Positions 1 to 64,000 of a stretch of DNA of 64,000 nt are shown here, in pieces (position 1 is the first letter of the stretch; each line of letters begins with the position of its first letter). The position numbers and the translations under genes are program-made. The stretch lies in assembly GCA_013215775.1 (NCBI GenBank), contig JABSQO010000005.1, forward strand, positions 62,001-126,000. The letters run 5' to 3'. This DNA is from Piscirickettsiaceae bacterium (GTDB taxonomy: Bacteria; Pseudomonadota; Gammaproteobacteria; Nitrosococcales; Methylophagaceae). The notes beneath the pieces are model-generated. The model saw nothing but the letters and a program-made list of their open reading frames with translations. It was not told the DNA's origin and made no database searches.

Positions 1-1189
1 GTAAATCATCACCTAAATTAGCAACCGTCTTAGAATTGACGAGTTCAGTGATATTATTTTGTGGATTGGTCATTGTTTCAAATGCCAAATCATTGGCAGT
101 AATGGTGTGACTAGGCTGTAATATCAAAGCACGTTGTAAGACGTTATCTAATTCACGAACATTACCTTGCCATAAATGTTTTATTAATCGCTCCTCAGCA
201 CCACTACTAAATCGAGGAACTGAACGTCCAGATTGTTGGCAATGCTTACGTATCACCTGTTGTGCCAATGGCAAAATATCATCAGTGCGCTCTCTTAATG
301 GTAAGAGTTGCAATGGGAATACATTCAATCGATAGAATAAATCTTCCCTAAACTTGCCCGAATTAACCTCTTCACGTAATATTTTATTGGTCGTCGCCAA
401 CACACGGACATCTAGTGAAATAAGCTTGCGGCCACCAATACGTTCTACTTCCCGCTCTTGTAGAACGCGTAATAACTTAGCCTGTAAGTTCAAGTCCATT
501 TCTGATATCTCATCCAGCAAAATGGTGCCCTGCTGAGCTTGTTCAAACTTGCCCGCATAGGCTTGACTTGCGCCGGTAAATGAACCTTTTTCATAACCGA
601 ATAAGGTTGCTTCAAGCATATTTTCTGGAATGGCAGCACAATTAATCGCGATAAAAGGCTTATTTTTCCTTACGGAGTTATTGTGTAAAAAACGAGCAAG
701 TACCTCTTTACCGGTACCACTCTCGCCACTAATTAAGACTGTTGCATCAGTATCGGCAACACGTCTTGATAAGGTCAATAAATCACGTGATGATTTATCC
801 ACTGCTATCATCTCATCCAGTGAAACTGTACGTATATAACGCTGCACCCTTTCCAACAGATCATCTGCTTCAAAAGGTTTAATCAGATAATCACTTGCTC
901 CCTCATGCAAGGCATCGACGGCACCTTTAACGGTACCATAGGCTGTCATAATTAATACTGGGAGCTCTGGCAACATTGCTTTCGCTTTTTTCAATAAGGT
1001 ATAGCCGTCCATTGGACGCATTTGCAAATCGCTTAATAATAAACCAATTTCTTCATTCGCCAACTTATCCAGTGCACTTTGCCCTTGATCGGTTGCTGAA
1101 ACGTTGTAGCCTGCTAGTTCTAAAGTATCGCTCAATGCACCACGCAAATCACTATCATCTTCCACGATTAAAATGGTTTCTTTAGCCAT
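1..1189 (-). CDS. fleR: Flagellar sigma-54 response regulator FleR/FlrC (3' end cut off by window)
   Basis: NtrC-type activator of middle and late flagellar genes, partner of the kinase FleS. About 396 residues are visible. The N-terminal receiver has the acidic pair E10-D11-D12 and phospho-acceptor D54 (LLLSDLQM). The AAA+ domain follows, with Walker A GESGTGKE and the sigma-54 contact loop in its GSFTGA form. The frame stays open to base 1, so the C-terminal Fis-type helix-turn-helix lies outside the window. The ATG at 1189 is 3 nt past the fleS stop, so the two genes are one transcript. Homology to Pseudomonas FleR and Vibrio FlrC is by recognition of the family. Confidence 0.93.
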   Translation of the reverse strand, partial: MAKETILIVEDDSDLRGALSDTLELAGYNVSATDQGQSALDKLANEEIGLLLSDLQMRPMDGYTLLKKAKAMLPELPVLIMTAYGTVKGAVDALHEGASDYLIKPFEADDLLERVQRYIRTVSLDEMIAVDKSSRDLLTLSRRVADTDATVLISGESGTGKEVLARFLHNNSVRKNKPFIAINCAAIPENMLEATLFGYEKGSFTGASQAYAGKFEQAQQGTILLDEISEMDLNLQAKLLRVLQEREVERIGGRKLISLDVRVLATTNKILREEVNSGKFREDLFYRLNVFPLQLLPLRERTDDILPLAQQVIRKHCQQSGRSVPRFSSGAEERLIKHLWQGNVRELDNVLQRALILQPSHTITANDLAFETMTNPQNNITELVNSKTVANLGDDL

Positions 1190-1192
1190 TAT

Positions 1193-2377
1193 TTAAACTC
1201 CTGTTAATTCCTGCGCTTTAAGCGTATTTTTCCCCACGGCTTGATAGATCGGCAAACGAATACTAAATGTACTGCCATCACCTTCATCACTTGCAAACCA
1301 CAATATTCCTCTATGTGATTTTGCTATTGACTTCACCACAGCAAGTCCTAAGCCTGTTCCTGCAGAACGTGTGGTGTAAAAAGGTGTCAGGATTTTTTCC
1401 TGATCATGTTTCGAAATACCTACACCGTTGTCTTCGACACTAATCTCGATACAATCCACGCCGTCTTCATCTTCTACATATTCAGCATAAATAGTAATTT
1501 CACCCTCCGTCTCACATGCTAATCTAGCGTTATTCACCAAATTATTAAGAGCGCTGGTCAAGGCATCTTTACTACCATAAAAATAACCATCATCAACTGA
1601 ACTATTAACTTCTAAATTGAATTTTTCTGCGTCAGGCTGGGAAAGGAACTGTTGTTCCACGGCGATTAATAACTCTGTTACCGAAACGGGAGCAGGCTTT
1701 GCCATATCCCCACGAGAAAAAGCCAACATATCTTTAACCAATTGCTCCATATGGCTAATGCTGTTGTGCAATTTTTTAGCAAAGCGTTGCTGCAAAGAGC
1801 GATCAACATTCTCTTTCAATAACGGTGAAATATATAGCAATGCTGAAGATAAAGGGGTTCGTATTTGATGAGCGAGTCGAGCCGCCATTTCACCCATCGC
1901 TGATAATCGCTGTAAATGAGAAACTTTAAATTGTAGTTGGCGAGTTTCCGTCACATCATGTAACAACACAATTTGACCTGGCTCACTATCTAAAGGACTA
2001 GTTGAAATATGCACTAAACGGCCATCAATTAAAGAAACGTCATGGCTGCTGTTTGATTTTGGGGAAAAGGCACGCTTGATCACTCCAGACCATAGCTCTC
2101 CTTCTAATGGTTCACCCAATAAGTTAATAGCTGCCGCATTACATTGCTGAACCACGCCTGCACCGTTCAACACGACCACCCCGCCAGGCAATACTTCTAA
2201 TAGCTGAATCATTCGATTTGCTAAACGTGTTGCTTCTTCTACTTGCTGATGCTGATTTTTTTTAGATTGTTCAACTGATGACAAATGCTCTTCTATCGAA
2301 GTGACAGATGATTTAATGCCAACAGGTTTACGGTTCCTTGTACTGGAATCCGGTTTAGCAATCGGGTTAAGGCTCAT
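1193..2377 (-). CDS. fleS: Flagellar sensor histidine kinase FleS/FlrB
   Basis: Soluble sensor kinase of 394 aa that should phosphorylate FleR. A PAS-like domain lies at about residues 55-145. HisKA follows with phospho-accepting H170 in the H-box AHQIRTPLS, then an HATPase domain with the N-box NNLVNNAR and the G-box GTGLGLAVV. No membrane segment is seen, as usual for FleS. It lies directly upstream of fleR and downstream of fleQ, with its own sigma-54 promoter at 2423-2437, as expected if FleQ activates it. Confidence 0.93.
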   Translation of the reverse strand: MSLNPIAKPDSSTRNRKPVGIKSSVTSIEEHLSSVEQSKKNQHQQVEEATRLANRMIQLLEVLPGGVVVLNGAGVVQQCNAAAINLLGEPLEGELWSGVIKRAFSPKSNSSHDVSLIDGRLVHISTSPLDSEPGQIVLLHDVTETRQLQFKVSHLQRLSAMGEMAARLAHQIRTPLSSALLYISPLLKENVDRSLQQRFAKKLHNSISHMEQLVKDMLAFSRGDMAKPAPVSVTELLIAVEQQFLSQPDAEKFNLEVNSSVDDGYFYGSKDALTSALNNLVNNARLACETEGEITIYAEYVEDEDGVDCIEISVEDNGVGISKHDQEKILTPFYTTRSAGTGLGLAVVKSIAKSHRGILWFASDEGDGSTFSIRLPIYQAVGKNTLKAQELTGV

Positions 2378-2422
2378 TAAAGACTTGCTCCAAAATCGAA
2401 TAGTTAACTTATTCTCTCTTGT

Positions 2423-2437
2423 GCAAAAATCATGCCC
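2423..2437 (-). promoter_or_regulatory. Sigma-54 promoter of fleSR
   Basis: Minus strand reads GGGCATGATTTTTGC. It has the GG-N10-GC spacing and a TTGC -12 element of the sigma-54 consensus. Transcription would start near 2411, about 34 nt before the fleS ATG. Confidence 0.75.
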
Positions 2438-2515
2438 TATTAATATTTACATTACTTATCAGTTGGTTACGATCTTCCCGTTGATGTTAGCCAAGTCTTT
2501 GACAGATCATAAATA

Positions 2516-3964
2516 TTATTCGACTTCTCGTTGAATACCATACTTTCGCATCTTCTCAACCAACGTGGTACGGCGCATTTTTAACTTATTCGCCGCATGA
2601 GCCACAATACCAGATGCTTCATCTAAGGCCTGTTTAATCAATAAATATTCTAAGTTTGCCAAATGTTCTTTCAAATCCAAACCATCTTCTGGCAATGCTT
2701 TAAGATCAGTAACTGATTGACTAACCGCTGATTTTTCTACCGATTGCGGTTTTTGAATTTCTTTGGGCTTTGGTGTCTGTGCTATAACTTGTGCCACTAA
2801 GGCAGGTAAATCTTCCCCTTCAACCTGAAATTTCTCAGGAATATCATCAAAATCCACTGTGCCGTAAGGGTAGAGAATGACCAAACGCTCCACCACATTT
2901 GCCAACTCCCGTACATTACCTGGCCAAGGATAGCGACATAATGATGCAATGGCGGCAGAAGTTAAACGCACTGTGCCACGATTTTCATGTTCAATGCGAA
3001 GGATTAATTCATTAATCAATAGTGGAATATCTTCCGGTCGTTCACGTAAGGCGGGAATTTCAATCGGGAAGACATTTAAGCGATAAAACAAATCCTCTCG
3101 GAAGCGCCCTTCTGCAATATGCACTTCTAAGTCTCGATGTGTTGCAGCAATGACTCGCACATTAGCGGTTAAGGTTTTATTACTACCAATACGCTCATAA
3201 GTGCGCTCTTGTAAAACGCGCAATAACTTAACTTGCATTGGCAACGGCATATCACCGATTTCATCTAAGAAAAGCGTGCCACCTTCAGCCATTTCAAACC
3301 GACCTTTTCTCGCCGTGATCGCACCTGTAAAGGAACCTTTTTCATGGCCAAACAGCTCACTTTCAAGTAACTCTGCCGGAATGGCTCCACAATTGACAGG
3401 AACAAAAGGTTTTGTTCGTCGAGAAGAGAAATGATGTAAATTACGAGCCACCACTTCTTTACCGGTACCTGATTCACCTAAAATTAATACATTGGCCTCC
3501 GAGTCAGAAACCTGATCAATCATTTTCTGTACCGCTTTCATCGCTCGGCTATTACCGACTAAGTTTCGAATATTGCTCTGTTGTGAATCACGCGGCTCAT
3601 GGTGACCACGATAAACTGTTGCTTGTTGTAAAGCATTGCTTAATTGGGGGTATTTAACGGGGAATCTTAAAGAGCCTAATATGCCAGGAAAATCAGTGAC
3701 TTCTGCTTCTGGTAATTCTAGGGTAAAGACCGGAACACGTGCTTCATGATTGACTAATTCGCGTAATAATTGCTTAGTTTGATGTTTATCACCACAATCG
3801 CCAACGATTGCCATCACAATATTCGATAGCTCACCAGCATCGTCAAACCATAAACTGGGATCATGCACAATAATGGGTTGGCAATTAACAAACTCAACAA
3901 GTGTTGATAATAACGCTCGTCGATCAGGATCGATATCAACGACCAGCACCTTATTCGTACTCAT
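2516..3964 (-). CDS. fleQ: Flagellar master regulator FleQ/FlrA
   Basis: Sigma-54 enhancer-binding protein at the top of the polar flagellar cascade, 482 aa from the chosen ATG. A TTG 12 nt upstream is in frame, but the ATG at 3964 has GGAG six bases before it. The N-terminal receiver-like domain lacks a normal phospho-acceptor, as in FleQ. The AAA+ domain has Walker [10 protein letters not shown], a GSFTGA loop and [10 protein letters not shown]. The C-terminal helix-turn-helix has [13 protein letters not shown], a FleQ hallmark. An Arg before LVGNSR and the RN after Walker A match positions used by Pseudomonas FleQ to bind c-di-GMP, so c-di-GMP control is plausible (inference). Confidence 0.95.
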
Positions 3965-4049
3965 AGTGCACTCCAAAATCTAAAATAACACCGATATTAT
4001 CAATGTAAGTCATTAAGAAAATTGGAGTTAACCACCTTTTTAAAAGGTT

Positions 4050-4063
4050 GTCAAAAAAATGAC
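4050..4063. promoter_or_regulatory. FleQ-box-like palindrome upstream of fleQ
   Basis: GTCAAAAAAATGAC has the GTCA/TGAC half-sites and 14-nt length of the Pseudomonas FleQ box (GTCAATAAATTGAC-like). On the minus strand its end overlaps a TTGACA -35-like hexamer. A second palindrome, ACCTTTT-T-AAAAGGT, lies at 4034-4048. The site is about 85 nt upstream of the fleQ ATG, suggesting autoregulation. Confidence 0.5.
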
Positions 4064-4101
4064 ACCTATGGGTTTAGTTCAACTGAATGACTAGAGAATT
4101 T

Positions 4102-4422
4102 TTATGTAGCTCTATAGGCTGCAGTTGCTTTTTTATTATGATTGAAACTTTGTAATTGAATCTGAATATCTTGTTTTTCTTGCTGGCAAGTTGATTCAAG
4201 TTGTCGATTTAGATCAATGATTTGTTGAATCATATTGCGTACTTCATCACTCGCTCGATTATCTGCAATGGGAAATACTATTTCTATAATTTCTTGTCGT
4301 TGTTGTTCTAATATCGGTAATTCTGACCATACTTGTTGTTGGGCTTTTTGTTGCATATTTTTTGTAAGTAGCAATATTTGCGACAAGTCAGCTAACATTT
4401 TACCCGAACCTGACATGGTCAT
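4102..4422 (-). CDS. fliT: FliT-like flagellar export chaperone
   Basis: Short, helical, Gln-rich cytoplasmic protein of 106 aa. Sequence similarity alone is weak. The assignment rests on size, predicted helical character and position directly after fliD-fliS, where FliT (the FliD chaperone) is expected. Its ATG lies 3 nt past the fliS stop. ATG codons at 4422 and 4416 are both possible starts. It could be another small helical flagellar protein. Confidence 0.6.
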   Translation of the reverse strand: MTMSGSGKMLADLSQILLLTKNMQQKAQQQVWSELPILEQQRQEIIEIVFPIADNRASDEVRNMIQQIIDLNRQLESTCQQEKQDIQIQLQSFNHNKKATAAYRAT

Positions 4423-4425
4423 TCT

Positions 4426-4824
4426 CTAATGAAACTCAGGAGGGATATTATCCCAACCTACTTTTACTTCAGATAATAAACGGATTACTTCATCCAAAAG
4501 TTCTGGATTATTATCAACATTTGCTTCAAGCAATTTACGGCTCATATATTCATACAATGAATTTAAATTAGCAGCAACTTCTCCACCTTTTTCGGCATCT
4601 AAACTTGTTCGCAATCCCTGAATAATATTCATGCCCCAGGTGATTTGACGACCTTTTTCGACAAGTTCGCCACGCTCAATACAACCTTTTGCTGTGGCAA
4701 TTTTCGACAATGCACCATCTATTAACATTTGAATAATTCGATGTGGGGAAGCATAATTAATTTCAGATTCAATAGCCCCTTTTCCATAACCATCTAATGC
4801 ATTTTTATTTACCGTTCCCTGCAT
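4426..4824 (-). CDS. fliS: Flagellin export chaperone FliS
   Basis: Cytoplasmic chaperone of 132 aa that holds flagellin unpolymerised before export. The family pattern is visible: an N-terminal Tyr region, SPHRIIQMLIDGALSKI, the central GMNIIQGLRTSLD helix and YEYMSRKLLEAN. It follows fliD by 26 nt, precedes fliT, and should share the sigma-54 promoter upstream of fliD. Confidence 0.93.
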   Translation of the reverse strand: MQGTVNKNALDGYGKGAIESEINYASPHRIIQMLIDGALSKIATAKGCIERGELVEKGRQITWGMNIIQGLRTSLDAEKGGEVAANLNSLYEYMSRKLLEANVDNNPELLDEVIRLLSEVKVGWDNIPPEFH

Positions 4825-4850
4825 TTAAATCTACTCCTATTATCTTGTCA

Positions 4851-6221
4851 TTAAGATCTATTAATTGTTGGCAAATTGGCTAATTGCTGAGTCAAAAAGT
4901 TACCTGTTGAACTTAAACTACTCACCAATGTATCTAATGCCGTAAATTGCGCTCTAATACGACGCTCAATAATAATCAATCGGTTTTCCAATCTAAGCTT
5001 CTGATCATCAATACTATCACTTTGTGTTTTGAGTCCATCTTCTCTACTATCTATTAACCCATTACTGTCTAACAAGTTATCTGCAAACGCTTCTAAACGA
5101 AAAATAATACCTTCATCTTGAGCGGCAAATAAATTTGCTAGTGATTGAAAATCTGAAGAGAGTACGCTATTTAAATCTGATGAATCTAAAGATAACTTGC
5201 CATCTTCATCTGTGGATAATCCTACTTGAACAAGGTAAGAAAAACTAGACCCTGTAATCGCTGTACCTGCATTCAAAATGGCATACAGTTGGCGTTCAAT
5301 TGTTAATAATGTACTGTCCGCTTCTAGTTGGCCTTTACGTTGTGTGTCGAGTTCTTCACGCAGAGCATTAAAAGCATCCGCAAAAGCCTGAACAGATTCG
5401 GTAATACCCTCGTCATCACGAGTAATTTGCAATGTTGAACTACCGATGGTTTTTGCTGTTATCGATACACCTTCTAACGCACCTGAAATAGTATTTGAAC
5501 TACTGGTTACAGTAAAACCATCAATCTGTACAACAGCATCACCTGCCGTAGTTATTGCTGCTCGATGAACAATACCGCCACCGACATCATAGGCAAGTGC
5601 TGATAAACCAGCATCATCGGTGTTATTTGAATCCGTATCACCGGTCACCGTAATTTTCAGAGCATTGTCTGTACCAGTTTTATCTGTCGATATAACTAAT
5701 TGTGCACCATTGTCATCGGTTACTATTGTTGCCGTCACTCCGGTATTATCTGAGGCATCATTAATGGCATCACGAATTTTTGCAAGCGTGCTATTTGAAC
5801 TATCAATAACAACATCAAAGCTATCGGAACCAACAGCTATGGTTAATGTACCTTCTCCTACTACAGTAGCTCCATCGGTATATGCTTGAGTAAAAATTTT
5901 GTCACGTTCTGCCAGAGCTATGACATTAATTGAATAAGTGCCTGCAACAGAATTTTCATCAGCCGTTGCGGTGAATATATCTTCATCATTAGCGACAGCA
6001 TTAAAAATCTGAAAGCTAGATAAATTACTTAAAGCCTGTAATGCAGTTTGAAAATCAGAAATTTTGCTTTTGAGAGAACCATAAGCACTGATTTGTGCAT
6101 TAATAATGGCTTGTTTGGAATCAAGTCTGTCAATTGGCCGACGCTCAAGCGCAATCAATTGACTGACAATATTATTTACATCTAAGCCTGAACCTATACC
6201 TGGTGCTTGTATTGACGCCAT
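4851..6221 (-). CDS. fliD: Flagellar filament cap protein FliD
   Basis: Filament cap (HAP2), 456 aa, exported through the flagellar type III system. The N-terminus has the family signature GIGSGLDVNNIVSQLIALE, and the C-terminus carries the coiled coil that packs on the filament end. The middle is Thr/Ser/Asp-rich, as in variable FliD domains. A GGAGG ribosome site precedes the ATG. It is first in the fliD-fliS-fliT unit, with a sigma-54 promoter at 6273-6287. Confidence 0.95.
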   Translation of the reverse strand: MASIQAPGIGSGLDVNNIVSQLIALERRPIDRLDSKQAIINAQISAYGSLKSKISDFQTALQALSNLSSFQIFNAVANDEDIFTATADENSVAGTYSINVIALAERDKIFTQAYTDGATVVGEGTLTIAVGSDSFDVVIDSSNSTLAKIRDAINDASDNTGVTATIVTDDNGAQLVISTDKTGTDNALKITVTGDTDSNNTDDAGLSALAYDVGGGIVHRAAITTAGDAVVQIDGFTVTSSSNTISGALEGVSITAKTIGSSTLQITRDDEGITESVQAFADAFNALREELDTQRKGQLEADSTLLTIERQLYAILNAGTAITGSSFSYLVQVGLSTDEDGKLSLDSSDLNSVLSSDFQSLANLFAAQDEGIIFRLEAFADNLLDSNGLIDSREDGLKTQSDSIDDQKLRLENRLIIIERRIRAQFTALDTLVSSLSSTGNFLTQQLANLPTINRS

Positions 6222-6272
6222 ATCTTATGCACCCCTCCATTTATTTATATTGCTAATACATCCTTATATTTA

Positions 6273-6287
6273 GCAATTACCAAGCCA
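6273..6287 (-). promoter_or_regulatory. Sigma-54 promoter of fliD-fliS-fliT
   Basis: Minus strand TGGCTTGGTAATTGC fits TGGC-N8-TTGC with exact GG-N10-GC spacing. The expected start is near 6261, about 40 nt before the fliD ATG. It lies between the flaG stop and fliD. Confidence 0.8.
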
Positions 6288-6289
6288 AT

Positions 6290-6679
6290 TTATACCTTGG
6301 TTTTCAACAATAATCCACGATACTTATCTACCGCGTTACGAACGTCAATTATTTCTTGTGAAGGTATTTGACGCACCAGCTCTTTCGTTTCAGCATCAAT
6401 CACTTTTATAATTGTGTCCCCACTTTGCTCATCAATACTAAATTCCAAATTGCGATTCAAGTGTTGTACATAATCATTTAACTGTGCAACTTTTTCTTCT
6501 AATTTCTTTTTCTGATCTTGCCCTGTTATTTCAAATGCAGCATTTTCATTTGCCGACTCTGTGTGTTCTTTTGGGACCGCTTGAATCTCTTTTGTCGATA
6601 CTACAGCCGAGTCCGATGGCTTAAATACAATTCTTCTATCCTGAAGGATTGACTGAGTTACTACTTCATCTTCAGCCAT
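6290..6679 (-). CDS. flaG: FlaG family protein
   Basis: Small FlaG-like protein of 129 aa. The conserved C-terminal half carries LNRNLEFSIDEQSGDTIIKVIDAETKELVRQIPSQE, cited here only as its position at about residues 73-109. The N-terminal half is variable and charged. FlaG proteins affect filament length or assembly in polar flagellates; the mechanism is poorly known. A GGAGG lies 7 nt before the ATG. No promoter is evident in the short upstream gap, so transcription probably comes through the terminator after flagellin 2. Confidence 0.85.
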   Translation of the reverse strand: MAEDEVVTQSILQDRRIVFKPSDSAVVSTKEIQAVPKEHTESANENAAFEITGQDQKKKLEEKVAQLNDYVQHLNRNLEFSIDEQSGDTIIKVIDAETKELVRQIPSQEIIDVRNAVDKYRGLLLKTKV

Positions 6680-6710
6680 GTCAAATCCTCCTCATTTTTA
6701 TGAGTTTCAT

Positions 6711-6746
6711 AAAAATATCGGGGAGGAAAATCTCCCCGATATTTTT
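6711..6746 (-). terminator. Terminator after flagellin 2
   Basis: Fifteen-bp perfect stem: AAAAATATCGGGGAG at 6711-6725 and its complement at 6732-6746, loop of six. A/T tails flank both sides. It lies 15 nt past the flagellin 2 stop and before flaG. Confidence 0.85.
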
Positions 6747-6760
6747 GTGTTTTTATTATT

Positions 6761-7603
6761 TTATCCCAACAATGACAGCGCTACTTGAGGCAATGTATTT
6801 GCTTGAGCTAAAATAGATACACCTGCTTGTTGTAAAATTTGAGCACGTGTTAAGTTTGCAGTTTCTGCAGCAAAATCGGCATCTTCAATACGGCTACGTG
6901 CCGCAGTTAAGTTTATAGAGTAATTTTGTAAGTTTGAGATAACCGCTTCAAATCTATTTTGAACCGCACCAAATGTTGCCCGAGAACTACTGATAGAGTC
7001 AATATCGGTTGTTAAAGCAGCTAACTCTGCTGATGCCAACGCATTGGTAGTAACGTTGATAGTACCTGTTGCTGTTAATGAGGCTGCAAAGGAATTAAAG
7101 CTTGCACTCGCCAAATTCACTGTAGAAACGGCAATTTGATTATTTGCATTACCGTTAGCTCCTACTTGGAAGGTTAGCGAGGTTGCTGCACCACTTAACA
7201 ATACCGTGCCATTAAATTCAGTTGTTGCGATAATACGTGAAATTTCTTGTGTTAATTGATCAACCTCAAGTTGTAAACCAGCCGCATTACCTACGGTAGC
7301 ATTCGATGCTTGAACTGCAATCTCACGAATTCGTTGCAAGTTATTAGCAATTTCACCCAAAGCACCCTCAGCGGTTTGACCCAGAGAGATACCATCGGCA
7401 GCATTACGAACCGCCTGATTGGTACCGCGGATATCACGTGTTAATTGGCTAGCAACGAATAGACCTGCCGCATCATCTTTCGCACTATTGATACGCAAAC
7501 CTGATGATAAACGTTGAAGTGCTACATTTAAATCATTTTGAGATTTTGATAAACTGTTTTGTGCAGTAAGCGAAGCAATGTTTGTATTGATAATAAGAGC
7601 CAT
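6761..7603 (-). CDS. fliC: Flagellin 2 (sigma-28 type)
   Basis: Filament subunit of 280 aa. The conserved D0/D1 ends are [32 protein letters not shown] at the N-side, and [22 protein letters not shown] near the C-end. The central region is short and Ser/Thr-rich, with no large D2/D3 domains, so glycans would sit near the D1 edge. A TTG start 24 nt upstream was rejected because ATG 7603 fits the family and has AGGGGA six bases before it. Its ends are nearly the same as those of flagellin 1. It has its own sigma-28 promoter. Confidence 0.95.
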   Translation of the reverse strand: MALIINTNIASLTAQNSLSKSQNDLNVALQRLSSGLRINSAKDDAAGLFVASQLTRDIRGTNQAVRNAADGISLGQTAEGALGEIANNLQRIREIAVQASNATVGNAAGLQLEVDQLTQEISRIIATTEFNGTVLLSGAATSLTFQVGANGNANNQIAVSTVNLASASFNSFAASLTATGTINVTTNALASAELAALTTDIDSISSSRATFGAVQNRFEAVISNLQNYSINLTAARSRIEDADFAAETANLTRAQILQQAGVSILAQANTLPQVALSLLG

Positions 7604-7697
7604 TATTTTCCCCTGATAGCTCAGCACAGTTGTGACTGTACCTTAAAGTTAACTTTGGCAGATATGCAATGTGATGCATTCACTACCTCCAGCTATG

Positions 7698-7724
7698 CTA
7701 TCGGCAGCAGATAAATCTTCTTTA
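7698..7724 (-). promoter_or_regulatory. Sigma-28 (FliA) promoter of flagellin 2
   Basis: On the minus strand TAAA (7724-7721) is followed after exactly 15 nt by GCCGATAG (7705-7698). This matches the FliA consensus TAAA-N15-GCCGATAA except the last base. The leader would be about 85 nt. Confidence 0.8.
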
Positions 7725-7734
7725 GGGGAATTTA

Positions 7735-7788
7735 AGATAAAGATAAAGATAAAGAACATACAAACACGGTGGCAGTGTTCGTAGGTTC
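7735..7788 (-). terminator. Terminator after flagellin 1
   Basis: Fourteen-bp stem between 7775-7788 and 7754-7767, with one mismatch, one G-U pair and a 7-nt loop. It is followed on the minus strand by a U-rich tail made of three TTATCT units (AGATAA x3 at 7735-7752). It separates the flagellin 1 transcript from the flagellin 2 promoter. Confidence 0.75.
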
Positions 7789-7812
7789 TCTATATTTTTC
7801 GGGCTGTTAAAA

Positions 7813-8655
7813 TTAACCTTGTAGTAACTGCAGTGCTGTTTGAGGCAATGTATTTGCTTGAGCCAAAATGGATACGCCAGCTTGTTGGAGTATTTGGGCT
7901 CGTGTTAAGTTTGCAGTTTCTGCAGCAAAATCAGCATCTTCAATACGACTCCGTGCTGCAGTTAGGTTTTCCGCAAAATTCTGTAAGTTTGAAATGACCG
8001 CTTCAAATCGATTTTGAATCGCACCAAAAGTCGCTCTGGCTTCATTTACTGCATCAATATCTGCAGATAAATCGGCCAATTCTGCAGAAGCCACTGCTGT
8101 GGTAGTCACATTAATAGTACCTGTTGCTGTCAGTGAACCATTGTATGCGTTGAAACTAGCACTTGCCAAATTAACAGTAGACACTGAAACCTGATCTCGA
8201 GTTGTACCATCAGGACCAACATGAAATGTAAGCGAACCTGTAGCACTAATCAAAGCCACACCATTGAAATCAGTTGTCTGGATAATACGCGAAATCTCTT
8301 GGGTTAATTGATCAACCTCAAGTTGTAACCCAGCCGCATTACCCACGGTATCATTTGATGCTTGAATAGCTATCTCACGGATACGTTGTAAATTATTGGC
8401 TATTTCACCCAAGGCTCCCTCAGCAGTTTGACCAAGGGAAATACCATCAGCAGCATTACGAACCGCCTGATTAATACCTCGGATGTCACGAGTTAATTGA
8501 CCTGCCACAAACAAGCCAGCCGCATCATCTTTAGCACTATTGACACGCAAACCAGATGATAATCGTTGTAACGATGTGTTTAAATCATTTTGTGATTTAG
8601 CTAAATTCCTTTGAGCATTCAATGATGCAAGGTTCGTGTTGATAATAAGTGCCAT
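7813..8655 (-). CDS. fliC: Flagellin 1 (sigma-54 type)
   Basis: Filament subunit of 280 aa, paralogue of the next gene downstream. It has the same D0/D1 motifs ([24 protein letters not shown] and a C-terminal [20 protein letters not shown]) and ends in LLQG. The central part, about residues 135-200, differs most between the two. AGGG lies 7 nt before the ATG. It is driven by a sigma-54 promoter and closed by its own terminator, so it can be expressed before FliA is active. A tandem duplication is the likely origin. Confidence 0.95.
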
Positions 8656-8733
8656 GTTTCATACCCTCTTTTTTATATATACCATTCAGCTCTTTTAAAT
8701 TGAGAGAGTTGAATGTCACTACTTCAAGAGAGA

Positions 8734-8748
8734 GCAAAACATGTGCCA
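8734..8748 (-). promoter_or_regulatory. Sigma-54 promoter of flagellin 1
   Basis: Minus strand TGGCACATGTTTTGC is a near-perfect sigma-54 site with GG-N10-GC spacing. The start would be near 8722, giving a leader of about 65 nt. That leader contains an imperfect hairpin between 8714-8705 and 8693-8684 (arms ATTCA-ACTCT and AGAG-C-TGAAT). Confidence 0.82.
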
Positions 8749-8780
8749 CTTATATTTAACATTGTTTTTCAACAGCTTAT

Positions 8781-8838
8781 ATTGATGCCGTAATCTTTAT
8801 CCAATAAAGCGGCACTTTTATGCCACATCAGCATCAAT
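8781..8838 (-). terminator. Nested inverted repeat after the glycosyltransferase gene, probable terminator
   Basis: ATTGATGC and GCATCAAT arms at 8831-8838 and 8781-8788 enclose a smaller GGCA-TAAAAG-TGCC hairpin followed by CTTTATT. The structure starts right at the gene's stop codon. The U-tract is weak, so efficiency is uncertain. Confidence 0.45.
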
Positions 8839-11800
8839 TTATGTATCTCCCGCTGTCAAGGCATCTTTCCATTCTTGCGAATGGTCTTCAATAATAAAAT
8901 TATCTAACACCCATTGACGTAAATTATCCCCAGAATTTTGTAACTTTTTAGTCGAGGATACGGCTTTAGAGATAGTATCAATCCAAGCTTGTTTGTCATT
9001 AGGCACCCTAATCACCGGAGCCTCATAACTTTGATAAGGCAAAATATCAGTACAGATTACAGGCCAACCTAAAATACCATATTCCAATATGCGTAAATTA
9101 CTTTTAGCCTCATTGAAAGGATGCTGTTCAAGTGGTGCAACCGCCAAGTCTAAATTCAAGCTTGCTAATTTCTCAGGATAATTTTCAATAGATGTAAACT
9201 CATGATATTCCTTTACAAATGGCATTATTTCATCAGGACACATACCCATAAAAATCCAATCAACTTTATCTGCCGTTTCTTTGACAACATCAAAAATGAT
9301 TTCTAAGTCACCATAATGTTGTTGAGCCCCAGCCCAGCCCACTCGAGGTTTGTCTCCTTGCTGCCTCTTACTTGTCAATATTGACCAGACCTTACCTTCT
9401 AGCCTATTAGGAATTACTCTAATATCTTTTATCATATCGAGGCATAGATCTGCCAATGGTTGCGTCGACACAATAAGTCTATCGCAATATTTCAGCACCT
9501 TCCTGATCCTAGATTTCATATCTCTGTAACTTGCTTTAAGCGGTCTATATTGAGAACTGTTTTCTGGTAAGTCATGTAATAAATCATCCAGAGAATACAC
9601 CTTAAATATTTCTGGCAGGTACTCCCCGATTAATCGGATATTATCTATCTCCTCATTTTTGACTACATTCTGAAAAACATATGTATCAGGCTTCATTCGC
9701 GCTGCTTCTGTTAAGAATATATGATGTACTCCCAATTCGCATTGGGCCAGACCAGATTGACTTAACATATTAAAAGGTTGGGTAATACGATAATAACCAC
9801 TGCCTCCAGAGAGCGGTACTCCAAAGCAACGTAGCCGTGTATGAATGTTGACATCCCAATTTTGCAGTCCATTAATATCCACGCTAAAACTTTGGTTACT
9901 CAACACTAAATTTTTATTGTATGCTGGATCAGTAGCTAATTGTGGTAACCACCTTTCCCATATGCTTCTTTGTTCTTGTCGCTCCCTAGTTTTTTTATTA
10001 AATTCCGCATTAATATCTGAATAGAGGCCTTCTGATTTTTCCCGTACACTTGTACTACCATGGTGAACAACCGTGGCATAGGGTGTCCATAAAATTTTAT
10101 AGCCTAATTCTCTTACCTTAATACACAAGTCCACATCATTAAATAGTATCGCTAACTCTTCAGCATCCATGCCTCCAACATGATGGTAAATTTCTTTTTT
10201 AATCAATAATACAGCCGCTGTAACCACAGAAAAGTCTTGTTCCAGTAACGCTCGTCCCATGTGCCCTTTATCAGCTAAACCTAACTCTCCAATATAAGGA
10301 TGATCCGCAATTTGCCCGAGTCCTAAAATCACACCCGCATGCTGTAATTTACCTGATGTCGGGAACACCAGCCGTGCTCCAACGATACCGACATCCTCAC
10401 GCTGGCCATAAGACATCATCCTGCTTAACCATTCATCCTGAATAATTTCAGTATCATTATTCAACATTAACAAATAATCACCAGTCGCTTTTTCTGCTGC
10501 CAAATTATTCATTGCTGAAAAATTAAAGGGTTTATCGTAATAACAAACTTTCAATTTATCTGAAGAATATTGCTCAGTGAGAGTTTGGTAATACGCTAGC
10601 GTATCCAAATCTGTACTTTGATTATCAACAACAATTACCTCAAAGTTGGGGTATGTCGTTTTTTGTAAGAGGCTCTCAATACAAGGTTGAAAATATTCCA
10701 GCTTATCTTTAGTTGGAATAATTACTGTGACCTTTGGCTGCTCTTCATGTAAATATTCAATACGATAACTATTGTCTATATAGCCTTGCTGTATGGAAGT
10801 ATTCAGCTTATTTCTAACCAAGTGTTGCTCTAATGCCACCATACCAGCACTAGCATCAAAAGGTCTATCACCTTCCTTAGGATAGTGAATTAAAACATCC
10901 GCTATATGCCCGACCACAGCCTCGCCATAATTATCCAACCACCGTAGTGCAATATCATAATTTTCTGCTCCAGAAAATTGGCGAATCCCACCGAGCGTAA
11001 GTAATTCTGGCGTACGCATCCATCCGGGACCGATATACGGCGATGAACGTAATAAATCCAGATTAAAGTCTGGTTTAAATCGTGGAGTAGTTCGCACACC
11101 CGATGTATCTATTAAATCATCATCTGTATATATATAAGACCAATCTGGATATAAATTGCTATATTCAGCTATCTTCGCAAATGCATGAACCTCAAATTGA
11201 GTTCCAGGTTCAATAAAAATTGTCCATTGGGTATTTAAGTTTTTTATTTCCCTATTTACTACATCATAGGGAGACTCATTTTGAGTCAACACTATCCAAT
11301 GTAAGTTATCAACTTGCTCAAATATTGAATCTGGACTCTCTGTTTCAGCGATAACAGTCAGATGCCATTTGGAATAAAGTTGAGAAGCCAAAGAATCAAT
11401 CGTATCCGCAAGCAGTGCGCCATCTCCAGGCAAGAAAAATAAGATACAGTGCAATTCAGGATGAGTTTTCCATTTCAGCATCATCTGCTCAGCAATTATT
11501 TCGGCATCAATTTCTCTCAATGCATGCTTCCGAACCCATGTTTGATAGAGGTCATTGTCTAATAATTCTCTAATTTGAGTCTTGAGTTCTTGAGCTACAA
11601 AATCGACTTGGCCTAACGTTTGTTCTTCATCTAATATATTCAGTGATTCATACAATTCATCACGCATTCTCTTCGGAATCCTTTTCCCCTCACTGTAATC
11701 TACTAAGGACTCCGCCTGATTAACAATATTTGAAACCAAATTGGCACAAAAGTAATTACGTCGATCTGCACTACTTACTGGATTATTTAATCCTATTTCT

Positions 11801-12957
11801 CCACTTTTCTGCCGATCTTGTTTTATTTGAGCAGTAATTAATGAAGCCTCTGTCTTTAACAAACTTTTTACAACTTCTGCCAATGACGCCCCTGTTTTCT
11901 CATGAGTGTCTATTGCAATTTGATAAAGAGACCTACTCTCTTTATTGTCTTGCTCTAATAAGTTTAATTCATTATCAGTTATTGGCTTTTTACCCTCAGA
12001 ACGAGGCATATCGCCAAAGGCACTATAGACAGATTTCAATAACTCATGGGCTTGTTGATGGCTGACATCTAACGTCAAAACATCTAATACTAATCCGTAA
12101 ACAATATTCACCGAATATTTGAATGATCCTAGAAATTTGTATTCTGCTTTCTTAGCGGCGTTCGCCAAAAATAATTTTTCCTCAATAATCTGCTTTGCTG
12201 TCGATACATCCACATTTATCAAATTATCACGTCTTTTTATCGCATTAAAAATAACCATCATCGTTTCATAACGACCAGCATAAGCGTGATTACCAGCTTG
12301 CCGCATACTTAAGTTTTTGCCGTGAACTCTATATTCGGTCAATCTCTGGGGTAATCGTTCAATATCATAATATTCTAAGATTCTTAACCAATGATCAAAA
12401 TCCTGTACATAATCTAATACTGGATTAAGGAAACCTACTTCCTTGAGAATTCTTGTTCTAAACATCGCTGAAGGGGCATTAAGAAAGTTTCCTTCCAAAA
12501 GCTGGGACCTGAGATTTAAAATTGGTTGAGAAAATACTGAAGAAAATGAAATGTCTTGCCCTTTACTATCAATTGTATTTACATCAGAACAAACTACGCC
12601 AACATTGGCGTGCTTCTGTAAGAATGCAACTTGAATTTCAAGTCTTGCTGGCAACATTCTGTCATCAGCCCCTAAAATAGCAATGAACTCTCCACGCGCC
12701 TTACTATAAGCTTCATTGAACGTCCGGCACACACCTCGGTTTTTTGCTGAGGAAATAAAGTTCACTTTATCAGGGTGGCATTGCTGCAATTCGGAAATAA
12801 TAGATACAGAATTATCGGTAGATGCATCATCTACGACGATCAACTCCCAGTTTTCATAGGTTTGTGCAAAAACTGATTCTATAGCTTCGCCAATATATTT
12901 ATCATAGTTATAACTGGCAATACAGATACTAACTAAAGGAGTTGTTTGAGCTGACAT
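8839..12957 (-). CDS. Large multi-domain glycosyltransferase, probably for flagellin
   Basis: Cytoplasmic protein of 1372 aa with several transferase modules. Residues about 1-230 are a GT2 domain (VSICIASYNYDKYIGEAI, acidic GADD). Residues about 490-690 resemble a degenerate GT2 with YTDDDLID. Residues about 735-985 are a clear GT2 (VTVIIPTKDK, DXD-like NNDTE, then FNDVDLCIKVRELGY). Residues about 1035-1360 look like a GT-B fold (GSGYYRI near the start, NLRILEYGILGWPVIC near the end). It lies directly upstream of the flagellin genes, so it may build or attach the whole glycan. AAGGA before the ATG supports the start. Acceptor and sugars cannot be read from sequence. Confidence 0.85.
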   Translation of the reverse strand: MSAQTTPLVSICIASYNYDKYIGEAIESVFAQTYENWELIVVDDASTDNSVSIISELQQCHPDKVNFISSAKNRGVCRTFNEAYSKARGEFIAILGADDRMLPARLEIQVAFLQKHANVGVVCSDVNTIDSKGQDISFSSVFSQPILNLRSQLLEGNFLNAPSAMFRTRILKEVGFLNPVLDYVQDFDHWLRILEYYDIERLPQRLTEYRVHGKNLSMRQAGNHAYAGRYETMMVIFNAIKRRDNLINVDVSTAKQIIEEKLFLANAAKKAEYKFLGSFKYSVNIVYGLVLDVLTLDVSHQQAHELLKSVYSAFGDMPRSEGKKPITDNELNLLEQDNKESRSLYQIAIDTHEKTGASLAEVVKSLLKTEASLITAQIKQDRQKSGEIGLNNPVSSADRRNYFCANLVSNIVNQAESLVDYSEGKRIPKRMRDELYESLNILDEEQTLGQVDFVAQELKTQIRELLDNDLYQTWVRKHALREIDAEIIAEQMMLKWKTHPELHCILFFLPGDGALLADTIDSLASQLYSKWHLTVIAETESPDSIFEQVDNLHWIVLTQNESPYDVVNREIKNLNTQWTIFIEPGTQFEVHAFAKIAEYSNLYPDWSYIYTDDDLIDTSGVRTTPRFKPDFNLDLLRSSPYIGPGWMRTPELLTLGGIRQFSGAENYDIALRWLDNYGEAVVGHIADVLIHYPKEGDRPFDASAGMVALEQHLVRNKLNTSIQQGYIDNSYRIEYLHEEQPKVTVIIPTKDKLEYFQPCIESLLQKTTYPNFEVIVVDNQSTDLDTLAYYQTLTEQYSSDKLKVCYYDKPFNFSAMNNLAAEKATGDYLLMLNNDTEIIQDEWLSRMMSYGQREDVGIVGARLVFPTSGKLQHAGVILGLGQIADHPYIGELGLADKGHMGRALLEQDFSVVTAAVLLIKKEIYHHVGGMDAEELAILFNDVDLCIKVRELGYKILWTPYATVVHHGSTSVREKSEGLYSDINAEFNKKTRERQEQRSIWERWLPQLATDPAYNKNLVLSNQSFSVDINGLQNWDVNIHTRLRCFGVPLSGGSGYYRITQPFNMLSQSGLAQCELGVHHIFLTEAARMKPDTYVFQNVVKNEEIDNIRLIGEYLPEIFKVYSLDDLLHDLPENSSQYRPLKASYRDMKSRIRKVLKYCDRLIVSTQPLADLCLDMIKDIRVIPNRLEGKVWSILTSKRQQGDKPRVGWAGAQQHYGDLEIIFDVVKETADKVDWIFMGMCPDEIMPFVKEYHEFTSIENYPEKLASLNLDLAVAPLEQHPFNEAKSNLRILEYGILGWPVICTDILPYQSYEAPVIRVPNDKQAWIDTISKAVSSTKKLQNSGDNLRQWVLDNFIIEDHSQEWKDALTAGDT

Positions 12958-12998
12958 AGTACATCCTTACTTTGTAGATTTTACAAAACGATCCATAA

Positions 12999-14102
12999 TC
13001 ACAGTGTTTTCAATAGATTGATCATCTGGTCAACTTTAACCTTATAATCGGTTAACACTCGTGGAAACAGGGGTAAACTGAACACCTCATTCGCCACTGT
13101 TTCCGTAATTGGAAAACTAGTCTGTGCCATATATTTAGAAAATGCACCAGATAAATGTGGTGGTATCGGATAATGAATTTGCGTAGAAATCCCGTGTGTC
13201 ATTAGTCGTTTTTGTATCATATCTCGTTGAATGCTCTTGACCACAAATAGATGCCAAACTGGCTCGCACCCTTCTAAAATATCTGGTAGCCAAAGGTTTT
13301 CAATGTCAGATAATTGCTCATAATAGAACTTAGCAACATCACGCCTTTGTTGATTCCATTTATCCAACCGTTTCAATTTAACTCTTAAAAAAGCTGCTTG
13401 TAATTCATCTAACCGTGAATTTACGCCTAATAATTCATGATGATATTTTTCCTTACTGCCATAATTACTTAAACATCGTACTGTCTCGGCCAATTCTTGA
13501 TTATGAGTAACGACAGCACCACCATCACCTAGAGCTCCAAGGTTTTTACCTGGATAAAAACTAAATGCGGCTGCATCTGCCAAAGAGCCGACCTGTTTAT
13601 CATAATACCGCGCACCATGCGCCTGAGCAGCATCTTCAATAACCTTTAAACCGTGCTTCTGAGCAATCTTATTAATGGCCAACATATTCGATGGTTGGCC
13701 ATATAGATGAACAGCAATAATAGCCTTTGTCTTGGATGTGATAGCCTGTTCAATTTTAGTAGAATCAATATTGAACGTTCTTTTATCAGGTTCAATTGCG
13801 ATAGGTTTTGCACCAGATTGAACAACTGCCAACCATGTCGCAATAAAAGTATGCGCAGGGACGACCACTTCATCGTCGACACCGATATTCATCGCCTTTA
13901 GGATTAGAACAATGGCATCAAGGCCATTACCCACTCCAACACAATAATTGACACCGCAATACTCTGCAAATTCTTTTTCAAATGCGCTGACTTCTTCGCC
14001 TAAGACAAACCAGCCACCAGCAATTACTTTTTGATATGCCGCATCCAGTTCTTGCTGACATTCACTATTTGATGCTGCTATATCCAGAAAGGGTAAATTC
14101 AT
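12999..14102 (-). CDS. PLP-dependent sugar-nucleotide 3-aminotransferase (FdtB/QdtB-like)
   Basis: DegT/DnrJ/EryC1 aminotransferase, 367 aa. The PLP lysine is K186 in [24 protein letters not shown] supplies the cofactor-binding Asp. Together with the upstream ketoisomerase it should make dTDP-3-amino-3,6-dideoxy-hexose (Fuc3N or Qui3N). The ATG overlaps the end of the ketoisomerase gene by 4 nt. Product stereochemistry depends on the isomerase and is not decided here. A different position specificity within the DegT family is the main alternative. Confidence 0.85.
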
Positions 14103-14512
14103 TTTCGAGTTTCAACATCATCAATAAACTCATCATAACTACGGTAATAATCTTCTTCATCGTATAGTTGCGAAGCTAAAACCATACATACCGAACCCGA
14201 CGAGAAATTATCAATTGTCCGCCACATCATCGAAGGAACATATAATCCATAATATGAACGATTAAGATGAAAGCGATGTTGATTCGCGCCATCATCCAAA
14301 ACAATATCAAAACTACCTGACATGGCTATAATCAATTGTTCGAGATTTTTGTGGGCATGACTCCCACGTTCACTACCGCCAGGCACATCATATGTGTAAT
14401 AAACCCGCTTAATATTAAAAGGGATGTGCTCTCCACCTTCAATAAACGTCAAATTTCCCCGGGGATCCTCAATTCGTGGCAACTCTATAATTCGACATTG
14501 TTCTAATCCCAT
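14099..14512 (-). CDS. dTDP-4-oxo-6-deoxyglucose 3,4-ketoisomerase (FdtA/QdtA-like cupin)
   Basis: Small cupin of 137 aa in the FdtA/QdtA/WxcM-like family, which moves the keto group from C4 to C3 of a dTDP-4-oxo-6-deoxyhexose. Key residues are R49 and H52/H54 in ERGSHAHK, and the start [17 protein letters not shown] region is typical. ATG 14512 was chosen over TTG 14533 because AGGA lies 7 nt before it. It is the first gene behind an internal sigma-54 promoter. The enzymes supplying the dTDP-4-oxo-sugar (RmlA, RmlB) are not in the window. Confidence 0.85.
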
Positions 14513-14555
14513 GAGCCTATCCTCTTTTATCAATTTGTACGTGTGATGTTAAAAT

Positions 14556-14570
14556 GCAAGAATATTGCCA
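14556..14570 (-). promoter_or_regulatory. Sigma-54 promoter inside the glycosylation island
   Basis: Minus strand TGGCAATATTCTTGC has TGGCA, TTGC and the exact GG-N10-GC spacing. It sits in the only sizeable gap of the island, about 44 nt upstream of the ketoisomerase ATG. It would drive the isomerase, aminotransferase and large glycosyltransferase together with flagellar genes. Confidence 0.72.
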
Positions 14571-14581
14571 ACATCATTTTC

Positions 14582-15406
14582 TCATACCATTGTTTCATAG
14601 CAGCGTACATCATAATCTAGTGTCGCTACATCTATATAATTTCCATTCTCACTAACAATTGAACCTACTTTTCCACTAGACCGTGTCGTCAAAATATCTG
14701 CATACTCTATAGAAATACCATGAATGATCGGTAACTGATATTCTCGAAATGAGAAAGCCCGAATTTGATTCCTGACATCCCTCGCTGACCTATTAAAATC
14801 TATCACTATCTTTGAAAAGTCTAATGCATCCGTAGAAAAATAAGAGGCTCCCTCAAGCATCTGAGGATGCTGTTGATAGTCATCTGCCAAGATAGTCTTA
14901 ATCATTTTTTTGAATAAAATCGTGCCATTTTCAATATACTTTAGATAGAGGCTTCGACATGTTTCATTGCTTGAAAGTGGAAATGTTAACTGTTCAACAA
15001 TATCTCCTGTATCTATTCCATCATCAATACAATGTAGTGTTACTCCAGACTTATCATCGCCAAAAAGTACTGGCCAAACAGAGGTATACATTCCGCGATA
15101 TTTCGGTAATAGTGAAAAATGAATATTAAATATTCTTGTCGTGTTCATCTCTTCTGTACGGATGATACGATCAAACTCAAGTGAGAAAAAAATAAAATCC
15201 GTTAGTGTATAAATATCAGGGAAATCGATTGCCACTATTTTCTCTTGCTGACAAAATTTTCTAAAACTCAATTGGAACGAATCAATACCAACATCTGTTT
15301 TATTGAAACACGCCACAATATCTTCTTTTCTGACTCCTAGTTCACTAATAAGGTATCGAACACAATCAATAGCAATATTATTCTTTCCCGCAATACAAAT
15401 TTTCAT
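14582..15406 (-). CDS. Sugar-nucleotide N-formyltransferase (QdtF/VioF-like)
   Basis: Protein of 274 aa in the formyltransferase family using N10-formyl-tetrahydrofolate. The catalytic triad is complete: N94 and H96 in FNIHFSLLPKYRG and D132 in IDDGIDTGDI. The C-terminal 80 residues form an extra domain not needed for Met-tRNA formylation. Next to 3-ketoisomerase and 3-aminotransferase genes, the likely reaction is N-formylation of a dTDP-3-amino-3,6-dideoxyhexose. It overlaps the upstream GT61 gene by 4 nt. It is too short and in the wrong context for a housekeeping fmt. Confidence 0.8.
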   Translation of the reverse strand: MKICIAGKNNIAIDCVRYLISELGVRKEDIVACFNKTDVGIDSFQLSFRKFCQQEKIVAIDFPDIYTLTDFIFFSLEFDRIIRTEEMNTTRIFNIHFSLLPKYRGMYTSVWPVLFGDDKSGVTLHCIDDGIDTGDIVEQLTFPLSSNETCRSLYLKYIENGTILFKKMIKTILADDYQQHPQMLEGASYFSTDALDFSKIVIDFNRSARDVRNQIRAFSFREYQLPIIHGISIEYADILTTRSSGKVGSIVSENGNYIDVATLDYDVRCYETMV

Positions 15407-16884
15407 CCAATATCTACTTTACTAATTGTCAGTTCAATTTCATCTAATTCTACTAAATAGTCAGTATGGATATTATCTTGTGATTGATTCACAACACTGT
15501 GTCCTTGCACCTCAAAGAAATTTTGTATGCCACAGGCTTGTGTTAAATTTCGGAAATATATGCCAATGTTTTTTTCTGATTGAGCAATAAGAATAACTGA
15601 GCACTTAGACTCACAAAACACTAAATTGGAGAATGATGCCCCTGTCGGTCCGGCAACAATTTTTGCAGATGAAAACAACTCAACCTGTTGAAAAAAACTA
15701 AGCTTGGCAGTATCTATTATTTCAAAACCATTGTTAGAAAAACACAGTTCAACTTCATCCTGATTCAGCATTTTTCGTTTCTGTAATGTCGAGCCACGTC
15801 TAGACAAATAGATTTTACGGGACAGTGGCTTTTTATTGCTGTCTTTTCTAAACCGATTACGCAGAAAAGCAAGAGCTTCTGGGTGATAACAAGCATCATC
15901 AGTATTTAAAATGACATTCGGTAACGGATCAAAACAAATTTTAGATAACTTTGACGGTATAACAGCTGTGCCAATGGTGTACCTGTTCCCCGCTTCAGCT
16001 CTTATAACTTGCCTATTTTCACCCAATAAGTTTTGCAATATAACATAGTGTTGATCAGGCATATGCCCATGGACTAGGATGGGTAAGCTTTCATATTCAG
16101 CACATGTTTCAATTAATAACCACTTAGGAACCACTTCCAACAACCAATGATAATAGTTATCAGCAGCACGACTATTTAATACAATACAGGACTCAATGTA
16201 GAGAGATTGATTAGGAATGCCTGCTAACACCATATCCTGTTCATCTTTCCCTTCCGCTTTTTTAAAACCGATAATATTTCTTGTCCAGGTTGTCGACACA
16301 ATATCACTACGTTCAGTCTCAGCATAATCTTGATCATCTGCTAAATAGATCATGTCACTGCTAAATATAGCACTAGATTGCCCGACAGAATGTACATTGT
16401 TCAATTCAGCAATATAGGGTTTTTCCATCGCTGCTGAACTTGACTCTAGTTGAATATTCAGTCGTTTTCCATTGCCCTCTTCAATGTATGCTCCCATCCC
16501 CTTAATAGGGAAAAATTCCAACATACTATTTTGTGGATCGAGATCGTAAATAAGTTTTATCCGTCTCATTAATTCATCGTTATATGAATTCCTAACTAAT
16601 GCATGAAAGTAAGCTTCGTAAGCCTGATTCTTTTCTCCCCGAACGCTATAAATATCGCCTAATACTTGATAAAAAAACCAATCCTCATTACCGCCATATT
16701 TTTGTGCGGATGATATATATATCAAAGCCTGGGAGAGATCATCTAATTTTAAATGAACAAGTGCTGCCAATGTCAGGATATGAAAATCTTTAGGATTGCT
16801 TATCAATTCTGACACAAGGATATCCTTAGCCTCATCAAAATTATTATTTTCAATAAGAGATTGTGTATTTTTAATTAAATTCAT
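15403..16884 (-). CDS. TPR domain - GT61 family glycosyltransferase
   Basis: Protein of 493 aa. Residues about 1-115 form TPR-like helical pairs, and the rest is a GT61/DUF563 transferase marked by NYYHWLLEVVPKWL, ISLSRRGS-like KIYLSRRGS and the late GPTGASFSNLVFC. GT61 enzymes transfer varied sugars in polysaccharides and glycoproteins. The TPR part may bind the acceptor protein (inference). The ATG at 16884 overlaps the stop of the cytidylyltransferase gene by one base (TGATG). A TTG 21 nt upstream was rejected. Confidence 0.78.
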   Translation of the reverse strand: MNLIKNTQSLIENNNFDEAKDILVSELISNPKDFHILTLAALVHLKLDDLSQALIYISSAQKYGGNEDWFFYQVLGDIYSVRGEKNQAYEAYFHALVRNSYNDELMRRIKLIYDLDPQNSMLEFFPIKGMGAYIEEGNGKRLNIQLESSSAAMEKPYIAELNNVHSVGQSSAIFSSDMIYLADDQDYAETERSDIVSTTWTRNIIGFKKAEGKDEQDMVLAGIPNQSLYIESCIVLNSRAADNYYHWLLEVVPKWLLIETCAEYESLPILVHGHMPDQHYVILQNLLGENRQVIRAEAGNRYTIGTAVIPSKLSKICFDPLPNVILNTDDACYHPEALAFLRNRFRKDSNKKPLSRKIYLSRRGSTLQKRKMLNQDEVELCFSNNGFEIIDTAKLSFFQQVELFSSAKIVAGPTGASFSNLVFCESKCSVILIAQSEKNIGIYFRNLTQACGIQNFFEVQGHSVVNQSQDNIHTDYLVELDEIELTISKVDIG

Positions 16885-17645
16885 CAAATCCCTTGCCAAC
16901 GCCAATCATGTAACCACAATGAATTTTGATTTGATATTGTCTTATATTGAGCTAAATCATTTTCATCATCTATTTCTAGCCAGCGTCCGCTTATCCCAAC
17001 TGTATTAATTTTTATACCATTAGTCAGTAATCGCTGTAATAATGCCGTCATATCTAAATTATCGATAACTTGCTTAGATTCAAGATCTAGTACTTTCTTT
17101 ATCTGCTTCCATCCCTCTGGGCGAATCAATAGTAAGCCCATATATTGTCCCGATATTTCAGCTAAATCCGATACTGTTCGACCAATATCTACTAATACAC
17201 CATCCTGCTCAGCAAAACTTTCTGCATCATCTAAAGGGTTTTCAAAACGAAGACTCCATAAATCTAACCATTTTTTATCATAAGAAATGACAATATCCCC
17301 TTTCGCCAAGGATAGTTCTTTAACAATATCAGGATGGTAAACAATATCTCCATAAGACACGATACATTCTTGTGATGAAAGTATGTCATCCGCACAGAGC
17401 AATGTTCTAACCATATTAGAAACCGCCCAATCGAAATTATGAATGCTCTTTGTTTTGTAAAAAGAAAATTGTTCTGCAAGATAGCCCGTCATGACCGTCA
17501 CATCATTTATCCCTGACTCTGCCATAGCAGCCAGTTGCCACTCAAACAATGTCTTTCCAGCCAAGTTAACTAGGGGTTTTGGTTTATTATCCGTTAATGT
17601 ATTTAATCGTGATCCACGACCTGCCGCCAAAATAATCCCTTTCAT
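16884..17645 (-). CDS. Nucleotidyltransferase, predicted phosphoglutamine cytidylyltransferase (Cj1416-like)
   Basis: Protein of 253 aa with a Rossmann-type NTP-transferase fold. The N-terminal signature is IILAAGRGSRLNTLTDNKPKPLV, with D99 in YGDIVYH and a C-terminal WLEIDDENDL typical of LicC-type cytidylyltransferases. Alone it could be a phosphocholine or sugar-phosphate cytidylyltransferase. Its position directly after the amidotransferase and PEP-synthase-like genes is the order of C. jejuni Cj1416-Cj1417-Cj1418, so CTP + L-glutamine phosphate to gamma-glutamyl-CDP-amidate is predicted. It overlaps its upstream neighbour by 4 nt. Confidence 0.75.
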   Translation of the reverse strand: MKGIILAAGRGSRLNTLTDNKPKPLVNLAGKTLFEWQLAAMAESGINDVTVMTGYLAEQFSFYKTKSIHNFDWAVSNMVRTLLCADDILSSQECIVSYGDIVYHPDIVKELSLAKGDIVISYDKKWLDLWSLRFENPLDDAESFAEQDGVLVDIGRTVSDLAEISGQYMGLLLIRPEGWKQIKKVLDLESKQVIDNLDMTALLQRLLTNGIKINTVGISGRWLEIDDENDLAQYKTISNQNSLWLHDWRWQGI

Positions 17646-18298
17646 CCATTATTTCCCAACAGAGCCCAACGAAATAACTTTCTATCCATTTCAGAAAATT
17701 CCTTTTCTCGCTCAGGATGCCACATCATTGCAAATATACGAGCTTCTTTCCATATAACTGCCTCTACATCACCTTCATCAGTTCTCGCAAACGGAATAAT
17801 TGATCGTGGTTGGAACTTTTCGGATAAACCAAAACCATGGAATGAATTAACTTCTAATGTAGTATTCGACGATGCAATACCATTCATACTTTGACAGATA
17901 TTGACTGTATGTCTGCTAGCGATATGATTTTCGGCTAATGACCTTAACTCTCCCCCGAAGTGTTGCCATATAATTTGTAAACCTCGACAAACACCCACAA
18001 TGGGTAAGTGGTGATCTATAGCATAGTCAATCAATGCAAATTCTGTTTCATCACGCAGTGGATATTCCCCAACATCATTTCCTCCTGATAAAATAATGCC
18101 TTCAAGCTGATGAGATTGTGCAAATTCACATACTGCATCCGAGCCGAGATTTGGTATTAATATCCAATTAATATCGTCGCCCATTGACCAAGCTAAAAAA
18201 TCATTCCAATTATGTGCAAGCGTATCGCGTTGTTCATCGTAATGAATTTCTTCAATGATACGCATCGTTATACCAATTGTTTTCTTCAACTTATTCAT
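17642..18298 (-). CDS. Class I glutamine amidotransferase, predicted gamma-glutamyl-CDP-amidate hydrolase (Cj1417-like)
   Basis: Protein of 218 aa, peptidase C26/gamma-glutamyl hydrolase fold. Nucleophile C104 is in GVCRGLQ, and H194 and E196 are in WHPERE, completing the triad. LEGIILSGGNDV and NSFHG fit the gamma-glutamyl hydrolase branch rather than synthase-coupled amidotransferases. In C. jejuni the homologue removes glutamate from gamma-glutamyl-CDP-amidate to give CDP-phosphoramidate. It overlaps the glutamine-kinase-like gene by 8 nt and the cytidylyltransferase gene by 4 nt, so all three are translationally coupled. Confidence 0.78.
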   Translation of the reverse strand: MNKLKKTIGITMRIIEEIHYDEQRDTLAHNWNDFLAWSMGDDINWILIPNLGSDAVCEFAQSHQLEGIILSGGNDVGEYPLRDETEFALIDYAIDHHLPIVGVCRGLQIIWQHFGGELRSLAENHIASRHTVNICQSMNGIASSNTTLEVNSFHGFGLSEKFQPRSIIPFARTDEGDVEAVIWKEARIFAMMWHPEREKEFSEMDRKLFRWALLGNNG

Positions 18299-20681
18299 GA
18301 CGAATAGCTTTTAACACTTTGCTATGACAGTTCAGCACAATGTGATCTGTAGTAGTCATACGTCTAAATGTCTGTTCACCGCAACCAATTGCAGCAGGTA
18401 TTCCAAATTCAGCACAACGGATAGCCATATGAGAATTCACACCACCAAATTGTGTAATCAAACCAAGTATGCCTTTAGTAAATATCCAATCAAAGCCAGG
18501 ATCCGCATTTTTAATGCATACGATCTTGTTAAACAGTGGCTGTGATACAGAAGATTTTTCATCTAGGATAACAGGTTGACCTTCTACGATTTCTGTTGTG
18601 ACAAAATTAGGATCATTACGATTTAATGGCACCACAAATACATCTCGTGCATCTCGTAATAGATGTCCTAAACGGAGTGGTTGTGCTGCACGTAAGTTTT
18701 TCTCAGCTTCGGATGCTAAGTTAAGGAAATGTCGATCTTGATAATCTAATAAGGGAGATAACTGTGAGGCCGAAATATCCTGCCAATCTAAATAAGATAC
18801 ATCTTCACGAGATAAGCCATTTTTCTCTCCCCACACTTCTAAGCTAAACAAAGCGTCCGATAGGTTTTTTGTAAAAACAAACTTACCTAACTCTCTCCCT
18901 TTTATTGCCATTTCGGCATACTGTAAAAATATCTCTGGCGCTATTGTTAGTCCATTTTCATCAAATAGTTGGCTGACCAGTTCAAGCTCTTGCTCCGTAA
19001 AAATAAATGATTTCGATGATTGTTTAGTATAAGTTATTGATGGGGATGAAAATAAATCGGGACATTCATCGTACCGCATCGAAGTAATGTCATATGTGCC
19101 TGGTCGCAAGTGCCCATATTTATTTATAAAATCAGCCACTAGATCTTCATCTTGTCCTGCCTGTTGAAAATCGGTAACCAAATTACTGGTCACTGTCTGC
19201 ACAGCTTGTTTCAACTGTTCGACTCGCTTAGTAGTTAGCGCATCACGAGTTATTAAAGAGCGAAGAATTGCTTCAACGATAAATCCGTGGCGAGCCAAAC
19301 AAGCAAAAGGTAAAGTCCCAAATTGTTGACATTCATTGAGTAACTCAATAGCTGTTTGTAAAGGATCACTACTATTTTGTATGTTGTCTTTATGTCTACT
19401 TTGTTGCTGGATAACTAATTGATTTACTCGTGCCATCGAGGTCTGTAAATTTCCTTTCTCACTAATATCCATTAAATGATTGGTCAATAATCGTAATTCA
19501 GATTGATAGTCAAATAATTGCTGTGAATCTAATAAGTTTGGGTATCGCTCAGCAAAACTTCGTTCAAAATCAACATCCATACAAGTATGTGCAATTTCAA
19601 ATTCAACCTTATCATGTAGTTCAGGATTCTGGTTTAATCTCTCAAGCCAAGCATCAACCAACAAAGAACCAATCTCATTTGACAAATTCTCAGGTAAAAA
19701 GGAATTAAAACTATTTCGTATATCAATATAAGGATGATGATCTATCACCACCATTAATTCTTCAGCGGGCACATTACGGTACCCCATCATTGCCCTGGCA
19801 TCACGCCATATAGAATGCGTTATTAAGTGCCGATATAACGATACCGCCAGAGGACGTGAGGTGACACCAATAATTTCAGCAGGATTCCAATCACTCATCA
19901 CCCCTAAAATAGTTCGTTGTCCAAGCAATGATTTTTTGGGTAATGATCTTTGATTGATAAATTGCTCGATAAATGTCAATTTACGAGAAGTTCGCCGCTC
20001 CGTGACAGGGTGCCAAGTGTGGTGTAATGCTATACGGCGTACTTGTAGAATATACAATTCATTTAAAGGTGTTAGTACAAATTCAACATCAAGAGGTTCA
20101 TTGCCACATATTTCTTCTAACTCATGTAATCCTTTAAGGATAGTTCTTATCCGATCAGATTCAATTAAAGATCGATCATATTCTCGATAAACTAATACTG
20201 TTTTATTAACTTCCTGTCCTGATGTGACCGTATCCGTACGGCCGGTTTCATCATCGTAACTAATAACATAATATGGCGCTCCCGTTTCAATATCATGTGT
20301 CATCGCTACACCACTCAGTGCAATATCTTGCAACATTGGCTGTACAAGCACTTGATCTAATGGGTTACCAGAGAATGAGCTCATGACTTTCAAAATGGAA
20401 TTTTTTATATCTAAAAAATTATCTGTTTTTACATTTAATACGGAATCATATGCACCTGCCATCGAGTTGGCTTGACCGTCTTCGCCTTGCGCACTACTTC
20501 GTATAGCTAAAAATTCATCTGAAAAATGTGATGTGATGTGATGCAGAATATTATCTGACTTCCGGTTCCACTGATCGCATGTAAACACATACTGTGGCAA
20601 CAACTTGCCCAAAGAAAGTTTATCTTTCAACAATGCTAACGTTTCCGATTTTGTACCGAAATGAAATTTATGTGTATTCAT
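18291..20681 (-). CDS. PEP-synthase-like enzyme, predicted L-glutamine kinase (Cj1418-like)
   Basis: Protein of 796 aa with the PPDK/PEP-synthase layout. An N-terminal ATP-binding domain carries AIRSSAQGEDGQANSMAGAY and YILQVRR. A long linker follows, then a C-terminal swivelling domain with predicted phospho-histidine H751 in GGVNSHMAIRCAEFGIPA. There is no PEP/pyruvate-binding barrel as in true PEP synthase. This matches the glutamine kinase of the C. jejuni phosphoramidate pathway, which makes L-glutamine phosphate from ATP. Rifampin phosphotransferase shares the fold but not the gene context. Confidence 0.78.
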   Translation of the reverse strand: MNTHKFHFGTKSETLALLKDKLSLGKLLPQYVFTCDQWNRKSDNILHHITSHFSDEFLAIRSSAQGEDGQANSMAGAYDSVLNVKTDNFLDIKNSILKVMSSFSGNPLDQVLVQPMLQDIALSGVAMTHDIETGAPYYVISYDDETGRTDTVTSGQEVNKTVLVYREYDRSLIESDRIRTILKGLHELEEICGNEPLDVEFVLTPLNELYILQVRRIALHHTWHPVTERRTSRKLTFIEQFINQRSLPKKSLLGQRTILGVMSDWNPAEIIGVTSRPLAVSLYRHLITHSIWRDARAMMGYRNVPAEELMVVIDHHPYIDIRNSFNSFLPENLSNEIGSLLVDAWLERLNQNPELHDKVEFEIAHTCMDVDFERSFAERYPNLLDSQQLFDYQSELRLLTNHLMDISEKGNLQTSMARVNQLVIQQQSRHKDNIQNSSDPLQTAIELLNECQQFGTLPFACLARHGFIVEAILRSLITRDALTTKRVEQLKQAVQTVTSNLVTDFQQAGQDEDLVADFINKYGHLRPGTYDITSMRYDECPDLFSSPSITYTKQSSKSFIFTEQELELVSQLFDENGLTIAPEIFLQYAEMAIKGRELGKFVFTKNLSDALFSLEVWGEKNGLSREDVSYLDWQDISASQLSPLLDYQDRHFLNLASEAEKNLRAAQPLRLGHLLRDARDVFVVPLNRNDPNFVTTEIVEGQPVILDEKSSVSQPLFNKIVCIKNADPGFDWIFTKGILGLITQFGGVNSHMAIRCAEFGIPAAIGCGEQTFRRMTTTDHIVLNCHSKVLKAIRHE

Positions 20682-20690
20682 AATTAAGCA

Positions 20691-21410
20691 TCAATCATTT
20701 AAAGATAAAATTGCCAAATGTTTCAATAAAGGGTGTACAACAAAATACATTTCCCCTTCACTGTCTTTATCTATTTTTTTAGGCAATGCCATTGTCATTA
20801 CATAGTCTGTTAGCACTGATACCAGAAGATCAGCTCTAATTGAGCAATCATACAAATAATCAATGTCCGTAGTTTTAGTGGGAGCCTGGTAATGCTTTCT
20901 AGCTAAGATTGGTCCATCATCAATATTTTCTGTTAAGAGTAACGCTGATGCCGCACAACGATTTTCATTCAATAAACTATAATATATTGTTGTACTACCT
21001 CGATAGTCTGGCAACCAACCTGAGTGTATATGCAGTAATTGGCCTGAAGAATTTAATGTCTGCGTTGGAACAATCTGTCCTCCAAATCCAGAAAATATTG
21101 TTAGCTTCGGTGCAAGTTCATTTAAGAGCTTGTTAAGCTCTTTGCCACCTATATCATCATTATCAATATACGTGGCATCCCACATGCATTCATCTATTGT
21201 TTGTTGAATTGAAATACTAAAATCAGGTGTAAAAGCACCTAATACTGCAGGTTGTTGTGATTGAACTTGTGCCGTGTTTCTATCTTCTGAACAACCATAG
21301 ACAATAACATGTGACGGAATCAAGTTTGTGAATTGAATTGCCTGTAAATATGCTTGTGAACGTGCAGTTGGTGCACATAACACAATAAATTTTCCATCCT
21401 CATTACTCAT
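20691..21410 (-). CDS. Formyltransferase-like protein with altered catalytic Asn
   Basis: Protein of 239 aa similar to the N-terminal domain of formyltransferases. The LLHIHSGWLPDYRG motif aligns with the NxHxSLLPxxRG motif, but the catalytic Asn is His (H127); H129 and D164 (NIDDGPILARK) remain. No C-terminal sugar-nucleotide domain is evident. It lies inside the phosphoramidate set, 9 nt before the glutamine kinase gene, and overlaps the upstream unknown gene by ATGA. It may act on a substrate of that pathway or on a sugar; the function is not established. Confidence 0.6.
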   Translation of the reverse strand: MSNEDGKFIVLCAPTARSQAYLQAIQFTNLIPSHVIVYGCSEDRNTAQVQSQQPAVLGAFTPDFSISIQQTIDECMWDATYIDNDDIGGKELNKLLNELAPKLTIFSGFGGQIVPTQTLNSSGQLLHIHSGWLPDYRGSTTIYYSLLNENRCAASALLLTENIDDGPILARKHYQAPTKTTDIDYLYDCSIRADLLVSVLTDYVMTMALPKKIDKDSEGEMYFVVHPLLKHLAILSLND

Positions 21411-21964
21411 AACATTCCTGACTTAACATTATGAATAATATTTTTTTCCATAGATAACAACCAATTAAGACCGCCAAGTTGTCGGGCAGTCAATTTATAC
21501 TGCTGTGAAACCAGCGTGTCCATTACTTTAAGTAAAGTATTAACCCATTGTATTTTATAATTTTCTTCAGTCAGTTTAACCAATAACTCTCCAAATAAGA
21601 GATAAAGATCCAACTCATCATATATTGCTGAGAGAGCTGGCTTGTGAGGAGGGATTCGTTGATAGTGGGAAAATAATCGCTTACTAACTTCAAACTTTTT
21701 GACTAAACGAGCAATCCAATAATCCTTGTCTTCTTGTCCATCATTAATTAGATTTAATAATAATAGTTGCGTATCAATCTCATCTAATCTTATTTTTTGC
21801 TCAATACATTGTGTCGGCTTTTTAGCTTCTTCATCAGATGTGTAGACTGCTAATCGATTTTCTTGCCAACCATCAATAAATTCTTCACCTCGAAAGGTAG
21901 TATAAAAATAGGTGTTTGGCTGTTCGAGCAATCGTTTATCAGTATAGGGGTATTTTTCACTCAT
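21407..21964 (-). CDS. Protein of unknown function in the phosphoramidate set
   Basis: I do not recognise this 185-aa protein. It is soluble, with no signal peptide or membrane segment. It has an aromatic-rich N-terminus (YPYT, TYFYTTFRGEEFIDGW) and a mostly helical remainder rich in Leu, Lys and Glu. ATG 21964 was chosen over TTG 22000 because GGGGA lies 6 nt before it. It overlaps the CysC-like gene by 8 nt and the next gene by 4 nt. Tight coupling argues that it works with the neighbours. No SAM-binding motif was seen, so it is not an obvious methyltransferase. Confidence 0.7.
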   Translation of the reverse strand: MSEKYPYTDKRLLEQPNTYFYTTFRGEEFIDGWQENRLAVYTSDEEAKKPTQCIEQKIRLDEIDTQLLLLNLINDGQEDKDYWIARLVKKFEVSKRLFSHYQRIPPHKPALSAIYDELDLYLLFGELLVKLTEENYKIQWVNTLLKVMDTLVSQQYKLTARQLGGLNWLLSMEKNIIHNVKSGML

Positions 21965-22481
21965 CAGTGATCCCCGACACAGATAATATCTGAGTGACAA
22001 ATTGATCTATATCTGATGAGTCATGCGTATTATTTATCACTAAATTTGGATGAAGTGGTATCTCAAAAGGAATATCAACTCCAACTACATTGTTTGTTTT
22101 TCCAGATAATGCAGGGGCATATAGTGATTTGTCATCACGGGCTACTAATTCATCTAGCGGGACATCGATAAACACTTCAACATACTGGTTTAAGTTATCA
22201 CGATTCCATTGCCTATGCTCTTCAAATATTGATAATAAACAACATACAACATTAATTTTCTGGTCGTCTAATAACTTACATAAAGCAAGTGCTCTTTCTG
22301 CATTCACACGCCTTCCATCAAGACTATAATCAGTTTTGATATTGTCATGGGAAAATATTTGTCGAAGATGATCCCCATCTAGTAAAACTGTGTTTGAATC
22401 TGTTTCTCGCCACCGTCGATAAACTTCCTTTCCTATTGTCGATTTGCCGGCTCCTGATAGACCAATAATCCAGATCACCAT
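21957..22481 (-). CDS. CysC-like kinase, predicted cytidine diphosphoramidate kinase (Cj1415-like)
   Basis: Protein of 174 aa in the adenylylsulfate kinase family. Walker A is GLSGAGKS at residues 7-14, followed by LLDGDHLR and RVNAERALALCKLL, and later RDDKSLYAPALSGKTNNVVGVD. No ATP sulfurylase or other cys gene lies nearby, and the gene sits with the three phosphoramidate-type genes. In C. jejuni the relative phosphorylates the 3'-OH of CDP-phosphoramidate. Genuine APS kinase is the alternative; sequence motifs alone do not separate them. ATG 22481 was preferred to TTG 22487. Confidence 0.75.
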   Translation of the reverse strand: MVIWIIGLSGAGKSTIGKEVYRRWRETDSNTVLLDGDHLRQIFSHDNIKTDYSLDGRRVNAERALALCKLLDDQKINVVCCLLSIFEEHRQWNRDNLNQYVEVFIDVPLDELVARDDKSLYAPALSGKTNNVVGVDIPFEIPLHPNLVINNTHDSSDIDQFVTQILSVSGITDE

Positions 22482-22490
22482 AACCAAATA

Positions 22491-23552
22491 TTAACCTTTC
22501 CCTTGCATAGCGATAATATTACCTGCAGATTTAATTGCTGCTGCTGCTACCTCAGATGAAAAGCCGTAATGTGGAGCAAAATAATATTGCCTCAACTTTT
22601 TCCTTGCAAGATTCTGCTCTTGCCAAATTTCAGCATCATTAAAGATATCTCGTATTTTATGGAAGGAAAATATATCAATATTGATAATCTGTTCTCTCAA
22701 AGCGAGATCAGGTGAATTCTCTCCAGATAATGGATCATTGGAAGCATTAGGTAAATTCAGTAATAGTAGCGGTTTATCAAGATATATCGCCCCAAAGGCT
22801 GTTCCACCATAATCACAAACAACCTTGTCAGAAATAGCGAATAAAAACACATTATCTACAACAGTTGTAATCACCGCAGTAAAATTTAGATTCATCAATT
22901 TCGCAACCACATCAGGTTCTTCTTCCAATGATAAAGGGTGCAGTTTTACAATAATGTTATAACTGTCCATCAAAGATGACATCAATTCCGCATACATATC
23001 GACTGAAGATAATTCTTTCCAAGTTGGCAGCCAAAGGATTGTCTCTTTAGCAGGATCACAATCTAATTTCTGTTTAAAATCGGTAAGTTCTAACTCTTGA
23101 TTGAAGTAAATATCATATCGTGGATACCCCATCTGAACAGAGGGTGCATTAAATTGTGTTAATTGTTGCTCATGGAACGGACCAAAACATAGAAATATAT
23201 CGTAATAGTGGTTCCATTCAGAAAAATTATGGCGACCTTTCCCTAACGCATACATAAAGCGAATGTTACATTCACCAAGCACCTTAATCAGTGGTACACC
23301 TTGAAAAGCATGCATTGCATGATTTGAAATTAAATAAGGGAAACGGTGCTGCTCCGCTAAAACATCCTCAATTATTACGTAATTAACTCTATACTCTTGG
23401 CAGGCTTCGATAGTACGCTCACGTTCAAATTGTGATCCATGGACTATTACTAAGAATTCGTTCCTTTCTAACTTATCCCAAACCGGTGAATAGTGATTAA
23501 ACATTTCAGAGAAATGCACTAAAAATGCAATATTAATGTCCTTAAATACCAT
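22491..23552 (-). CDS. CDP-glycerol glycerophosphotransferase-like (TagB/TagF fold) protein
   Basis: Protein of 353 aa with a GT-B-like fold of the TagB/TagF/SpsB group: LWLPTWKE, IIVKLHP, and CDYGGTAFGAIYLDKPLLLLN, which matches the DySS-fEa-lLdKP nucleotide-binding block. No membrane segment. Family members transfer a phospho-group from a CDP-linked donor. As the first gene after flgL and next to predicted CDP-phosphoramidate genes, it is a candidate for the final phosphoramidyl transfer, though a polyol-phosphate or sugar transferase is also possible. No promoter or terminator is visible in the 37-nt gap to flgL. Confidence 0.7.
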   Translation of the reverse strand: MVFKDINIAFLVHFSEMFNHYSPVWDKLERNEFLVIVHGSQFERERTIEACQEYRVNYVIIEDVLAEQHRFPYLISNHAMHAFQGVPLIKVLGECNIRFMYALGKGRHNFSEWNHYYDIFLCFGPFHEQQLTQFNAPSVQMGYPRYDIYFNQELELTDFKQKLDCDPAKETILWLPTWKELSSVDMYAELMSSLMDSYNIIVKLHPLSLEEEPDVVAKLMNLNFTAVITTVVDNVFLFAISDKVVCDYGGTAFGAIYLDKPLLLLNLPNASNDPLSGENSPDLALREQIINIDIFSFHKIRDIFNDAEIWQEQNLARKKLRQYYFAPHYGFSSEVAAAAIKSAGNIIAMQGKG

Positions 23553-23589
23553 GTAATTTCACTTTAATGATGCAATGACTGTTATATTT

Positions 23590-24477
23590 TTAGAGAAAAT
23601 TAAACAACGATAAACCCTGTACCCTCACGTAAGATTGTTGTGCCGCTTCCAGCCCTACTGCTTGTAAATTCAACCGCGTAATAGCCTCTGCATAATCTAA
23701 ATCTTCTATCTGTGATAATAATGTCTCTTGGCTTAATTTGCTACTTTCATTAATATCTCGCTGCTGGTCAATAATATTAAGTCGTGTGCCTACTCTTGTT
23801 CGAGCATTTAGCACTGAATCCATTGTTGTATCAATATTGGTCAGAAATGTCGCATTACCTGTGGGCCCTCGTGGGTCAACACTAATATCAGCTGCAAAAT
23901 CCTGAATAAGCTGAAATACAGAGGCTGCACCATCACCAAATATAGTATTGCCCGGCTCATTTATCTCTACTAAATAACCAGAACCAACTCGTAATTGACG
24001 TTGCCCACTATCTCCGCCGTAAGTATATGTTGTGGGGTCAAATGCTTGTGTACCAGACTGATAACCAGAAAATAGGAATTCACCATTGGCATCTTGAGTA
24101 TTAGCCAAACCCACTAAGGCTTCATTTAGTTGGGTCATTTCTTCCGCTATCCCCTGTCGAGCAGCAGCATCATTTGTGTCATTAAGCGCTTGGATCGCTA
24201 ATTCTCGAACACGTTGCAAAATATTAGTTGCACTATCCAGAATGCCGTCTGTTACCGATAATTTATTGTCCGCTTTATCTGCGTTTAACAAATATTGATC
24301 TGCCAAACTAATTTCACGTTGTAGACCCAAAATTTGAACAGCAGCAACAGGATCATCAGCAGAGCTCAATAATGTTTTCCCTGAACTAACTTGCTGTTGT
24401 GTCTTTACTAACTCTGACTGCCGTTGCAATATTGAATCAATACTCTGTTGGGTGATCTGACTAGTAGAAATTCGCAT
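23590..24477 (-). CDS. flgL: Flagellar hook-filament junction protein FlgL
   Basis: HAP3, 295 aa, exported and placed between FlgK and the filament. Flagellin-like ends are visible: N-terminal QRQSELVKTQQQVSSGK and TLLSSADDPVAAVQIL, and C-terminal SQIEDLDYAEAITRLNLQAVGLEAAQ. Starts 14 nt after flgK and ends the canonical flg series. Confidence 0.95.
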   Translation of the reverse strand: MRISTSQITQQSIDSILQRQSELVKTQQQVSSGKTLLSSADDPVAAVQILGLQREISLADQYLLNADKADNKLSVTDGILDSATNILQRVRELAIQALNDTNDAAARQGIAEEMTQLNEALVGLANTQDANGEFLFSGYQSGTQAFDPTTYTYGGDSGQRQLRVGSGYLVEINEPGNTIFGDGAASVFQLIQDFAADISVDPRGPTGNATFLTNIDTTMDSVLNARTRVGTRLNIIDQQRDINESSKLSQETLLSQIEDLDYAEAITRLNLQAVGLEAAQQSYVRVQGLSLFNFL

Positions 24478-24491
24478 AAGTTATAGTTCCA

Positions 24492-25901
24492 TCATATTGC
24501 GTTCATTAACGCATTAAATATCGTATTTGATGTTGTGATAATTTGTGATGCCGCTTGATAAGCTTGTTGCAATCTAATTAAATTTGCAGCTTCTTCATCC
24601 AAATTAACACCAGACACGCTATCAAACCTTGATTCAGCTTGCACACGTAAACCTTGTTGGGTTTGCCGACCAATGTCTGCTTGATGAGTACGCGTGGCCA
24701 CATCAGCGATTAATACACCTATCGCATCAGAGAAAGATTGGGTAACAAGTGGTATTGCACTGACAATAACTGTTGTGGAATTAGTCTGTAAATCAGCTAA
24801 TGCTAATATATTTTCATTATTACCTACACCAGGATTAGTCCCTGATGAGGCGGCAATTAATCGTGGATCAGTTATTAAGACATTAATCGTTGCTGCAGTC
24901 ACCGCTGCTGGGTCAAATAAATCACCACCAGCATTGCCATTCAAATCAATTGCACCCGCTGGATTTAAAGCATTATTATGTATATTATTTACCGCCGTCA
25001 CGATACTCAATGCTAAGCCATCTAGTGCAGTACGTGATACATCTACTATATCAGTCCTAACTTGGAACATTCCACCAATCGTACCACCCGTTAATTGGGC
25101 TGAAATATCAATTTGATTCGCATCATAGCCTATCGTGAGACGTGGCGGTGAGCCACCATCAGAAATAGTTTGTAAATCGATCTGGGCATTGCCTATGACT
25201 AACGCTTGACCAGTGCCCACAAACACATTCACGGCACCATTACCTGCTGGAACAATATCGACTGATAGATATCCTGATAACTGATTAATCAAATTATCTC
25301 TTTTATCTAATAAATCATTCGCCGGTGAATTACTTGCGCCTTGTGCTTCCACAATAGCCCGATTAAGCTCCGCAATACCACGTGAAAGAGTATTTATATC
25401 GTTGACCGATGCTGATATTTGACTATTAATTTGATCATCAAATTTCTGTAATTGTCCATCCAGAGTATTAAATCTATTTGCAAGTAAGCCAGCTTCTGCT
25501 AATAAAACCTGACGGGCAGGAATAGACGTTGGATCATTAGTCACTTCTTGAGCAGCTGCAAAAAATGATGTTAATCCAGAATCCAAGCCTAACGCGGTTG
25601 AGCCAAGCACTTCATCAATTTGAGAGGCAAATTGATAGAACGTATCAAATTGAGCTTCTTGTGAGGTATAGGTTCTGACTTGTTCCGCTAAAAAAGTATC
25701 ATAAACCCGTTCAATACTACTGACCGTTACACCTGAACCAATAAAATAGCCCCCTTGAAAATTAGGTGGCAATAGTGCTGATTGCTCAGTACGCTGGCGA
25801 GAATAACCATCGGTATTAACATTACTAATGTTATGGCTTACTGTTGCCAATGCATTTTGTGTTGTTAATAATGCTGTTGTTCCAATATTCAGCAAACTCA
25901 T
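24492..25901 (-). CDS. flgK: Flagellar hook-associated protein FlgK
   Basis: HAP1, 469 aa, first junction protein on the hook. The N-terminus has the rod/hook signature ALATVSHNISNVNTDGYSRQRTE. The C-terminus carries SGVNLDEEAANLIRLQQAYQAASQII. It is short for FlgK (about 550 aa in enterics), so the variable middle domain is reduced. Downstream of flgJ and upstream of flgL. Confidence 0.95.
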   Translation of the reverse strand: MSLLNIGTTALLTTQNALATVSHNISNVNTDGYSRQRTEQSALLPPNFQGGYFIGSGVTVSSIERVYDTFLAEQVRTYTSQEAQFDTFYQFASQIDEVLGSTALGLDSGLTSFFAAAQEVTNDPTSIPARQVLLAEAGLLANRFNTLDGQLQKFDDQINSQISASVNDINTLSRGIAELNRAIVEAQGASNSPANDLLDKRDNLINQLSGYLSVDIVPAGNGAVNVFVGTGQALVIGNAQIDLQTISDGGSPPRLTIGYDANQIDISAQLTGGTIGGMFQVRTDIVDVSRTALDGLALSIVTAVNNIHNNALNPAGAIDLNGNAGGDLFDPAAVTAATINVLITDPRLIAASSGTNPGVGNNENILALADLQTNSTTVIVSAIPLVTQSFSDAIGVLIADVATRTHQADIGRQTQQGLRVQAESRFDSVSGVNLDEEAANLIRLQQAYQAASQIITTSNTIFNALMNAI

Positions 25902-25937
25902 GAGTAAAACCTCTTATCCATCACTTGACGGCAAAAA

Positions 25938-26903
25938 TTACGAATGTTGTAGTTGATGCGATATTTGTGCCAGCGTTGCACCATTCATAATGCGTTTAAT
26001 TTTATCGGTGTAACTAGGATCGGTGGCATAGCCCGCCTTATGTAACTCTTCAATGAATTTTTCTGGATCACTACTATGCTCTAAGGCTTGGCTATATCGA
26101 GGTTGAGTTTGTATAAAATTCACATAATCATCAAAACTTTGCTGATATGACTCGTACATTCTAAAGTGTGACTGTTCTTTGACGGCTACACCATCACGAT
26201 ATTCCACTGATCCGATAGCAACTGAATCTCCATCCCAACGACTATCGGCTTTGATGTTAAACAAGTTATAACTTGATGGTTCACCGACCTTCTTAATGAC
26301 GTGTTTTCCCCATCCAGTTTCTAATGCTGCTTGGGCCAAAATTACTTCAGGAGTTACACCAAGTTTATCTGCAGCTTGTTTTGCCATGGGCCATAAATGC
26401 TGAACAAAACTTTCAGGTGAGTCAAAATTGATGGCGACCCGATCATTTGATTTTTCAATAGCGGCTGATGGCGCAGCTTCCATTACTTGCTGCAATAATT
26501 CTTTTCGTTCTATTACTTGCAATGCGGGTCTTCTACGAACTGTTTCTATACCATAACTTCTTATTTCACCATCGACGGGTGATTTACGTTCAGTTTGACC
26601 GCCTAACTGTCTAATAATGGCTTCTTGTAAACCAAGGCCACCACCTTTACCAGCAAGATCCATTGCAAGTTGTTGATCGGACATCTCACGATACATCTCG
26701 TTTTGATTTGAGTCGAAGATACCTTCCGCCAAGCTGGCTTGCCTCATGCTTTTCAGCATCATATTGATAAATATAGCTTCAAACTGCCCAGCAACTTGCT
26801 TGATTGTTTGTTGATCAGCGCCATCTTGATTTGAAGAACGTCGTAGCTCAGCCAAACCTTGAAAATCAAGCGAAGTCTGTGCAATATGGGTATTAAGAGC
26901 CAT
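25938..26903 (-). CDS. flgJ: Rod-assembly muramidase FlgJ
   Basis: Bifunctional periplasmic protein of 321 aa. The N-terminal rod-cap part has AGQFEAIFINMMLKSMRQA and ends near residue 100. The C-terminal glucosaminidase domain, about 160-315, has LAQAALETGWGKH with the catalytic Glu, then SYNLFNIKA and the late YATDPSYTDKI. It cuts peptidoglycan for rod passage. It overlaps nothing and lies 4 nt after flgI. Confidence 0.95.
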   Translation of the reverse strand: MALNTHIAQTSLDFQGLAELRRSSNQDGADQQTIKQVAGQFEAIFINMMLKSMRQASLAEGIFDSNQNEMYREMSDQQLAMDLAGKGGGLGLQEAIIRQLGGQTERKSPVDGEIRSYGIETVRRRPALQVIERKELLQQVMEAAPSAAIEKSNDRVAINFDSPESFVQHLWPMAKQAADKLGVTPEVILAQAALETGWGKHVIKKVGEPSSYNLFNIKADSRWDGDSVAIGSVEYRDGVAVKEQSHFRMYESYQQSFDDYVNFIQTQPRYSQALEHSSDPEKFIEELHKAGYATDPSYTDKIKRIMNGATLAQISHQLQHS

Positions 26904-26907
26904 CGCG

Positions 26908-28002
26908 TTAAATCACTATTAACTCAGCACGTAATGCACCCGCTTGTTTCAACGCTTCCAAAATGGCAACTAAATCACCCGGCGCAGCCCCCACTTGATT
27001 AACCGCTCTTACAATTTCATCTAACGATACGCCCGGATTAAAGACAAACATCCTACTATCTTCTTCGGTCACTTCAATATCAAAATTCGGGGTGATTACT
27101 GTTTGACCATCAGAAAATGCATTCGGTTGACTCACCTCTGTATTCGCTGAAATAGTCACAGATAAATTACCATGGGTAACAGCAACAGGACTCACCCGAA
27201 CATGCTGACCAATCACAATGGTACCCGTGCGAGAATTTACGACAATTTTAGCCGCTGCTTCTCCTGGATTAAGCTCTAGATTTTCAACCAATGATAAAAA
27301 AGGAACTCGTTGACTTGGATCTCGAGGTGCATTCACTTTTATAGATGTAGCATCCATTGCTCGTGCCGTACCTTTACCTAATGTATGGTTAATAGCATCC
27401 GTTAATCGACTTGCCGTGGTGAAATCTGCTTGATGTAAATTCAAGATCAAATGGTCACCAACATTAAAAGAATTTTTCACTGTTCGTTCGATGGTCGCAC
27501 CATTCGGTATCCTACCTGCACTGGGAATATTAACTGTAACGCGTGAACCATCGCCAGCCTCGGCACCAAAGCCACCAACAACTAGATTGCCTTGCGCCAT
27601 TGCATATACCTTTCCATCGGCACCTTTTAGTGGTGTCATAATTAAACTACCACCACGTAGGCTTTTCGCATCACCTAATGATGACACTGTGACATCTATT
27701 GTTTGGCCAGGCTTACTAAAAGGCGTCAAATCCGCATGAATTGCTACCGCTGCCACATTTTTACTTTTAGGATCAGTGCCAGGAGGTAAATTGACTCCTG
27801 ATTCACGTAAAAAACTACGTAAGGTTTGGCCAGTAAACTTTGTTTTATCGCCGGTACCATCTAATCCAACAACCAGTCCATAACCGACTAATTGGTTATT
27901 TCGCACACCGGCTATTGATGCTAAATCTTTAATCCGTTCAGCTTGAACAAGCGTTGAGATAATGAGAAGAGTAATGCTGACCAAAAAGGTTTTAATATTC
28001 AT
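26908..28002 (-). CDS. flgI: Flagellar P-ring protein FlgI
   Basis: P-ring subunit of 364 aa in the periplasm. Cleavable signal peptide (about residues 1-21, ending LVQA). Family blocks are [31 protein letters not shown] and [33 protein letters not shown] near the C-end (positions only quoted by motif). Between flgH and flgJ as usual. Confidence 0.96.
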
Positions 28003-28014
28003 GTCGGTTCCTTT

Positions 28015-28722
28015 CTAGAATGGCATTAATGCACTTAAGAAAAATCGGCTCAACCAACCAGTGACATTGGCATCGTTAGTAGGCCCATCACCAACGTAAG
28101 CAATTTGAGCATCCGCCACTCGTTTGGAAGATATGGTGTTATTTGCATCAATATCACGTGGACTAATTATGCCAGAAAGACGAATATATTCATTACCCTG
28201 ATTAATCGTAATTACTTTTTCACCACGGATAATCATATTGCCATTTGGCAACACTTCCACCACTGACACACTGATTTCACCTGTTAATTCATTACTTTGA
28301 TCACTATCTCCTTGACCCTTAAAATCATGTGTCGAACCAAGACTAAAGGCTAAGTTATTGTTGTGGTTACTTGCTAACGGTAATACGCTAGGCAGATCAA
28401 ATTCTGGCGTCGTACCAAATACAGTCGGATTGGTGATGCTATTAGAATTAGACTTTTTAACTATTGTTTCAGTTTCTTTTTCAGCTTCTGTTTCTTCTTC
28501 GAGCTTAACCATTAAAATATCGCCAACCCGTCGGGCACGATAATCTTCGAATAATGAAATATTTGTTGCTATATCAAAAATAGCACCATCAGTGTTCTCT
28601 TGTTGCTCCACGGCAACAGGACGAACAGCAGCATAAGCTGGATCTCGTTTTGCTTCATTTGATACACAGCCTGTCAATATCATCAGACTGCACAATATCA
28701 ACAATTTTATAATTTTTTCCAT
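28015..28722 (-). CDS. flgH: Flagellar L-ring lipoprotein FlgH
   Basis: Outer-membrane L-ring subunit, 235 aa. The signal peptide ends in lipobox LTGC, so Cys19 would be lipidated. Conserved blocks LFEDYRARRVGDILMVKLEE and NGNMIIRGEKVITINQGNEYIRLSG-type strands are present. Lies between flgG and flgI. Confidence 0.95.
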   Translation of the reverse strand: MEKIIKLLILCSLMILTGCVSNEAKRDPAYAAVRPVAVEQQENTDGAIFDIATNISLFEDYRARRVGDILMVKLEEETEAEKETETIVKKSNSNSITNPTVFGTTPEFDLPSVLPLASNHNNNLAFSLGSTHDFKGQGDSDQSNELTGEISVSVVEVLPNGNMIIRGEKVITINQGNEYIRLSGIISPRDIDANNTISSKRVADAQIAYVGDGPTNDANVTGWLSRFFLSALMPF

Positions 28723-28757
28723 GATTACTCTCCCCTATTAAACTAGAGGGTTAATTA

Positions 28758-29543
28758 TTAAAGATTCTGAGCAGCGTATTGCAACATCTGATCAGCAGTT
28801 GAGATTGCTTTTGAATTCATTTCATAAGCACGCTGCGTTTCAATCATATTGATCAGCTCTGTTACTACATTTACATTTGATGATTCCAATGCCCCACCAA
28901 TCACAGAACCTAAACCGGTCAAACCTGGCGTACCCGTTACTGCTGTCCCACTGGCACCACTCTCTTTAAATAAATTTTCACCAATCGGTTGTAAGCCTGT
29001 TGGGTTCACAAAATCAGCAAGTTCAATATTCCCAATAGTTGTAGGCGATGTTTGACCAGCCTGCAAAATACTGACTGTGCCATCACTACCAATCGTAATA
29101 CTTAAGGTCTCTGGAGGAATCGTAATAGAAGGTTCTAATGGATTACCATTAGACATGACCATTTGGCCATCTGAATCTACTTGGAAAGTACCATCCCGAG
29201 TATAAGCTAGAGAACCATCTGGCTGTAGGATCTGGAAAAAACCACGACCTTGAATCGCCATATCTAGGGAATTATCCGTTTGGATAATATTGCCTTGAGT
29301 ATGTGATTTTTCAGTTGCTACTGTTCTGACACCCGTACCTAACATCAAACCGGAAGGTAACTGTGTATTCGTTGAAGATTGTGCTCCTGGTTGACGAATT
29401 GTTTGATACAACAAATCTTCAAACACAGCACGATCTTTCTTAAACCCAGTGGTATTAACGTTTGCCAGATTATTTGAAATAACTGCCATTCGTGTTTGTT
29501 GGGCATCAAGTCCTGTTTTGGCAATCCATAACGCTTGATTCAT
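28758..29543 (-). CDS. flgG: Distal rod protein FlgG
   Basis: Rod subunit of 261 aa. N-terminal [28 protein letters not shown] and C-terminal [26 protein letters not shown] signatures are clear. Length equals the family norm (about 260). Downstream of flgF. Confidence 0.96.
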
Positions 29544-29584
29544 GGTGAGTTTCCTCCAATATTTTGACGCTTATTTCGTGTTAA

Positions 29585-30325
29585 CTACCTTAACTGCAAT
29601 AGCCGTGCCGAAGCTGCACTATTTTCATCTGCTGACTTCATCATTTTGACTTGCATTTCGTATTGACGCTGTAATTCAATCATTTTTGCGAGTGAGACCA
29701 TCATATTGACATTGCTTGTCTCTAATGTGCCTGATGCAACCTTAATATCAGCATCTAGTGGAGCAGTACTACCATCTCGCAAACGCATTAACCCATCAGT
29801 GTCTTTAAACACATTACTCAGCTCGGGTTTTACTAGCTTTATGCGATCTAATGTAGCCAATGCATTAGCTTGAGCACCAATGGCACGAATGGAAATAGTC
29901 CCGTCGGAACCAATCTCCACTTTTTCTGATGGCGGAATAGCAATGGGACCACCTTCGCCTAAGACAACTAAGCCTGTTCCCGTTACAAGTTGCCCTGCCG
30001 CTGTAATGTGAAAATCACCTGCTCGGGTATAACCTTCACGACCATCTTTTCCCAGAACGGCAATAAAGCCTTCACCTTGCACCGACACATCTAATTCACG
30101 TCCGGTTGTATGAACAGATCCTTGCTGATAATCTGTTTGTGGGCGTTCACTCATCGAATACACTCGACTAGGAAGCCCTTCACCAAATACCGGCATACTT
30201 CGAAACTGTTCAAAATCAGCACGAAATCCGGTGGTATTTACATTGGCCAAATTATTAGCATTCGCCGCCTGTGACAGCATGGTCTGCTGTGCAGCATTCA
30301 TCGAAATATAAAGCATTCTATCCAT
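29585..30325 (-). CDS. flgF: Proximal rod protein FlgF
   Basis: Rod subunit of 246 aa. It has the shared rod N-terminus ([19 protein letters not shown]) and C-terminal SNVNMMVSLAKMIELQRQYEMQVKMM. The start MDRMLYISMNAAQQ is typical of FlgF. Between flgE and flgG. Confidence 0.95.
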   Translation of the reverse strand: MDRMLYISMNAAQQTMLSQAANANNLANVNTTGFRADFEQFRSMPVFGEGLPSRVYSMSERPQTDYQQGSVHTTGRELDVSVQGEGFIAVLGKDGREGYTRAGDFHITAAGQLVTGTGLVVLGEGGPIAIPPSEKVEIGSDGTISIRAIGAQANALATLDRIKLVKPELSNVFKDTDGLMRLRDGSTAPLDADIKVASGTLETSNVNMMVSLAKMIELQRQYEMQVKMMKSADENSAASARLLQLR

Positions 30326-30375
30326 ATATAAATCCCCCTAATTTACCGACATTTCTGCAAATCAGGATAAAGTCA

Positions 30376-31653
30376 TTACCTTAAATTGATAATCGTTTGC
30401 GTAATGGCATTATTGGTTTCAATGGCTTTTGAGTTAGCCTGGAAATTACGTTGTGCAGTAATCAGTCCCACCAATTCTTTAGTTAAATCAACATTCGATT
30501 CCTCAAGCGCTCCCGATTGAATTAGGCCAAAAGTACCTGTTCCTGCCTCACCGGCTACTACGGGACCAGAATCTAGTGTCTCTGCCCATGACGTATTACC
30601 AATCTGTCTTAATCCTTGTACATTAGCAAAACTAGCTAATACAATTTTGCCTAGAGGTACAGCCTGACCATTGGTATACGTTGCTCGAACAATACCTTGA
30701 TCACTGATATCTAAGCCACTTAAACGACCCGTACTAAAACCATCTTGGGTAATATTATTGATTGCAAATGCTGAAGAGTTTTGTGTTGTTCCCAAAAAAT
30801 CAAAATTGAAGACCTGAGGTACCGCTGCACCACTTGCTAATGTAGTTATCGTATAAGTTTGATCGCTTGGTACTGATGAAAGTGCCCCCCCTAAACTCGG
30901 GTCAAAATCCAATGTTTTGGTCACACCGAGCTGAGTTTGTTGTGCTGCCGGTGGTGCGCCTAATGGCTCATTAATATAGACATCGACATCCCACTGGTTT
31001 GTTGCTGCATCCGTTTTTTTGTAATACATAGTCAATATATGTTCATTACCTAACGAATCATACATTGTCACTGACGTTGAGTTGGTAAACGTCGTTGGAT
31101 TAGTTGGATCAATAGGGACCGCATCTGCTAAAGCTGGAGCAGTCGAAGTCAGGTTAGCTGAAAGCGTAATATTAGCGGTCGGGTTTGGCGTGCCTGTTAC
31201 CGCGGGTAATTGCAGTGCAGTAGAACTAGTGATACTAGTTGAAGACACCGTACCATCCGGATTAACAGGGAATATTTTTAAAAACTGACCAGAACTATTC
31301 ACCACAAAACCATCAGCATTAATGCCAAATGCACCCGCTCGAGAATAAACGATCTCACCACTAGTTTGTGATGGTGCTAAGGCAAAGAATCCTTGACCAC
31401 TAATGCCTAAATCTAGGGCACTATCGGTAAATTGTAAATTACCTTGTTTAAATTGCTGATTGACATTATTAAGCACCACACCACTACCAATTGCCGTGTT
31501 ACTCGTGCCAAAAGCACTGACTGCATAAACATCTGCAAATTCAGCTCGCGAACTCTTAAATCCTGTCGTACTGACATTGGCAATATTGTTTGATTTGACA
31601 TTTAAATCCGCCGTAGCTGCATTTAAACCTGTTAACGATGTATTAAAAGACAT
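30376..31653 (-). CDS. flgE: Flagellar hook protein FlgE
   Basis: Hook subunit of 425 aa. N-terminal LNAATADLNVKSNNIANVSTTGFKSSR and C-terminal SNVDLTKELVGLITAQRNFQANSKAI match the family. The central domains are Thr/Asn-rich. Follows flgD by 12 nt. Confidence 0.96.
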   Translation of the reverse strand: MSFNTSLTGLNAATADLNVKSNNIANVSTTGFKSSRAEFADVYAVSAFGTSNTAIGSGVVLNNVNQQFKQGNLQFTDSALDLGISGQGFFALAPSQTSGEIVYSRAGAFGINADGFVVNSSGQFLKIFPVNPDGTVSSTSITSSTALQLPAVTGTPNPTANITLSANLTSTAPALADAVPIDPTNPTTFTNSTSVTMYDSLGNEHILTMYYKKTDAATNQWDVDVYINEPLGAPPAAQQTQLGVTKTLDFDPSLGGALSSVPSDQTYTITTLASGAAVPQVFNFDFLGTTQNSSAFAINNITQDGFSTGRLSGLDISDQGIVRATYTNGQAVPLGKIVLASFANVQGLRQIGNTSWAETLDSGPVVAGEAGTGTFGLIQSGALEESNVDLTKELVGLITAQRNFQANSKAIETNNAITQTIINLR

Positions 31654-31665
31654 GTCCCCTTACCC

Positions 31666-32343
31666 CTATATAATTTCTTGTACTTCACTAAATGGCACAG
31701 CTCCAATACCGGCCAAATTAACGGTTAAACCCTGACTGCCAGAACCCACTAAAATACTGTCCACTTTCGCAACTGTTGCTGTTGCAAAAGCCGTATTAGT
31801 GTCATTAACAGTTCCTGTCGCTTTAAATTGATATACCCCTTCAGGCATAGCTTCTCCATCACTATCAAAACCATCCCAACTAAAATTGGTGTAACCCGAA
31901 GCTGAACCTAGTTCAATTGTTCTAACAGTCGCACCACTTTCATTGAATATTTCAACTTTCAAATCAGTGACAGGTTCAAATACATTGATTTGCCCCTTCA
32001 ACGCTTCCCCGGCTGTTAACAACCCGATTGATGATGGCACTAACACCGAACGTCCCACTAAAGCAGAACCTTGCAGTGCTTGACTAGACGTTAATGATTG
32101 TGCGAAATCATTAAATGAATTTTGTAAGCCTTCGATACCTGTTACGGTAGAAAATGAAGCTATTTGACCTAAAAAGTCACCACTGTCTAATGGTTTTAAT
32201 GGATCTTGATTCTGTAATTGCATGGTCATCAAAGACATAAAGTCATCAAATGCTAATTCACCTGCACCTTTCTCTTCTTCAGTCTGCGAAGATTGTGAGT
32301 TCAAAAAAGCATATGGGTTATCCCCAACTCCATTTATTGCCAT
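31666..32343 (-). CDS. flgD: Hook cap / scaffolding protein FlgD
   Basis: Protein of 225 aa needed for hook assembly. The N-terminal FDDFMSLMTMQLQNQDPLKPLDSGDFLGQIASFSTVTGIE block is diagnostic, and the C-terminal FlgD Ig-like and Tudor-like domains include SWDGFDSDGEAMPEGVYQFKA. Between flgC and flgE. Confidence 0.95.
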   Translation of the reverse strand: MAINGVGDNPYAFLNSQSSQTEEEKGAGELAFDDFMSLMTMQLQNQDPLKPLDSGDFLGQIASFSTVTGIEGLQNSFNDFAQSLTSSQALQGSALVGRSVLVPSSIGLLTAGEALKGQINVFEPVTDLKVEIFNESGATVRTIELGSASGYTNFSWDGFDSDGEAMPEGVYQFKATGTVNDTNTAFATATVAKVDSILVGSGSQGLTVNLAGIGAVPFSEVQEII

Positions 32344-32358
32344 GATGGTCTCCTATAC

Positions 32359-32772
32359 TTACTCGCCCAATTGCAACGTACGTAGCAATAACTGCTTCGA
32401 CGTCTCTGCAATGGCAACATTATTTTGATAAGAACGTGATGCCGACATCATATTTGCCATCTCGGCAATCGGATCAACGTTGGAATGAAATACATAACCC
32501 TCTTCATTTGCTAATGGATGACTTGGGTTATATTGCGCTTTCACTGGCGCTTGACTTTCAACAATACCAGTCACTCTAACGCTGCCTTGCGTATAGCCTT
32601 TCTGAGCATTATCTAGTACTGCTGAAAACACGGGTTGTCTAGCACGATAGACCTGACCGATACTACTACTGACACTGTCTATATTGGCTAAATTACTCGC
32701 TGTCGTATTCAATCTTAATGATTGAGCACTCATGCCACTGCCAGCAATATCGAAAATACTAAATAAAGACAT
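32359..32772 (-). CDS. flgC: Proximal rod protein FlgC
   Basis: Rod subunit of 137 aa. N-terminal FDIAGSGMSAQSLRLNTTASNLANIDS and C-terminal DPIAEMANMMSASRSYQNNVAI are characteristic. Starts 5 nt after flgB. Confidence 0.96.
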   Translation of the reverse strand: MSLFSIFDIAGSGMSAQSLRLNTTASNLANIDSVSSSIGQVYRARQPVFSAVLDNAQKGYTQGSVRVTGIVESQAPVKAQYNPSHPLANEEGYVFHSNVDPIAEMANMMSASRSYQNNVAIAETSKQLLLRTLQLGE

Positions 32773-32777
32773 AAACC

Positions 32778-33179
32778 TTAATCCCCTCTAATCGCAGTGA
32801 GTAGGCTTTTAAATTTGCCACCCAGAAAATTAAGGCTGGCTTGATATTGAACTGCATTTTGCATGAACTGAGATTGTTCGATTTGCTCATCGACGGTATT
32901 ACCATCGAGTGAATCTTGAATAGAAGTACGATATTGCACAGCTGGAGAAGAATATTGACCACCTGATGTTGAGAAATGTTTGGCATGAGTTGTTTTCATG
33001 CTGGCAAGATCTTGACCACTTGCCGCTATTTTCATGGCAGATTTGAAATCAATATCACGTGCTTTGAAATTGGGCGTATCAGCATTAGCCAAGTTCGACG
33101 CCAATAACTCCGCCCGTTGTGAACGGATGCGAAGTGCATCAGCATGAATTCCCAGAGCGGAATCAAAATTTATCGGCAT
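32778..33179 (-). CDS. flgB: Proximal rod protein FlgB
   Basis: Rod subunit of 133 aa with LASNLANADTPNFKARDIDFKSAM near the N-end and a C-terminal QYQASLNFLGGKFKSLLTAIRG. ATG 33179 was chosen over TTG 33191 because GGAG lies six bases before it. First gene of the flgBCDEFGHIJKL series, with a sigma-54 promoter just upstream. The flgM, flgA and cheV genes often found upstream are absent here. Confidence 0.96.
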   Translation of the reverse strand: MPINFDSALGIHADALRIRSQRAELLASNLANADTPNFKARDIDFKSAMKIAASGQDLASMKTTHAKHFSTSGGQYSSPAVQYRTSIQDSLDGNTVDEQIEQSQFMQNAVQYQASLNFLGGKFKSLLTAIRGD

Positions 33180-33219
33180 GTGTAACTCCAAACTTTAATC
33201 TTCATTTAAGTAAAGTTAA

Positions 33220-33234
33220 GCACCAAACATGCCA
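33220..33234 (-). promoter_or_regulatory. Sigma-54 promoter of the flgB operon
   Basis: Minus strand TGGCATGTTTGGTGC: TGGCA, exact GG-N10-GC spacing, -12 element GTGC instead of TTGC. The expected start near 33208 gives a leader of about 30 nt to the flgB ATG. Confidence 0.75.
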
Positions 33235-33285
33235 GAAAAAAATAGTGTGTTAATTCATTAAGTTATAAATAGACCGGAAAAATGT

Positions 33286-33313
33286 CAAAAAAATAGCGGC
33301 AAAACACTGCCGC
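33286..33313 (-). terminator. Second terminator-like hairpin upstream of flgB
   Basis: Minus strand GCGGCA-GTGTTT-TGCCGC stem (33313-33296) followed by TATTTTTTT. It lies about 105 nt beyond the adhesin terminator and may insulate the flgB promoter, or close a short unannotated transcript. Confidence 0.6.
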
Positions 33314-33360
33314 ATACTATTCAGTAGAGATTTCTATCATCAATTTACTTTTTATCTTCT

Positions 33361-33407
33361 CGTCATTCCGTTTCCCACTTTCGTGAGAATGACAGACACG
33401 GAATCCA
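33361..33407. repeat. Degenerate REP-like palindromic element
   Basis: CGTCATTCCG, then CACTTTCGTGAGAATGAC and CGGAATCC, resembles the widespread CGTCATTCCCGC-GAAAGCGGGAATGAC-type intergenic repeat with decay in the stem. GTCATTC pairs with GAATGAC. Only one copy was noticed in the window, so family membership is by resemblance. Confidence 0.4.
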
Positions 33408-33417
33408 TAAAGAAAAA

Positions 33418-33447
33418 CCAAAAAAAAGCCCCGAATAATCGGGGCTT
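33418..33447 (-). terminator. Terminator of the adhesin gene
   Basis: Minus strand AAGCCCCG-ATTATT-CGGGGCTT stem (33447-33426) followed by a run of T. It lies about 33 nt past the adhesin stop. Textbook rho-independent form. Confidence 0.92.
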
Positions 33448-33479
33448 AATTACATACTAAAGACAAACAGTCAAAATGG

Positions 33480-36400
33480 CTATGACATAATACCCGATTG
33501 GTCGATATTCTCACCCACCAACAATGTTGCTAAACCATTGTTATATGTAGTGTAGCCATCCGCAGTTGCTCCCTCAACCCAGCCAGTATCAGTCGTTGTA
33601 ACCGTGTCATCAGCATCACCTTCAATAATCAATTGATTATCCGAGTCGGTAACGCTTAATACGTCAGTTACACTTAGCGTTAATTCATTATCTCCTGCAA
33701 GTTCAATTGCCTCAAAGTTACTTAGAGTAAGGTTAAGAGCTCCCAAATCCAAATCATCATTAACAACTAAAGTATCAACATCATCAGCTACAAAGGTACC
33801 ATCCATTGCCTCACCTGCATTGATAATATAATTGGAGTCAACAAGGTCATCCAATGTTATCGTGTCATTACCACCATCGGTATCGATAGTAAATGTTTCT
33901 GATCCATCAGTTTCTAAACTAGCGGCAGGTGTTGCAGCATTGATTGTGACGCTATCATCACCTTCACCCGTGCTGATATCTCCTCGTTCAGCACCGTTTA
34001 TTACAATAGTAGATGGATCATCACCACGTGTTTGAATATCAACATTAACAAAGCCCGTTACAGTAATATCACCGTGTGTATCTGTTTGAACATAAGCACT
34101 TTCTATAGTGCCACTGTTCTGAGTAACTGTGACTGCGTTATCAACGTCATCTGAAACTGTAATACTGTTAGTCCCTGCCAAGATATTAAGAAGAGGAACA
34201 GTATCTACCAAGCCATCCTTATCCAGATAAACGACCTCGTTAGTCGTTCTATCTTGACTGAAATCGCTATTATGTGCGTCACTTAAGACAACATACGTGC
34301 CTGGATCAACAACACTGATTGCAAGCGATGCTATACCAGATCCAGTTACATCCTCATTAGCAACTGTACTGACTTGTTCCGCAGTATCTGTGCTGAAATT
34401 GAACCTGAAAATATTACCCGCGTTATCATCAATCCATAACTGGCCATTATCGTCGAATGACATACCATCTGCCGTCGCACTGTTAATAACAGAACCGTCT
34501 AAGTCAACAAAGGTAATTTCACCGACGACCGTAACGATTTTAGTAGTGATATCAACTGTATAGAGATCGTCAGCAGAAACAATCCATAGTGTATTTTGGT
34601 CGGTTGGAGAAATACCCATTCCATCAATGGCGCCAAAGCCGTAATCTGCTATAAATGGAGATAAAGCACCCGTTGTCGTATCAACAGTGTAGAGCGTATC
34701 ACCGACAGCCATATATAAAGTACCATCAAGTGCAAATGTCATCCCTGCATCACTAAACGCAGACAACGAATGAATCGCTAGAATTTCTGAGTCACCTGTA
34801 GCCGGATTAATTTTGACCAAATAGTCACTATTACCAGAAGCACCAGCAATAGCATACAAGAAACCATCAACAGGATTTAAGGCCAATCCTTCTACACTTG
34901 TAAATGTAATTCCATCGGTTGAAATTTGACCAATAGTTGTGGCTTCACCTGTCTCCAAATCAACCGCATATAGGGTATCTTTACCACTCCCACCAATACC
35001 TTTCTGACCAGCAACTGTATATGCCAAACCACTTGGGAAGGCATCAACCGCACCATGGATAGTAATTGATAAAGTAGCAGTGTCTGTATCACCATCGGCA
35101 TCTGTAATCGTGTAAGTGAAGACGTCTTGTAATGTATCACCATCATTCAAGTCATCAACTGTCGTGTTAGCATTATCAACTGTATAGGTATAGCTACCAT
35201 CAGCATCAATGACCAATGTACCGTATGCACCAATCGTGTCACCACCAACCAAATTACCGCTAACGCCAACTATTGCAGTAACAGGACCAGAAGACAAGTA
35301 ACCATCCGTACCAGCACTATCGTTAGGAATAACACCAGATGCTGCATCAACTACTAATGGATCTCCATCTTCATCTACAGAGCCAGTATCATTTACAGCA
35401 CTTGGACCATCATCTTTAAAGTTAAATGCACCACCAATGTTCACTGAGTTAGTTGCTGTATCTCCGTCACCATCGGTAACTGTCGCACCCAATGTCACTG
35501 CTCCTGCCGCTAAGGCATCGCTGTCTTCATCATGGTCATTCGTGTCGCCATGAACAATCGCACGAACTTGATCAAGTTCAACATTGCCGCTACCGTCTAC
35601 GCTGATAGTAAAGACTACTTCACCATTATTTTCCGCATCGGTTGCATCAGTACCATGACGACCAACTACTTCGCCCGCTTCTAAGAATAAGAAAACGCTC
35701 TCGCCTGTCGCTGTATCTACTAAACCAGAGTCACCGCCCGCAGTGCCTAATGTGTAACCACCAATTGAACCCGCACCATCAGCACCGTAACTTCCCACAC
35801 TGAATAAGCCAGCAAAACTCGCACTGTCATCAGTTGTTAAATCTGTTTCGTCTACTTCTAAGCTCGGTACAGTTACATCTTCTAATGTAATGCTTGGACT
35901 GTCATCATCAATGTTATATGCCAACACACCTTGTGCTGAATCGCCATCTGAATCAGTAATTGTGTAGCCAAGATTAATAACTAAATTATCTTCCGTAGTA
36001 CCGTCTGCATGGTCAACTGGGCCGTAAAGTGTTGTTGTAAAGGCACCTGTTGCTGGATCGGTAATTTGAGCTGTGAAAATAATTTCTTTTACATCTTCCT
36101 CTTTATTATCACCTGTAGATATGTAAGCAACAAGAGAATAGCCATCATCTGATACCCAATATTCAAGATCGTAGCCACCTGATGTAATGCCTGTTGGTTG
36201 AGTGCCTGCTGCATTAAACGTAATATCGCCTGGGCCATCACCGCCAAAATTAGCATTTAAAGTACCTGTTACTGTTGTTGATGAATCTACAGGGATATTA
36301 TCACCATCTTGTACATCGTTATTGCCCTGCGCATAGGCATAATGAGCAGAACATCCTGTTGATTCCTCAAATTCAGTAAGTAAATTATCTTGTTCTTGAA

Positions 36401-36971
36401 AAGTGATGCTCTCTTGCTCTCTACCTCTACCACCAAGATCGTCTTCATCAACAAATGCAGTTGTCCCACTTGTTGTTGGTGTATCGTTTGGCTCTTCTGG
36501 CGCTTGAAGTTCTTCTTCTATTACTGGAAATTCGACACCAACACCTATGGTTTCAAAACCAGCGTCTGGAGTAACTGATGGGCCAATATAATCGACCACA
36601 ACAGGAGCGGTACCTTCGTTACCGCCTTCTGCACCTGCACCTGCAGCTGTTGCTTCCGTCACTTGTGTAGGATCGGCACCGGCTAAGATTGCTGCTTGAA
36701 TTGCATCAACATCAGATTCAGCTGTTGCAGCTACTGCCGCTGCCGCTTCAGGATTAAAGACTGTATCATCAAGCATTGCTTGAGAGTTACGCCCGAGATC
36801 CATAACACTGCCATCTTCAAATGTGATTTCAATTGCACCGCCAGCACCTGTTGTGATTAGGTCATCTGCAAATAAACGATCACCCACTTGTAGGTTGCGA
36901 ATTGAACCATCCGCTGAGGTTGCTGTTGCTGTACCTATAAGAGTTGTAACAATACCGATTTGAGTAGCCAT
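33480..36971 (-). CDS. LapA-type retention-module adhesin, type I secreted
   Basis: Predicted surface adhesin of 1163 aa. Residues 1-107 match the LapA retention module (QVGDRLFADDLITTGAGGAI, FEDGSVMDLGRNSQAMLDD). TAAG at 108-111 is the LapG protease motif, close to its place in Pseudomonas LapA. Next come T1SS-143/DUF5801-like repeats (about 250-355 and 365-560), a VCBS/cadherin-like domain (about 520-638), a beta-propeller-like region (about 640-885) and an acidic RTX-like end (GDISTGEGDDSVTI). No Sec signal, fitting type I export. ATG 36971 has GGAG six bases before it. No lapBCE, lapD or lapG gene is in the window. Confidence 0.85.
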   Translation of the reverse strand: MATQIGIVTTLIGTATATSADGSIRNLQVGDRLFADDLITTGAGGAIEITFEDGSVMDLGRNSQAMLDDTVFNPEAAAAVAATAESDVDAIQAAILAGADPTQVTEATAAGAGAEGGNEGTAPVVVDYIGPSVTPDAGFETIGVGVEFPVIEEELQAPEEPNDTPTTSGTTAFVDEDDLGGRGREQESITFQEQDNLLTEFEESTGCSAHYAYAQGNNDVQDGDNIPVDSSTTVTGTLNANFGGDGPGDITFNAAGTQPTGITSGGYDLEYWVSDDGYSLVAYISTGDNKEEDVKEIIFTAQITDPATGAFTTTLYGPVDHADGTTEDNLVINLGYTITDSDGDSAQGVLAYNIDDDSPSITLEDVTVPSLEVDETDLTTDDSASFAGLFSVGSYGADGAGSIGGYTLGTAGGDSGLVDTATGESVFLFLEAGEVVGRHGTDATDAENNGEVVFTISVDGSGNVELDQVRAIVHGDTNDHDEDSDALAAGAVTLGATVTDGDGDTATNSVNIGGAFNFKDDGPSAVNDTGSVDEDGDPLVVDAASGVIPNDSAGTDGYLSSGPVTAIVGVSGNLVGGDTIGAYGTLVIDADGSYTYTVDNANTTVDDLNDGDTLQDVFTYTITDADGDTDTATLSITIHGAVDAFPSGLAYTVAGQKGIGGSGKDTLYAVDLETGEATTIGQISTDGITFTSVEGLALNPVDGFLYAIAGASGNSDYLVKINPATGDSEILAIHSLSAFSDAGMTFALDGTLYMAVGDTLYTVDTTTGALSPFIADYGFGAIDGMGISPTDQNTLWIVSADDLYTVDITTKIVTVVGEITFVDLDGSVINSATADGMSFDDNGQLWIDDNAGNIFRFNFSTDTAEQVSTVANEDVTGSGIASLAISVVDPGTYVVLSDAHNSDFSQDRTTNEVVYLDKDGLVDTVPLLNILAGTNSITVSDDVDNAVTVTQNSGTIESAYVQTDTHGDITVTGFVNVDIQTRGDDPSTIVINGAERGDISTGEGDDSVTINAATPAASLETDGSETFTIDTDGGNDTITLDDLVDSNYIINAGEAMDGTFVADDVDTLVVNDDLDLGALNLTLSNFEAIELAGDNELTLSVTDVLSVTDSDNQLIIEGDADDTVTTTDTGWVEGATADGYTTYNNGLATLLVGENIDQSGIMS

Positions 36972-36984
36972 TTTTCTCTCCAAA

Positions 36985-37068
36985 GAAACTTACAATCCAA
37001 AATTTACTGGTTAATGGACACACTAGTCCATGCCTTGAATGTAAGTTTCCTCTCTTGTAAAGAGGAAA
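36985..37068 (-). promoter_or_regulatory. Structured leader of the adhesin mRNA
   Basis: Three inverted repeats lie within 100 nt of the ATG. A stem of TTTCCTCT/AGAGGAAA (37061-37068 with 37046-37053) is followed by a 10-bp stem of GAAACTTACA/TGTAAGTTTC (37040-37049 with 36985-36994) enclosing TGGAC/GTCCA (37015-37019 with 37026-37030). The first two stems share bases 37046-37049, so they exclude each other in part. The last arm ends next to the ribosome site. A switch or attenuator is plausible; no known riboswitch class was recognised. Confidence 0.5.
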
Positions 37069-37177
37069 TCTATTGTACTTTGGTACTAATTTTGAGTTAT
37101 TTGGATTTTAAAACAGTAAGCAATTGAAATTAAATAACTTTAATATGGCTTGAACACTGTTTTCGGCAAGTTTTAGC

Positions 37178-37614
37178 TTAAATTTCTGCTATATCAGTCA
37201 TAATAAATGTAGAGCCGAAACGATTAAGCATGTCGGTAACCAATTTTCTAGGAAGCCAAGCTTCACCGTCATGTACCACTCTTACTGCTCTATCAAGATC
37301 GGAGCGTTGCTCAGGTGTAATGTAGCCACGCGCTTTAAATCCTGAGTTTTGTAACATTTCAAAGTTTGGTGGTTTTTCAGTCAGCATCAAACAACTTGCA
37401 TCTGGATATTGCTTACTGACATGGTGACAAAGTATATCGGCACTACTATTGCCGATGCCGTGTTCTATTATAATGATGTCAGGTTGAGAGCGGCCTACTT
37501 GTTCGAGGGTATCATCCAACGTCGTCGGCACTACTAATAAGACGTTCATGTCTGATTGTTGCGATAACAGAGCCAATTCTTCAGCCGAATCATTACTGAT
37601 TATCACGACATTAA

Positions 37615-37618
<4 letters not shown>
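37178..37618 (-). CDS. Degenerate response-regulator receiver protein lacking the LuxR helix-turn-helix
   Basis: Protein of 146 aa resembling the receiver and linker of LuxR/NarL-type regulators. The acidic pair is reduced to SND, and the phospho-Asp place reads IIIIEHG, so phosphorylation is unlikely. The linker DRAVRVVHDGEAWLPRKLVTDML is LuxR-type, but the protein ends about 16 residues later with no DNA-binding domain. I found no helix-turn-helix in other frames before the next gene. ATG 37618 overlaps the slmA stop as ATGA, indicating coupling; a TTG at 37666 was rejected. It lies 206 nt upstream of the adhesin gene. Confidence 0.7.
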
Positions 37619-39137
<1,519 letters not shown>

Positions 39138-39148
39138 CTATTTTTCTT

Positions 39149-41593
39149 TTAAAAAAGTAATGTCAGTGTTGGTTTGACTTGTAACATTTGCTGTTTAAAT
39201 TGTTGTTGAATATAGTGCAAATTTTCTACTGTGTCGGCTTCAAATCGTAATGTCAATCCTGGCATAGTATTAGATACGCGTACTAAACCCCAGCCATCAG
39301 GATAATCCGCCCGCAAACCATCTATTGTTGTCATTTGAGCACCAGAGAATTGTGCTTCATCAGCTAATTGTTGCATAAATAGCCGACTCGCGTCTTCATC
39401 CATATCAATTAATATTTCTGGTGTGTTTTCTCGATTTGGAATCGCAGAAAATACTTCAGTTGGCGTGCGTTCTAATGGATCACTGGCAAGTAATTCTAAC
39501 AAACGACATGATGTATATAAACCATCATCAAATCCATACCAGCGCTCTTTAAAGAAAATATGGCCGCTCATTTCACCTGCTAACGCTGCATTCACTTCTT
39601 TCATTTTATTTTTAATAATTGAATGCCCAGACCGCCACATCAACCCTTTACCACCCGCACGTGAAATAGCCTCAGCTAATAAGTTACTACTCTTTACGTC
39701 ATAAATAATGGTTGCACCTGGCTGTCTTGCTAAGACATCTTGAGCAAACATTATCATCAACCGGTCGGGCCAAATAGGCTGACCATTAGCATCCACCACG
39801 CCAATACGATCGCCATCGCCATCAAAAGCAATCCCTAATTCAGCTTCATGTTGTTGTACTGCAGCAATCAAATCTTGTAAATTTTCTGGCTGCCCTGGAT
39901 TGGGATGATGATTGGGGAAATTACCATCAACGTCACAATAAAGTTCAATCACCTCACAACCCAATGCTTGTAATAATTTCGGCGCGATGATGCCTGCAAC
40001 ACCATTGCCACAATCAATGACCACCTTGATAGATCGTGTTGTTTTAACATCACTGACAATTCGATCAATATAATCTTCAATCACATTAGCAACATTTTTT
40101 GAACCGCTGCCAAAATGAAAACTTCCCTGTTCTATACGCTGGTAAATTTTCTGTAAAGCCTCTCCATCTATGGCTTTTCCAGCTAAAATAATCTTTAAAC
40201 CATTGTATTCCGGCGGATTATGACTGCCTGTGACCATCACACCAGAATGTGTGCCTAAATGTTCACAAGCAAAATAGACTAATGGTGTTGGTACTTGACC
40301 AATGTCTACCACTCCACAACCACTGGCGACAATTCCATCTATTAATGCTTTCGCTAAACTGTCACTCGATAGTCGTCCATCACGGCCAACGACTAAACGA
40401 GTTTGTCCTTGGTCTTTAGCCTCACTACCTATAGCTTGGCCAATCACCATCATAATTTGCTCGTTTAATGTCTCACCAACGATGCCTCTGATGTCATACG
40501 CTTTAAAAATCTTGGCATCAAGCTCAACAGAATTATCTTCGACTCGCTCAATTTCAGTGAGATTGTCAGGCTGTTCTCCCTCTAATTTTTTGTTAATACT
40601 CTCAGCAGTTGCCCTTTTCAGGGGTGCCGTCTTTTCTTGCCCTAACGTTTGAATATCACCAACGACACTTTGTAACCCACGATAAGCCAATAAATATTTA
40701 GGTTTCAATTTACCCGCCTTAAAGTCCGCTAATATCTGTCTTAATGTCGTTCTATCGAGCCTAAACAAGTACTGCTGCCAACTTTCTCTCAATAACCACA
40801 TCAACACTATAACGATCAATACTACCAATAAACTTAACATCGTTAAATTTGAGCTTGGTGGTTTTGCTGGCCAATAGGCAATTTTCCAATGACTATTCGG
40901 TATAAGCTGATTAAAACTTGCATTACCCTGTTTCCACTGAACATTACCTTGACTCACTAGTGCCGTCGCTTTTTTTGCACCTTGCTGTAATTCAACATAA
41001 CCATTAACACCGTATTCTGTGAACAGTAAATCTGTGATCACCTTAGGTTCCAATGTCACCACTAATAATCCTATTACTTGATCAACATGATTGGTGATGC
41101 GTTGTGTCAATAATAGATGTGCATCATCTGTTCCCACTTGTAATATTGCCAATGGTGAATGGCCATCTTCTTTTGCCTGCCGCAGACTGCTTAATGTTGC
41201 AAAAGTGATCGGGATACAAGCGTTGGCATCAGGTTCATCTATCTCTGCTGAAAGCAAACAAATCTTATCTGCATTGGGCAGTAGGTATTCCAATACGCGT
41301 TGTTGTAACTCAATCAGGTTCTGATCATTTCGGGTCAATACATTCGATAATTGTGGCGATTGTGCTATTGATGCCATTTGGTCATTCAACACTTGAACTC
41401 GTGATGTAATGGCCGTATAAATCATTTTGGCAGTTTGCTGATGCATCAAATGATATTGCTGTTGCTGCTGAATACTGGTTTGCTGGTGCTGCCAAAGGAA
41501 GCCAGTGAACACTGATACACAACTAATAATAAGGGTCAGCAATGCAATCGGCTTACCACCAATTTTTAATGCCAACTTTGATAATCCGTTCAT
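39149..41593 (-). CDS. algC: Phosphomannomutase/phosphoglucomutase AlgC with N-terminal membrane sensor-like region
   Basis: Protein of 814 aa. The C-terminal 460 residues are a complete alpha-D-phosphohexomutase: active Ser in GVMVTGSHNPPEYNGL, metal loop DGDGDRIGV, sugar loop GEMSGHIFF, and a phosphate-binding C-domain. It interconverts hexose 1- and 6-phosphates for polysaccharide precursors. The N-terminus has a membrane segment at about 16-34, a periplasmic domain of about 215 residues and a second segment at about 250-270. Such long AlgC forms occur in Pseudomonas. Lies between argB and dut. Confidence 0.92.
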   Translation of the reverse strand: MNGLSKLALKIGGKPIALLTLIISCVSVFTGFLWQHQQTSIQQQQQYHLMHQQTAKMIYTAITSRVQVLNDQMASIAQSPQLSNVLTRNDQNLIELQQRVLEYLLPNADKICLLSAEIDEPDANACIPITFATLSSLRQAKEDGHSPLAILQVGTDDAHLLLTQRITNHVDQVIGLLVVTLEPKVITDLLFTEYGVNGYVELQQGAKKATALVSQGNVQWKQGNASFNQLIPNSHWKIAYWPAKPPSSNLTMLSLLVVLIVIVLMWLLRESWQQYLFRLDRTTLRQILADFKAGKLKPKYLLAYRGLQSVVGDIQTLGQEKTAPLKRATAESINKKLEGEQPDNLTEIERVEDNSVELDAKIFKAYDIRGIVGETLNEQIMMVIGQAIGSEAKDQGQTRLVVGRDGRLSSDSLAKALIDGIVASGCGVVDIGQVPTPLVYFACEHLGTHSGVMVTGSHNPPEYNGLKIILAGKAIDGEALQKIYQRIEQGSFHFGSGSKNVANVIEDYIDRIVSDVKTTRSIKVVIDCGNGVAGIIAPKLLQALGCEVIELYCDVDGNFPNHHPNPGQPENLQDLIAAVQQHEAELGIAFDGDGDRIGVVDANGQPIWPDRLMIMFAQDVLARQPGATIIYDVKSSNLLAEAISRAGGKGLMWRSGHSIIKNKMKEVNAALAGEMSGHIFFKERWYGFDDGLYTSCRLLELLASDPLERTPTEVFSAIPNRENTPEILIDMDEDASRLFMQQLADEAQFSGAQMTTIDGLRADYPDGWGLVRVSNTMPGLTLRFEADTVENLHYIQQQFKQQMLQVKPTLTLLF

Positions 41594-41618
41594 ATCTTAA
41601 CCTTTTAGCACATTCTAT

Positions 41619-42074
41619 TTAGTGCCTGCCAGTATGCCCAAAACCACCTGATCCACGTTCTGAACTAGTAAATTCTTCTACATGTTCAAAGCTCACCTGA
41701 ATAATAGGTACAAATATCATTTGAGCAATACGCTCACCAATTACGATTTCAAATGGTGTTTGACCACGATTCCAACATGATACAAACAGTTGCCCTTGAT
41801 AGTCGCTGTCAATCAACCCTACTAAATTACCCAATACAATGCCATGTTTATGCCCTAAGCCTGACCGAGGCAAGAGCACCGCTGCAAGTGATGGATCATC
41901 AATATGAATAGCCATACCGGTTGGAATTAATACTGTTTCACCAGGATTCAACGTTATATTTTCATCCAAGCATGCACGCAAATCTAAACCAGCGGAACCA
42001 CTTGTTGCGTAGTCCGGTAATTCAATCGTGTCACCTAAGCGTGAATCAAGAATTTTAAGTTGAATTTTTTGCAT
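41619..42074 (-). CDS. dut: dUTP diphosphatase Dut
   Basis: Trimeric dUTPase, 151 aa, converting dUTP to dUMP. The five motifs are visible: [49 protein letters not shown] and a C-terminal [14 protein letters not shown] 42074 aligns with the E. coli start and length, so the TTG at 42086 was rejected. Overlaps the end of coaBC by 20 nt. Confidence 0.96.
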
Positions 42075-43269
42075 TATAGTGCTCAATAATAAGTGTCATT
42101 AAATCTCGTGCCAATTGTACTTTTGGCGCTAATGGTAATGTTTGTGATCCTTGCGGCCAGAATACCTGTAACTCATTATCTTCCGTTGCAAACCCAAGCT
42201 TTTCTCCCACTTGGTTAGCTGCAATCATATCCAATTTTTTTTGCTGCAATTTATCTTTAGCATACGTTACAACCTGCTCGGTCTCTGCGGCAAAGCCCAC
42301 AATAAATGGTTTATCCTTTTGACTGGCGACTGTTGACACAATATCTACGGTCGCGACCAAATTTAATTGTAGACGATCATGACCAGCCTTCTTTATTTTA
42401 TTATTTTCTGCTCGTTCAGGCTTGTAATCGGATACCGCGGCACAGGCAATAAATATATCGCATGATTTTATTTCATTCATGACAGCATCATGCATTTGCT
42501 GTGCTGTTTCTACATCAATACGCTGTACACCTGTTGGCGTATCTATTTGAACGGGACCGGCAATGATTGTTACCTTTGCCCCTGCCTCAGCGGCGGCTTT
42601 TGCCACTGAAAACCCCATCTTGCCTGAACTTCTATTGCCAATAAATCTGACCGGATCTATTGCTTCATAAGTCGGCCCCGCAGTAATCACAACATGCTTA
42701 TCTTGTAATTTGGTTGGCACTGCCAAACGAGATAACTCAACGACTATCTCCACTGGCTCCAATAAACGACCCTCACCTTGTTCACCACAAGCTTGATCAC
42801 CACTCGCCGGCCCTATTATTTGGGCTCCTCTTGCTTTTAAGATCTTTAAATTATCTTGTGTGGCCTGATTACTCCACATCTTATTATTCATTGCTGGTGC
42901 AATCGCAAGTGGGGACTCACTTGCCAAACACAATGCAGATAGCAAATCATCTGTTCGCCCTTGCACCAGTCGGGCAATAATATCAGCACTGGCTGGCGCT
43001 ATTAAAATCCAATCTGCCCAGCGAGCTAATTTAATATGGCCCATCGCAGACTCTTGATCGGCATCTAATAATTCAATAGCAACAGGCTTTCCACTGAGTG
43101 TTTGCAATGTTAATGGTGTGATGAATTCACATGCTGATTTGGTCATAACGACATTTACTTGAGCACCCACTTCACGCAATCGACGCACTAGATCAGCAGA
43201 TTTATAAGCAGCAATGCTACCGGTAACACCTAAAACTATCTTCTTCCCATCCAACGTTTTATCAGTCAT
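42055..43269 (-). CDS. coaBC: Coenzyme A biosynthesis bifunctional protein CoaBC (Dfp)
   Basis: Protein of 404 aa. The N-terminal half is the flavin-dependent phosphopantothenoylcysteine decarboxylase ([15 protein letters not shown], catalytic-site PAMNNKMW). The C-terminal half, from about residue 190, is the CTP-dependent phosphopantothenate-cysteine ligase ([25 protein letters not shown]). Overlaps yihY by 8 nt. Confidence 0.96.
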
Positions 43270-44599
43270 GTTTTAACTTACCTAAAGCCAGGTCTCGTAA
43301 GCTAAGATCACCTAATGTTGTCTGCTGAGCTTGTTCTAACCGTTGCAATAATTTTTCAACAGGTGCATCGATCATGCTCTTAACATCCATCAACTTAGAC
43401 TCTTCGGCAGTTCGTAAACAATTCAAAATACTACTGACTCGTATTGCAGCGATATCTTGTGCAGGTTGGTATCTAGATTCATCACCCGTCAATTCAACAA
43501 TGAAACCACCTTGTTCTAAGGTCATAACCAATTCTTCTAAAGTTTCACCCATTAAAGATGTTTGCTGTTCTAACTGTTCCATATTTAATGCTGGTTGCTG
43601 TTGGTAAAACTGCTTGGCAATCACCGTCATCAGCCAAATACCTTCTTTTTCTCGTAATCGTGGGCTAAGTTCATAATGACGACCACCAAATTGTACTAAT
43701 TTTGGATGTTGCAAATAAAAGGCAACTTGCGAACCAATCAATAAAATAAACCAAGCTAAATAGAGCCAAATCATAAAGAAAAATAGAATAGCAAAACTGG
43801 AATAAATCGCAGTGTAATTTGATGACGATGCCACAAAAGAGGCAAATATTTTACCGACCGTTATCCACAACACACCCGCAACTGCTGCCCCCATCAATGC
43901 TGACATTAGCTCAACACGAGTGTTAGGAATAAACATATAAAGGAATGTAAACGCCAAAATAATCATTAAATAAGGCATTAACTTAGTCGCAAACAATAAT
44001 AAAGTACCGAATGGTTCTATCGATTGTAAACTCAAAACCACATCATGATTCATCACTGTTGCTGCCAAGCCTAATGCTGTCACAACCAACACCGGACCGA
44101 TCATCACCACACTTAAATAATCGGTAAACCGTCGTGCTAATGTCCTCGCACGTTTGACACGCCAAACGTAATTAAAGGCATTCTCAATTTTCTGAACCAA
44201 TGCAATGATGGTGTAAAACAGCATCGCCACACCTAAAGAACCCAACACACCCACTTTTACATTTTGTACAAAACCAATGATATTAGATGTGATTTCAGGA
44301 CCCTTTTCTCCCAGAGGCTCCAACATACTCAATAAAAAAGGTTCAATCTGATTGTGAACACCAAACGCTTTCAATACGGAAAAGGCAACCGCAATCAAAG
44401 GCACTAAGGATAACAAGGTGGTAAACACCAAGCTCATTGCTCGTAGATTTAACTCGCCTTTCCCTAATTCACGAACCACAATATAACTGATTCTCAGACT
44501 ATTATTCACCCCGCGCCAAATTGCATGTGTTTGCTCAGGTAATTCTTGCCATAAGGTAACAAGAAAAAACTTTTTTATGTTTGCTATTAGTTCTGCCAT
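43262..44599 (-). CDS. yihY: YihY/BrkB family inner-membrane protein
   Basis: Polytopic membrane protein of 445 aa, historically misnamed RNase BN. About six membrane segments lie between residues 55 and 300. The family pattern LRAMSLVFTTLLSLVPLIAVAFSVLKAFG is at the start, and YAIYSSFAILFFFMIWLYLAWFILLIGSQVAFYLQ follows later (given by position). The C-terminal 130 residues are cytoplasmic with a winged-helix look. Function unknown. Confidence 0.85.
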   Translation of the reverse strand: MAELIANIKKFFLVTLWQELPEQTHAIWRGVNNSLRISYIVVRELGKGELNLRAMSLVFTTLLSLVPLIAVAFSVLKAFGVHNQIEPFLLSMLEPLGEKGPEITSNIIGFVQNVKVGVLGSLGVAMLFYTIIALVQKIENAFNYVWRVKRARTLARRFTDYLSVVMIGPVLVVTALGLAATVMNHDVVLSLQSIEPFGTLLLFATKLMPYLMIILAFTFLYMFIPNTRVELMSALMGAAVAGVLWITVGKIFASFVASSSNYTAIYSSFAILFFFMIWLYLAWFILLIGSQVAFYLQHPKLVQFGGRHYELSPRLREKEGIWLMTVIAKQFYQQQPALNMEQLEQQTSLMGETLEELVMTLEQGGFIVELTGDESRYQPAQDIAAIRVSSILNCLRTAEESKLMDVKSMIDAPVEKLLQRLEQAQQTTLGDLSLRDLALGKLKHD

Positions 44600-44619
44600 A
44601 TTTTTATTCTATTAAAAAC

Positions 44620-45378
44620 TTAAACCGGATTATCAATATCAATGAAATGATGTTGAATATCAAATTGCTCGGCTAAATGGTCGCCTAATGCCATCACACC
44701 ATATCGTTCCGTAGCATGGTGTCCCGCTGCAAAATAGTTAATACCTAATTCACGAGCAAGATGTGCGGTTTGTTCTGATATTTCACCACTTAAAAATGCA
44801 TCTAATCCTAATTCAGCCGCCTGTTCAATATATCCCTGAGCAGCGCCACTACACCAGCCTATGGTCGTGATCGGTCTGTCATGTCCCTGAATAACCATCG
44901 GTTCGCGACCTAAAACCTGTCGAAGTGTATCAGCAAATTCAGGTACTGTTTGAGGCTCAGCCAAACAACCACACACGGCAATAGCCGGCTCACCTGTTCC
45001 TGAAATACGACCATCTACTTCTAGATCAAGCCGTAATGCTAATTGTGCGTTATTGCCTAATGTAGGATGTGCATCCAGTGGCAAATGATAGGCAATTAAA
45101 TTTACATCGTTTATTAATAGTTGTTTTAAGCGTTTTTGTTTGATTCCGATAATTCGTGGGTCTTCACCCCGCCAAAAATAGCCATGATGAACCAGAATAG
45201 TATCTGCATTTAAATCCAATGCTGCATCCAGTAATGCTTGGCTAGCAGTCACACCTGTCACGACTGTTTGTATTTGTTCACTACCGGCCACCTGCAAGCC
45301 ATTTGGACAATAATCTTGGAACCGATTCGGCTCTAATAAGGTCTCAAGGTAGGATAGACATTCAGTTCGGGTTATCAT
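44620..45378 (-). CDS. Nif3-like dinuclear metal protein (YbgI family)
   Basis: Protein of 252 aa of the NIF3/DUF34 family, hexameric with a dimetal site. Metal ligands are suggested by [14 protein letters not shown], the Asp in YHLPLDAHP, and [13 protein letters not shown]. Biochemical role unsettled; annotated in databases as GTP cyclohydrolase I type 2. ATG 45378 fits the family start, while 19 upstream codons from 45435 look non-native. Divergent from the DUF4126 gene. Confidence 0.88.
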
Positions 45379-45435
45379 CACAATAGTTCCGACGGTAAAT
45401 AATGTTGTCACTATAACAAACTGGAGACAAAACAA

Positions 45436-46110
45436 ATGGATGCAGTGAGTATTATCGCATTGAGCATGGGTGCTGCTTGGGCAAGCGGTATTAATCTTTA
45501 CGCTACAATATTTATGCTCGGCTATATGGGGTTGACGGGAAATATTACGTTACCCGCTGAATTAGAAGTCCTAACAAATCCCATGGTCATGACTGCCGCG
45601 GGTTTTATGTATTGTGTTGAGTTTTTTGCCGATAAAATTCCAGGGGTAGATTCAGGGTGGGATACCATTCATACCTTCATCCGAATTCCTGCTGGTGCCA
45701 TGTTAGCTGCTGGTGCTGTTGGTGATGTCGGTGTAGCAATGGAACTCACCTCAGCATTATTAGGTGGCACATTAGCAGCAGGAAGTCATGCTACCAAATC
45801 AGGTACACGCTTATTGATTAATACCTCTCCTGAACCATTTACTAATTGGACCGCGTCTATTAGTGAAGATCTATTGGTAATTGGTGGTTTATGGGTAGCA
45901 CTAAACCATCCCGTATTATTTATTATCGGGCTGATTGTCTTTATTTTACTGATGATTTGGTTATTACCACGTCTATGGCGATTGATTAAACATATCTTTA
46001 GACGTATTGGAAGCTGGCTAGGACTATGTGAACCACCGCCACCAATAGTAAATCCTAAGAGCACTCCCGCTGATGAATCAGATAATACTAGTGGGAACGT
46101 TAGGACTTAA
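45436..46110 (+). CDS. DUF4126 family membrane protein
   Basis: Integral membrane protein of 224 aa with four or so helices. Family marks are [38 protein letters not shown] and the glycine-rich GALLAAG-type helices. The C-terminal tail is Pro-rich and cytoplasmic. GGAG lies 8 nt before the ATG. Function unknown. Its end overlaps the convergent cheR by 11 nt. Confidence 0.8.
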
Positions 46111-46942
46111 GTCGGTAATAAACACCTTGCTGACCTCGAATCATTTCGAAGGCATCTGAATAGCCTGTAATGGTTTCCGATGCACCCAAAAACAAATAGC
46201 CCTTAGGATTAAGGGCTCGTGCCATCCTATTCAAAATATCTGATTTACGCTCGGGAGAAAAGTAAATTAATACATTGCGACAAAAGATAATGTCGAATTT
46301 GCCAAGTGCGTCATAACTCAATAGTAAGTTTTGTTCTTTAAAACTAACTCGGCGCTTAATATCATCCGTAACCATCCATCGGTCGCCCACTTGCCTGAAA
46401 AACTGTTGTTTTCGCTCGGCGGATAAACCACGTCCTAAAAGAGCTTCATCATATTCAGCTTGTTTCGCTTCAACCAACATACTGGTAGAAATATCAGTCG
46501 CAATAATTTGAGTACGGGTCAAACTGCTCATTGGGAATAAAGCTAAATGCTCACTGAGCGTGATACTAATAGTATAGGGCTCTTGACCCGAAGAACAGGC
46601 TGATGACCATATTCGACACTGACGCTTACCCTCATTGTCCATCTCTGAAAACACTTCTTTTTCCAATGCTTCAAATGGGCTGCGGTCCCGAAACCATGAA
46701 GTCTCATTGGTGGTCATTGCATCAATAACTGCATCACGCATATGGTGAGGATTACCACTCTCAACAGCTGTTAACAGCTCATCATAAGATGCAATATTTT
46801 CATCTCGTAATAACTTTGTCATCCGACTGATGATCAAATACTCTTTACCATTACCTAATAAAATGCCACATGCCTGCTCAAGAAAATTCTTGAAGCGTTC
46901 ATAATCAGTAGTAGTAATTGTATTTATATTTAATGTGGACAT
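46100..46942 (-). CDS. cheR: Chemotaxis protein methyltransferase CheR
   Basis: SAM-dependent methyltransferase, 280 aa, that methylates glutamates of chemoreceptors. It has the N-terminal helical domain, TTNETSWFRD, SAM-binding SSACSSGQEPYTI and FDIIFCRNVLIYF. No pentapeptide-binding loop assessment was possible. It stands alone with no other che gene in the window; in relatives cheR often sits beside flgA/flgB. Confidence 0.93.
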   Translation of the reverse strand: MSTLNINTITTTDYERFKNFLEQACGILLGNGKEYLIISRMTKLLRDENIASYDELLTAVESGNPHHMRDAVIDAMTTNETSWFRDRSPFEALEKEVFSEMDNEGKRQCRIWSSACSSGQEPYTISITLSEHLALFPMSSLTRTQIIATDISTSMLVEAKQAEYDEALLGRGLSAERKQQFFRQVGDRWMVTDDIKRRVSFKEQNLLLSYDALGKFDIIFCRNVLIYFSPERKSDILNRMARALNPKGYLFLGASETITGYSDAFEMIRGQQGVYYRLKS

Positions 46943-47061
46943 AATGACAGGTAATTTAACAAAGTGGCTGGACTATAGCATCTCAGATAACGGGCGATAT
47001 AAATTGCATGTCATGCTTTGCTGTAAAGTCGTCATAATTCTTGCGAGGAAACCATAACACC

Positions 47062-47901
47062 GTGAAAACGATTCTCATAACAGGTTGCTCCAGCGGCATT
47101 GGTTTATGTGCTGCCAAGTTATTACATCAACGTGGTTATCACGTTATTGCCACTGTCCGAAAGACTCAAGACGAAGCGCCATTAAAACAGCTTGGTATTA
47201 CAACCACCCTACTTGAGCTCACTGACAGTGAATCAATTCACAAAGCGGTTACTTTCACACTTGAACACTTTAACGGTCAAATTGATGCTTTGTTTAATAA
47301 TGCAGCTTATGGTCAACCAGGTGCAGTGGAGGATTTAAGCCGTCATGTATTGCAGCAACAATTTGAAACCAATGTTTTTGGCACTCAAGAATTAACTAAC
47401 TTGATTATTACTCAAATGCGGCAACAAGGGCATGGGCGCATCATTTATAACAGCTCTGTTTTAGGCTTTGTTTCTATGGCATATCGCGGTGCTTATAATG
47501 CCAGTAAATATGCCTTGGAAGGTTTAGCAGACACATTACGATTAGAACTCCATGACACTAATATTCACGTTAGTTTAATTGAACCCGGCCCGATCACTAG
47601 CCAATTTAGGGCCAATGCTTTTGCTAAATATCAACAAAATATACATAAAGAACAAAGTGCTCATCAACAGACTTATGATGCGATGGAACAACGATTGACC
47701 AAACAAGGTCCTGCCGTACCTTTCACCTTGCCACCTGAAGCAGTGGTTAAAAAACTCATTCATGCTCTCGAAAGCAACTCGCCTAAAGTACGTTATTACG
47801 TTACATTCCCCACCTATTTATTTGCCATTCTTAAACGCTTACTTCCCCATCGTTGGTTGGACTGGCTGTTGATAAAATTATCTCAAGATGAACACAAATA
47901 A
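47062..47901 (+). CDS. Short-chain dehydrogenase/reductase
   Basis: Classical SDR of 279 aa. NAD(P)-binding TGCSSGIG, NNAAYG, catalytic Ser in IYNSSVLGF and YNASKYALEG (Tyr-x-x-x-Lys). Retinol-dehydrogenase-like general oxidoreductase; substrate unknown. The GTG at 47062 is preferred because it puts the beta-strand KTILITG right at the N-terminus; GAGGA lies about 12 nt upstream. A TTG at 47041 is the alternative. Confidence 0.82.
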   Translation: MKTILITGCSSGIGLCAAKLLHQRGYHVIATVRKTQDEAPLKQLGITTTLLELTDSESIHKAVTFTLEHFNGQIDALFNNAAYGQPGAVEDLSRHVLQQQFETNVFGTQELTNLIITQMRQQGHGRIIYNSSVLGFVSMAYRGAYNASKYALEGLADTLRLELHDTNIHVSLIEPGPITSQFRANAFAKYQQNIHKEQSAHQQTYDAMEQRLTKQGPAVPFTLPPEAVVKKLIHALESNSPKVRYYVTFPTYLFAILKRLLPHRWLDWLLIKLSQDEHK

Positions 47902-47969
47902 ATGCTTTGGTGTTTTGGTCTATTTTTATGACATAATCGTCGACATTGGTATTTACACGGGTTTTTAGT

Positions 47970-50108
47970 ATGGCTTCAATTTCGCGAGATAGCTTGCAAT
48001 GGCAATCAGCAGTTCATACGTTTACAAGTATCCTCATCACCGGTTTAGTCGCCATTTCCCTTTCAGGTTATGTCACTTACACACAATCTAATAATCTTCA
48101 AATTTCACAATTAGACCTGCTTATTTATCATGGCATCGCAGTCATTGTATCGTTGATACTCGCCACACTATTTTCTATCCGAACCTACATCACCTTATCT
48201 CGTCCTCTTGATAATCTTGAATCAATTACTTACGCATTACCGTTACTGTCATCTAAAAAATATGATGAAGCTCGACAGGTATTTCAAACCGTCGAGAATT
48301 TATCAAAACATCGAGAAATTAATCAACTGCAATATGCCACATTACAATTAACCAGCCTACTTGAAAAACTTGATGCCAATGTGAGTGAACGTTCTAGGTT
48401 AATCCGCGCTAAAAGTGATGAACTTGAACTCGAACGTGATTTCATTAAAAGCTTACTTGATACCGCCCAACTCATTATTTTGACAATTAATGAAGATTTT
48501 GAAATTTCTCTATTTAATGACTATGCTGAAAATTTAACGGGCTACAATGAAACTGAAATGCTCAATACACCTGTTTCAAAGATGTTCCCCGCTGGCAACT
48601 GGACAGAGGCCAATACTTTATTCAATGAATTGTTAATCAACAATTTGAATATCGCTCAACAAGACTCTGAATTAATCGATAAAAACGGTAGCATCCGTCA
48701 AGTATCGTGGCTACATTCGCGTATTGTTAGTGACAATAAAAATGCCGTCATTTTATCGGTCGGACTCGATATGACCGAAGAGAGAGATGCAGAGAAACGT
48801 ATCGTATGGCTAGCAGAACATGACCCATTAACCGATTTATGTAATCGTCGAAAATTTACTGAAGAATTTGAAAAATCATTACAAACAGCTATACGTTACC
48901 AACATAACAACACCTTATTATTCCTTGATTTAGATTCCTTTAAGGACATTAATGACACAAGTGGTCATCGTGCCGGTGATGAATTATTACAATTGATCGC
49001 CAAAACATTAGTAAAAGTAACTCGATTTACCGATCTTGTCGCTCGTTTAGGAGGCGATGAGTTTGCAATCTTATTACCTGAATGTGATATTGACGGTGCA
49101 GAAACGCTCGCTAAAAAAATTATTTATGAACTGGCTCAAATTGATTTAAGCTATGGCGCAGTAAAACATAAAGTGTCGACCAGTATCGGCATTGTTCATT
49201 TTCCACTCCATGATGCATCAACTTATGAATTGTTAGGGTTTGCTGATCTAGCGATGTATAAAGCAAAAGCGACTGGCAAAGGAACATTCCATACCTTCTC
49301 AGCTGATGATAAAACCCAAGACCAACTAGAAACGCGGGTATTCTGGAAACATAAAATTGAAGATGCACTTGAACATAATCACTTTGTTTTATACTACCAA
49401 CCCATTCTGAGTATCGAATCCAATTCCATACAACATTACGAAGTGCTTATTCGTATGCGCGATCAAGAAACGGGTGAAATACGATTACCCGGTAAATTTA
49501 TTCAAATTGCCGAAGAAGTAGGCCTTATCCATCAAATTGATCATTACGTTCTACGCCAAGGCATGATGAAATTAGCCACTATGCAGCAACAAGGTATTTC
49601 ATCAAGACTCGCCATTAATTTATCGGGCGCGGTTATTGATGATCCGGATCTTTTACCTTTATTACAAAAATATATTGCCGAATACAATGTCAATCCTGAA
49701 GGTTTGATCTTTGAATTGACAGAAACTGCAGCTGTGTCCAATTTACAGCAAGCGAAAACCTTAATGACAGAAATTAGAATGTTAGGCTGTCAATTCTCAT
49801 TAGATGATTTTGGGGTAGGCTTTGCATCATTTAACTATATGCGTGAACTCCCCGTCGACATCATCAAAATAGATGGTATCTTTATTAAGGATCTTGATAA
49901 AAATGCTGATGATCAACTGTTTGTTAAAGCCTTAGTTGATGTTGCCAAAGGCCTTGGCAAAAAAACGATTGCCGAGTTTGTTGAGAATCAGGAAATTCTT
50001 GATATTCTCAAAAAATACGGTGTTGATTACGCGCAAGGTTATCATATCGGTCGACCTGCTAGCGGCATCCGAGACAGAATCGATTGGAGTCCTGAAGATA
50101 ACAATTAG
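47970..50108 (+). CDS. Membrane PAS-GGDEF-EAL c-di-GMP protein
   Basis: Protein of 712 aa. Two membrane helices (about 17-37 and 50-73), a coiled segment, a PAS domain (about 155-275), GGDEF (about 285-445) and EAL (about 455-705). GGDEF is intact (RLGGDEFAIL) with an RxxD inhibitory site (RFTD) five residues before it. In EAL the first motif is EVL, and the catalytic FELTET, LDDFGVGF, IKIDG and AEFVE residues remain, so both synthesis and breakdown are possible. ATG 47970 was chosen over TTG 47946. Convergent with clpB. Confidence 0.92.
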   Translation: MASISRDSLQWQSAVHTFTSILITGLVAISLSGYVTYTQSNNLQISQLDLLIYHGIAVIVSLILATLFSIRTYITLSRPLDNLESITYALPLLSSKKYDEARQVFQTVENLSKHREINQLQYATLQLTSLLEKLDANVSERSRLIRAKSDELELERDFIKSLLDTAQLIILTINEDFEISLFNDYAENLTGYNETEMLNTPVSKMFPAGNWTEANTLFNELLINNLNIAQQDSELIDKNGSIRQVSWLHSRIVSDNKNAVILSVGLDMTEERDAEKRIVWLAEHDPLTDLCNRRKFTEEFEKSLQTAIRYQHNNTLLFLDLDSFKDINDTSGHRAGDELLQLIAKTLVKVTRFTDLVARLGGDEFAILLPECDIDGAETLAKKIIYELAQIDLSYGAVKHKVSTSIGIVHFPLHDASTYELLGFADLAMYKAKATGKGTFHTFSADDKTQDQLETRVFWKHKIEDALEHNHFVLYYQPILSIESNSIQHYEVLIRMRDQETGEIRLPGKFIQIAEEVGLIHQIDHYVLRQGMMKLATMQQQGISSRLAINLSGAVIDDPDLLPLLQKYIAEYNVNPEGLIFELTETAAVSNLQQAKTLMTEIRMLGCQFSLDDFGVGFASFNYMRELPVDIIKIDGIFIKDLDKNADDQLFVKALVDVAKGLGKKTIAEFVENQEILDILKKYGVDYAQGYHIGRPASGIRDRIDWSPEDNN

Positions 50109-50152
50109 GCTTCATCTTGCTAAGACAAAACCTATCGTTACCTGTTCTCAAA

Positions 50153-52726
50153 TTAAGCAGTAAATGTTAATAAACCATCATCAATATCCACCTTAATGGT
50201 ATCACCAGCTGTAAAATTACCCGACAATAGATCTTGAGCTAAGATATTTTCCAATTGTTGCTGAATAACACGCTTCAATGGCCGCGCACCATACACAGGA
50301 TCGAAACCTGCATCAGCAATAAAATCTAGAGCTGCTTCACTCACTTCCAGACCAATATCACGTTCCCTCAATCGTTGACGCAAGTGATTCAATTGAATAT
50401 CAGCAATGGCATGAATTTGTTCTCGTTGTAATGGATGGAATACCACCACATCATCGACACGATTAATGAATTCAGGTCTAAAGTGTTGGCCGACAATCTC
50501 CATAACTGCCGCTTTCATTTCATCATATCGTTCTTCACCCGCCAGATCTTGAATCACATTCGAGCCTAAATTAGAGGTCATGACAATCACGGTATTGCGA
50601 AAATCTACCGTTCGACCTTGTCCATCCGTTAATCGACCATCATCCAAAACTTGTAATAAAATATTAAATACATCTGGATGTGCCTTCTCAACTTCATCCA
50701 ATAAAATGACCGAATAAGGCTTACGACGAACTGCTTCAGTCAAATAACCGCCCTCTTCGTAACCGACGTAACCAGGAGGTGCGCCGACCAAACGAGCAAC
50801 TGAATGTTTTTCCATAAATTCGGACATATCAATCCGTATCATGGCTTCTTCTGTATCAAATAAAAACATTGCTAACGCTTTGCACAATTCCGTTTTACCA
50901 ACACCTGTTGGACCTAAGAACAAAAATGATCCATTGGGACGATTAGGATCGGACAAACCTGCTCGTGAACGTCGAATAGCATTAGCAACTGCACTCACCG
51001 CCTCATCTTGACCAATAACTCGTTCATGCAATGCATTATCCATTTGCAATAATTTCTCGCGTTCACCTTCCAACATTTTAGACACTGGAATACCTGTCCA
51101 CTTAGACACTATTTCAGCAATTTCTTCTTCGCCAACTTTATTGCGAAGTAATGTAAACTCCTGTGTTTCTGCTTGTGTTGCCAACTCCAACTGTTTTTCA
51201 AGCTCAGGGATTTTGCCATATTGTAGTTCAGACATTTTGGCCAAATCACTATTTCGGTTGGCAACTTCTAATTCCATCCGTGCCTTTTCCAGATTTTCTT
51301 TGATATGTTGACTGCCATGTAATGCTGCTTTTTCTGATTTCCACACTTCTTCTAAATCAGCATATTCTCGTGCCAATTTTTCCATTTCTGTTTCAAGTGT
51401 TTCTAAACGTTTTTTCGATGCATCATCTGATTCTTTTTTCAATGCAACGCGTTCAATTTTAAGTTGAATTAAACGACGCTCCATCCGATCTAGTGATTCA
51501 GGTTTAGAGTCAATTTCCATCCGAATACGACTACCCGCTTCATCAATTAAATCAATTGCTTTATCCGGCAACTTGCGATCACTAATATATCGATGCGATA
51601 AGGTTGCTGCTGCCACAATGGCAGGGTCAGTAATTTCAACGCCATGATGCACTTCATAGCGCTCACTTAACCCACGCAAGATCGCAATGGTATCTTCAAC
51701 GCTCGGCTCACCGACCAATACCTTCTGAAAACGTCGCTCTAAAGCCGCATCTTTTTCTACATATTTGCGGTATTCATCTAATGTCGTAGCACCAATACAA
51801 TGTAATTCTCCTCGCGCTAATGCAGGTTTCAACATATTGCCTGCATCCATTGCGCCTTCTGCCTTACCTGCCCCCACCATGGTGTGAAGTTCATCAATAA
51901 ACAGAATGATTTGGCCTTCTTGTTTGGACAGATCTTTCAACACCGCTTTCAGACGTTCTTCAAATTCACCTCGGAATTTTGCACCAGCAATCAAGGCTCC
52001 CATATCAAGAGATAATAAGCGCTTATTTTTCATGCCTTCTGGCACTTCGCCATTAATAATTCGCTGTGCTAATCCTTCAGCAATAGCTGTTTTACCCACA
52101 CCGGGTTCACCTATCAACACTGGATTGTTTTTAGTTCTACGCTGTAATACTTGAATTGTACGGCGAATTTCATCATCACGACCAATCACTGGATCTAACT
52201 TACCTTTTTCGGCTTGCTCCGTTAAATCAATGGTGTATTTTTCCAGTGCTTGACGTTGCTCTTCAGCATTTGGGTCAGTTACTTTCTCACCACCACGAAT
52301 TTTGTCAATTGTCGCTTCTATAACCGCTTTATTACCACCATTTTTACGTAATAATTCACCCGCTTGCCGTTTGTCTTCAATCACTGCTAATACAAACAAT
52401 TCACTTGAAACGTATTGGTCTTGGCGTTGTTGTGACAACTTATCAGTTTGATTAAATAAGCGACTGGTATCTTGTGAAATATGAATATCACCAGAACCAC
52501 CTTCAACTTGTGATAGTCGATTTAGTTGCTCTTGCAACTCAGCCTGATAAGCCACTACATTGACACCACTTTGTGCCAATAATGGTTTTACAGTCCCTGA
52601 TTTCTGCTCTAATAAGGCAAGCATCATATGAGCGGGTTCGATGAATTGATGATCACGACCAACAGCCATGCTTTGGGCAGCGCCCAAGGCATCTTGAAAC
52701 TTACTGGTGAATTTCTCTATTTGCAT
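50153..52726 (-). CDS. clpB: Disaggregase chaperone ClpB
   Basis: Hsp100 hexamer subunit that rescues aggregated proteins with DnaK. From ATG 52726 the protein is 857 aa, the E. coli length. N-domain, NBD1 (GEPGVGKT), middle coiled-coil (about 410-525) and NBD2 ([14 protein letters not shown]). An in-frame ATG at 52741 is less likely because AGGA lies 8 nt before 52726. Heat-shock promoter upstream. Confidence 0.97.
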
Positions 52727-52761
52727 AATGCATATCCTCATTTATCTTTTCGTTGGTAAAG

Positions 52762-52790
52762 ACATGGGGAACAAACATTATTAAATCAAG
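52762..52790 (-). promoter_or_regulatory. Sigma-32 heat-shock promoter of clpB
   Basis: Minus strand CTTGATT, 14 nt, CCCCATGT. This fits the sigma-32 consensus CTTGAAA-N11-16-CCCCATnT. It lies 36 nt before the clpB start. Confidence 0.8.
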
Positions 52791-52804
52791 TACCCTTACA
52801 AAAT

Positions 52805-52849
52805 AAAAGGCTGAATAATAATTTATTTTCCACTTGAAATAAGCCTTTT
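52805..52849 (-). terminator. Probable terminator after the acyltransferase gene
   Basis: AAAAGGCT (52842-52849 on minus) and AGCCTTTT (52805-52812) arms, with a large AT-rich loop that can fold further, followed by ATTTT. Moderate strength. Confidence 0.5.
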
Positions 52850-52860
52850 CAATGAAAAGA

Positions 52861-53538
52861 TTATTTCTTATCTACTATTTGGGCCATTTCAATCACCGAT
52901 GAAATAGCGGCTAAACAATCTGCAAAATTATCCGGCTGGCAATATATAGTTTCACCCAGTGTTAATTTGACATGGCTTGGAATAAAGGGAGCCAATATTT
53001 CTTTACCTTCGCCACCGACACCATCAATTCGTACTGGGAAAATTGGCGTATTCGTCCAAGCGGCAAGTCTCGCAACCCCACCTTTTAATTTTTTCCGTGG
53101 ATCAGAATCCAAATGAATGGTGCCATGTGGAAATAAGGCAATCACTTCTCCCTCTTCTAATGCTCGCAACGCTTGGCGTAATGCTAACTCTGGTTTGCCC
53201 GTTCGGTCGACGGGGATACAACCTGATGCTTTAAACAACCAATGTAATATCGGGCGTTCATATTGCTCTCTAGCGATTAAAAATCGTAGTGGCCTTCGAC
53301 TAGCGGCAATCAGTAGAAAAGGGTCAAGACCCGACACATGATTCGCTGCTACGATTGCAGCACCTGTATCAGGTAGTGGAATATAGGTATCCGGTAAGCG
53401 ATGAATGCAGCGGCATAATAATCGTACTAAACCATCAATCCAATTGACTCGATTGCCACCCCAATCAGTTTGTGATGCCCTACTGCCACTAACGGCTAAT
53501 ACGATTAGTAGCAAAAAAAAACTTATCAACCACCACAT
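52861..53538 (-). CDS. PlsC-like 1-acylglycerol-3-phosphate acyltransferase family protein
   Basis: Membrane-anchored acyltransferase of 225 aa. N-terminal membrane helix (residues 1-18). Catalytic NHVSGLDPF is the HX4D motif. Motif III is FPHGT rather than the usual FPEGT, an odd change at a substrate-binding position. Lysophosphatidate is the default substrate, but ornithine-lipid or other acyltransferases share the fold. Last of the MarR-yciO-acyltransferase run. Confidence 0.8.
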   Translation of the reverse strand: MWWLISFFLLLIVLAVSGSRASQTDWGGNRVNWIDGLVRLLCRCIHRLPDTYIPLPDTGAAIVAANHVSGLDPFLLIAASRRPLRFLIAREQYERPILHWLFKASGCIPVDRTGKPELALRQALRALEEGEVIALFPHGTIHLDSDPRKKLKGGVARLAAWTNTPIFPVRIDGVGGEGKEILAPFIPSHVKLTLGETIYCQPDNFADCLAAISSVIEMAQIVDKK

Positions 53539-53545
53539 AGGATGA

Positions 53546-54169
53546 TCAAGCTTCGAATGGCGAAGGGTCGCCTAAACCTACTCGCATTACTTCAGGAATA
53601 TCATCAATATATTCAATAACGGTTGTGGGCTCGTTGCCACCGTAACCACCATCAATAACCAAATCAACTTGTTTACCAATACGATCAACAATTTCTTCAG
53701 GATCGGTCATCGGGCCATCTTCATCTGGCAAGATCAATGTTGAACTCATCAAGGGTTCATCGAGTTCTTCTAATAATGCTAGCGCGATATTATTATCCGG
53801 TATACGTAATCCAATCGTTTTACGTTTAGCATGTTGTAGTCGACGCGGAACCTCTTTTGTTGCCGGTAATACAAAAGTATATGCTCCCGGAGTATGAGCT
53901 TTAATTGCACGGTATACGCTATTATTCACTTTGGCATACGTCGATAACTCAGATAAATCGCGACACACTAAAGTGAAGTTATGATCGTCATCCAATTGAC
54001 GAATTCGGCGAATTTTATCCATTGCCGCTTTATCCCCAATGTGACATCCAAGGGCATAACCGGAATCAGTGGGATACACAACTAAGCCACCTCGACGGAT
54101 AATCTCACAGGCTTGTGCAATTAATCGTTTTTGAGGGTTTTCTGGGTGAATATGAAAAAACTGGCTCAT
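53546..54169 (-). CDS. yciO: YciO/Sua5-YrdC family protein
   Basis: Protein of 207 aa nearly colinear with E. coli YciO: FFHIHPENPQKRLIAQA, VYPTDSGYALGC, HNFTLVCRDLSELS, KTIGLRIPDN and DLVIDGGYGG. The fold is that of the tRNA threonylcarbamoyl-AMP synthase domain, but YciO's own role is unsettled. Lies 3 nt after the MarR gene and 7 nt before the acyltransferase. Confidence 0.92.
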   Translation of the reverse strand: MSQFFHIHPENPQKRLIAQACEIIRRGGLVVYPTDSGYALGCHIGDKAAMDKIRRIRQLDDDHNFTLVCRDLSELSTYAKVNNSVYRAIKAHTPGAYTFVLPATKEVPRRLQHAKRKTIGLRIPDNNIALALLEELDEPLMSSTLILPDEDGPMTDPEEIVDRIGKQVDLVIDGGYGGNEPTTVIEYIDDIPEVMRVGLGDPSPFEA

Positions 54170-54172
54170 AAT

Positions 54173-54592
54173 TTAGTCCAAATTAGTCTTTATTTTTTGA
54201 CAAAGTGATATTAATTGCTCAGCTTCTTGATCGCTTAATCCCGTTGCACACAAGGCCTGCCTAGCCACACCACCTCCCTCAGAGACCAAGGTGTGACCTT
54301 TTTCTGTGAGAGTGATACATTTCTGGCGTTCATCCCCAGGCTCAAATTCTCGAGAGATATAATCCAATACTTCCAACCGTTTTAGTAACGGTGTCATCGT
54401 TGGCTTACTCAAGCCAACTGTTACGGCTAACTCTGTTACAGAAATTTTATCCTTTTGCCATAAAGCCATCATCACCACAAATTGTGGATACGTTAAATTC
54501 AATGGCGTTAATAGCCCTCGATACGCCTGTGTCACCACGCTTGAGGTGGAATACAAGGTATAACAGACTTGTTCTTGAAGTATTGGACCCAT
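54173..54592 (-). CDS. MarR family regulator, OhrR-like
   Basis: Winged-helix regulator of 139 aa. The N-terminal QVCYTLYSTS places C10 at the peroxide-sensing Cys of OhrR. LTYPQFVVMMALW, TMTPLLKRLE (DNA-recognition helix) and the wing DERQKCITLTEKG are typical. No ohr gene is in the window. It is divergent from a small exported protein, 134 nt away, so autoregulation and control of that gene are plausible (inference). Confidence 0.85.
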   Translation of the reverse strand: MGPILQEQVCYTLYSTSSVVTQAYRGLLTPLNLTYPQFVVMMALWQKDKISVTELAVTVGLSKPTMTPLLKRLEVLDYISREFEPGDERQKCITLTEKGHTLVSEGGGVARQALCATGLSDQEAEQLISLCQKIKTNLD

Positions 54593-54620
54593 ACTAACAA
54601 TCTCATCAATATAATAATAT

Positions 54621-54649
54621 TTGACAAAGTATACAGAATCTCAAATAAT
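54621..54649 (+). promoter_or_regulatory. Sigma-70 promoter of the small exported protein
   Basis: TTGACA, 17 nt, AATAAT. The -35 element is consensus and spacing is ideal. It lies in the gap shared with the OhrR-like gene, giving a leader of about 70 nt. Confidence 0.55.
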
Positions 54650-54726
54650 TAGCTTACGAATGTTTCGTGGGCACATCATATCGGGATATTTCAGTTTTCA
54701 CTCTAAATTATTAAAGGTATTTAACG

Positions 54727-55038
54727 ATGAAAAAGATTCTCTTGTCACTCGCTGTCATTATGACAATGACACTATCCGGCTATGCTGCTGCAGACAAACA
54801 TGCTGCCAAATCTGCTGACTATATGCCTAGCCTTATTACTACCACGCCACTTGAAGGCCGGATGCTTGCCATTACTATTGTTAGAAAAACCGTTGGCACT
54901 ATTCAACGCGAGGGCAAAATAAAACACGCTGTCAGGGATATTTATGCTGATGACCCGATGATGTTGATGCGAGCTGTTGAATTAGTAAATATGGAATTTA
55001 GAATTATCGCTGAAGCTAATAATTATTGGCGTAAATAG
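54727..55038 (+). CDS. Small exported protein of unknown function
   Basis: Protein of 103 aa. Cleavable signal peptide, residues about 1-22 (MKKILLSLAV, cut near GYAAA-D). The mature part is about 80 residues, basic and helical, with no Cys pair or known motif. AAAGG lies 8 nt before the ATG at the start of the gene. I do not recognise the family. Periplasmic location is predicted. Confidence 0.75.
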   Translation: MKKILLSLAVIMTMTLSGYAAADKHAAKSADYMPSLITTTPLEGRMLAITIVRKTVGTIQREGKIKHAVRDIYADDPMMLMRAVELVNMEFRIIAEANNYWRK

Positions 55039-55063
55039 TCAGATTTCGCGATGAAAATAAGAT

Positions 55064-55087
55064 GGGCGGACAATACATCGTCTGCCC
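55064..55087. terminator. Bidirectional terminator between convergent genes
   Basis: GGGCGGAC-AATACATC-GTCTGCCC, eight bp with one G-U pair, in the short gap between the small exported protein and rnm. Followed by TTCTCCCT on the plus strand. Confidence 0.5.
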
Positions 55088-55093
55088 TTCTCC

Positions 55094-55930
55094 CTAGAAT
55101 GCCTGCCAAATAGGAGTGCAATTTTGAGGCAATGGCGGTAATTTTCCTAATTCTACCCAACTATTATCTGGGGTATGAAAATCTGAGCCACATGATGCGA
55201 ACATCTCAAATTGCTCCGACAATCGAGCTAATGTTTTCACTTCTTCAGGATGCTGACGACCAGATACGACTTCAATTCCCACTCCACCAGCTTCTTTAAA
55301 TTCCGCAATTAGCCGACGAAGCTTGGTTGCTGTCATTCGATATCGAGCAGGGTGTGCAATAATTGCTTGACCACCGGCATCCTTAATCCAGTTCACTGCG
55401 CTATCTAATGAAATCCATTTCCCCGGTACATAACCCGGTTTATTTCGAACTAAATAACGTTTAAAAACGGCACTAATATCTTTGGCATAGCCACCCTCAA
55501 CTAAAAATTTAGCGAAATGCAAACGCCCCAACATGACATCAGAAGCATACTTTCGAGCACCATCCAATGCCCCCACAATTCCTGCTTTATCGAGACGTTG
55601 AGCAATCTCCTCTGCTCGACCAATACGATAATCACGTAATGAAGCCAAACCTTGATGTAATGTAATATTATTAATGTCCACGTTCAAGCCAAGAATATGA
55701 ACTGTTGTAGCGCCCCACGTGACAGAGATTTCTACCCCAGGTATTAAAAGCAAATCTGTTGTGTTTGCTGCCTGTTGTGCCTCGACTATACCTTCTGTTC
55801 CATCATGGTCTGTTAAGGCCAACACATCCACGCCTTGATCAATAGCGCGCGCTATCAACTCTGATGGTGTTAGTGAACCATCAGATGCCGTTGAGTGAGA
55901 ATGTAAGTCATAACAAGTCATAAAGGTCAT
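55094..55930 (-). CDS. rnm: PHP-domain 5'-3' exoribonuclease RNase AM (YciV/TrpH)
   Basis: Metal-dependent PHP phosphoesterase of 278 aa. Metal-binding DLHSHSTASDG, ALTDHDG, PGVEIS, IIAHPARY and SCGSDFHTPD motifs are all present. In E. coli it trims rRNA 5' ends and degrades short RNAs. ATG 55921 is an alternative start with no clear ribosome site for either. Divergent from yciB. Confidence 0.9.
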   Translation of the reverse strand: MTFMTCYDLHSHSTASDGSLTPSELIARAIDQGVDVLALTDHDGTEGIVEAQQAANTTDLLLIPGVEISVTWGATTVHILGLNVDINNITLHQGLASLRDYRIGRAEEIAQRLDKAGIVGALDGARKYASDVMLGRLHFAKFLVEGGYAKDISAVFKRYLVRNKPGYVPGKWISLDSAVNWIKDAGGQAIIAHPARYRMTATKLRRLIAEFKEAGGVGIEVVSGRQHPEEVKTLARLSEQFEMFASCGSDFHTPDNSWVELGKLPPLPQNCTPIWQAF

Positions 55931-55974
55931 TTTACGTTAAAATGCCTGCTATTACTTTAACCTAAGATTATCCA

Positions 55975-56562
55975 ATGAAATTATTTTTTGATTTTTTACC
56001 AATTGTACTATTCTTTATCGCCTATAAATTTGGTGGTGGCATCTACCAATGGGATGGTCAAGAATATGATATTAAAGGTATTTATGTTGCAACAGCCGTA
56101 ATGATTGTGGCTTCGATTTTACAAGTTACCATTACTTGGCTATTGACTCGAAAGGTCGAAAAATCTCATTTGATTACCTTGGTGCTTGTTTTAGTATTGG
56201 GCGGAGCAACCTTGTGGCTACAGAATCCAAACTTTATTAAATGGAAACCAACAGCTGTTAATTGGCTATTTGCCCTCGGTTTTTTAGGTGCCCAACTGTT
56301 CACTAATAAGACATTACTTGAGCGGATGATGGCTGAACATATACAACTACCTGATGCGATTTGGTTTCGACTTAACATTGCTTGGATCTTATTCTTTATT
56401 ATTTCTGGTCTTGCTAATCTCTATGTGGCATTTAATTTTGAAGAAGCAACTTGGGTTAACTTTAAATTGTTTGGACTGCTAGGCATGACGATTTTATTTA
56501 TCGTCGGTCAATCAATTTATCTGTCTAAATATATTGAAGAAACACCTAAGGAAACTGACTGA
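55975..56562 (+). CDS. yciB: Inner-membrane protein YciB (intracellular septation protein A)
   Basis: Polytopic protein of 195 aa with five or six helices. [20 protein letters not shown] and the [25 protein letters not shown] blocks match the family. Involved in envelope/septation functions in enterics. Its stop overlaps the yciI start by one base (TGATG). Confidence 0.93.
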
Positions 56563-56861
56563 TGTTATATGCCATCATAAGTGAAGATATTGCCGAGAGT
56601 TTAAGCTTGCGTAAACAAGCACGCCCTGCTCACATTGCTCGATTAATGGAACTACAACAACAAGGTCGGCTAGTATTAGCGGGACCGCATCCTGCCATTG
56701 ATAGTGAAGATCCTGGTGACTCTGGCTTCACTGGTAGTTTAGTGGTGGCGGAATTTACGGATTTAATTGCCGCACAAACATGGGCGGATGACGATCCTTA
56801 TGTTGAAGCGGGTATCTATACCACAGTAGTGGTCAAGCCATTCAAGAAAGTACTACCATGA
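56562..56861 (+). CDS. yciI: YciI family protein
   Basis: Small ferredoxin-like alpha-beta protein of 99 aa. [26 protein letters not shown] contains the conserved His-Asp region, followed by GSLVVAEF and [10 protein letters not shown]. Activity unproven. Overlaps bolA by ATGA and yciB by one base. Confidence 0.92.
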
Positions 56862-57124
56862 CCGATACGGTTGATAAATTAAAGCATGTTCTTGCTAATT
56901 TGAATCCAAGTTATTTGGATATACAGGATGACAGTGCCCTCCATGTTGGACATGCAGGCAATACTGGTGGAGGCCATTATACTGTCACTATTGTAAGTGA
57001 ACACTTTATAGGCCTATCTCTAATCAAACGTCACCGTTTGATTTATGATGCCGCTAAAACGTTATTAGAACAGGATATTCATGCTTTAAGTATTCACGCC
57101 AAAACACCTGATGAAGCGACTTAA
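56858..57124 (+). CDS. BolA family protein
   Basis: Protein of 88 aa with the class II KH-like BolA fold. H29 in [19 protein letters not shown] and [13 protein letters not shown] are family marks. BolA proteins pair with monothiol glutaredoxins in iron-sulfur handling; no partner is in the window. Third gene of yciB-yciI-bolA. Confidence 0.9.
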
Positions 57125-57138
57125 GTGATATAAGAATC

Positions 57139-59358
57139 ATGGCAGATAGTGTGCAAAAAAAAGTGCAGAACCAAGCGTTTCTACGTCAACTAGAACAACA
57201 ACGGCTTAATAAATCTTGTACTCGCATCATTGATTTAAGGGGTCGGGTCGTTGGCGAATGCCAAGCTTATGATTTTGGTGGGTTAACGCATTACTTGGAT
57301 GATCGCGCCTATTTATTAGCAAAACAGCTTCTCGACCGTTTCAATGGACGCTATACCATCGGGGTTAATGAAGCATTATTAAAAACAATCAAGTCGCTCA
57401 ACGCAAAAGTAATAAACAATCCACCTCTCTCAAAACCTCCATCTTCCAGCATTCAAACCATCACTTTTGATCGGTTATTACAACGTAAAGAACCTCGTAT
57501 TGTATTCGCCACTCCTATCGAAATACGTATTGCAGATGTGCTTTATCACGCCACGACAATTGACATCACCACCAGTGCTGTTCGTATTACATTAAAGCGC
57601 GCGTTTACTCTAGAAGAAGGTGACACTGTTACTGTCAGCTTCCCCGAGATGCTCAATGAATCGTCGTCTAGATTATTGTCAGAAATAAGCTATACACTGC
57701 TGAAAGTTACTCATGATGATCGGCGAACATCTGCAATATTAACGCGTGATCGTTATGACAATCCCGAAATTACAACGTGGTTTGATAACTGGTCAAAAGC
57801 ACATAATTCCCCAGAAAATTTAGATCTTGAGGGTGAATTATCCAACCTTGCGAGCCATTATTATTTACGACTATTCTGTACTACCATGAATAGCCCTTTA
57901 TTCTGGCTGACCAGTATTCCAAATGAAGAACCCGTTCGGGCTTTTAATTTATCACCATCTGCCCACACAGTATTAAAACCACTTCGTTCCTCTGATCAAA
58001 AGATTGATTTTTCATTACTGCCGATTGAATACCTAGTGAAGGAAAAACGTGATTGTCTCATTATCATTTATCAACATGATAATGTTCTCAAAAATATCGT
58101 TATTCCTCGTGAAAACAAGTCTCTCGTTGCACAAACATTAGCCTGGCATAGCCAACAAAAAAATAGTCATGTGCTATTGATGCAAGCGCATTCTCTTATG
58201 AGCAACGCGAATGATGATGACATGGACTACCTTACTGACATGCTCAATGATGCTATTGACGAATATATGCAATCATCATCTAATCGGCTAACGTTTATGA
58301 CGACATTAGTGACCCTGTCTGATATTACTCATGCTTGCCAACATTTACCTCAAAAAAACATCTTTGATAAAGCAGAATTATTAGCGTTATCAAATACGAT
58401 GATCTGGTCTGGAATCATGCCTAATCCGACACCTTTACGCCATTATATTGAACGTAAATATCAACGTTTCTTTATCAAAACAGAAGTCTCGCTACAATTT
58501 GATGGGCAATCATTCTCGGTGAACACTCACGAGGTGTCAGAAAGAGGGTTATCACTACGTTTACCCGGAAAAATAGATATTCCTATCGGTTCCCGAGTAC
58601 AGATTAATTTTATCCGCTGGCAGCGCCAAGCAAAAAAAACAAATTTGGATGCCGTACCCTTTACAGTGAAAAATGTACAATTCTGGCAGCAATCTACACA
58701 TTTAGGTCTAGAACGTACTATTCCAGCCTGCGCGGAAAGTATTAATAAATTTTTTGTCACTAATATGGAACACAACAAAGAGCAGCTCCGTCCTGACACA
58801 GATGATTTACAAACGAGTCAAGAAACAAAAATTCTCGCACCACTGCTAGTTCAACAATTTGCCTCTATTCCTTTTTATCTCGGTATGAATAATGACAACA
58901 CACGAGGTATACAAGCTATTGCTACATCACGGAGTAATAATGGCCAAGCATATATTGCGTTATTACAAGCCATGTCAGGTTTGGTGGCTCAATTCTCTGA
59001 ATTAACTATCAAGTTATCAGATCAAGCTGAAAACTCAGTTAGTTTTGGCTTATATTGCTATCTTGATAAAACCGTTACTTGGCAATTCACCACCGATTAT
59101 GAGCTCACTAATGCTGCACAAAAAGCATTATTCATTAATCGTGCATTAGTGAGTGAACAATATCATTTCTTCCAATGTACTTTATCTCCGATCAAATCCT
59201 CATGGGTTGAACAAGAAGCTGACCTTAACCAACAGTTAGCCCAACTCAGACCACATATGCCACACAAAACAACGCAACTTCGTAAAACACTTCGCCGCCT
59301 ATTTGCCATTGGTGAATTGACCGATATTACCGATATACTAGAAGCGTCTTACCAATAA
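57139..59358 (+). CDS. Protein with two PilZ domains
   Basis: Cytoplasmic protein of 739 aa. The first PilZ domain at about 112-205 has RKEPR but a weak second motif (DITTSA). The second at about 433-545 has RKYQR and EVSERG, closer to the c-di-GMP pattern RxxxR plus [D/N]xSxxG. The rest is unassigned. It lies 14 nt after bolA and is convergent with pmbA. Likely a c-di-GMP effector; the output is not readable. A second-site change (E for D/N) may weaken binding. Confidence 0.8.
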   Translation: MADSVQKKVQNQAFLRQLEQQRLNKSCTRIIDLRGRVVGECQAYDFGGLTHYLDDRAYLLAKQLLDRFNGRYTIGVNEALLKTIKSLNAKVINNPPLSKPPSSSIQTITFDRLLQRKEPRIVFATPIEIRIADVLYHATTIDITTSAVRITLKRAFTLEEGDTVTVSFPEMLNESSSRLLSEISYTLLKVTHDDRRTSAILTRDRYDNPEITTWFDNWSKAHNSPENLDLEGELSNLASHYYLRLFCTTMNSPLFWLTSIPNEEPVRAFNLSPSAHTVLKPLRSSDQKIDFSLLPIEYLVKEKRDCLIIIYQHDNVLKNIVIPRENKSLVAQTLAWHSQQKNSHVLLMQAHSLMSNANDDDMDYLTDMLNDAIDEYMQSSSNRLTFMTTLVTLSDITHACQHLPQKNIFDKAELLALSNTMIWSGIMPNPTPLRHYIERKYQRFFIKTEVSLQFDGQSFSVNTHEVSERGLSLRLPGKIDIPIGSRVQINFIRWQRQAKKTNLDAVPFTVKNVQFWQQSTHLGLERTIPACAESINKFFVTNMEHNKEQLRPDTDDLQTSQETKILAPLLVQQFASIPFYLGMNNDNTRGIQAIATSRSNNGQAYIALLQAMSGLVAQFSELTIKLSDQAENSVSFGLYCYLDKTVTWQFTTDYELTNAAQKALFINRALVSEQYHFFQCTLSPIKSSWVEQEADLNQQLAQLRPHMPHKTTQLRKTLRRLFAIGELTDITDILEASYQ

Positions 59359-59375
59359 GCCTTTTATCATCAACA

Positions 59376-60704
59376 TTAGCCTGCTATTGTCATTTTATCT
59401 ATCCAAACTGAACCTGTTCGGGTATTGCCTCGTTTTTCAACATCATTACCAATTGCTTGAATGCCCAAAAACATGTCGCGTAAATTGCTAGCAATAGTGA
59501 ATTCATCAATTGGATATTGGATCTCACCATTTTCGACCCAAAATCCTGCCGCGCCTTGTGAATAATCACCCGTTACAATATTTACACCCATGCCCATTGT
59601 TTCGGTTACCAATATTCCAGTACCCATTTCTTTAAGCAACGCAGTTAAGTTTAAATCACCACTATCAATTGTTAAATTGTGAGTTCCACCTGAATTAGCA
59701 GTAGTATCCATCTTTAATTTACGTGCGGAATAACTATCCAATACATACCCTTGCAATATGCCTTCAGTCACAATATCTCGAGCCTTAGTTGCCACTCCTT
59801 CACCATCAAACGAACCACTGCCAAACCCTTTTAATAAATAAGGCTGTTCGTGAATACGAATAAAGTCTGGAAATATTTGTTTACCTAAATGATCAAGTAA
59901 AAAAGTTGATTTTCGATATAAAGCACCGCCACGAATCGCACCAATAAATTTTCCAAATAGTGAGGGTGCCATATCAGCTGCAAAAATAACGGGGTATGTG
60001 CCTGTTGTCATTGTTCTGGCATTCAATCGTCTTAATGTATTGTGTGCTGCACACTCACCAATTGCTGTTGCAGATTGTAAATCTTTACTATCACGTGTCA
60101 TGTCATACCAATAATCACGTTGCATACCACGTTCGTCATTGGCAATTAAAGTGCAAGACAAGCTATGTCGAGTGCTGGTCGTACTACCTACAAAGCCCTG
60201 ACTATTAGCATACACTTGGCCACCTTGATGACTCGATAAATTAGCCCCTTCCGAATTACTGATCTGCGGATCGATATCAAACCCTGCTTGCTCACATTCT
60301 GTGGCAATCACAATAGCTTGTTCAGCATCAATATCCCAAGGATGATAGAGCGATAAATCAGGAAATTCGGTTGCCATTAGCTCGATATCCGCTAAACCTG
60401 AACAATCATCATCTTGGGTATGTTTAGCGATACCACATGCTGCTTTTACTGCATCGGCAATCGCTTCTGGTCTTAAATCTGATGTGCTTGCTGAGGCTTT
60501 GCTTTGTCCAACATATACCGTGACCCCTAAGCCCGTGTCATTATTATATTCTAAGGTTTCAATTTCACCTTGCCGGACGGTTACCGACAAACCCTTACTG
60601 TGACTGACACCCACTTCAGCGGCCGTTGCGCCCTGCAATTTTGCTTGTTGTAATGCAATATCAGCGGCTTGTTCCAGTGGGGAGTTATTTATTTGTTCGT
60701 TCAT
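59376..60704 (-). CDS. pmbA: Metalloprotease PmbA (TldE)
   Basis: TldD/PmbA family protein of 442 aa that works with TldD in peptide maturation and CcdA degradation. Marks are LEYNNDTGLGVTVYVG, TGTYPVIFAADMAPSLFG and TMGMGVNIVTGDYSQGAAGFWVENGEI. TldD itself is not in the window. Last gene of the moeB-prmC unit on the minus strand. Confidence 0.93.
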   Translation of the reverse strand: MNEQINNSPLEQAADIALQQAKLQGATAAEVGVSHSKGLSVTVRQGEIETLEYNNDTGLGVTVYVGQSKASASTSDLRPEAIADAVKAACGIAKHTQDDDCSGLADIELMATEFPDLSLYHPWDIDAEQAIVIATECEQAGFDIDPQISNSEGANLSSHQGGQVYANSQGFVGSTTSTRHSLSCTLIANDERGMQRDYWYDMTRDSKDLQSATAIGECAAHNTLRRLNARTMTTGTYPVIFAADMAPSLFGKFIGAIRGGALYRKSTFLLDHLGKQIFPDFIRIHEQPYLLKGFGSGSFDGEGVATKARDIVTEGILQGYVLDSYSARKLKMDTTANSGGTHNLTIDSGDLNLTALLKEMGTGILVTETMGMGVNIVTGDYSQGAAGFWVENGEIQYPIDEFTIASNLRDMFLGIQAIGNDVEKRGNTRTGSVWIDKMTIAG

Positions 60705-60713
60705 AGTTTTTGA

Positions 60714-61478
60714 TCAATCTTTCTTCTGTATAGAATTCGCATTACATACTGGACAAGTAGGATCTTGTCGCAATTTAATCTCTTGCCATGTCATTGTGGA
60801 AGCATCAAGAATCATTAATCTTTCCGCTAATGTTTCCCCAATATTCGTTAATAATTTAACTGTTTCTACTGCCTGTACACTGCCAATTATGCCTAATAAG
60901 GGTGATAGAACACCTGTTTCAGAACAGGTTTCTTGTAACTCACCATCATCTTCATACACGCATCGGTAGCAGGCACTACCGAATTTACGTGAATCATACA
61001 CTGTAACCTGGCCCTCAAGTCTAATTGCAGCGCCGGATACTAATGGTGTTTTTAGTTGTTGTGTAACTTCATTTAATAAAAATCGCGTAGCAAAGTTATC
61101 ACTACAATCAACCACCACATCAGCAGCTTCAACTTCAATCATCATTTCTTGTTTAGTTAATCGTGTTGCCCTAGTTTCAAGCTGAATGGCGCTATTGATA
61201 GCCAACAAGCTGTCTGCGGCTGACAATACTTTAGACCGTCCAATGTCGTGCTCGGCATGCACAATTTGACGCTGCAAATTTGATATTTCAACAACATCAT
61301 CATCGACTAAGGTTAATTTCCCGACCCCTGCTGCTGCAAGGTACATCGCTACTGGTGAACCCAAGCCACCCAGACCGATGATTAATACCTGACTATTCAG
61401 TAATTTTTGCTGACCTTCAATATCTATTTGAGGTAATAATATTTGGCGACTGTAACGTAACAGTTGTTCATCTTCCAT
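60714..61478 (-). CDS. moeB: MoeB/ThiF/HesA family adenylyltransferase
   Basis: E1-like enzyme of 254 aa that adenylates the C-terminal Gly of a sulfur carrier (MoaD or ThiS). Nucleotide loop GLGGLGSPVAMYLAAAG, DDDVVEISNLQRQ, and zinc cysteines CYRC and CPVC. MoeB and ThiF cannot be fully separated by sequence here; prmC adjacency is common for MoeB. Confidence 0.88.
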   Translation of the reverse strand: MEDEQLLRYSRQILLPQIDIEGQQKLLNSQVLIIGLGGLGSPVAMYLAAAGVGKLTLVDDDVVEISNLQRQIVHAEHDIGRSKVLSAADSLLAINSAIQLETRATRLTKQEMMIEVEAADVVVDCSDNFATRFLLNEVTQQLKTPLVSGAAIRLEGQVTVYDSRKFGSACYRCVYEDDGELQETCSETGVLSPLLGIIGSVQAVETVKLLTNIGETLAERLMILDASTMTWQEIKLRQDPTCPVCNANSIQKKD

Positions 61479-61511
61479 TCGTTTAGAGAACCCAAGTGAT
61501 AATAAACAACA

Positions 61512-62342
61512 TTATACTGCTAACCGGCCCATCACGACGCGATCATTGCCACCATAATCTTGCCGTGACAATACCTCAGTAAAACTAGCCTCTAAGAATA
61601 ATTGTTGTACTTGTCGCGCCTGATGATAACCATGTTCTATTAATAACCAGCCTTGTGGCTTTAAACAGCGTTGTGCTTGTTTAATGATCTGACGAATATC
61701 ATTTAAGCCATCACCACCAGAGACTAATGCAGTTCGAGGTTCAAACCGCACATCACCCTGCGATAAATGAGGATCATCATTTTCAATATAAGGTGGATTA
61801 CTGATCACGATATCTAATGAATTATCGATAATGGCATCCAACCAACTCCCCTGCCAAAAACTCACATTTGTGAGTTGATACTCAGATGCATTTTGTTGTG
61901 CGACTTCAAGTGCCGATCCTGAAAAATCCATTGCCAATATAATGGCTGTTGTAACTTCCTCAGCTAATGATAAAGCGATAACACCTGTGCCTGTACCTAA
62001 ATCAACAACAACCATGTTGGGCTTTATTATTTCCAATGCTAGTGACACTAATAATTCAGTATCAGGCCGAGGAATTAAAGTATCAGGTGTAACTTTAAAA
62101 TCAAGTGACCAAAAACCGCGTTGTCCAATTAAATGAGCAATAGGTTGCCCTTGTTCTCGTTGCTGAATAAGAGTCTTGAAATCTGCCTGCTGAATATCGG
62201 TAAGATTTTTATCCGGCCAAGTATGCAAATATGTTGATTGGCAATCGAGTGTGTGGCATAGCAAAACCTGACTATCGATTTCAGGACTTTCAGAACCAAT
62301 TAGCCGTAAATAGGCATATTGTAATGCTTCAGAGATAGTCAC
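61512..62342 (-). CDS. prmC: Release factor glutamine methyltransferase PrmC
   Basis: Methylates the Gln of the GGQ motif of RF1/RF2. Protein of 276 aa with SAM loop VVDLGTGTGVIALSLA and catalytic NPPYIENDD. prfA is usually upstream; here a receiver protein takes that place. Lies 33 nt before moeB. Confidence 0.95.
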   Translation of the reverse strand: MTISEALQYAYLRLIGSESPEIDSQVLLCHTLDCQSTYLHTWPDKNLTDIQQADFKTLIQQREQGQPIAHLIGQRGFWSLDFKVTPDTLIPRPDTELLVSLALEIIKPNMVVVDLGTGTGVIALSLAEEVTTAIILAMDFSGSALEVAQQNASEYQLTNVSFWQGSWLDAIIDNSLDIVISNPPYIENDDPHLSQGDVRFEPRTALVSGGDGLNDIRQIIKQAQRCLKPQGWLLIEHGYHQARQVQQLFLEASFTEVLSRQDYGGNDRVVMGRLAV

Positions 62343-62350
62343 TAATTCAA

Positions 62351-63358
62351 CTAAACCAAGTTAAATAGTGATGACAGCATTGCGCCAGCTAAGATAAGTA
62401 CAATCACGCTTACACCCACTATCATTTCTTTTAATTTTGATACTGTTTGGTTTAATTGTTTTGCCACTTGCTCGTCATCGCTCCTTTGTTGTGCAAGGTG
62501 CTTATTAAGCTGATCACTCACCAACGGCTCAATTAATAATGCCAATTCTGCTTCCAAATGTTGCTGAATGGCAGAGGCAATAGTCTGCTCTAATTTTTCA
62601 CTCAATTGTGTATATATTTTGTGCTCTTGATGTCTCAACCACGTCATACCTTCTGATGATAATGTGTGTGACACTTGAGCTGAAATATCAATAGCCGCAA
62701 TAGTATTTTGTACCGATTGTTGGGCCGTTTTTTCTGCTATAGCGCGTGATATCTGTGTCGCGACTTGTTCAGCCAAAATTTCTGTTGCGTGTTTAGATTG
62801 CGCTATGATTTGATCAGTAATGTTTGGTATCAACTTATTAACTTGAGAAGTAACTTGATTCGTCACTAATTCTCCAGTAATTTTCTGTATGTCTTGTTCT
62901 ATCTGTACCATTATTTTTGCAACTAAAGCTGCATTGTCAACGGGTAGGATAGCTGGTTCTACTGACTGTATTTCAACTGATGTGTCACTGCCAAGTTTAG
63001 ATAATATTATCGCTAAATCATCAAGTGATGGTGGTTTAGACAGTACGGCTATTGCACCTGTTGCTAGCGCATTATCTTTGTCAGTTTCCGAATCATTACC
63101 TGTACAAATAACGACTGGAATGGAATTCAATGTCGTATCCGATTTGATTTGCCGTGTGGTAGTTAAACCGTCCATTCCACCCATCATCACATCCATAAAG
63201 ATAATGTCGGGCTTAGTTGCCATCATCTGTAAGTGGGAAATAGCTTCTTCTCCACTTCCTATTTCAATTACTTCAAAAAAATGAGAATGTAACAGTTTGC
63301 TCAAAGTCATACGAGCAACTCTAGAATCGTCAACTACTAACGCTATCTGTTGCATCAA
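62351..63358 (-). CDS. Receiver-domain protein with coiled coil and C-terminal membrane anchor
   Basis: Protein of 335 aa. An intact CheY-like receiver has D10-D11, phospho-acceptor D56 (FMDVMM), T86 and K108. After residue 125 comes a long helical, Gln/Glu/Ala-rich stretch (about 140-300) likely to be coiled coil. A single membrane helix at about 313-333 (MIVGVSVIVLILAG) ends the protein. No DNA-binding or enzymatic output domain. Tail-anchored receivers are unusual. Partner kinase unknown. Confidence 0.8.
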   Translation of the reverse strand: MMQQIALVVDDSRVARMTLSKLLHSHFFEVIEIGSGEEAISHLQMMATKPDIIFMDVMMGGMDGLTTTRQIKSDTTLNSIPVVICTGNDSETDKDNALATGAIAVLSKPPSLDDLAIILSKLGSDTSVEIQSVEPAILPVDNAALVAKIMVQIEQDIQKITGELVTNQVTSQVNKLIPNITDQIIAQSKHATEILAEQVATQISRAIAEKTAQQSVQNTIAAIDISAQVSHTLSSEGMTWLRHQEHKIYTQLSEKLEQTIASAIQQHLEAELALLIEPLVSDQLNKHLAQQRSDDEQVAKQLNQTVSKLKEMIVGVSVIVLILAGAMLSSLFNLV

Positions 63359-63365
63359 CCCCTCC

Positions 63366-63698
63366 CTAGATATCAGTTATTCTATAGGCTTCTAAACTCA
63401 CGCGGTTTACTTGCTGACCGAGCATTATTATTTCACCCGTATAACGCTGCTGCATATCACTTGCAAACTCAAAAAAATATGTCCTTTCGATATTCATTCT
63501 GCCATGACGGTTACGTTTTAATCGTATTTTTTTCCAACCAACTGTATCGTTTAAGAATGTGACTCCCGCCTGATCACAACTTCGTCTAGCGGCTTGAATA
63601 GCACGTTCAGCTACGCCTCGGTTATCCCACCAAAACCATGCTAAACCAAACAATACCAATATGGCTAATCCATTATCAATCACCCTAAATCTCCCCAC
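63366..63698 (-). CDS. DUF3301 family protein
   Basis: Protein of 110 aa with one N-terminal membrane helix (about 10-23, AILVLFGLAWFWWDN). Family marks are AARRSCDQAGVTFLNDTV, KIRLKRNRHGRMNIERTYFFEFASD and YTGEIIMLGQQV. Function unknown. Starts inside the end of rsmE (19-nt overlap). Confidence 0.85.
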   Translation of the reverse strand: MGRFRVIDNGLAILVLFGLAWFWWDNRGVAERAIQAARRSCDQAGVTFLNDTVGWKKIRLKRNRHGRMNIERTYFFEFASDMQQRYTGEIIMLGQQVNRVSLEAYRITDI

Positions 63699-64000
63699 AT
63701 TGTTTGAACAACTGCTAAAGCTGCTACTGTCGCTGTTTCTGTCCGTAAAATCCTCGGCCCGAATCTTACTGATTGAAAATCAGATGATTGTGCTTGCTGA
63801 ATTTCATCATTATTTAGCCCACCTTCTGGACCAATCAATAGCGCAACTTCATCACATTGTTTCACTTCGGTGAAGCCTGTACTTGCCTGAGGGTCCAACA
63901 CCAAACCACACTTTATCTTATTATCTTCCAAGGCTTCATCTAACGTCATAACACTACAAATTTCTGGCAACAGGCTACGGCCACTTTGTTCACAAGCACT
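63680..64000 (-). CDS. rsmE: 16S rRNA m3U1498 methyltransferase RsmE (5' part outside window)
   Basis: C-terminal 106 residues of RsmE, a SPOUT-fold methyltransferase. Visible motifs are EQSGRSLLPEI, LLIGPEGGLNNDEI and FGPRILRTETATVAAL, forming the SAM knot. The frame is open to base 64000, so the N-terminal PUA-like part lies beyond the edge. Confidence 0.93.
   Translation of the reverse strand, partial: SACEQSGRSLLPEICSVMTLDEALEDNKIKCGLVLDPQASTGFTEVKQCDEVALLIGPEGGLNNDEIQQAQSSDFQSVRFGPRILRTETATVAALAVVQTMWGDLG

Follow-up and report, generated by a model that had tools for sequence, protein, structure and literature searches.

Described phosphoramidate and flagellin glycosylation systems

Capsular O-methyl phosphoramidate in Campylobacter jejuni depends on Cj1415–Cj1418, with Cj1421 and Cj1422 as transferases, and to our knowledge phosphoramidate caps have so far been shown only on Campylobacter capsules. 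A 2022 review termed the glutamine kinase C. jejuni-specific (PMC9561416). We analysed a stretch of 64,000 nucleotides (the window) from a Piscirickettsiaceae bacterium which, compared with Cj1415–Cj1418 by enzyme class, encodes the same four classes; the genes for a candidate glutamine kinase (GlnK), an amidotransferase (GAT) and a nucleotidyltransferase (CCT) are contiguous, and the CysC-like kinase is of a non-APS type. In contrast to the C. jejuni route, the cassette lies in a flagellin island rather than a capsule locus, CysC comes first, the island has no SAM methyltransferase but carries a formyltransferase-fold enzyme and its partner (FT1 and unk) instead, and the transferase candidate is a PF04464 protein (GPT). 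The location between flgL and fliC, the nucleotide-sugar genes and a large multidomain cytoplasmic glycosyltransferase adjoining the flagellins resemble Pseudomonas-type flagellin glycosylation islands, to which the window adds the phosphoramidate cassette. No description of phosphoramidate on any flagellin glycan was found in the open-access literature searched, in agreement with the sequence-only reading of this DNA that preceded our analysis; in a paper on the C. botulinum flagellar island, phosphoramidate appears in a reference title only. We consider it fairly probable that the product of the operon is an activated phosphoramidate (P-NH2), which FT1/unk modify and GPT transfers to a sugar in the O-glycan of flagellin.

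Organization of the island

The genes of the island are listed below from its flgL border to the flagellins.

23590–24477, minus strand: flgL, hook-associated protein 3 (TIGR02550, 283 bits, cut-off 127), upstream border of the island
22491–23552, minus strand: GPT, CDP-glycerol:glycerophosphotransferase-like, candidate phosphoramidate transferase (PF04464, 47 bits, cut-off 22.1)
21957–22487, minus strand: CysC-like kinase, candidate CDP-phosphoramidate 3'-kinase (first ATG near 22481)
21407–21964, minus strand: unk, partner protein of FT1, helical and outside the described families (Pfam and NCBIfam without a match)
20691–21410, minus strand: FT1, formyltransferase-fold enzyme with H-x-H replacing N-x-H (PF00551, 33.9 bits)
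18291–20681, minus strand: GlnK, PEP-synthase-like glutamine kinase candidate with phosphohistidine His751 (NF004508/PRK05849)
17642–18298, minus strand: GAT, class I amidotransferase, candidate gamma-glutamyl-CDP-amidate hydrolase (NF045546)
16884–17645, minus strand: CCT, LicC-like nucleotidyltransferase, candidate CTP:phosphoglutamine cytidylyltransferase (PF12804/PF00483)
15403–16905, minus strand: TPR-like glycosyltransferase 61 (PF04577, 81.7 bits)
14582–15406, minus strand: FT2, canonical N-x-H sugar N-formyltransferase-like protein (PF00551, 58 bits; NIH...D intact in the alignment)
14099–14533, minus strand: FdtA-type dTDP-4-keto-6-deoxyhexose 3,4-ketoisomerase (PF05523, 196 bits)
12999–14102, minus strand: DegT-family sugar aminotransferase, FdtB-like (PF01041, 389 bits)
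8839–12957, minus strand: 1372-aa multidomain glycosyltransferase adjoining the flagellins, flagellin glycosyltransferase candidate (PF00535, two stretches)
7813–8655, minus strand: flagellin (PF00669, 133 bits)
6761–7627, minus strand: flagellin, second copy (PF00669, 130 bits)

The seven-gene cassette runs GPT–CysC–unk–FT1–GlnK–GAT–CCT and forms one tight operon lying between flgL and the flagellin genes. All four pathway enzymes have intact reading frames. Gaps of 37 and 3 bases separate flgL from GPT and GPT from CysC, and from CysC to CCT the genes overlap or lie at most 9 bases apart, much as the sequence-only reading had described. The sequence-only reading was also right about the placement between flgL and the flagellins and about the catalytic residues (Walker A, His751, Cys104/His194/Glu196 and the NTP-transferase signature), all of which are present, and its overall observation of four enzymes in this setting was confirmed. 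Its statement that the enzymes follow the C. jejuni order held for GlnK–GAT–CCT, but CysC comes first and two genes, unk and FT1, separate it from GlnK; these two and GPT were absent from that account. Both glycosyltransferase and nucleotide-sugar genes lie between flgL and flagellin, as in a flagellar glycosylation island, and flaG, fliD, fliS, fliT and fleQ follow downstream of both flagellins. The G+C content of the island (0.35–0.39) is lower than that of the upstream flagellar genes (0.40–0.42), low G+C being a frequent trait of horizontally acquired islands. Repeats in the island comprised short, chance-like matches and nothing else.

Probable identity of the four pathway enzymes

We infer each chemical step of the pathway from here to the flagellin target. 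GlnK would phosphorylate the side-chain nitrogen of glutamine via His751, CCT would add CMP from CTP to the phosphoglutamine, GAT would cleave the gamma-glutamyl amide to leave CDP-phosphoramidate, and the CysC-like kinase would add a 3'-phosphate. GlnK matched NF004508/PRK05849 with 904 bits (cut-off 501), and its residues R61, E67, D68, E200, Q213, R215 and H751 were conserved in 92/92 related loci. For GAT, NF045546 was the best of 20 families (112 bits; runner-up 55.6) but fell below the curated cut-off of 250, and equivalog membership is therefore not claimed; five other cassette GATases scored 85–123 bits with this model, likewise all below the cut-off. Across related loci Cys104 and His194 were each present in 71 of 72 and Glu196 in all 72. 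Two GATase homologues (G042 and G049) were left out, one being on a 3-kb contig and the other alone without a cassette. Except for generic families, no solved structures were found for relatives of GlnK or the GATases.

The same four enzymes might instead serve other chemistry, with CysC in sulfate activation, CCT in phosphocholine metabolism and GlnK as a resistance-type phosphotransferase. The CysC-like kinase belongs to the APS-kinase superfamily, and the nearest solved relative of CCT is the LicC-type CTP:phosphocholine cytidylyltransferase 1jyk (E 1.5e-14); the family models tested do not separate CCT from choline enzymes. Against this, the CysC-like kinase scored 106 bits with the apsK model TIGR00455, below its cut-off of 138.7, and 164 bits with NF004041/PRK05541, above the cut-off of 127, whilst a separate canonical CysC is encoded elsewhere in the genome (apsK 275 bits, PRK05541 123 bits). 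The P-loop lysine was kept in 51/51 cassette CysCs and in that of the window. GlnK reached just 36.8 bits with the rifampin phosphotransferase model NF041857 (cut-off 999). Neither APS kinase nor rifampin phosphotransferase, both named beforehand as outcomes that would count against the phosphoramidate pathway, was recovered. LicD (PF04991) had no match in the genome, which is 99.8% complete. CCT adjoins GAT, a CCT-family gene was present in 84 loci of the set, and GlnK, GAT and CCT occurred together in most of approximately 95 loci from many phyla. We regard the other-chemistry explanation as highly improbable.

A formyltransferase-like pair in place of a methyltransferase

FT1 is similar in fold and motif position to the sugar N-formyltransferases ArnA, WbkC and VioF, and a fused FT1 relative showed an ArnA/WbkC-like fold (Foldseek E 2.7e-12). 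Unlike these enzymes, it has H-x-H in place of N-x-H, a GSTT signature and unk as a partner. The change from Asn to His runs throughout the cassette family, which departs from Asn-x-His...Asp in this position and retains the His and Asp; the HxHxG motif and the Asp are conserved among the cassette homologues of FT1, as is the extra GSTT stretch. Judging by the motif, FT1 may have lost formyl transfer with the change to H-x-H. unk co-occurs with FT1 in 32 of the 34 loci having GlnK, CysC and FT1, and both unk–FT1 and CysC–unk fusions exist in other genomes. Its invariant residues are Y5, Y7, Y19, Y21, R37, F91, Y101, Y121, D149 and E173. The structure model of unk (pLDDT 90) had no Foldseek match under E 0.037. 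A likeness to (alpha/alpha) sugar epimerases was not used, as the best VIA Z score of 9.8 lay inside the background for helical models.

No methyltransferase domain was found among the island proteins scanned, including the SAM methyltransferase expected of a MeOPN locus. In a set made up mostly of the best 80 loci by similarity to the GlnK of the window, which are not independent of one another, FT1/unk occurred in 34 loci, a SAM methyltransferase in 15 and both in none (Fisher p 3e-6); a looser methyltransferase test gave 1/60. Well-supported branches of the GlnK tree force at least four swaps between FT1/unk and methyltransferase. The O-methyl product of C. jejuni, which the sequence-only reading had cited, need not be formed here, as the island lacks the methyltransferase and has a formyltransferase-like pair instead. 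The mutual exclusivity and the repeated swaps suggest that the final cap is probably something other than O-methyl phosphoramidate.

FT1 and unk, taking the place that the methyltransferase has in other lineages, would modify the phosphoramidate group, the simplest such modification being a one-carbon acylation. Tentatively, the pair could acylate the phosphoramidate on N or O (e.g. to N-formyl phosphoramidate), giving a new P-N group on flagellin and some O-antigens in many phyla, with FT1/unk and the methyltransferase as interchangeable finishing modules. Two other roles for FT1 were considered. It might N-formylate the 3-amino-3,6-dideoxy sugar that FdtA and DegT produce and be unrelated to phosphoramidate, as its fold and the presence of FdtA in 14/40 FT1 loci and 0/16 methyltransferase loci would suggest. 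This we think somewhat unlikely: a second formyltransferase of canonical type (FT2) already accompanies the sugar genes of the island, 17 FT1 loci lack both FdtA and DegT, and FT1/unk, which are mutually exclusive with the methyltransferase, adjoin CysC or are fused to it. It is also rather unlikely that FT1/unk form a regulatory or scaffold pair, plain phosphoramidate being transferred; the loss of the catalytic Asn in the whole cassette family fits such a role, but the retained catalytic His and Asp and the added GSTT are what would be expected of an active enzyme.

A candidate transferase and the proposed acceptor glycan

GPT is the only PF04464 gene in the genome. It shares its domain, motifs of the K.HP and GYPRxD type and a predicted CDP-activated donor with the CDP-glycerol glycerophosphotransferases TagF and TarB, but is encoded with the CDP-phosphoramidate cassette and scored 25 with the TarB NCBIfam model, whose cut-off is 500. 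The motifs GYPRxD, LPTWK, K.HP and DYGG are conserved in the proteobacterial cassette set, and GPT accompanies 17 of the 40 FT-type loci and none of the 16 methyltransferase-type loci. GPT, whose relatives transfer phospho-groups that CDP donors supply, would attach the cap to the glycan. The acceptor would be produced by the FdtA, DegT and FT2 sugar genes with the GT61 and GT2 transferases, and built on flagellin in the cytoplasm.

Distribution and linkage to flagellin

The core pathway was recognized by sequence at over 570 loci, which span many phyla and include Haloferax; no Campylobacter featured among the best 80 in the genome scan. Viral contigs yielded no GlnK relatives, and phage records generic GATases only. 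The seven-gene order was kept across gamma-, beta- and alphaproteobacteria, with GlnK 44–49% identical to that of the window; genera that show it include Alteromonas, Pseudomonas, Aeromonas and Zoogloea. The significance of the locus lies in this breadth, in two alternative finishing modules and in the cassette having been recruited repeatedly into islands with flagellin genes. If the proposed chemistry is true, P-N groups would be a common currency of bacterial surfaces, with possible effects on phage receptors, on motility and on how flagellin is recognized. The locus also offers FT1/unk as a defined pair of proteins with a putative modifying activity, and GPT as a transferase candidate. Cultured carriers include Methylotenera oryzisoli, Alteromonas ponticola and Paraglaciecola arctica, and with non-pathogenic carriers in culture the chemistry is testable at once.

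The cassette is not specific to flagella, and O-antigen-like loci carry it too. No flagellin-family gene was found within 30 kb of GlnK in 21 of 30 genomes. The proposal that a C. jejuni-type route operates in a flagellar island is partly supported: the route survived the refuting outcomes tested and the setting proved recurrent, but an O-methyl product was not supported. Phosphoramidate might be made for an O-antigen or capsule acceptor, the flgL–fliC site being a mere shared landing site for glycan genes. The cassettes of Pseudomonas, Zoogloea, Sedimenticola and a genome of the same genus (G008) were not found near flagellin, and the one further cassette that turned up in the genus (L042) lies in an O-antigen-like locus, at whose end are genes for an undecaprenyl-type sugar transferase and an epimerase. 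The island of the window, by contrast, showed neither a flippase or polymerase nor an ABC exporter or sugar transferase, and cytoplasmic glycosyltransferases adjoin flagellin; a surface-polysaccharide acceptor is accordingly judged not very likely here. The preferred flagellin acceptor is further consistent with a flagellar setting that is met in unrelated genomes much more often than chance predicts: a flagellin-family gene lay within 10 kb of GlnK in 6/30 genomes against 0.31 expected (approximately 20-fold), and within 30 kb in 9/30 against 0.76. Three betaproteobacterial islands (L048, L055 and L056) share the gene order of the window all the way from GPT, via CCT, FdtA and DegT, to fliC, flaG and fliD.

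Layout of the gene run and island

In the window, positions 16884-23552 form one run of seven genes, all on the minus strand:

22491-23552, minus strand, GPT, CDP-glycerol-glycerophosphotransferase-like (PF04464)
21957-22487, minus strand, CysC-like kinase
21407-21964, minus strand, unk, a protein beside FT1
20691-21410, minus strand, FT1, formyltransferase-fold enzyme
18291-20681, minus strand, GlnK, PEP-synthase-like candidate glutamine kinase
17642-18298, minus strand, GAT, class I amidotransferase
16884-17645, minus strand, CCT, CTP-type nucleotidyltransferase

The four enzymes that the sequence-only reading had assigned to a phosphoramidate pathway are all present, but unk and FT1 lie between CysC and GlnK and, with GPT, bring the unit to seven genes. 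Adjacent genes overlap or are separated by no more than 9 bases, and the run sits, as had been described, between flgL and the flagellins: a gap of 37 bases separates the end of flgL from GPT downstream of it, and CCT is followed by GT61, FT2 (a second, canonical formyltransferase-like gene), FdtA, DegT, a 1372-aa glycosyltransferase, two flagellins and then flaG, fliD, fliS, fliT and fleQ. No methyltransferase was found in the island. Positions 33480-36983 of the window, on the same strand as the flagellar rod and hook genes and immediately upstream of them, encode a 1167-aa repetitive surface-type protein with DUF5801, Big_9 and cadherin-like domains.

Family assignment of the core enzymes

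GlnK scored 904 bits on NF004508/PRK05849 (cut-off 501). Rifampin phosphotransferase, one of the identities named beforehand as counting against the pathway, was rejected together with PEP synthase, these models giving 37-53 bits against cut-offs of at least 598. Another, APS kinase for CysC, fared no better: the cassette gene fell under the apsK cut-off (106 versus 138.7 bits) and passed that of PRK05541 (164 versus 127), whilst the canonical CysC elsewhere in the genome showed the reverse (apsK 275, PRK05541 123). The genome also has a second APS-kinase-like gene (G000:C12:75627-76067), which is divergent, carries an additional N-terminal segment and adjoins cytochrome-like and sodium:alanine symporter-like genes. 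The best family for GAT was NF045546, gamma-glutamyl-CDP-amidate hydrolase, at 112 bits, under the curated cut-off of 250 (next family, 56). GATs from other cassettes, FT1-type and methyltransferase-type alike, scored 85-123, so the low score is a trait of the wider GAT family and not of the window copy alone. CCT is LicC-like, and no LicD was found in the window's genome (2.22-Mb assembly, 99.8 % complete). Key residues are widely conserved, among them H751 and the GAT triad that had been reported as intact: GlnK R61, E67, D68, E200, Q213, R215 and H751 occur in 92/92 sequences, and the GAT triad in 98-100 %. Judged from these sequence matches, the cassette very probably encodes a CDP-phosphoramidate route; the presumed reaction order follows a review and what is known of Cj1415-Cj1418, the C. 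jejuni route. An orphan GATase near the cassette type (L044:9713-10366; 154 bits to the window's GAT) adjoins an RND efflux operon, with no other cassette gene.

FT1 and unk versus methyltransferase

The formyltransferase fold of FT1 was indicated by Foldseek, in which ArnA was the best match of a fused relative (L055; E 2.7e-12). In the cassette family His takes the place of the catalytic Asn (LHxHxGxLPxYRGSTT), while the other two catalytic positions, His and Asp, are retained. The unk protein matched no described family, is predicted with good confidence to be helical, and occurs in several loci as a fusion with FT1 or CysC. Of the 67 loci that carry both GlnK and CysC, 34 contained FT1, 15 contained one SAM methyltransferase family, and none contained both (Fisher p 3e-6); when FT1 was defined more strictly and methyltransferases were searched for more loosely, there was one overlap in 60 (p 3.6e-4). 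Well-supported branches of the GlnK tree force at least four changes between the two labels, and a single lineage effect therefore does not explain the pattern. We consider there to be slightly better than an even chance that FT1/unk replaces methylation. At L062:7844-9968, an unk-FT1 fusion frame apparently overlaps a second FT1 frame, a possible frameshift or duplication.

Distribution of the cassette

Searching species-representative genomes with a GlnK profile built from ten sequences gave at least 573 related stretches, of which the best 80 were retained (L045-L124). This sample is skewed toward loci resembling the window's GlnK and contains many MAGs; the 80 span Pseudomonadota, Desulfovibrio relatives, Verrucomicrobiota, Omnitrophota, Bacteroidota, Bacillota, Haloferax and others. 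GlnK was present in 10/369 gammaproteobacteria of a class-wide sample and 2/29 genomes of the window's genus. The GlnK/GAT/CCT set also occurs on plasmids (Vibrio, Azospirillum, Agrobacterium and others). Cassettes with GlnK, GAT, CCT and CysC outside Proteobacteria were seen in Lachnospiraceae (L117, L119) and the haloarchaeon Haloferax elongans (L124).

The window's gene order, GPT-CysC-unk-FT1-GlnK-GAT-CCT, is also found in Alteromonas ponticola, a Burkholderiales MAG, five Pseudomonas genomes, Aeromonas sanarellii, Curvibacter, Zoogloea, Sedimenticola and a same-genus genome (G008); three further carriers keep this order with unk and FT1 fused (Methylotenera oryzisoli, a betaproteobacterial MAG and Rubricella), and Paraglaciecola carries the unit from CysC through CCT. 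The window and G008 cassettes were probably acquired separately, since their GlnK sequences lie apart in the tree.

Linkage to flagellin

Thirty loci were checked for flagellin-family genes on the same contig (PF00669, which also matches FlgL). Such a gene lay within 10 kb in 6/30 loci versus 0.31 expected (Poisson p 1e-6) and within 30 kb in 9/30 versus 0.76 (p 1e-7). L048, L055 and L056 share the window's order (GPT to CCT, FdtA, DegT, fliC, flaG, fliD). At least six changes of cassette location are forced on the tree, indicative of repeated recruitment to flagellin or loss of linkage. The linkage was absent in Pseudomonas and other tested loci, and the cassette therefore looks like a general glycan-capping unit borrowed by flagellin islands. 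Genomic context makes flagellin a fairly likely acceptor. Open-access papers naming phosphoramidate and flagellin together were mainly Campylobacter capsule work, and none of those listed described a flagellin glycan bearing phosphoramidate. The known sites, GalfNAc and heptose, belong to the C. jejuni capsule (PMC3907429; PMC6429109).

Candidate transferases

GPT is the sole PF04464 gene in the window's genome, and its close relatives in the set were confined to FT1-type loci (17/40 versus 0/16 methyltransferase-type), making it a lead as candidate transferase. A second PF04464 family accompanies GlnK in L035, L037, L079, L089, L103, L111, L116 and L122; in several of these no CysC was found, but an FT1-like gene was present (HxHPGxxPxVRGSDGLLWS). 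Sulfotransferase-like genes lie near the cassette in three loci (L066:16597-17586; L096:16051-17013; L105:8964-9941, with a PF00685 match) and offer a further lead as possible transferases, which would fit a 3'-phosphonucleotide donor.

Follow-up and report, generated by a model that had tools for sequence, protein, structure and literature searches.

The window, a 64,000-nucleotide stretch of DNA from a Piscirickettsiaceae bacterium, bears on its minus strand an island flanked by flgK/flgL-like genes and by two flagellin-like genes (6761-8655), both recognised by eye. The gene order is GPT (CDP-glycerol glycerophosphotransferase-like, 22491..23552), KIN (APS-kinase-like, 21957..22481), U185 (21407..21964), FT (formyltransferase-like, 20691..21410), GLNK (PEP-synthase-like, 18291..20681), HYD (class-I glutamine amidotransferase-like, 17642..18298), CYT (NTP transferase, 16884..17645), a GT61-like glycosyltransferase with a TPR-like N-terminus (15403..16905; PF04577, 81.7 bits), a second formyltransferase gene, FT2 (14582..15406), FdtA-like and FdtB-like genes, named by likeness, and a large glycosyltransferase gene, all on the minus strand. 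A 1372-aa glycosyltransferase-like ORF, seen by eye at 8839-12957, lies after the island and ahead of the two flagellin-like genes. The adjoining position of this ORF and the flagellin-like genes suggests that flagellin is the glycan acceptor.

By family match, all four donor-forming genes of a phosphoramidate pathway (GLNK, HYD, CYT and KIN) are present in the window. GLNK gives a full-length match to NF004508/PRK05849 (904 bits, cut-off 501), which we take to be the Cj1418 family, and is probably an L-glutamine kinase. KIN, with its start set at the ATG found in its homologues (MVIWIIGLSG), matches PF01583 (104.8 bits) and NF004041 (164.2 bits, cut-off 127), and is probably a Cj1415-like CDP-phosphoramidate 3'-kinase. 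CYT, matching PF12804/PF00483, is a probable phosphoglutamine cytidylyltransferase of the Cj1416 kind, and HYD, whose best NCBIfam match (NF045546, 112 bits) stays under the cut-off of 250, is a probable Cj1417-like gamma-glutamyl-CDP-amidate hydrolase. The four Cj counterparts are putative assignments based on these family matches. GPT (PF04464, 47 bits, cut-off 22.1) may be considered an alternative candidate for the phosphoramidate transferase.

Between KIN and GLNK lie the two genes on which this study is focused. U185, whose ATG is at 21964 and whose stop is at 21407, encodes a helical protein of 185 aa (a 197-aa version of the ORF starts at an upstream TTG), and its partner FT encodes 239 aa, also from an ATG. 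The initial annotation had both genes overlapping each other and their neighbours; this holds for U185, which shares 8 nt with KIN and 4 nt (ATGA) with FT, but on its other side FT is separated from GLNK by a 9-nt gap.

The initial annotation could not place the 185-aa protein. The scan of 30 members of the U185 family gave no NCBIfam match and a single chance-level Pfam match. The model of U185 is all-helical (pLDDT 89), with no Foldseek match at E<=0.001 and a best VIA Z of 10.1, within the range of helical proteins; the Foldseek and VIA matches were partial, (alpha/alpha)-barrel-like and no better than those that helical bundles give. Nine residues are invariant in 30/30 aligned rows (Y5, Y7, Y19, R37, E92, Y121, K146, D149 and E173), and the polar character of several of them (R37, E92, K146, D149, E173) suggests that the protein binds a ligand and is more than a scaffold.

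In the case of FT, the family is recognisable and the catalytic site is changed. FT scores 33.9 bits against the PF00551 profile (cut-off 26.1), with LP..RG and D.G retained in the alignment, and its model (pLDDT 90) has the Formyl_trans_N fold: the best VIA match is 1fmt, methionyl-tRNA formyltransferase (Z 18.1, rmsd 3.6, 205 aligned), and all 50 structure matches listed are formyltransferase-fold enzymes. As the initial annotation had claimed, the position of the catalytic Asn is occupied by His127, two residues before the conserved catalytic His129 (LLHIHSGWLPDYRG), so that the usual Asn-x-His...Asp is found here as His127-x-His129...Asp164, with Asn replaced and His129 and Asp164 kept. 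The same His-x-His stands instead of Asn-x-His in 34/34 FTs (33 by pattern, L065 from the alignment), and an alignment of 29 FTs shows as invariant L126-H127-x-H129, I163-D164-x-G166, D184, D188, R192 and H226-P227. Asn-x-His is present in all five other Formyl_trans_N proteins of this genome, namely those called Fmt-like, PurN-like and PurU-like by likeness, a C12 paralogue and FT2 (PF00551, 58.2 bits; IFNIHFSLLPKYRG), as well as in 30/30 formyltransferase loci, mostly PurN-like, kept from 40 relatives. The FTs form a subfamily of formyltransferases in which the catalytic site is altered throughout.

The position in question is known to steer the chemistry of these enzymes: the Asn of formyltransferases holds the formyl group, and Ile104 takes its place in the hydrolase domain of 10-formyl-THF dehydrogenase, as reported in PMC4388273. 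The conserved I-D-x-G stretch is consistent with FT binding 10-formyl-THF and transferring the formyl group to an amine; the loss of the formyl-holding Asn in all 34 FTs means that formyl transfer may itself have been lost, which argues against a formyl reading. One might then see in FT a hydrolase or a metal enzyme, with His-x-His and Asp as a 2-His-1-carboxylate site and U185 as partner, serving for example to trim or recycle CDP-phosphoramidate. Such a role would agree with the hydrolysis that accompanies the changed Asn in the 10-formyl-THF hydrolase domain (PMC4388273) and with the further invariant residues in the C-terminal part (D184, D188, R192, H226), but the strong conservation of FT with U185 and the kinase better fits a biosynthetic step, and we consider it rather unlikely.

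To follow the pair beyond this genome, for which the initial annotation had proposed a survey of glutamine-kinase loci, 84,980 species genomes were scanned for GLNK. The scan gave 243 relatives, of which the best 80 loci were kept; adding the window itself and seven loci taken from further genomes gave a set of 88, searched by family profiles over all six-frame ORFs. U185 and/or FT were present in 35 of the 88 loci, and both scored in 33; of the two others, one (L047) is on a contig that ends right after U185 and one (L095) has a diverged 159-aa U185-like ORF before FT. The counts refer to non-independent loci, as the set includes four that are almost identical (L075, L078, L079 and L096) and two close pairs (L005/L006 and L009/L014), and 14 of the 88 showed no family beyond GLNK, CYT, HYD and GPT; with many loci on short contigs, the absence of a family from such places means little. 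The arrangement goes beyond chance: the homologues of U185 and FT share about 24-47% identity and keep the same order in several phyla, the pair being found in Pseudomonadota, Planctomycetota (L031, L065), Omnitrophota (L043), Desulfovibrionaceae (L080), Patescibacteria (L063) and Anaerolineales (L081). KIN is present in 34/35 pair loci, and its translation is often coupled to that of U185 and FT, with many overlaps of 4 nt. U185 and FT are fused into one ORF in four loci (L005, L006, L007, L019), and KIN and U185 in three (L046, L069, L080). In L081 (9269-12394), a single 1041-aa protein combines cytidylyltransferase and glutamine kinase and is followed by U185-FT-GPT, with KIN absent from the locus.

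The association also holds at the level of genomes. Among 397 phylum-wide genomes, GLNK was found in 15, FT in 4 (counted at E<=1e-18, its own NxH paralogue aside) and U185 in 3, and all genomes with FT or U185 were within the 15. Among 59 relatives, U185 occurred in two, with GLNK in both neighbourhoods. FT had no match in the plasmid collection searched; relatives of GLNK were seen on 14 plasmids, including those of Agrobacterium vitis/Allorhizobium, Azospirillum, Cupriavidus and Vibrio alfacsensis.

The initial annotation had allowed that both proteins could belong to an unrelated sugar pathway, and the presence in the island of FdtA/FdtB-like genes and of FT2, together with the Formyl_trans_N membership of FT, would suit an ordinary sugar N-formyltransferase with U185 as its accessory, placed by chance beside the phosphoramidate genes. 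However, that role is already filled here by FT2 with its N-x-H motif, every one of the 34 FTs carries His-x-His, an FdtA-like gene accompanies the pair in 13 of the 33 loci and is lacking in 20, and in the 397-genome set the pair is exclusive to genomes with GLNK. This explanation is strongly disfavoured, and we consider it very improbable. Occurrence in 35/88 GLNK loci, the fusions and the exclusivity to GLNK genomes thus place the pair in the phosphoramidate pathway, as the initial annotation had it. The two proteins are conserved as a pair and dedicated to a widespread branch of this pathway, in which they are tied to the kinase, and they probably carry out a late step not described so far: in the parts of the open-licence PMC literature on glutamine kinase and phosphoramidate gene clusters that were covered, the pair does not appear.

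The initial annotation had also set this run against the methylated phosphoramidate of C. jejuni. Pfam and NCBIfam scans of the nine genes between 14582 and 23552, a range outside which the FdtA/FdtB-like genes and the 1372-aa glycosyltransferase lie, detected no SAM methyltransferase. Three SAM methyltransferase families, MT8, MT9 and MT20, recur in the GLNK loci (assigned from Pfam matches and an NCBIfam scan of their representatives), and elsewhere in the genome studied here the MT20 and MT8 profiles gave weak partial matches only (31.9 and 17.2 bits, respectively). This indicates that the product of this lineage may be unmethylated. The contrast thus holds for this run but does not extend to the pair in general, since MT8 is present in 11 of the 35 pair loci and MT20 in 9, one locus having both, so that at least one of them occurs in 19/35; the idea that the pair is a general substitute for methylation was rejected on these grounds. 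In a genome of the same genus (G008), MT20 directly follows FT and stands between FT and GLNK, where the window has 9 nt. MT9, in contrast, was found in 24 loci and never with the pair (0/35 vs 24/53, Fisher p 4e-7, for non-independent loci).

An unmethylated phosphoramidate would not be new, as it has been reported in C. jejuni (PMC9561416) and in the LPS of Xanthomonas and Shewanella (PMC3907429). Moreover, the Cj1419 and Cj1420 knockouts are reported to leave the C. jejuni capsule unchanged (PMC11800397), which leaves the C. jejuni methyltransferase itself unassigned.

By the companion of the kinase, the GLNK loci fall into at least three types: MT9, SGNH26 and U185-FT. In the kinase tree (64 of the 69 kinases, without those of L063, L010, L034, L060 and L062; support by SH-aLRT only), the pair-linked and SGNH26-linked KINs form one group and most MT9-linked ones stand apart, L095 being an exception. 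SGNH26, a protein of ~405 aa with a membrane-anchored SGNH look by eye, fills the U185-FT slot between KIN and MT8 in L003, L033, L034, L050, L053, L062 and L067; the one member scanned had no Pfam or NCBIfam match. It never occurs with the pair (0/35 vs 7/53, p 0.04), a weak exclusivity for loci that are non-independent. In the MT9 loci, where 28 of 42 candidate operon neighbours plus one from L064 were scanned with Pfam, sulfotransferase-family proteins are the commonest neighbours (Sulfotransfer_3 in 5/29, Sulfotransfer_1 in 4/29), and in the MT9-type GLNK locus L039 (9834-11276) an APS-kinase domain is followed by a sulfotransferase domain in one ORF. This fusion hints that phosphoramidate transfer in the MT9-type loci is the work of sulfotransferase-fold enzymes. 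Beside GLNK in such loci there also appears a radical SAM protein with a B12-binding domain (upstream in L055, L064 and L068; each domain in 4/29 neighbours).

The MT9-locus sulfotransferases and the L039 kinase fusion support the view that U185-FT is itself the phosphoramidate transferase, moving PO2NH2 from 3'-phospho-CDP-phosphoramidate to a sugar hydroxyl with His127, His129 and Asp164 re-used for phosphoryl transfer, and with methylation by MT8 or MT20 as a separate, optional step. The order of genes agrees with this, since U185-FT (or SGNH26) comes next after KIN, often with MT8 or MT20 behind it; the sulfotransferase-family protein may fill the same role in MT9 loci, the fusion in L039 fits a PAPS-like donor, and the KIN-U185 fusions are its parallel. 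The co-occurrence of the pair with methyltransferases shows that it does not simply replace them, and where GPT is missing (18 of the pair loci surveyed) no other family was found in more than 4 of 65 operon neighbours (65 of 75 candidates scanned). On the other hand, the Formyl_trans_N fold is not known to us from any phosphoryl transferase, the pair is conserved with donor genes and not with acceptor genes, as suits a donor-modifying enzyme, and GPT, a member of a CDP-dependent phosphotransferase family, stands beside KIN in many pair loci and would then be redundant. GPT is present in 16/35 pair loci, and its family includes a TagF-like domain of C. jejuni that is reported to move glycerol phosphate from CDP-glycerol (PMC11924219), which speaks for a transferase apart from the pair and so for a modifying role of U185-FT. 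We regard a transferase role of U185-FT as the main alternative, a serious possibility although a doubtful one.

The reading that we prefer, if tentatively and with less than even confidence, is that U185-FT uses one-carbon (formyl) chemistry on the compound that the kinase makes. In this scheme, GLNK, CYT and HYD would form CDP-phosphoramidate and KIN would phosphorylate its 3' position. The overlap and fusion with the kinase suggest that U185-FT acts next, on the KIN product. U185 and FT would make up one two-subunit enzyme, single-chain in some bacteria, and define a second widespread type of the pathway. FT, in which the fold, the I-D-x-G of the pteridine site and the catalytic residues His and Asp are kept and the formyl-holding Asn is replaced by His, would use 10-formyl-tetrahydrofolate to formylate the donor at its P-NH2 nitrogen, and U185 would be the obligate helical partner holding the nucleotide. 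The flagellar glycan would then receive the phosphoramidate group, with GPT as the possible transferase, and methylation would follow in those loci that have an MT20 or MT8 gene, which this one does not. In this scheme the genes, their conservation, pairing and fusions, the predicted fold and the changed residue are observed, and the substrate, the donor, the chemistry and the order of steps are inferred.

Besides the replaced Asn, several points count against formyl chemistry. We know of no N-formyl phosphoramidate as a functional group in nature, the kinase-fused sulfotransferase of L039 points to a transferase in that slot, SGNH26 occupies the same slot in seven loci without a folate link, and L081 has the pair without KIN in the locus. 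Folate supply was tried as a discriminator and set aside, since FolD is present in 7/7 genomes tested, including the Patescibacteria and Anaerolineales ones. What likelihood the four readings considered here do not take up is left to other functions.

We incline, on balance, to the view that there is a second class of biological phosphoramidate, in which U185-FT would have one of two roles: formylation of the P-N nitrogen, or transfer of the phosphoramidate by an enzyme of formyltransferase fold. In both cases the fold would serve a catalytic use that is new, in a hitherto unrecognised pair that occurs across several phyla. Most descriptions of phosphoramidate decorations, which are rare, come from Campylobacter capsules. 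In one review (PMC9561416) the glutamine kinase is even said to be specific to C. jejuni, whereas the 243 relatives in our genome scan make the family a widespread one. The work also defines an unnamed protein family (U185) and a formyltransferase subfamily with an altered catalytic site, and the division of the GLNK loci into at least three types opens two questions to testing: the identity of the enzyme that delivers the phosphoramidate to the glycan, and the nature of the final groups.

Compared with known systems, the locus most resembles the O-methyl phosphoramidate pathway of C. jejuni, with its donor genes Cj1415-Cj1418 and transferases Cj1421/Cj1422, since the same four kinds of donor-forming genes (kinase, cytidylyltransferase, amidate hydrolase and glutamine kinase) are found in both. 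The C. jejuni donor is reported to be CDP-phosphoramidate 3'-phosphate (PMC11800397). Unlike that pathway, the one described here has U185-FT added, belongs to a flagellar island and not to a capsule locus, and has no adjoining methyltransferase. With PAPS/sulfotransferase systems it shares a 3'-phosphonucleotide donor made by an APS-kinase-like enzyme, and the MT9-type loci share sulfotransferase-family proteins as well; the pair loci differ, as only 2 of the 65 operon neighbours scanned match such proteins in the 18 surveyed loci that lack GPT, and none of the nine run genes scanned does. FT has the fold, the catalytic His and Asp and the LP..RG of the PF00551 enzymes (methionyl-tRNA formyltransferase, ArnA and sugar N-formyltransferases), but departs from them in having His for Asn in all members, a short C-terminal part with HP.LKH and an obligate helical partner, U185. 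Finally, the hydrolase domain of 10-formyltetrahydrofolate dehydrogenase has the same fold (Z 16.7 to 1s3i) and is changed at the same Asn position (PMC4388273), although it bears Ile and not His there, is joined to other partner domains and belongs to a eukaryotic folate enzyme.
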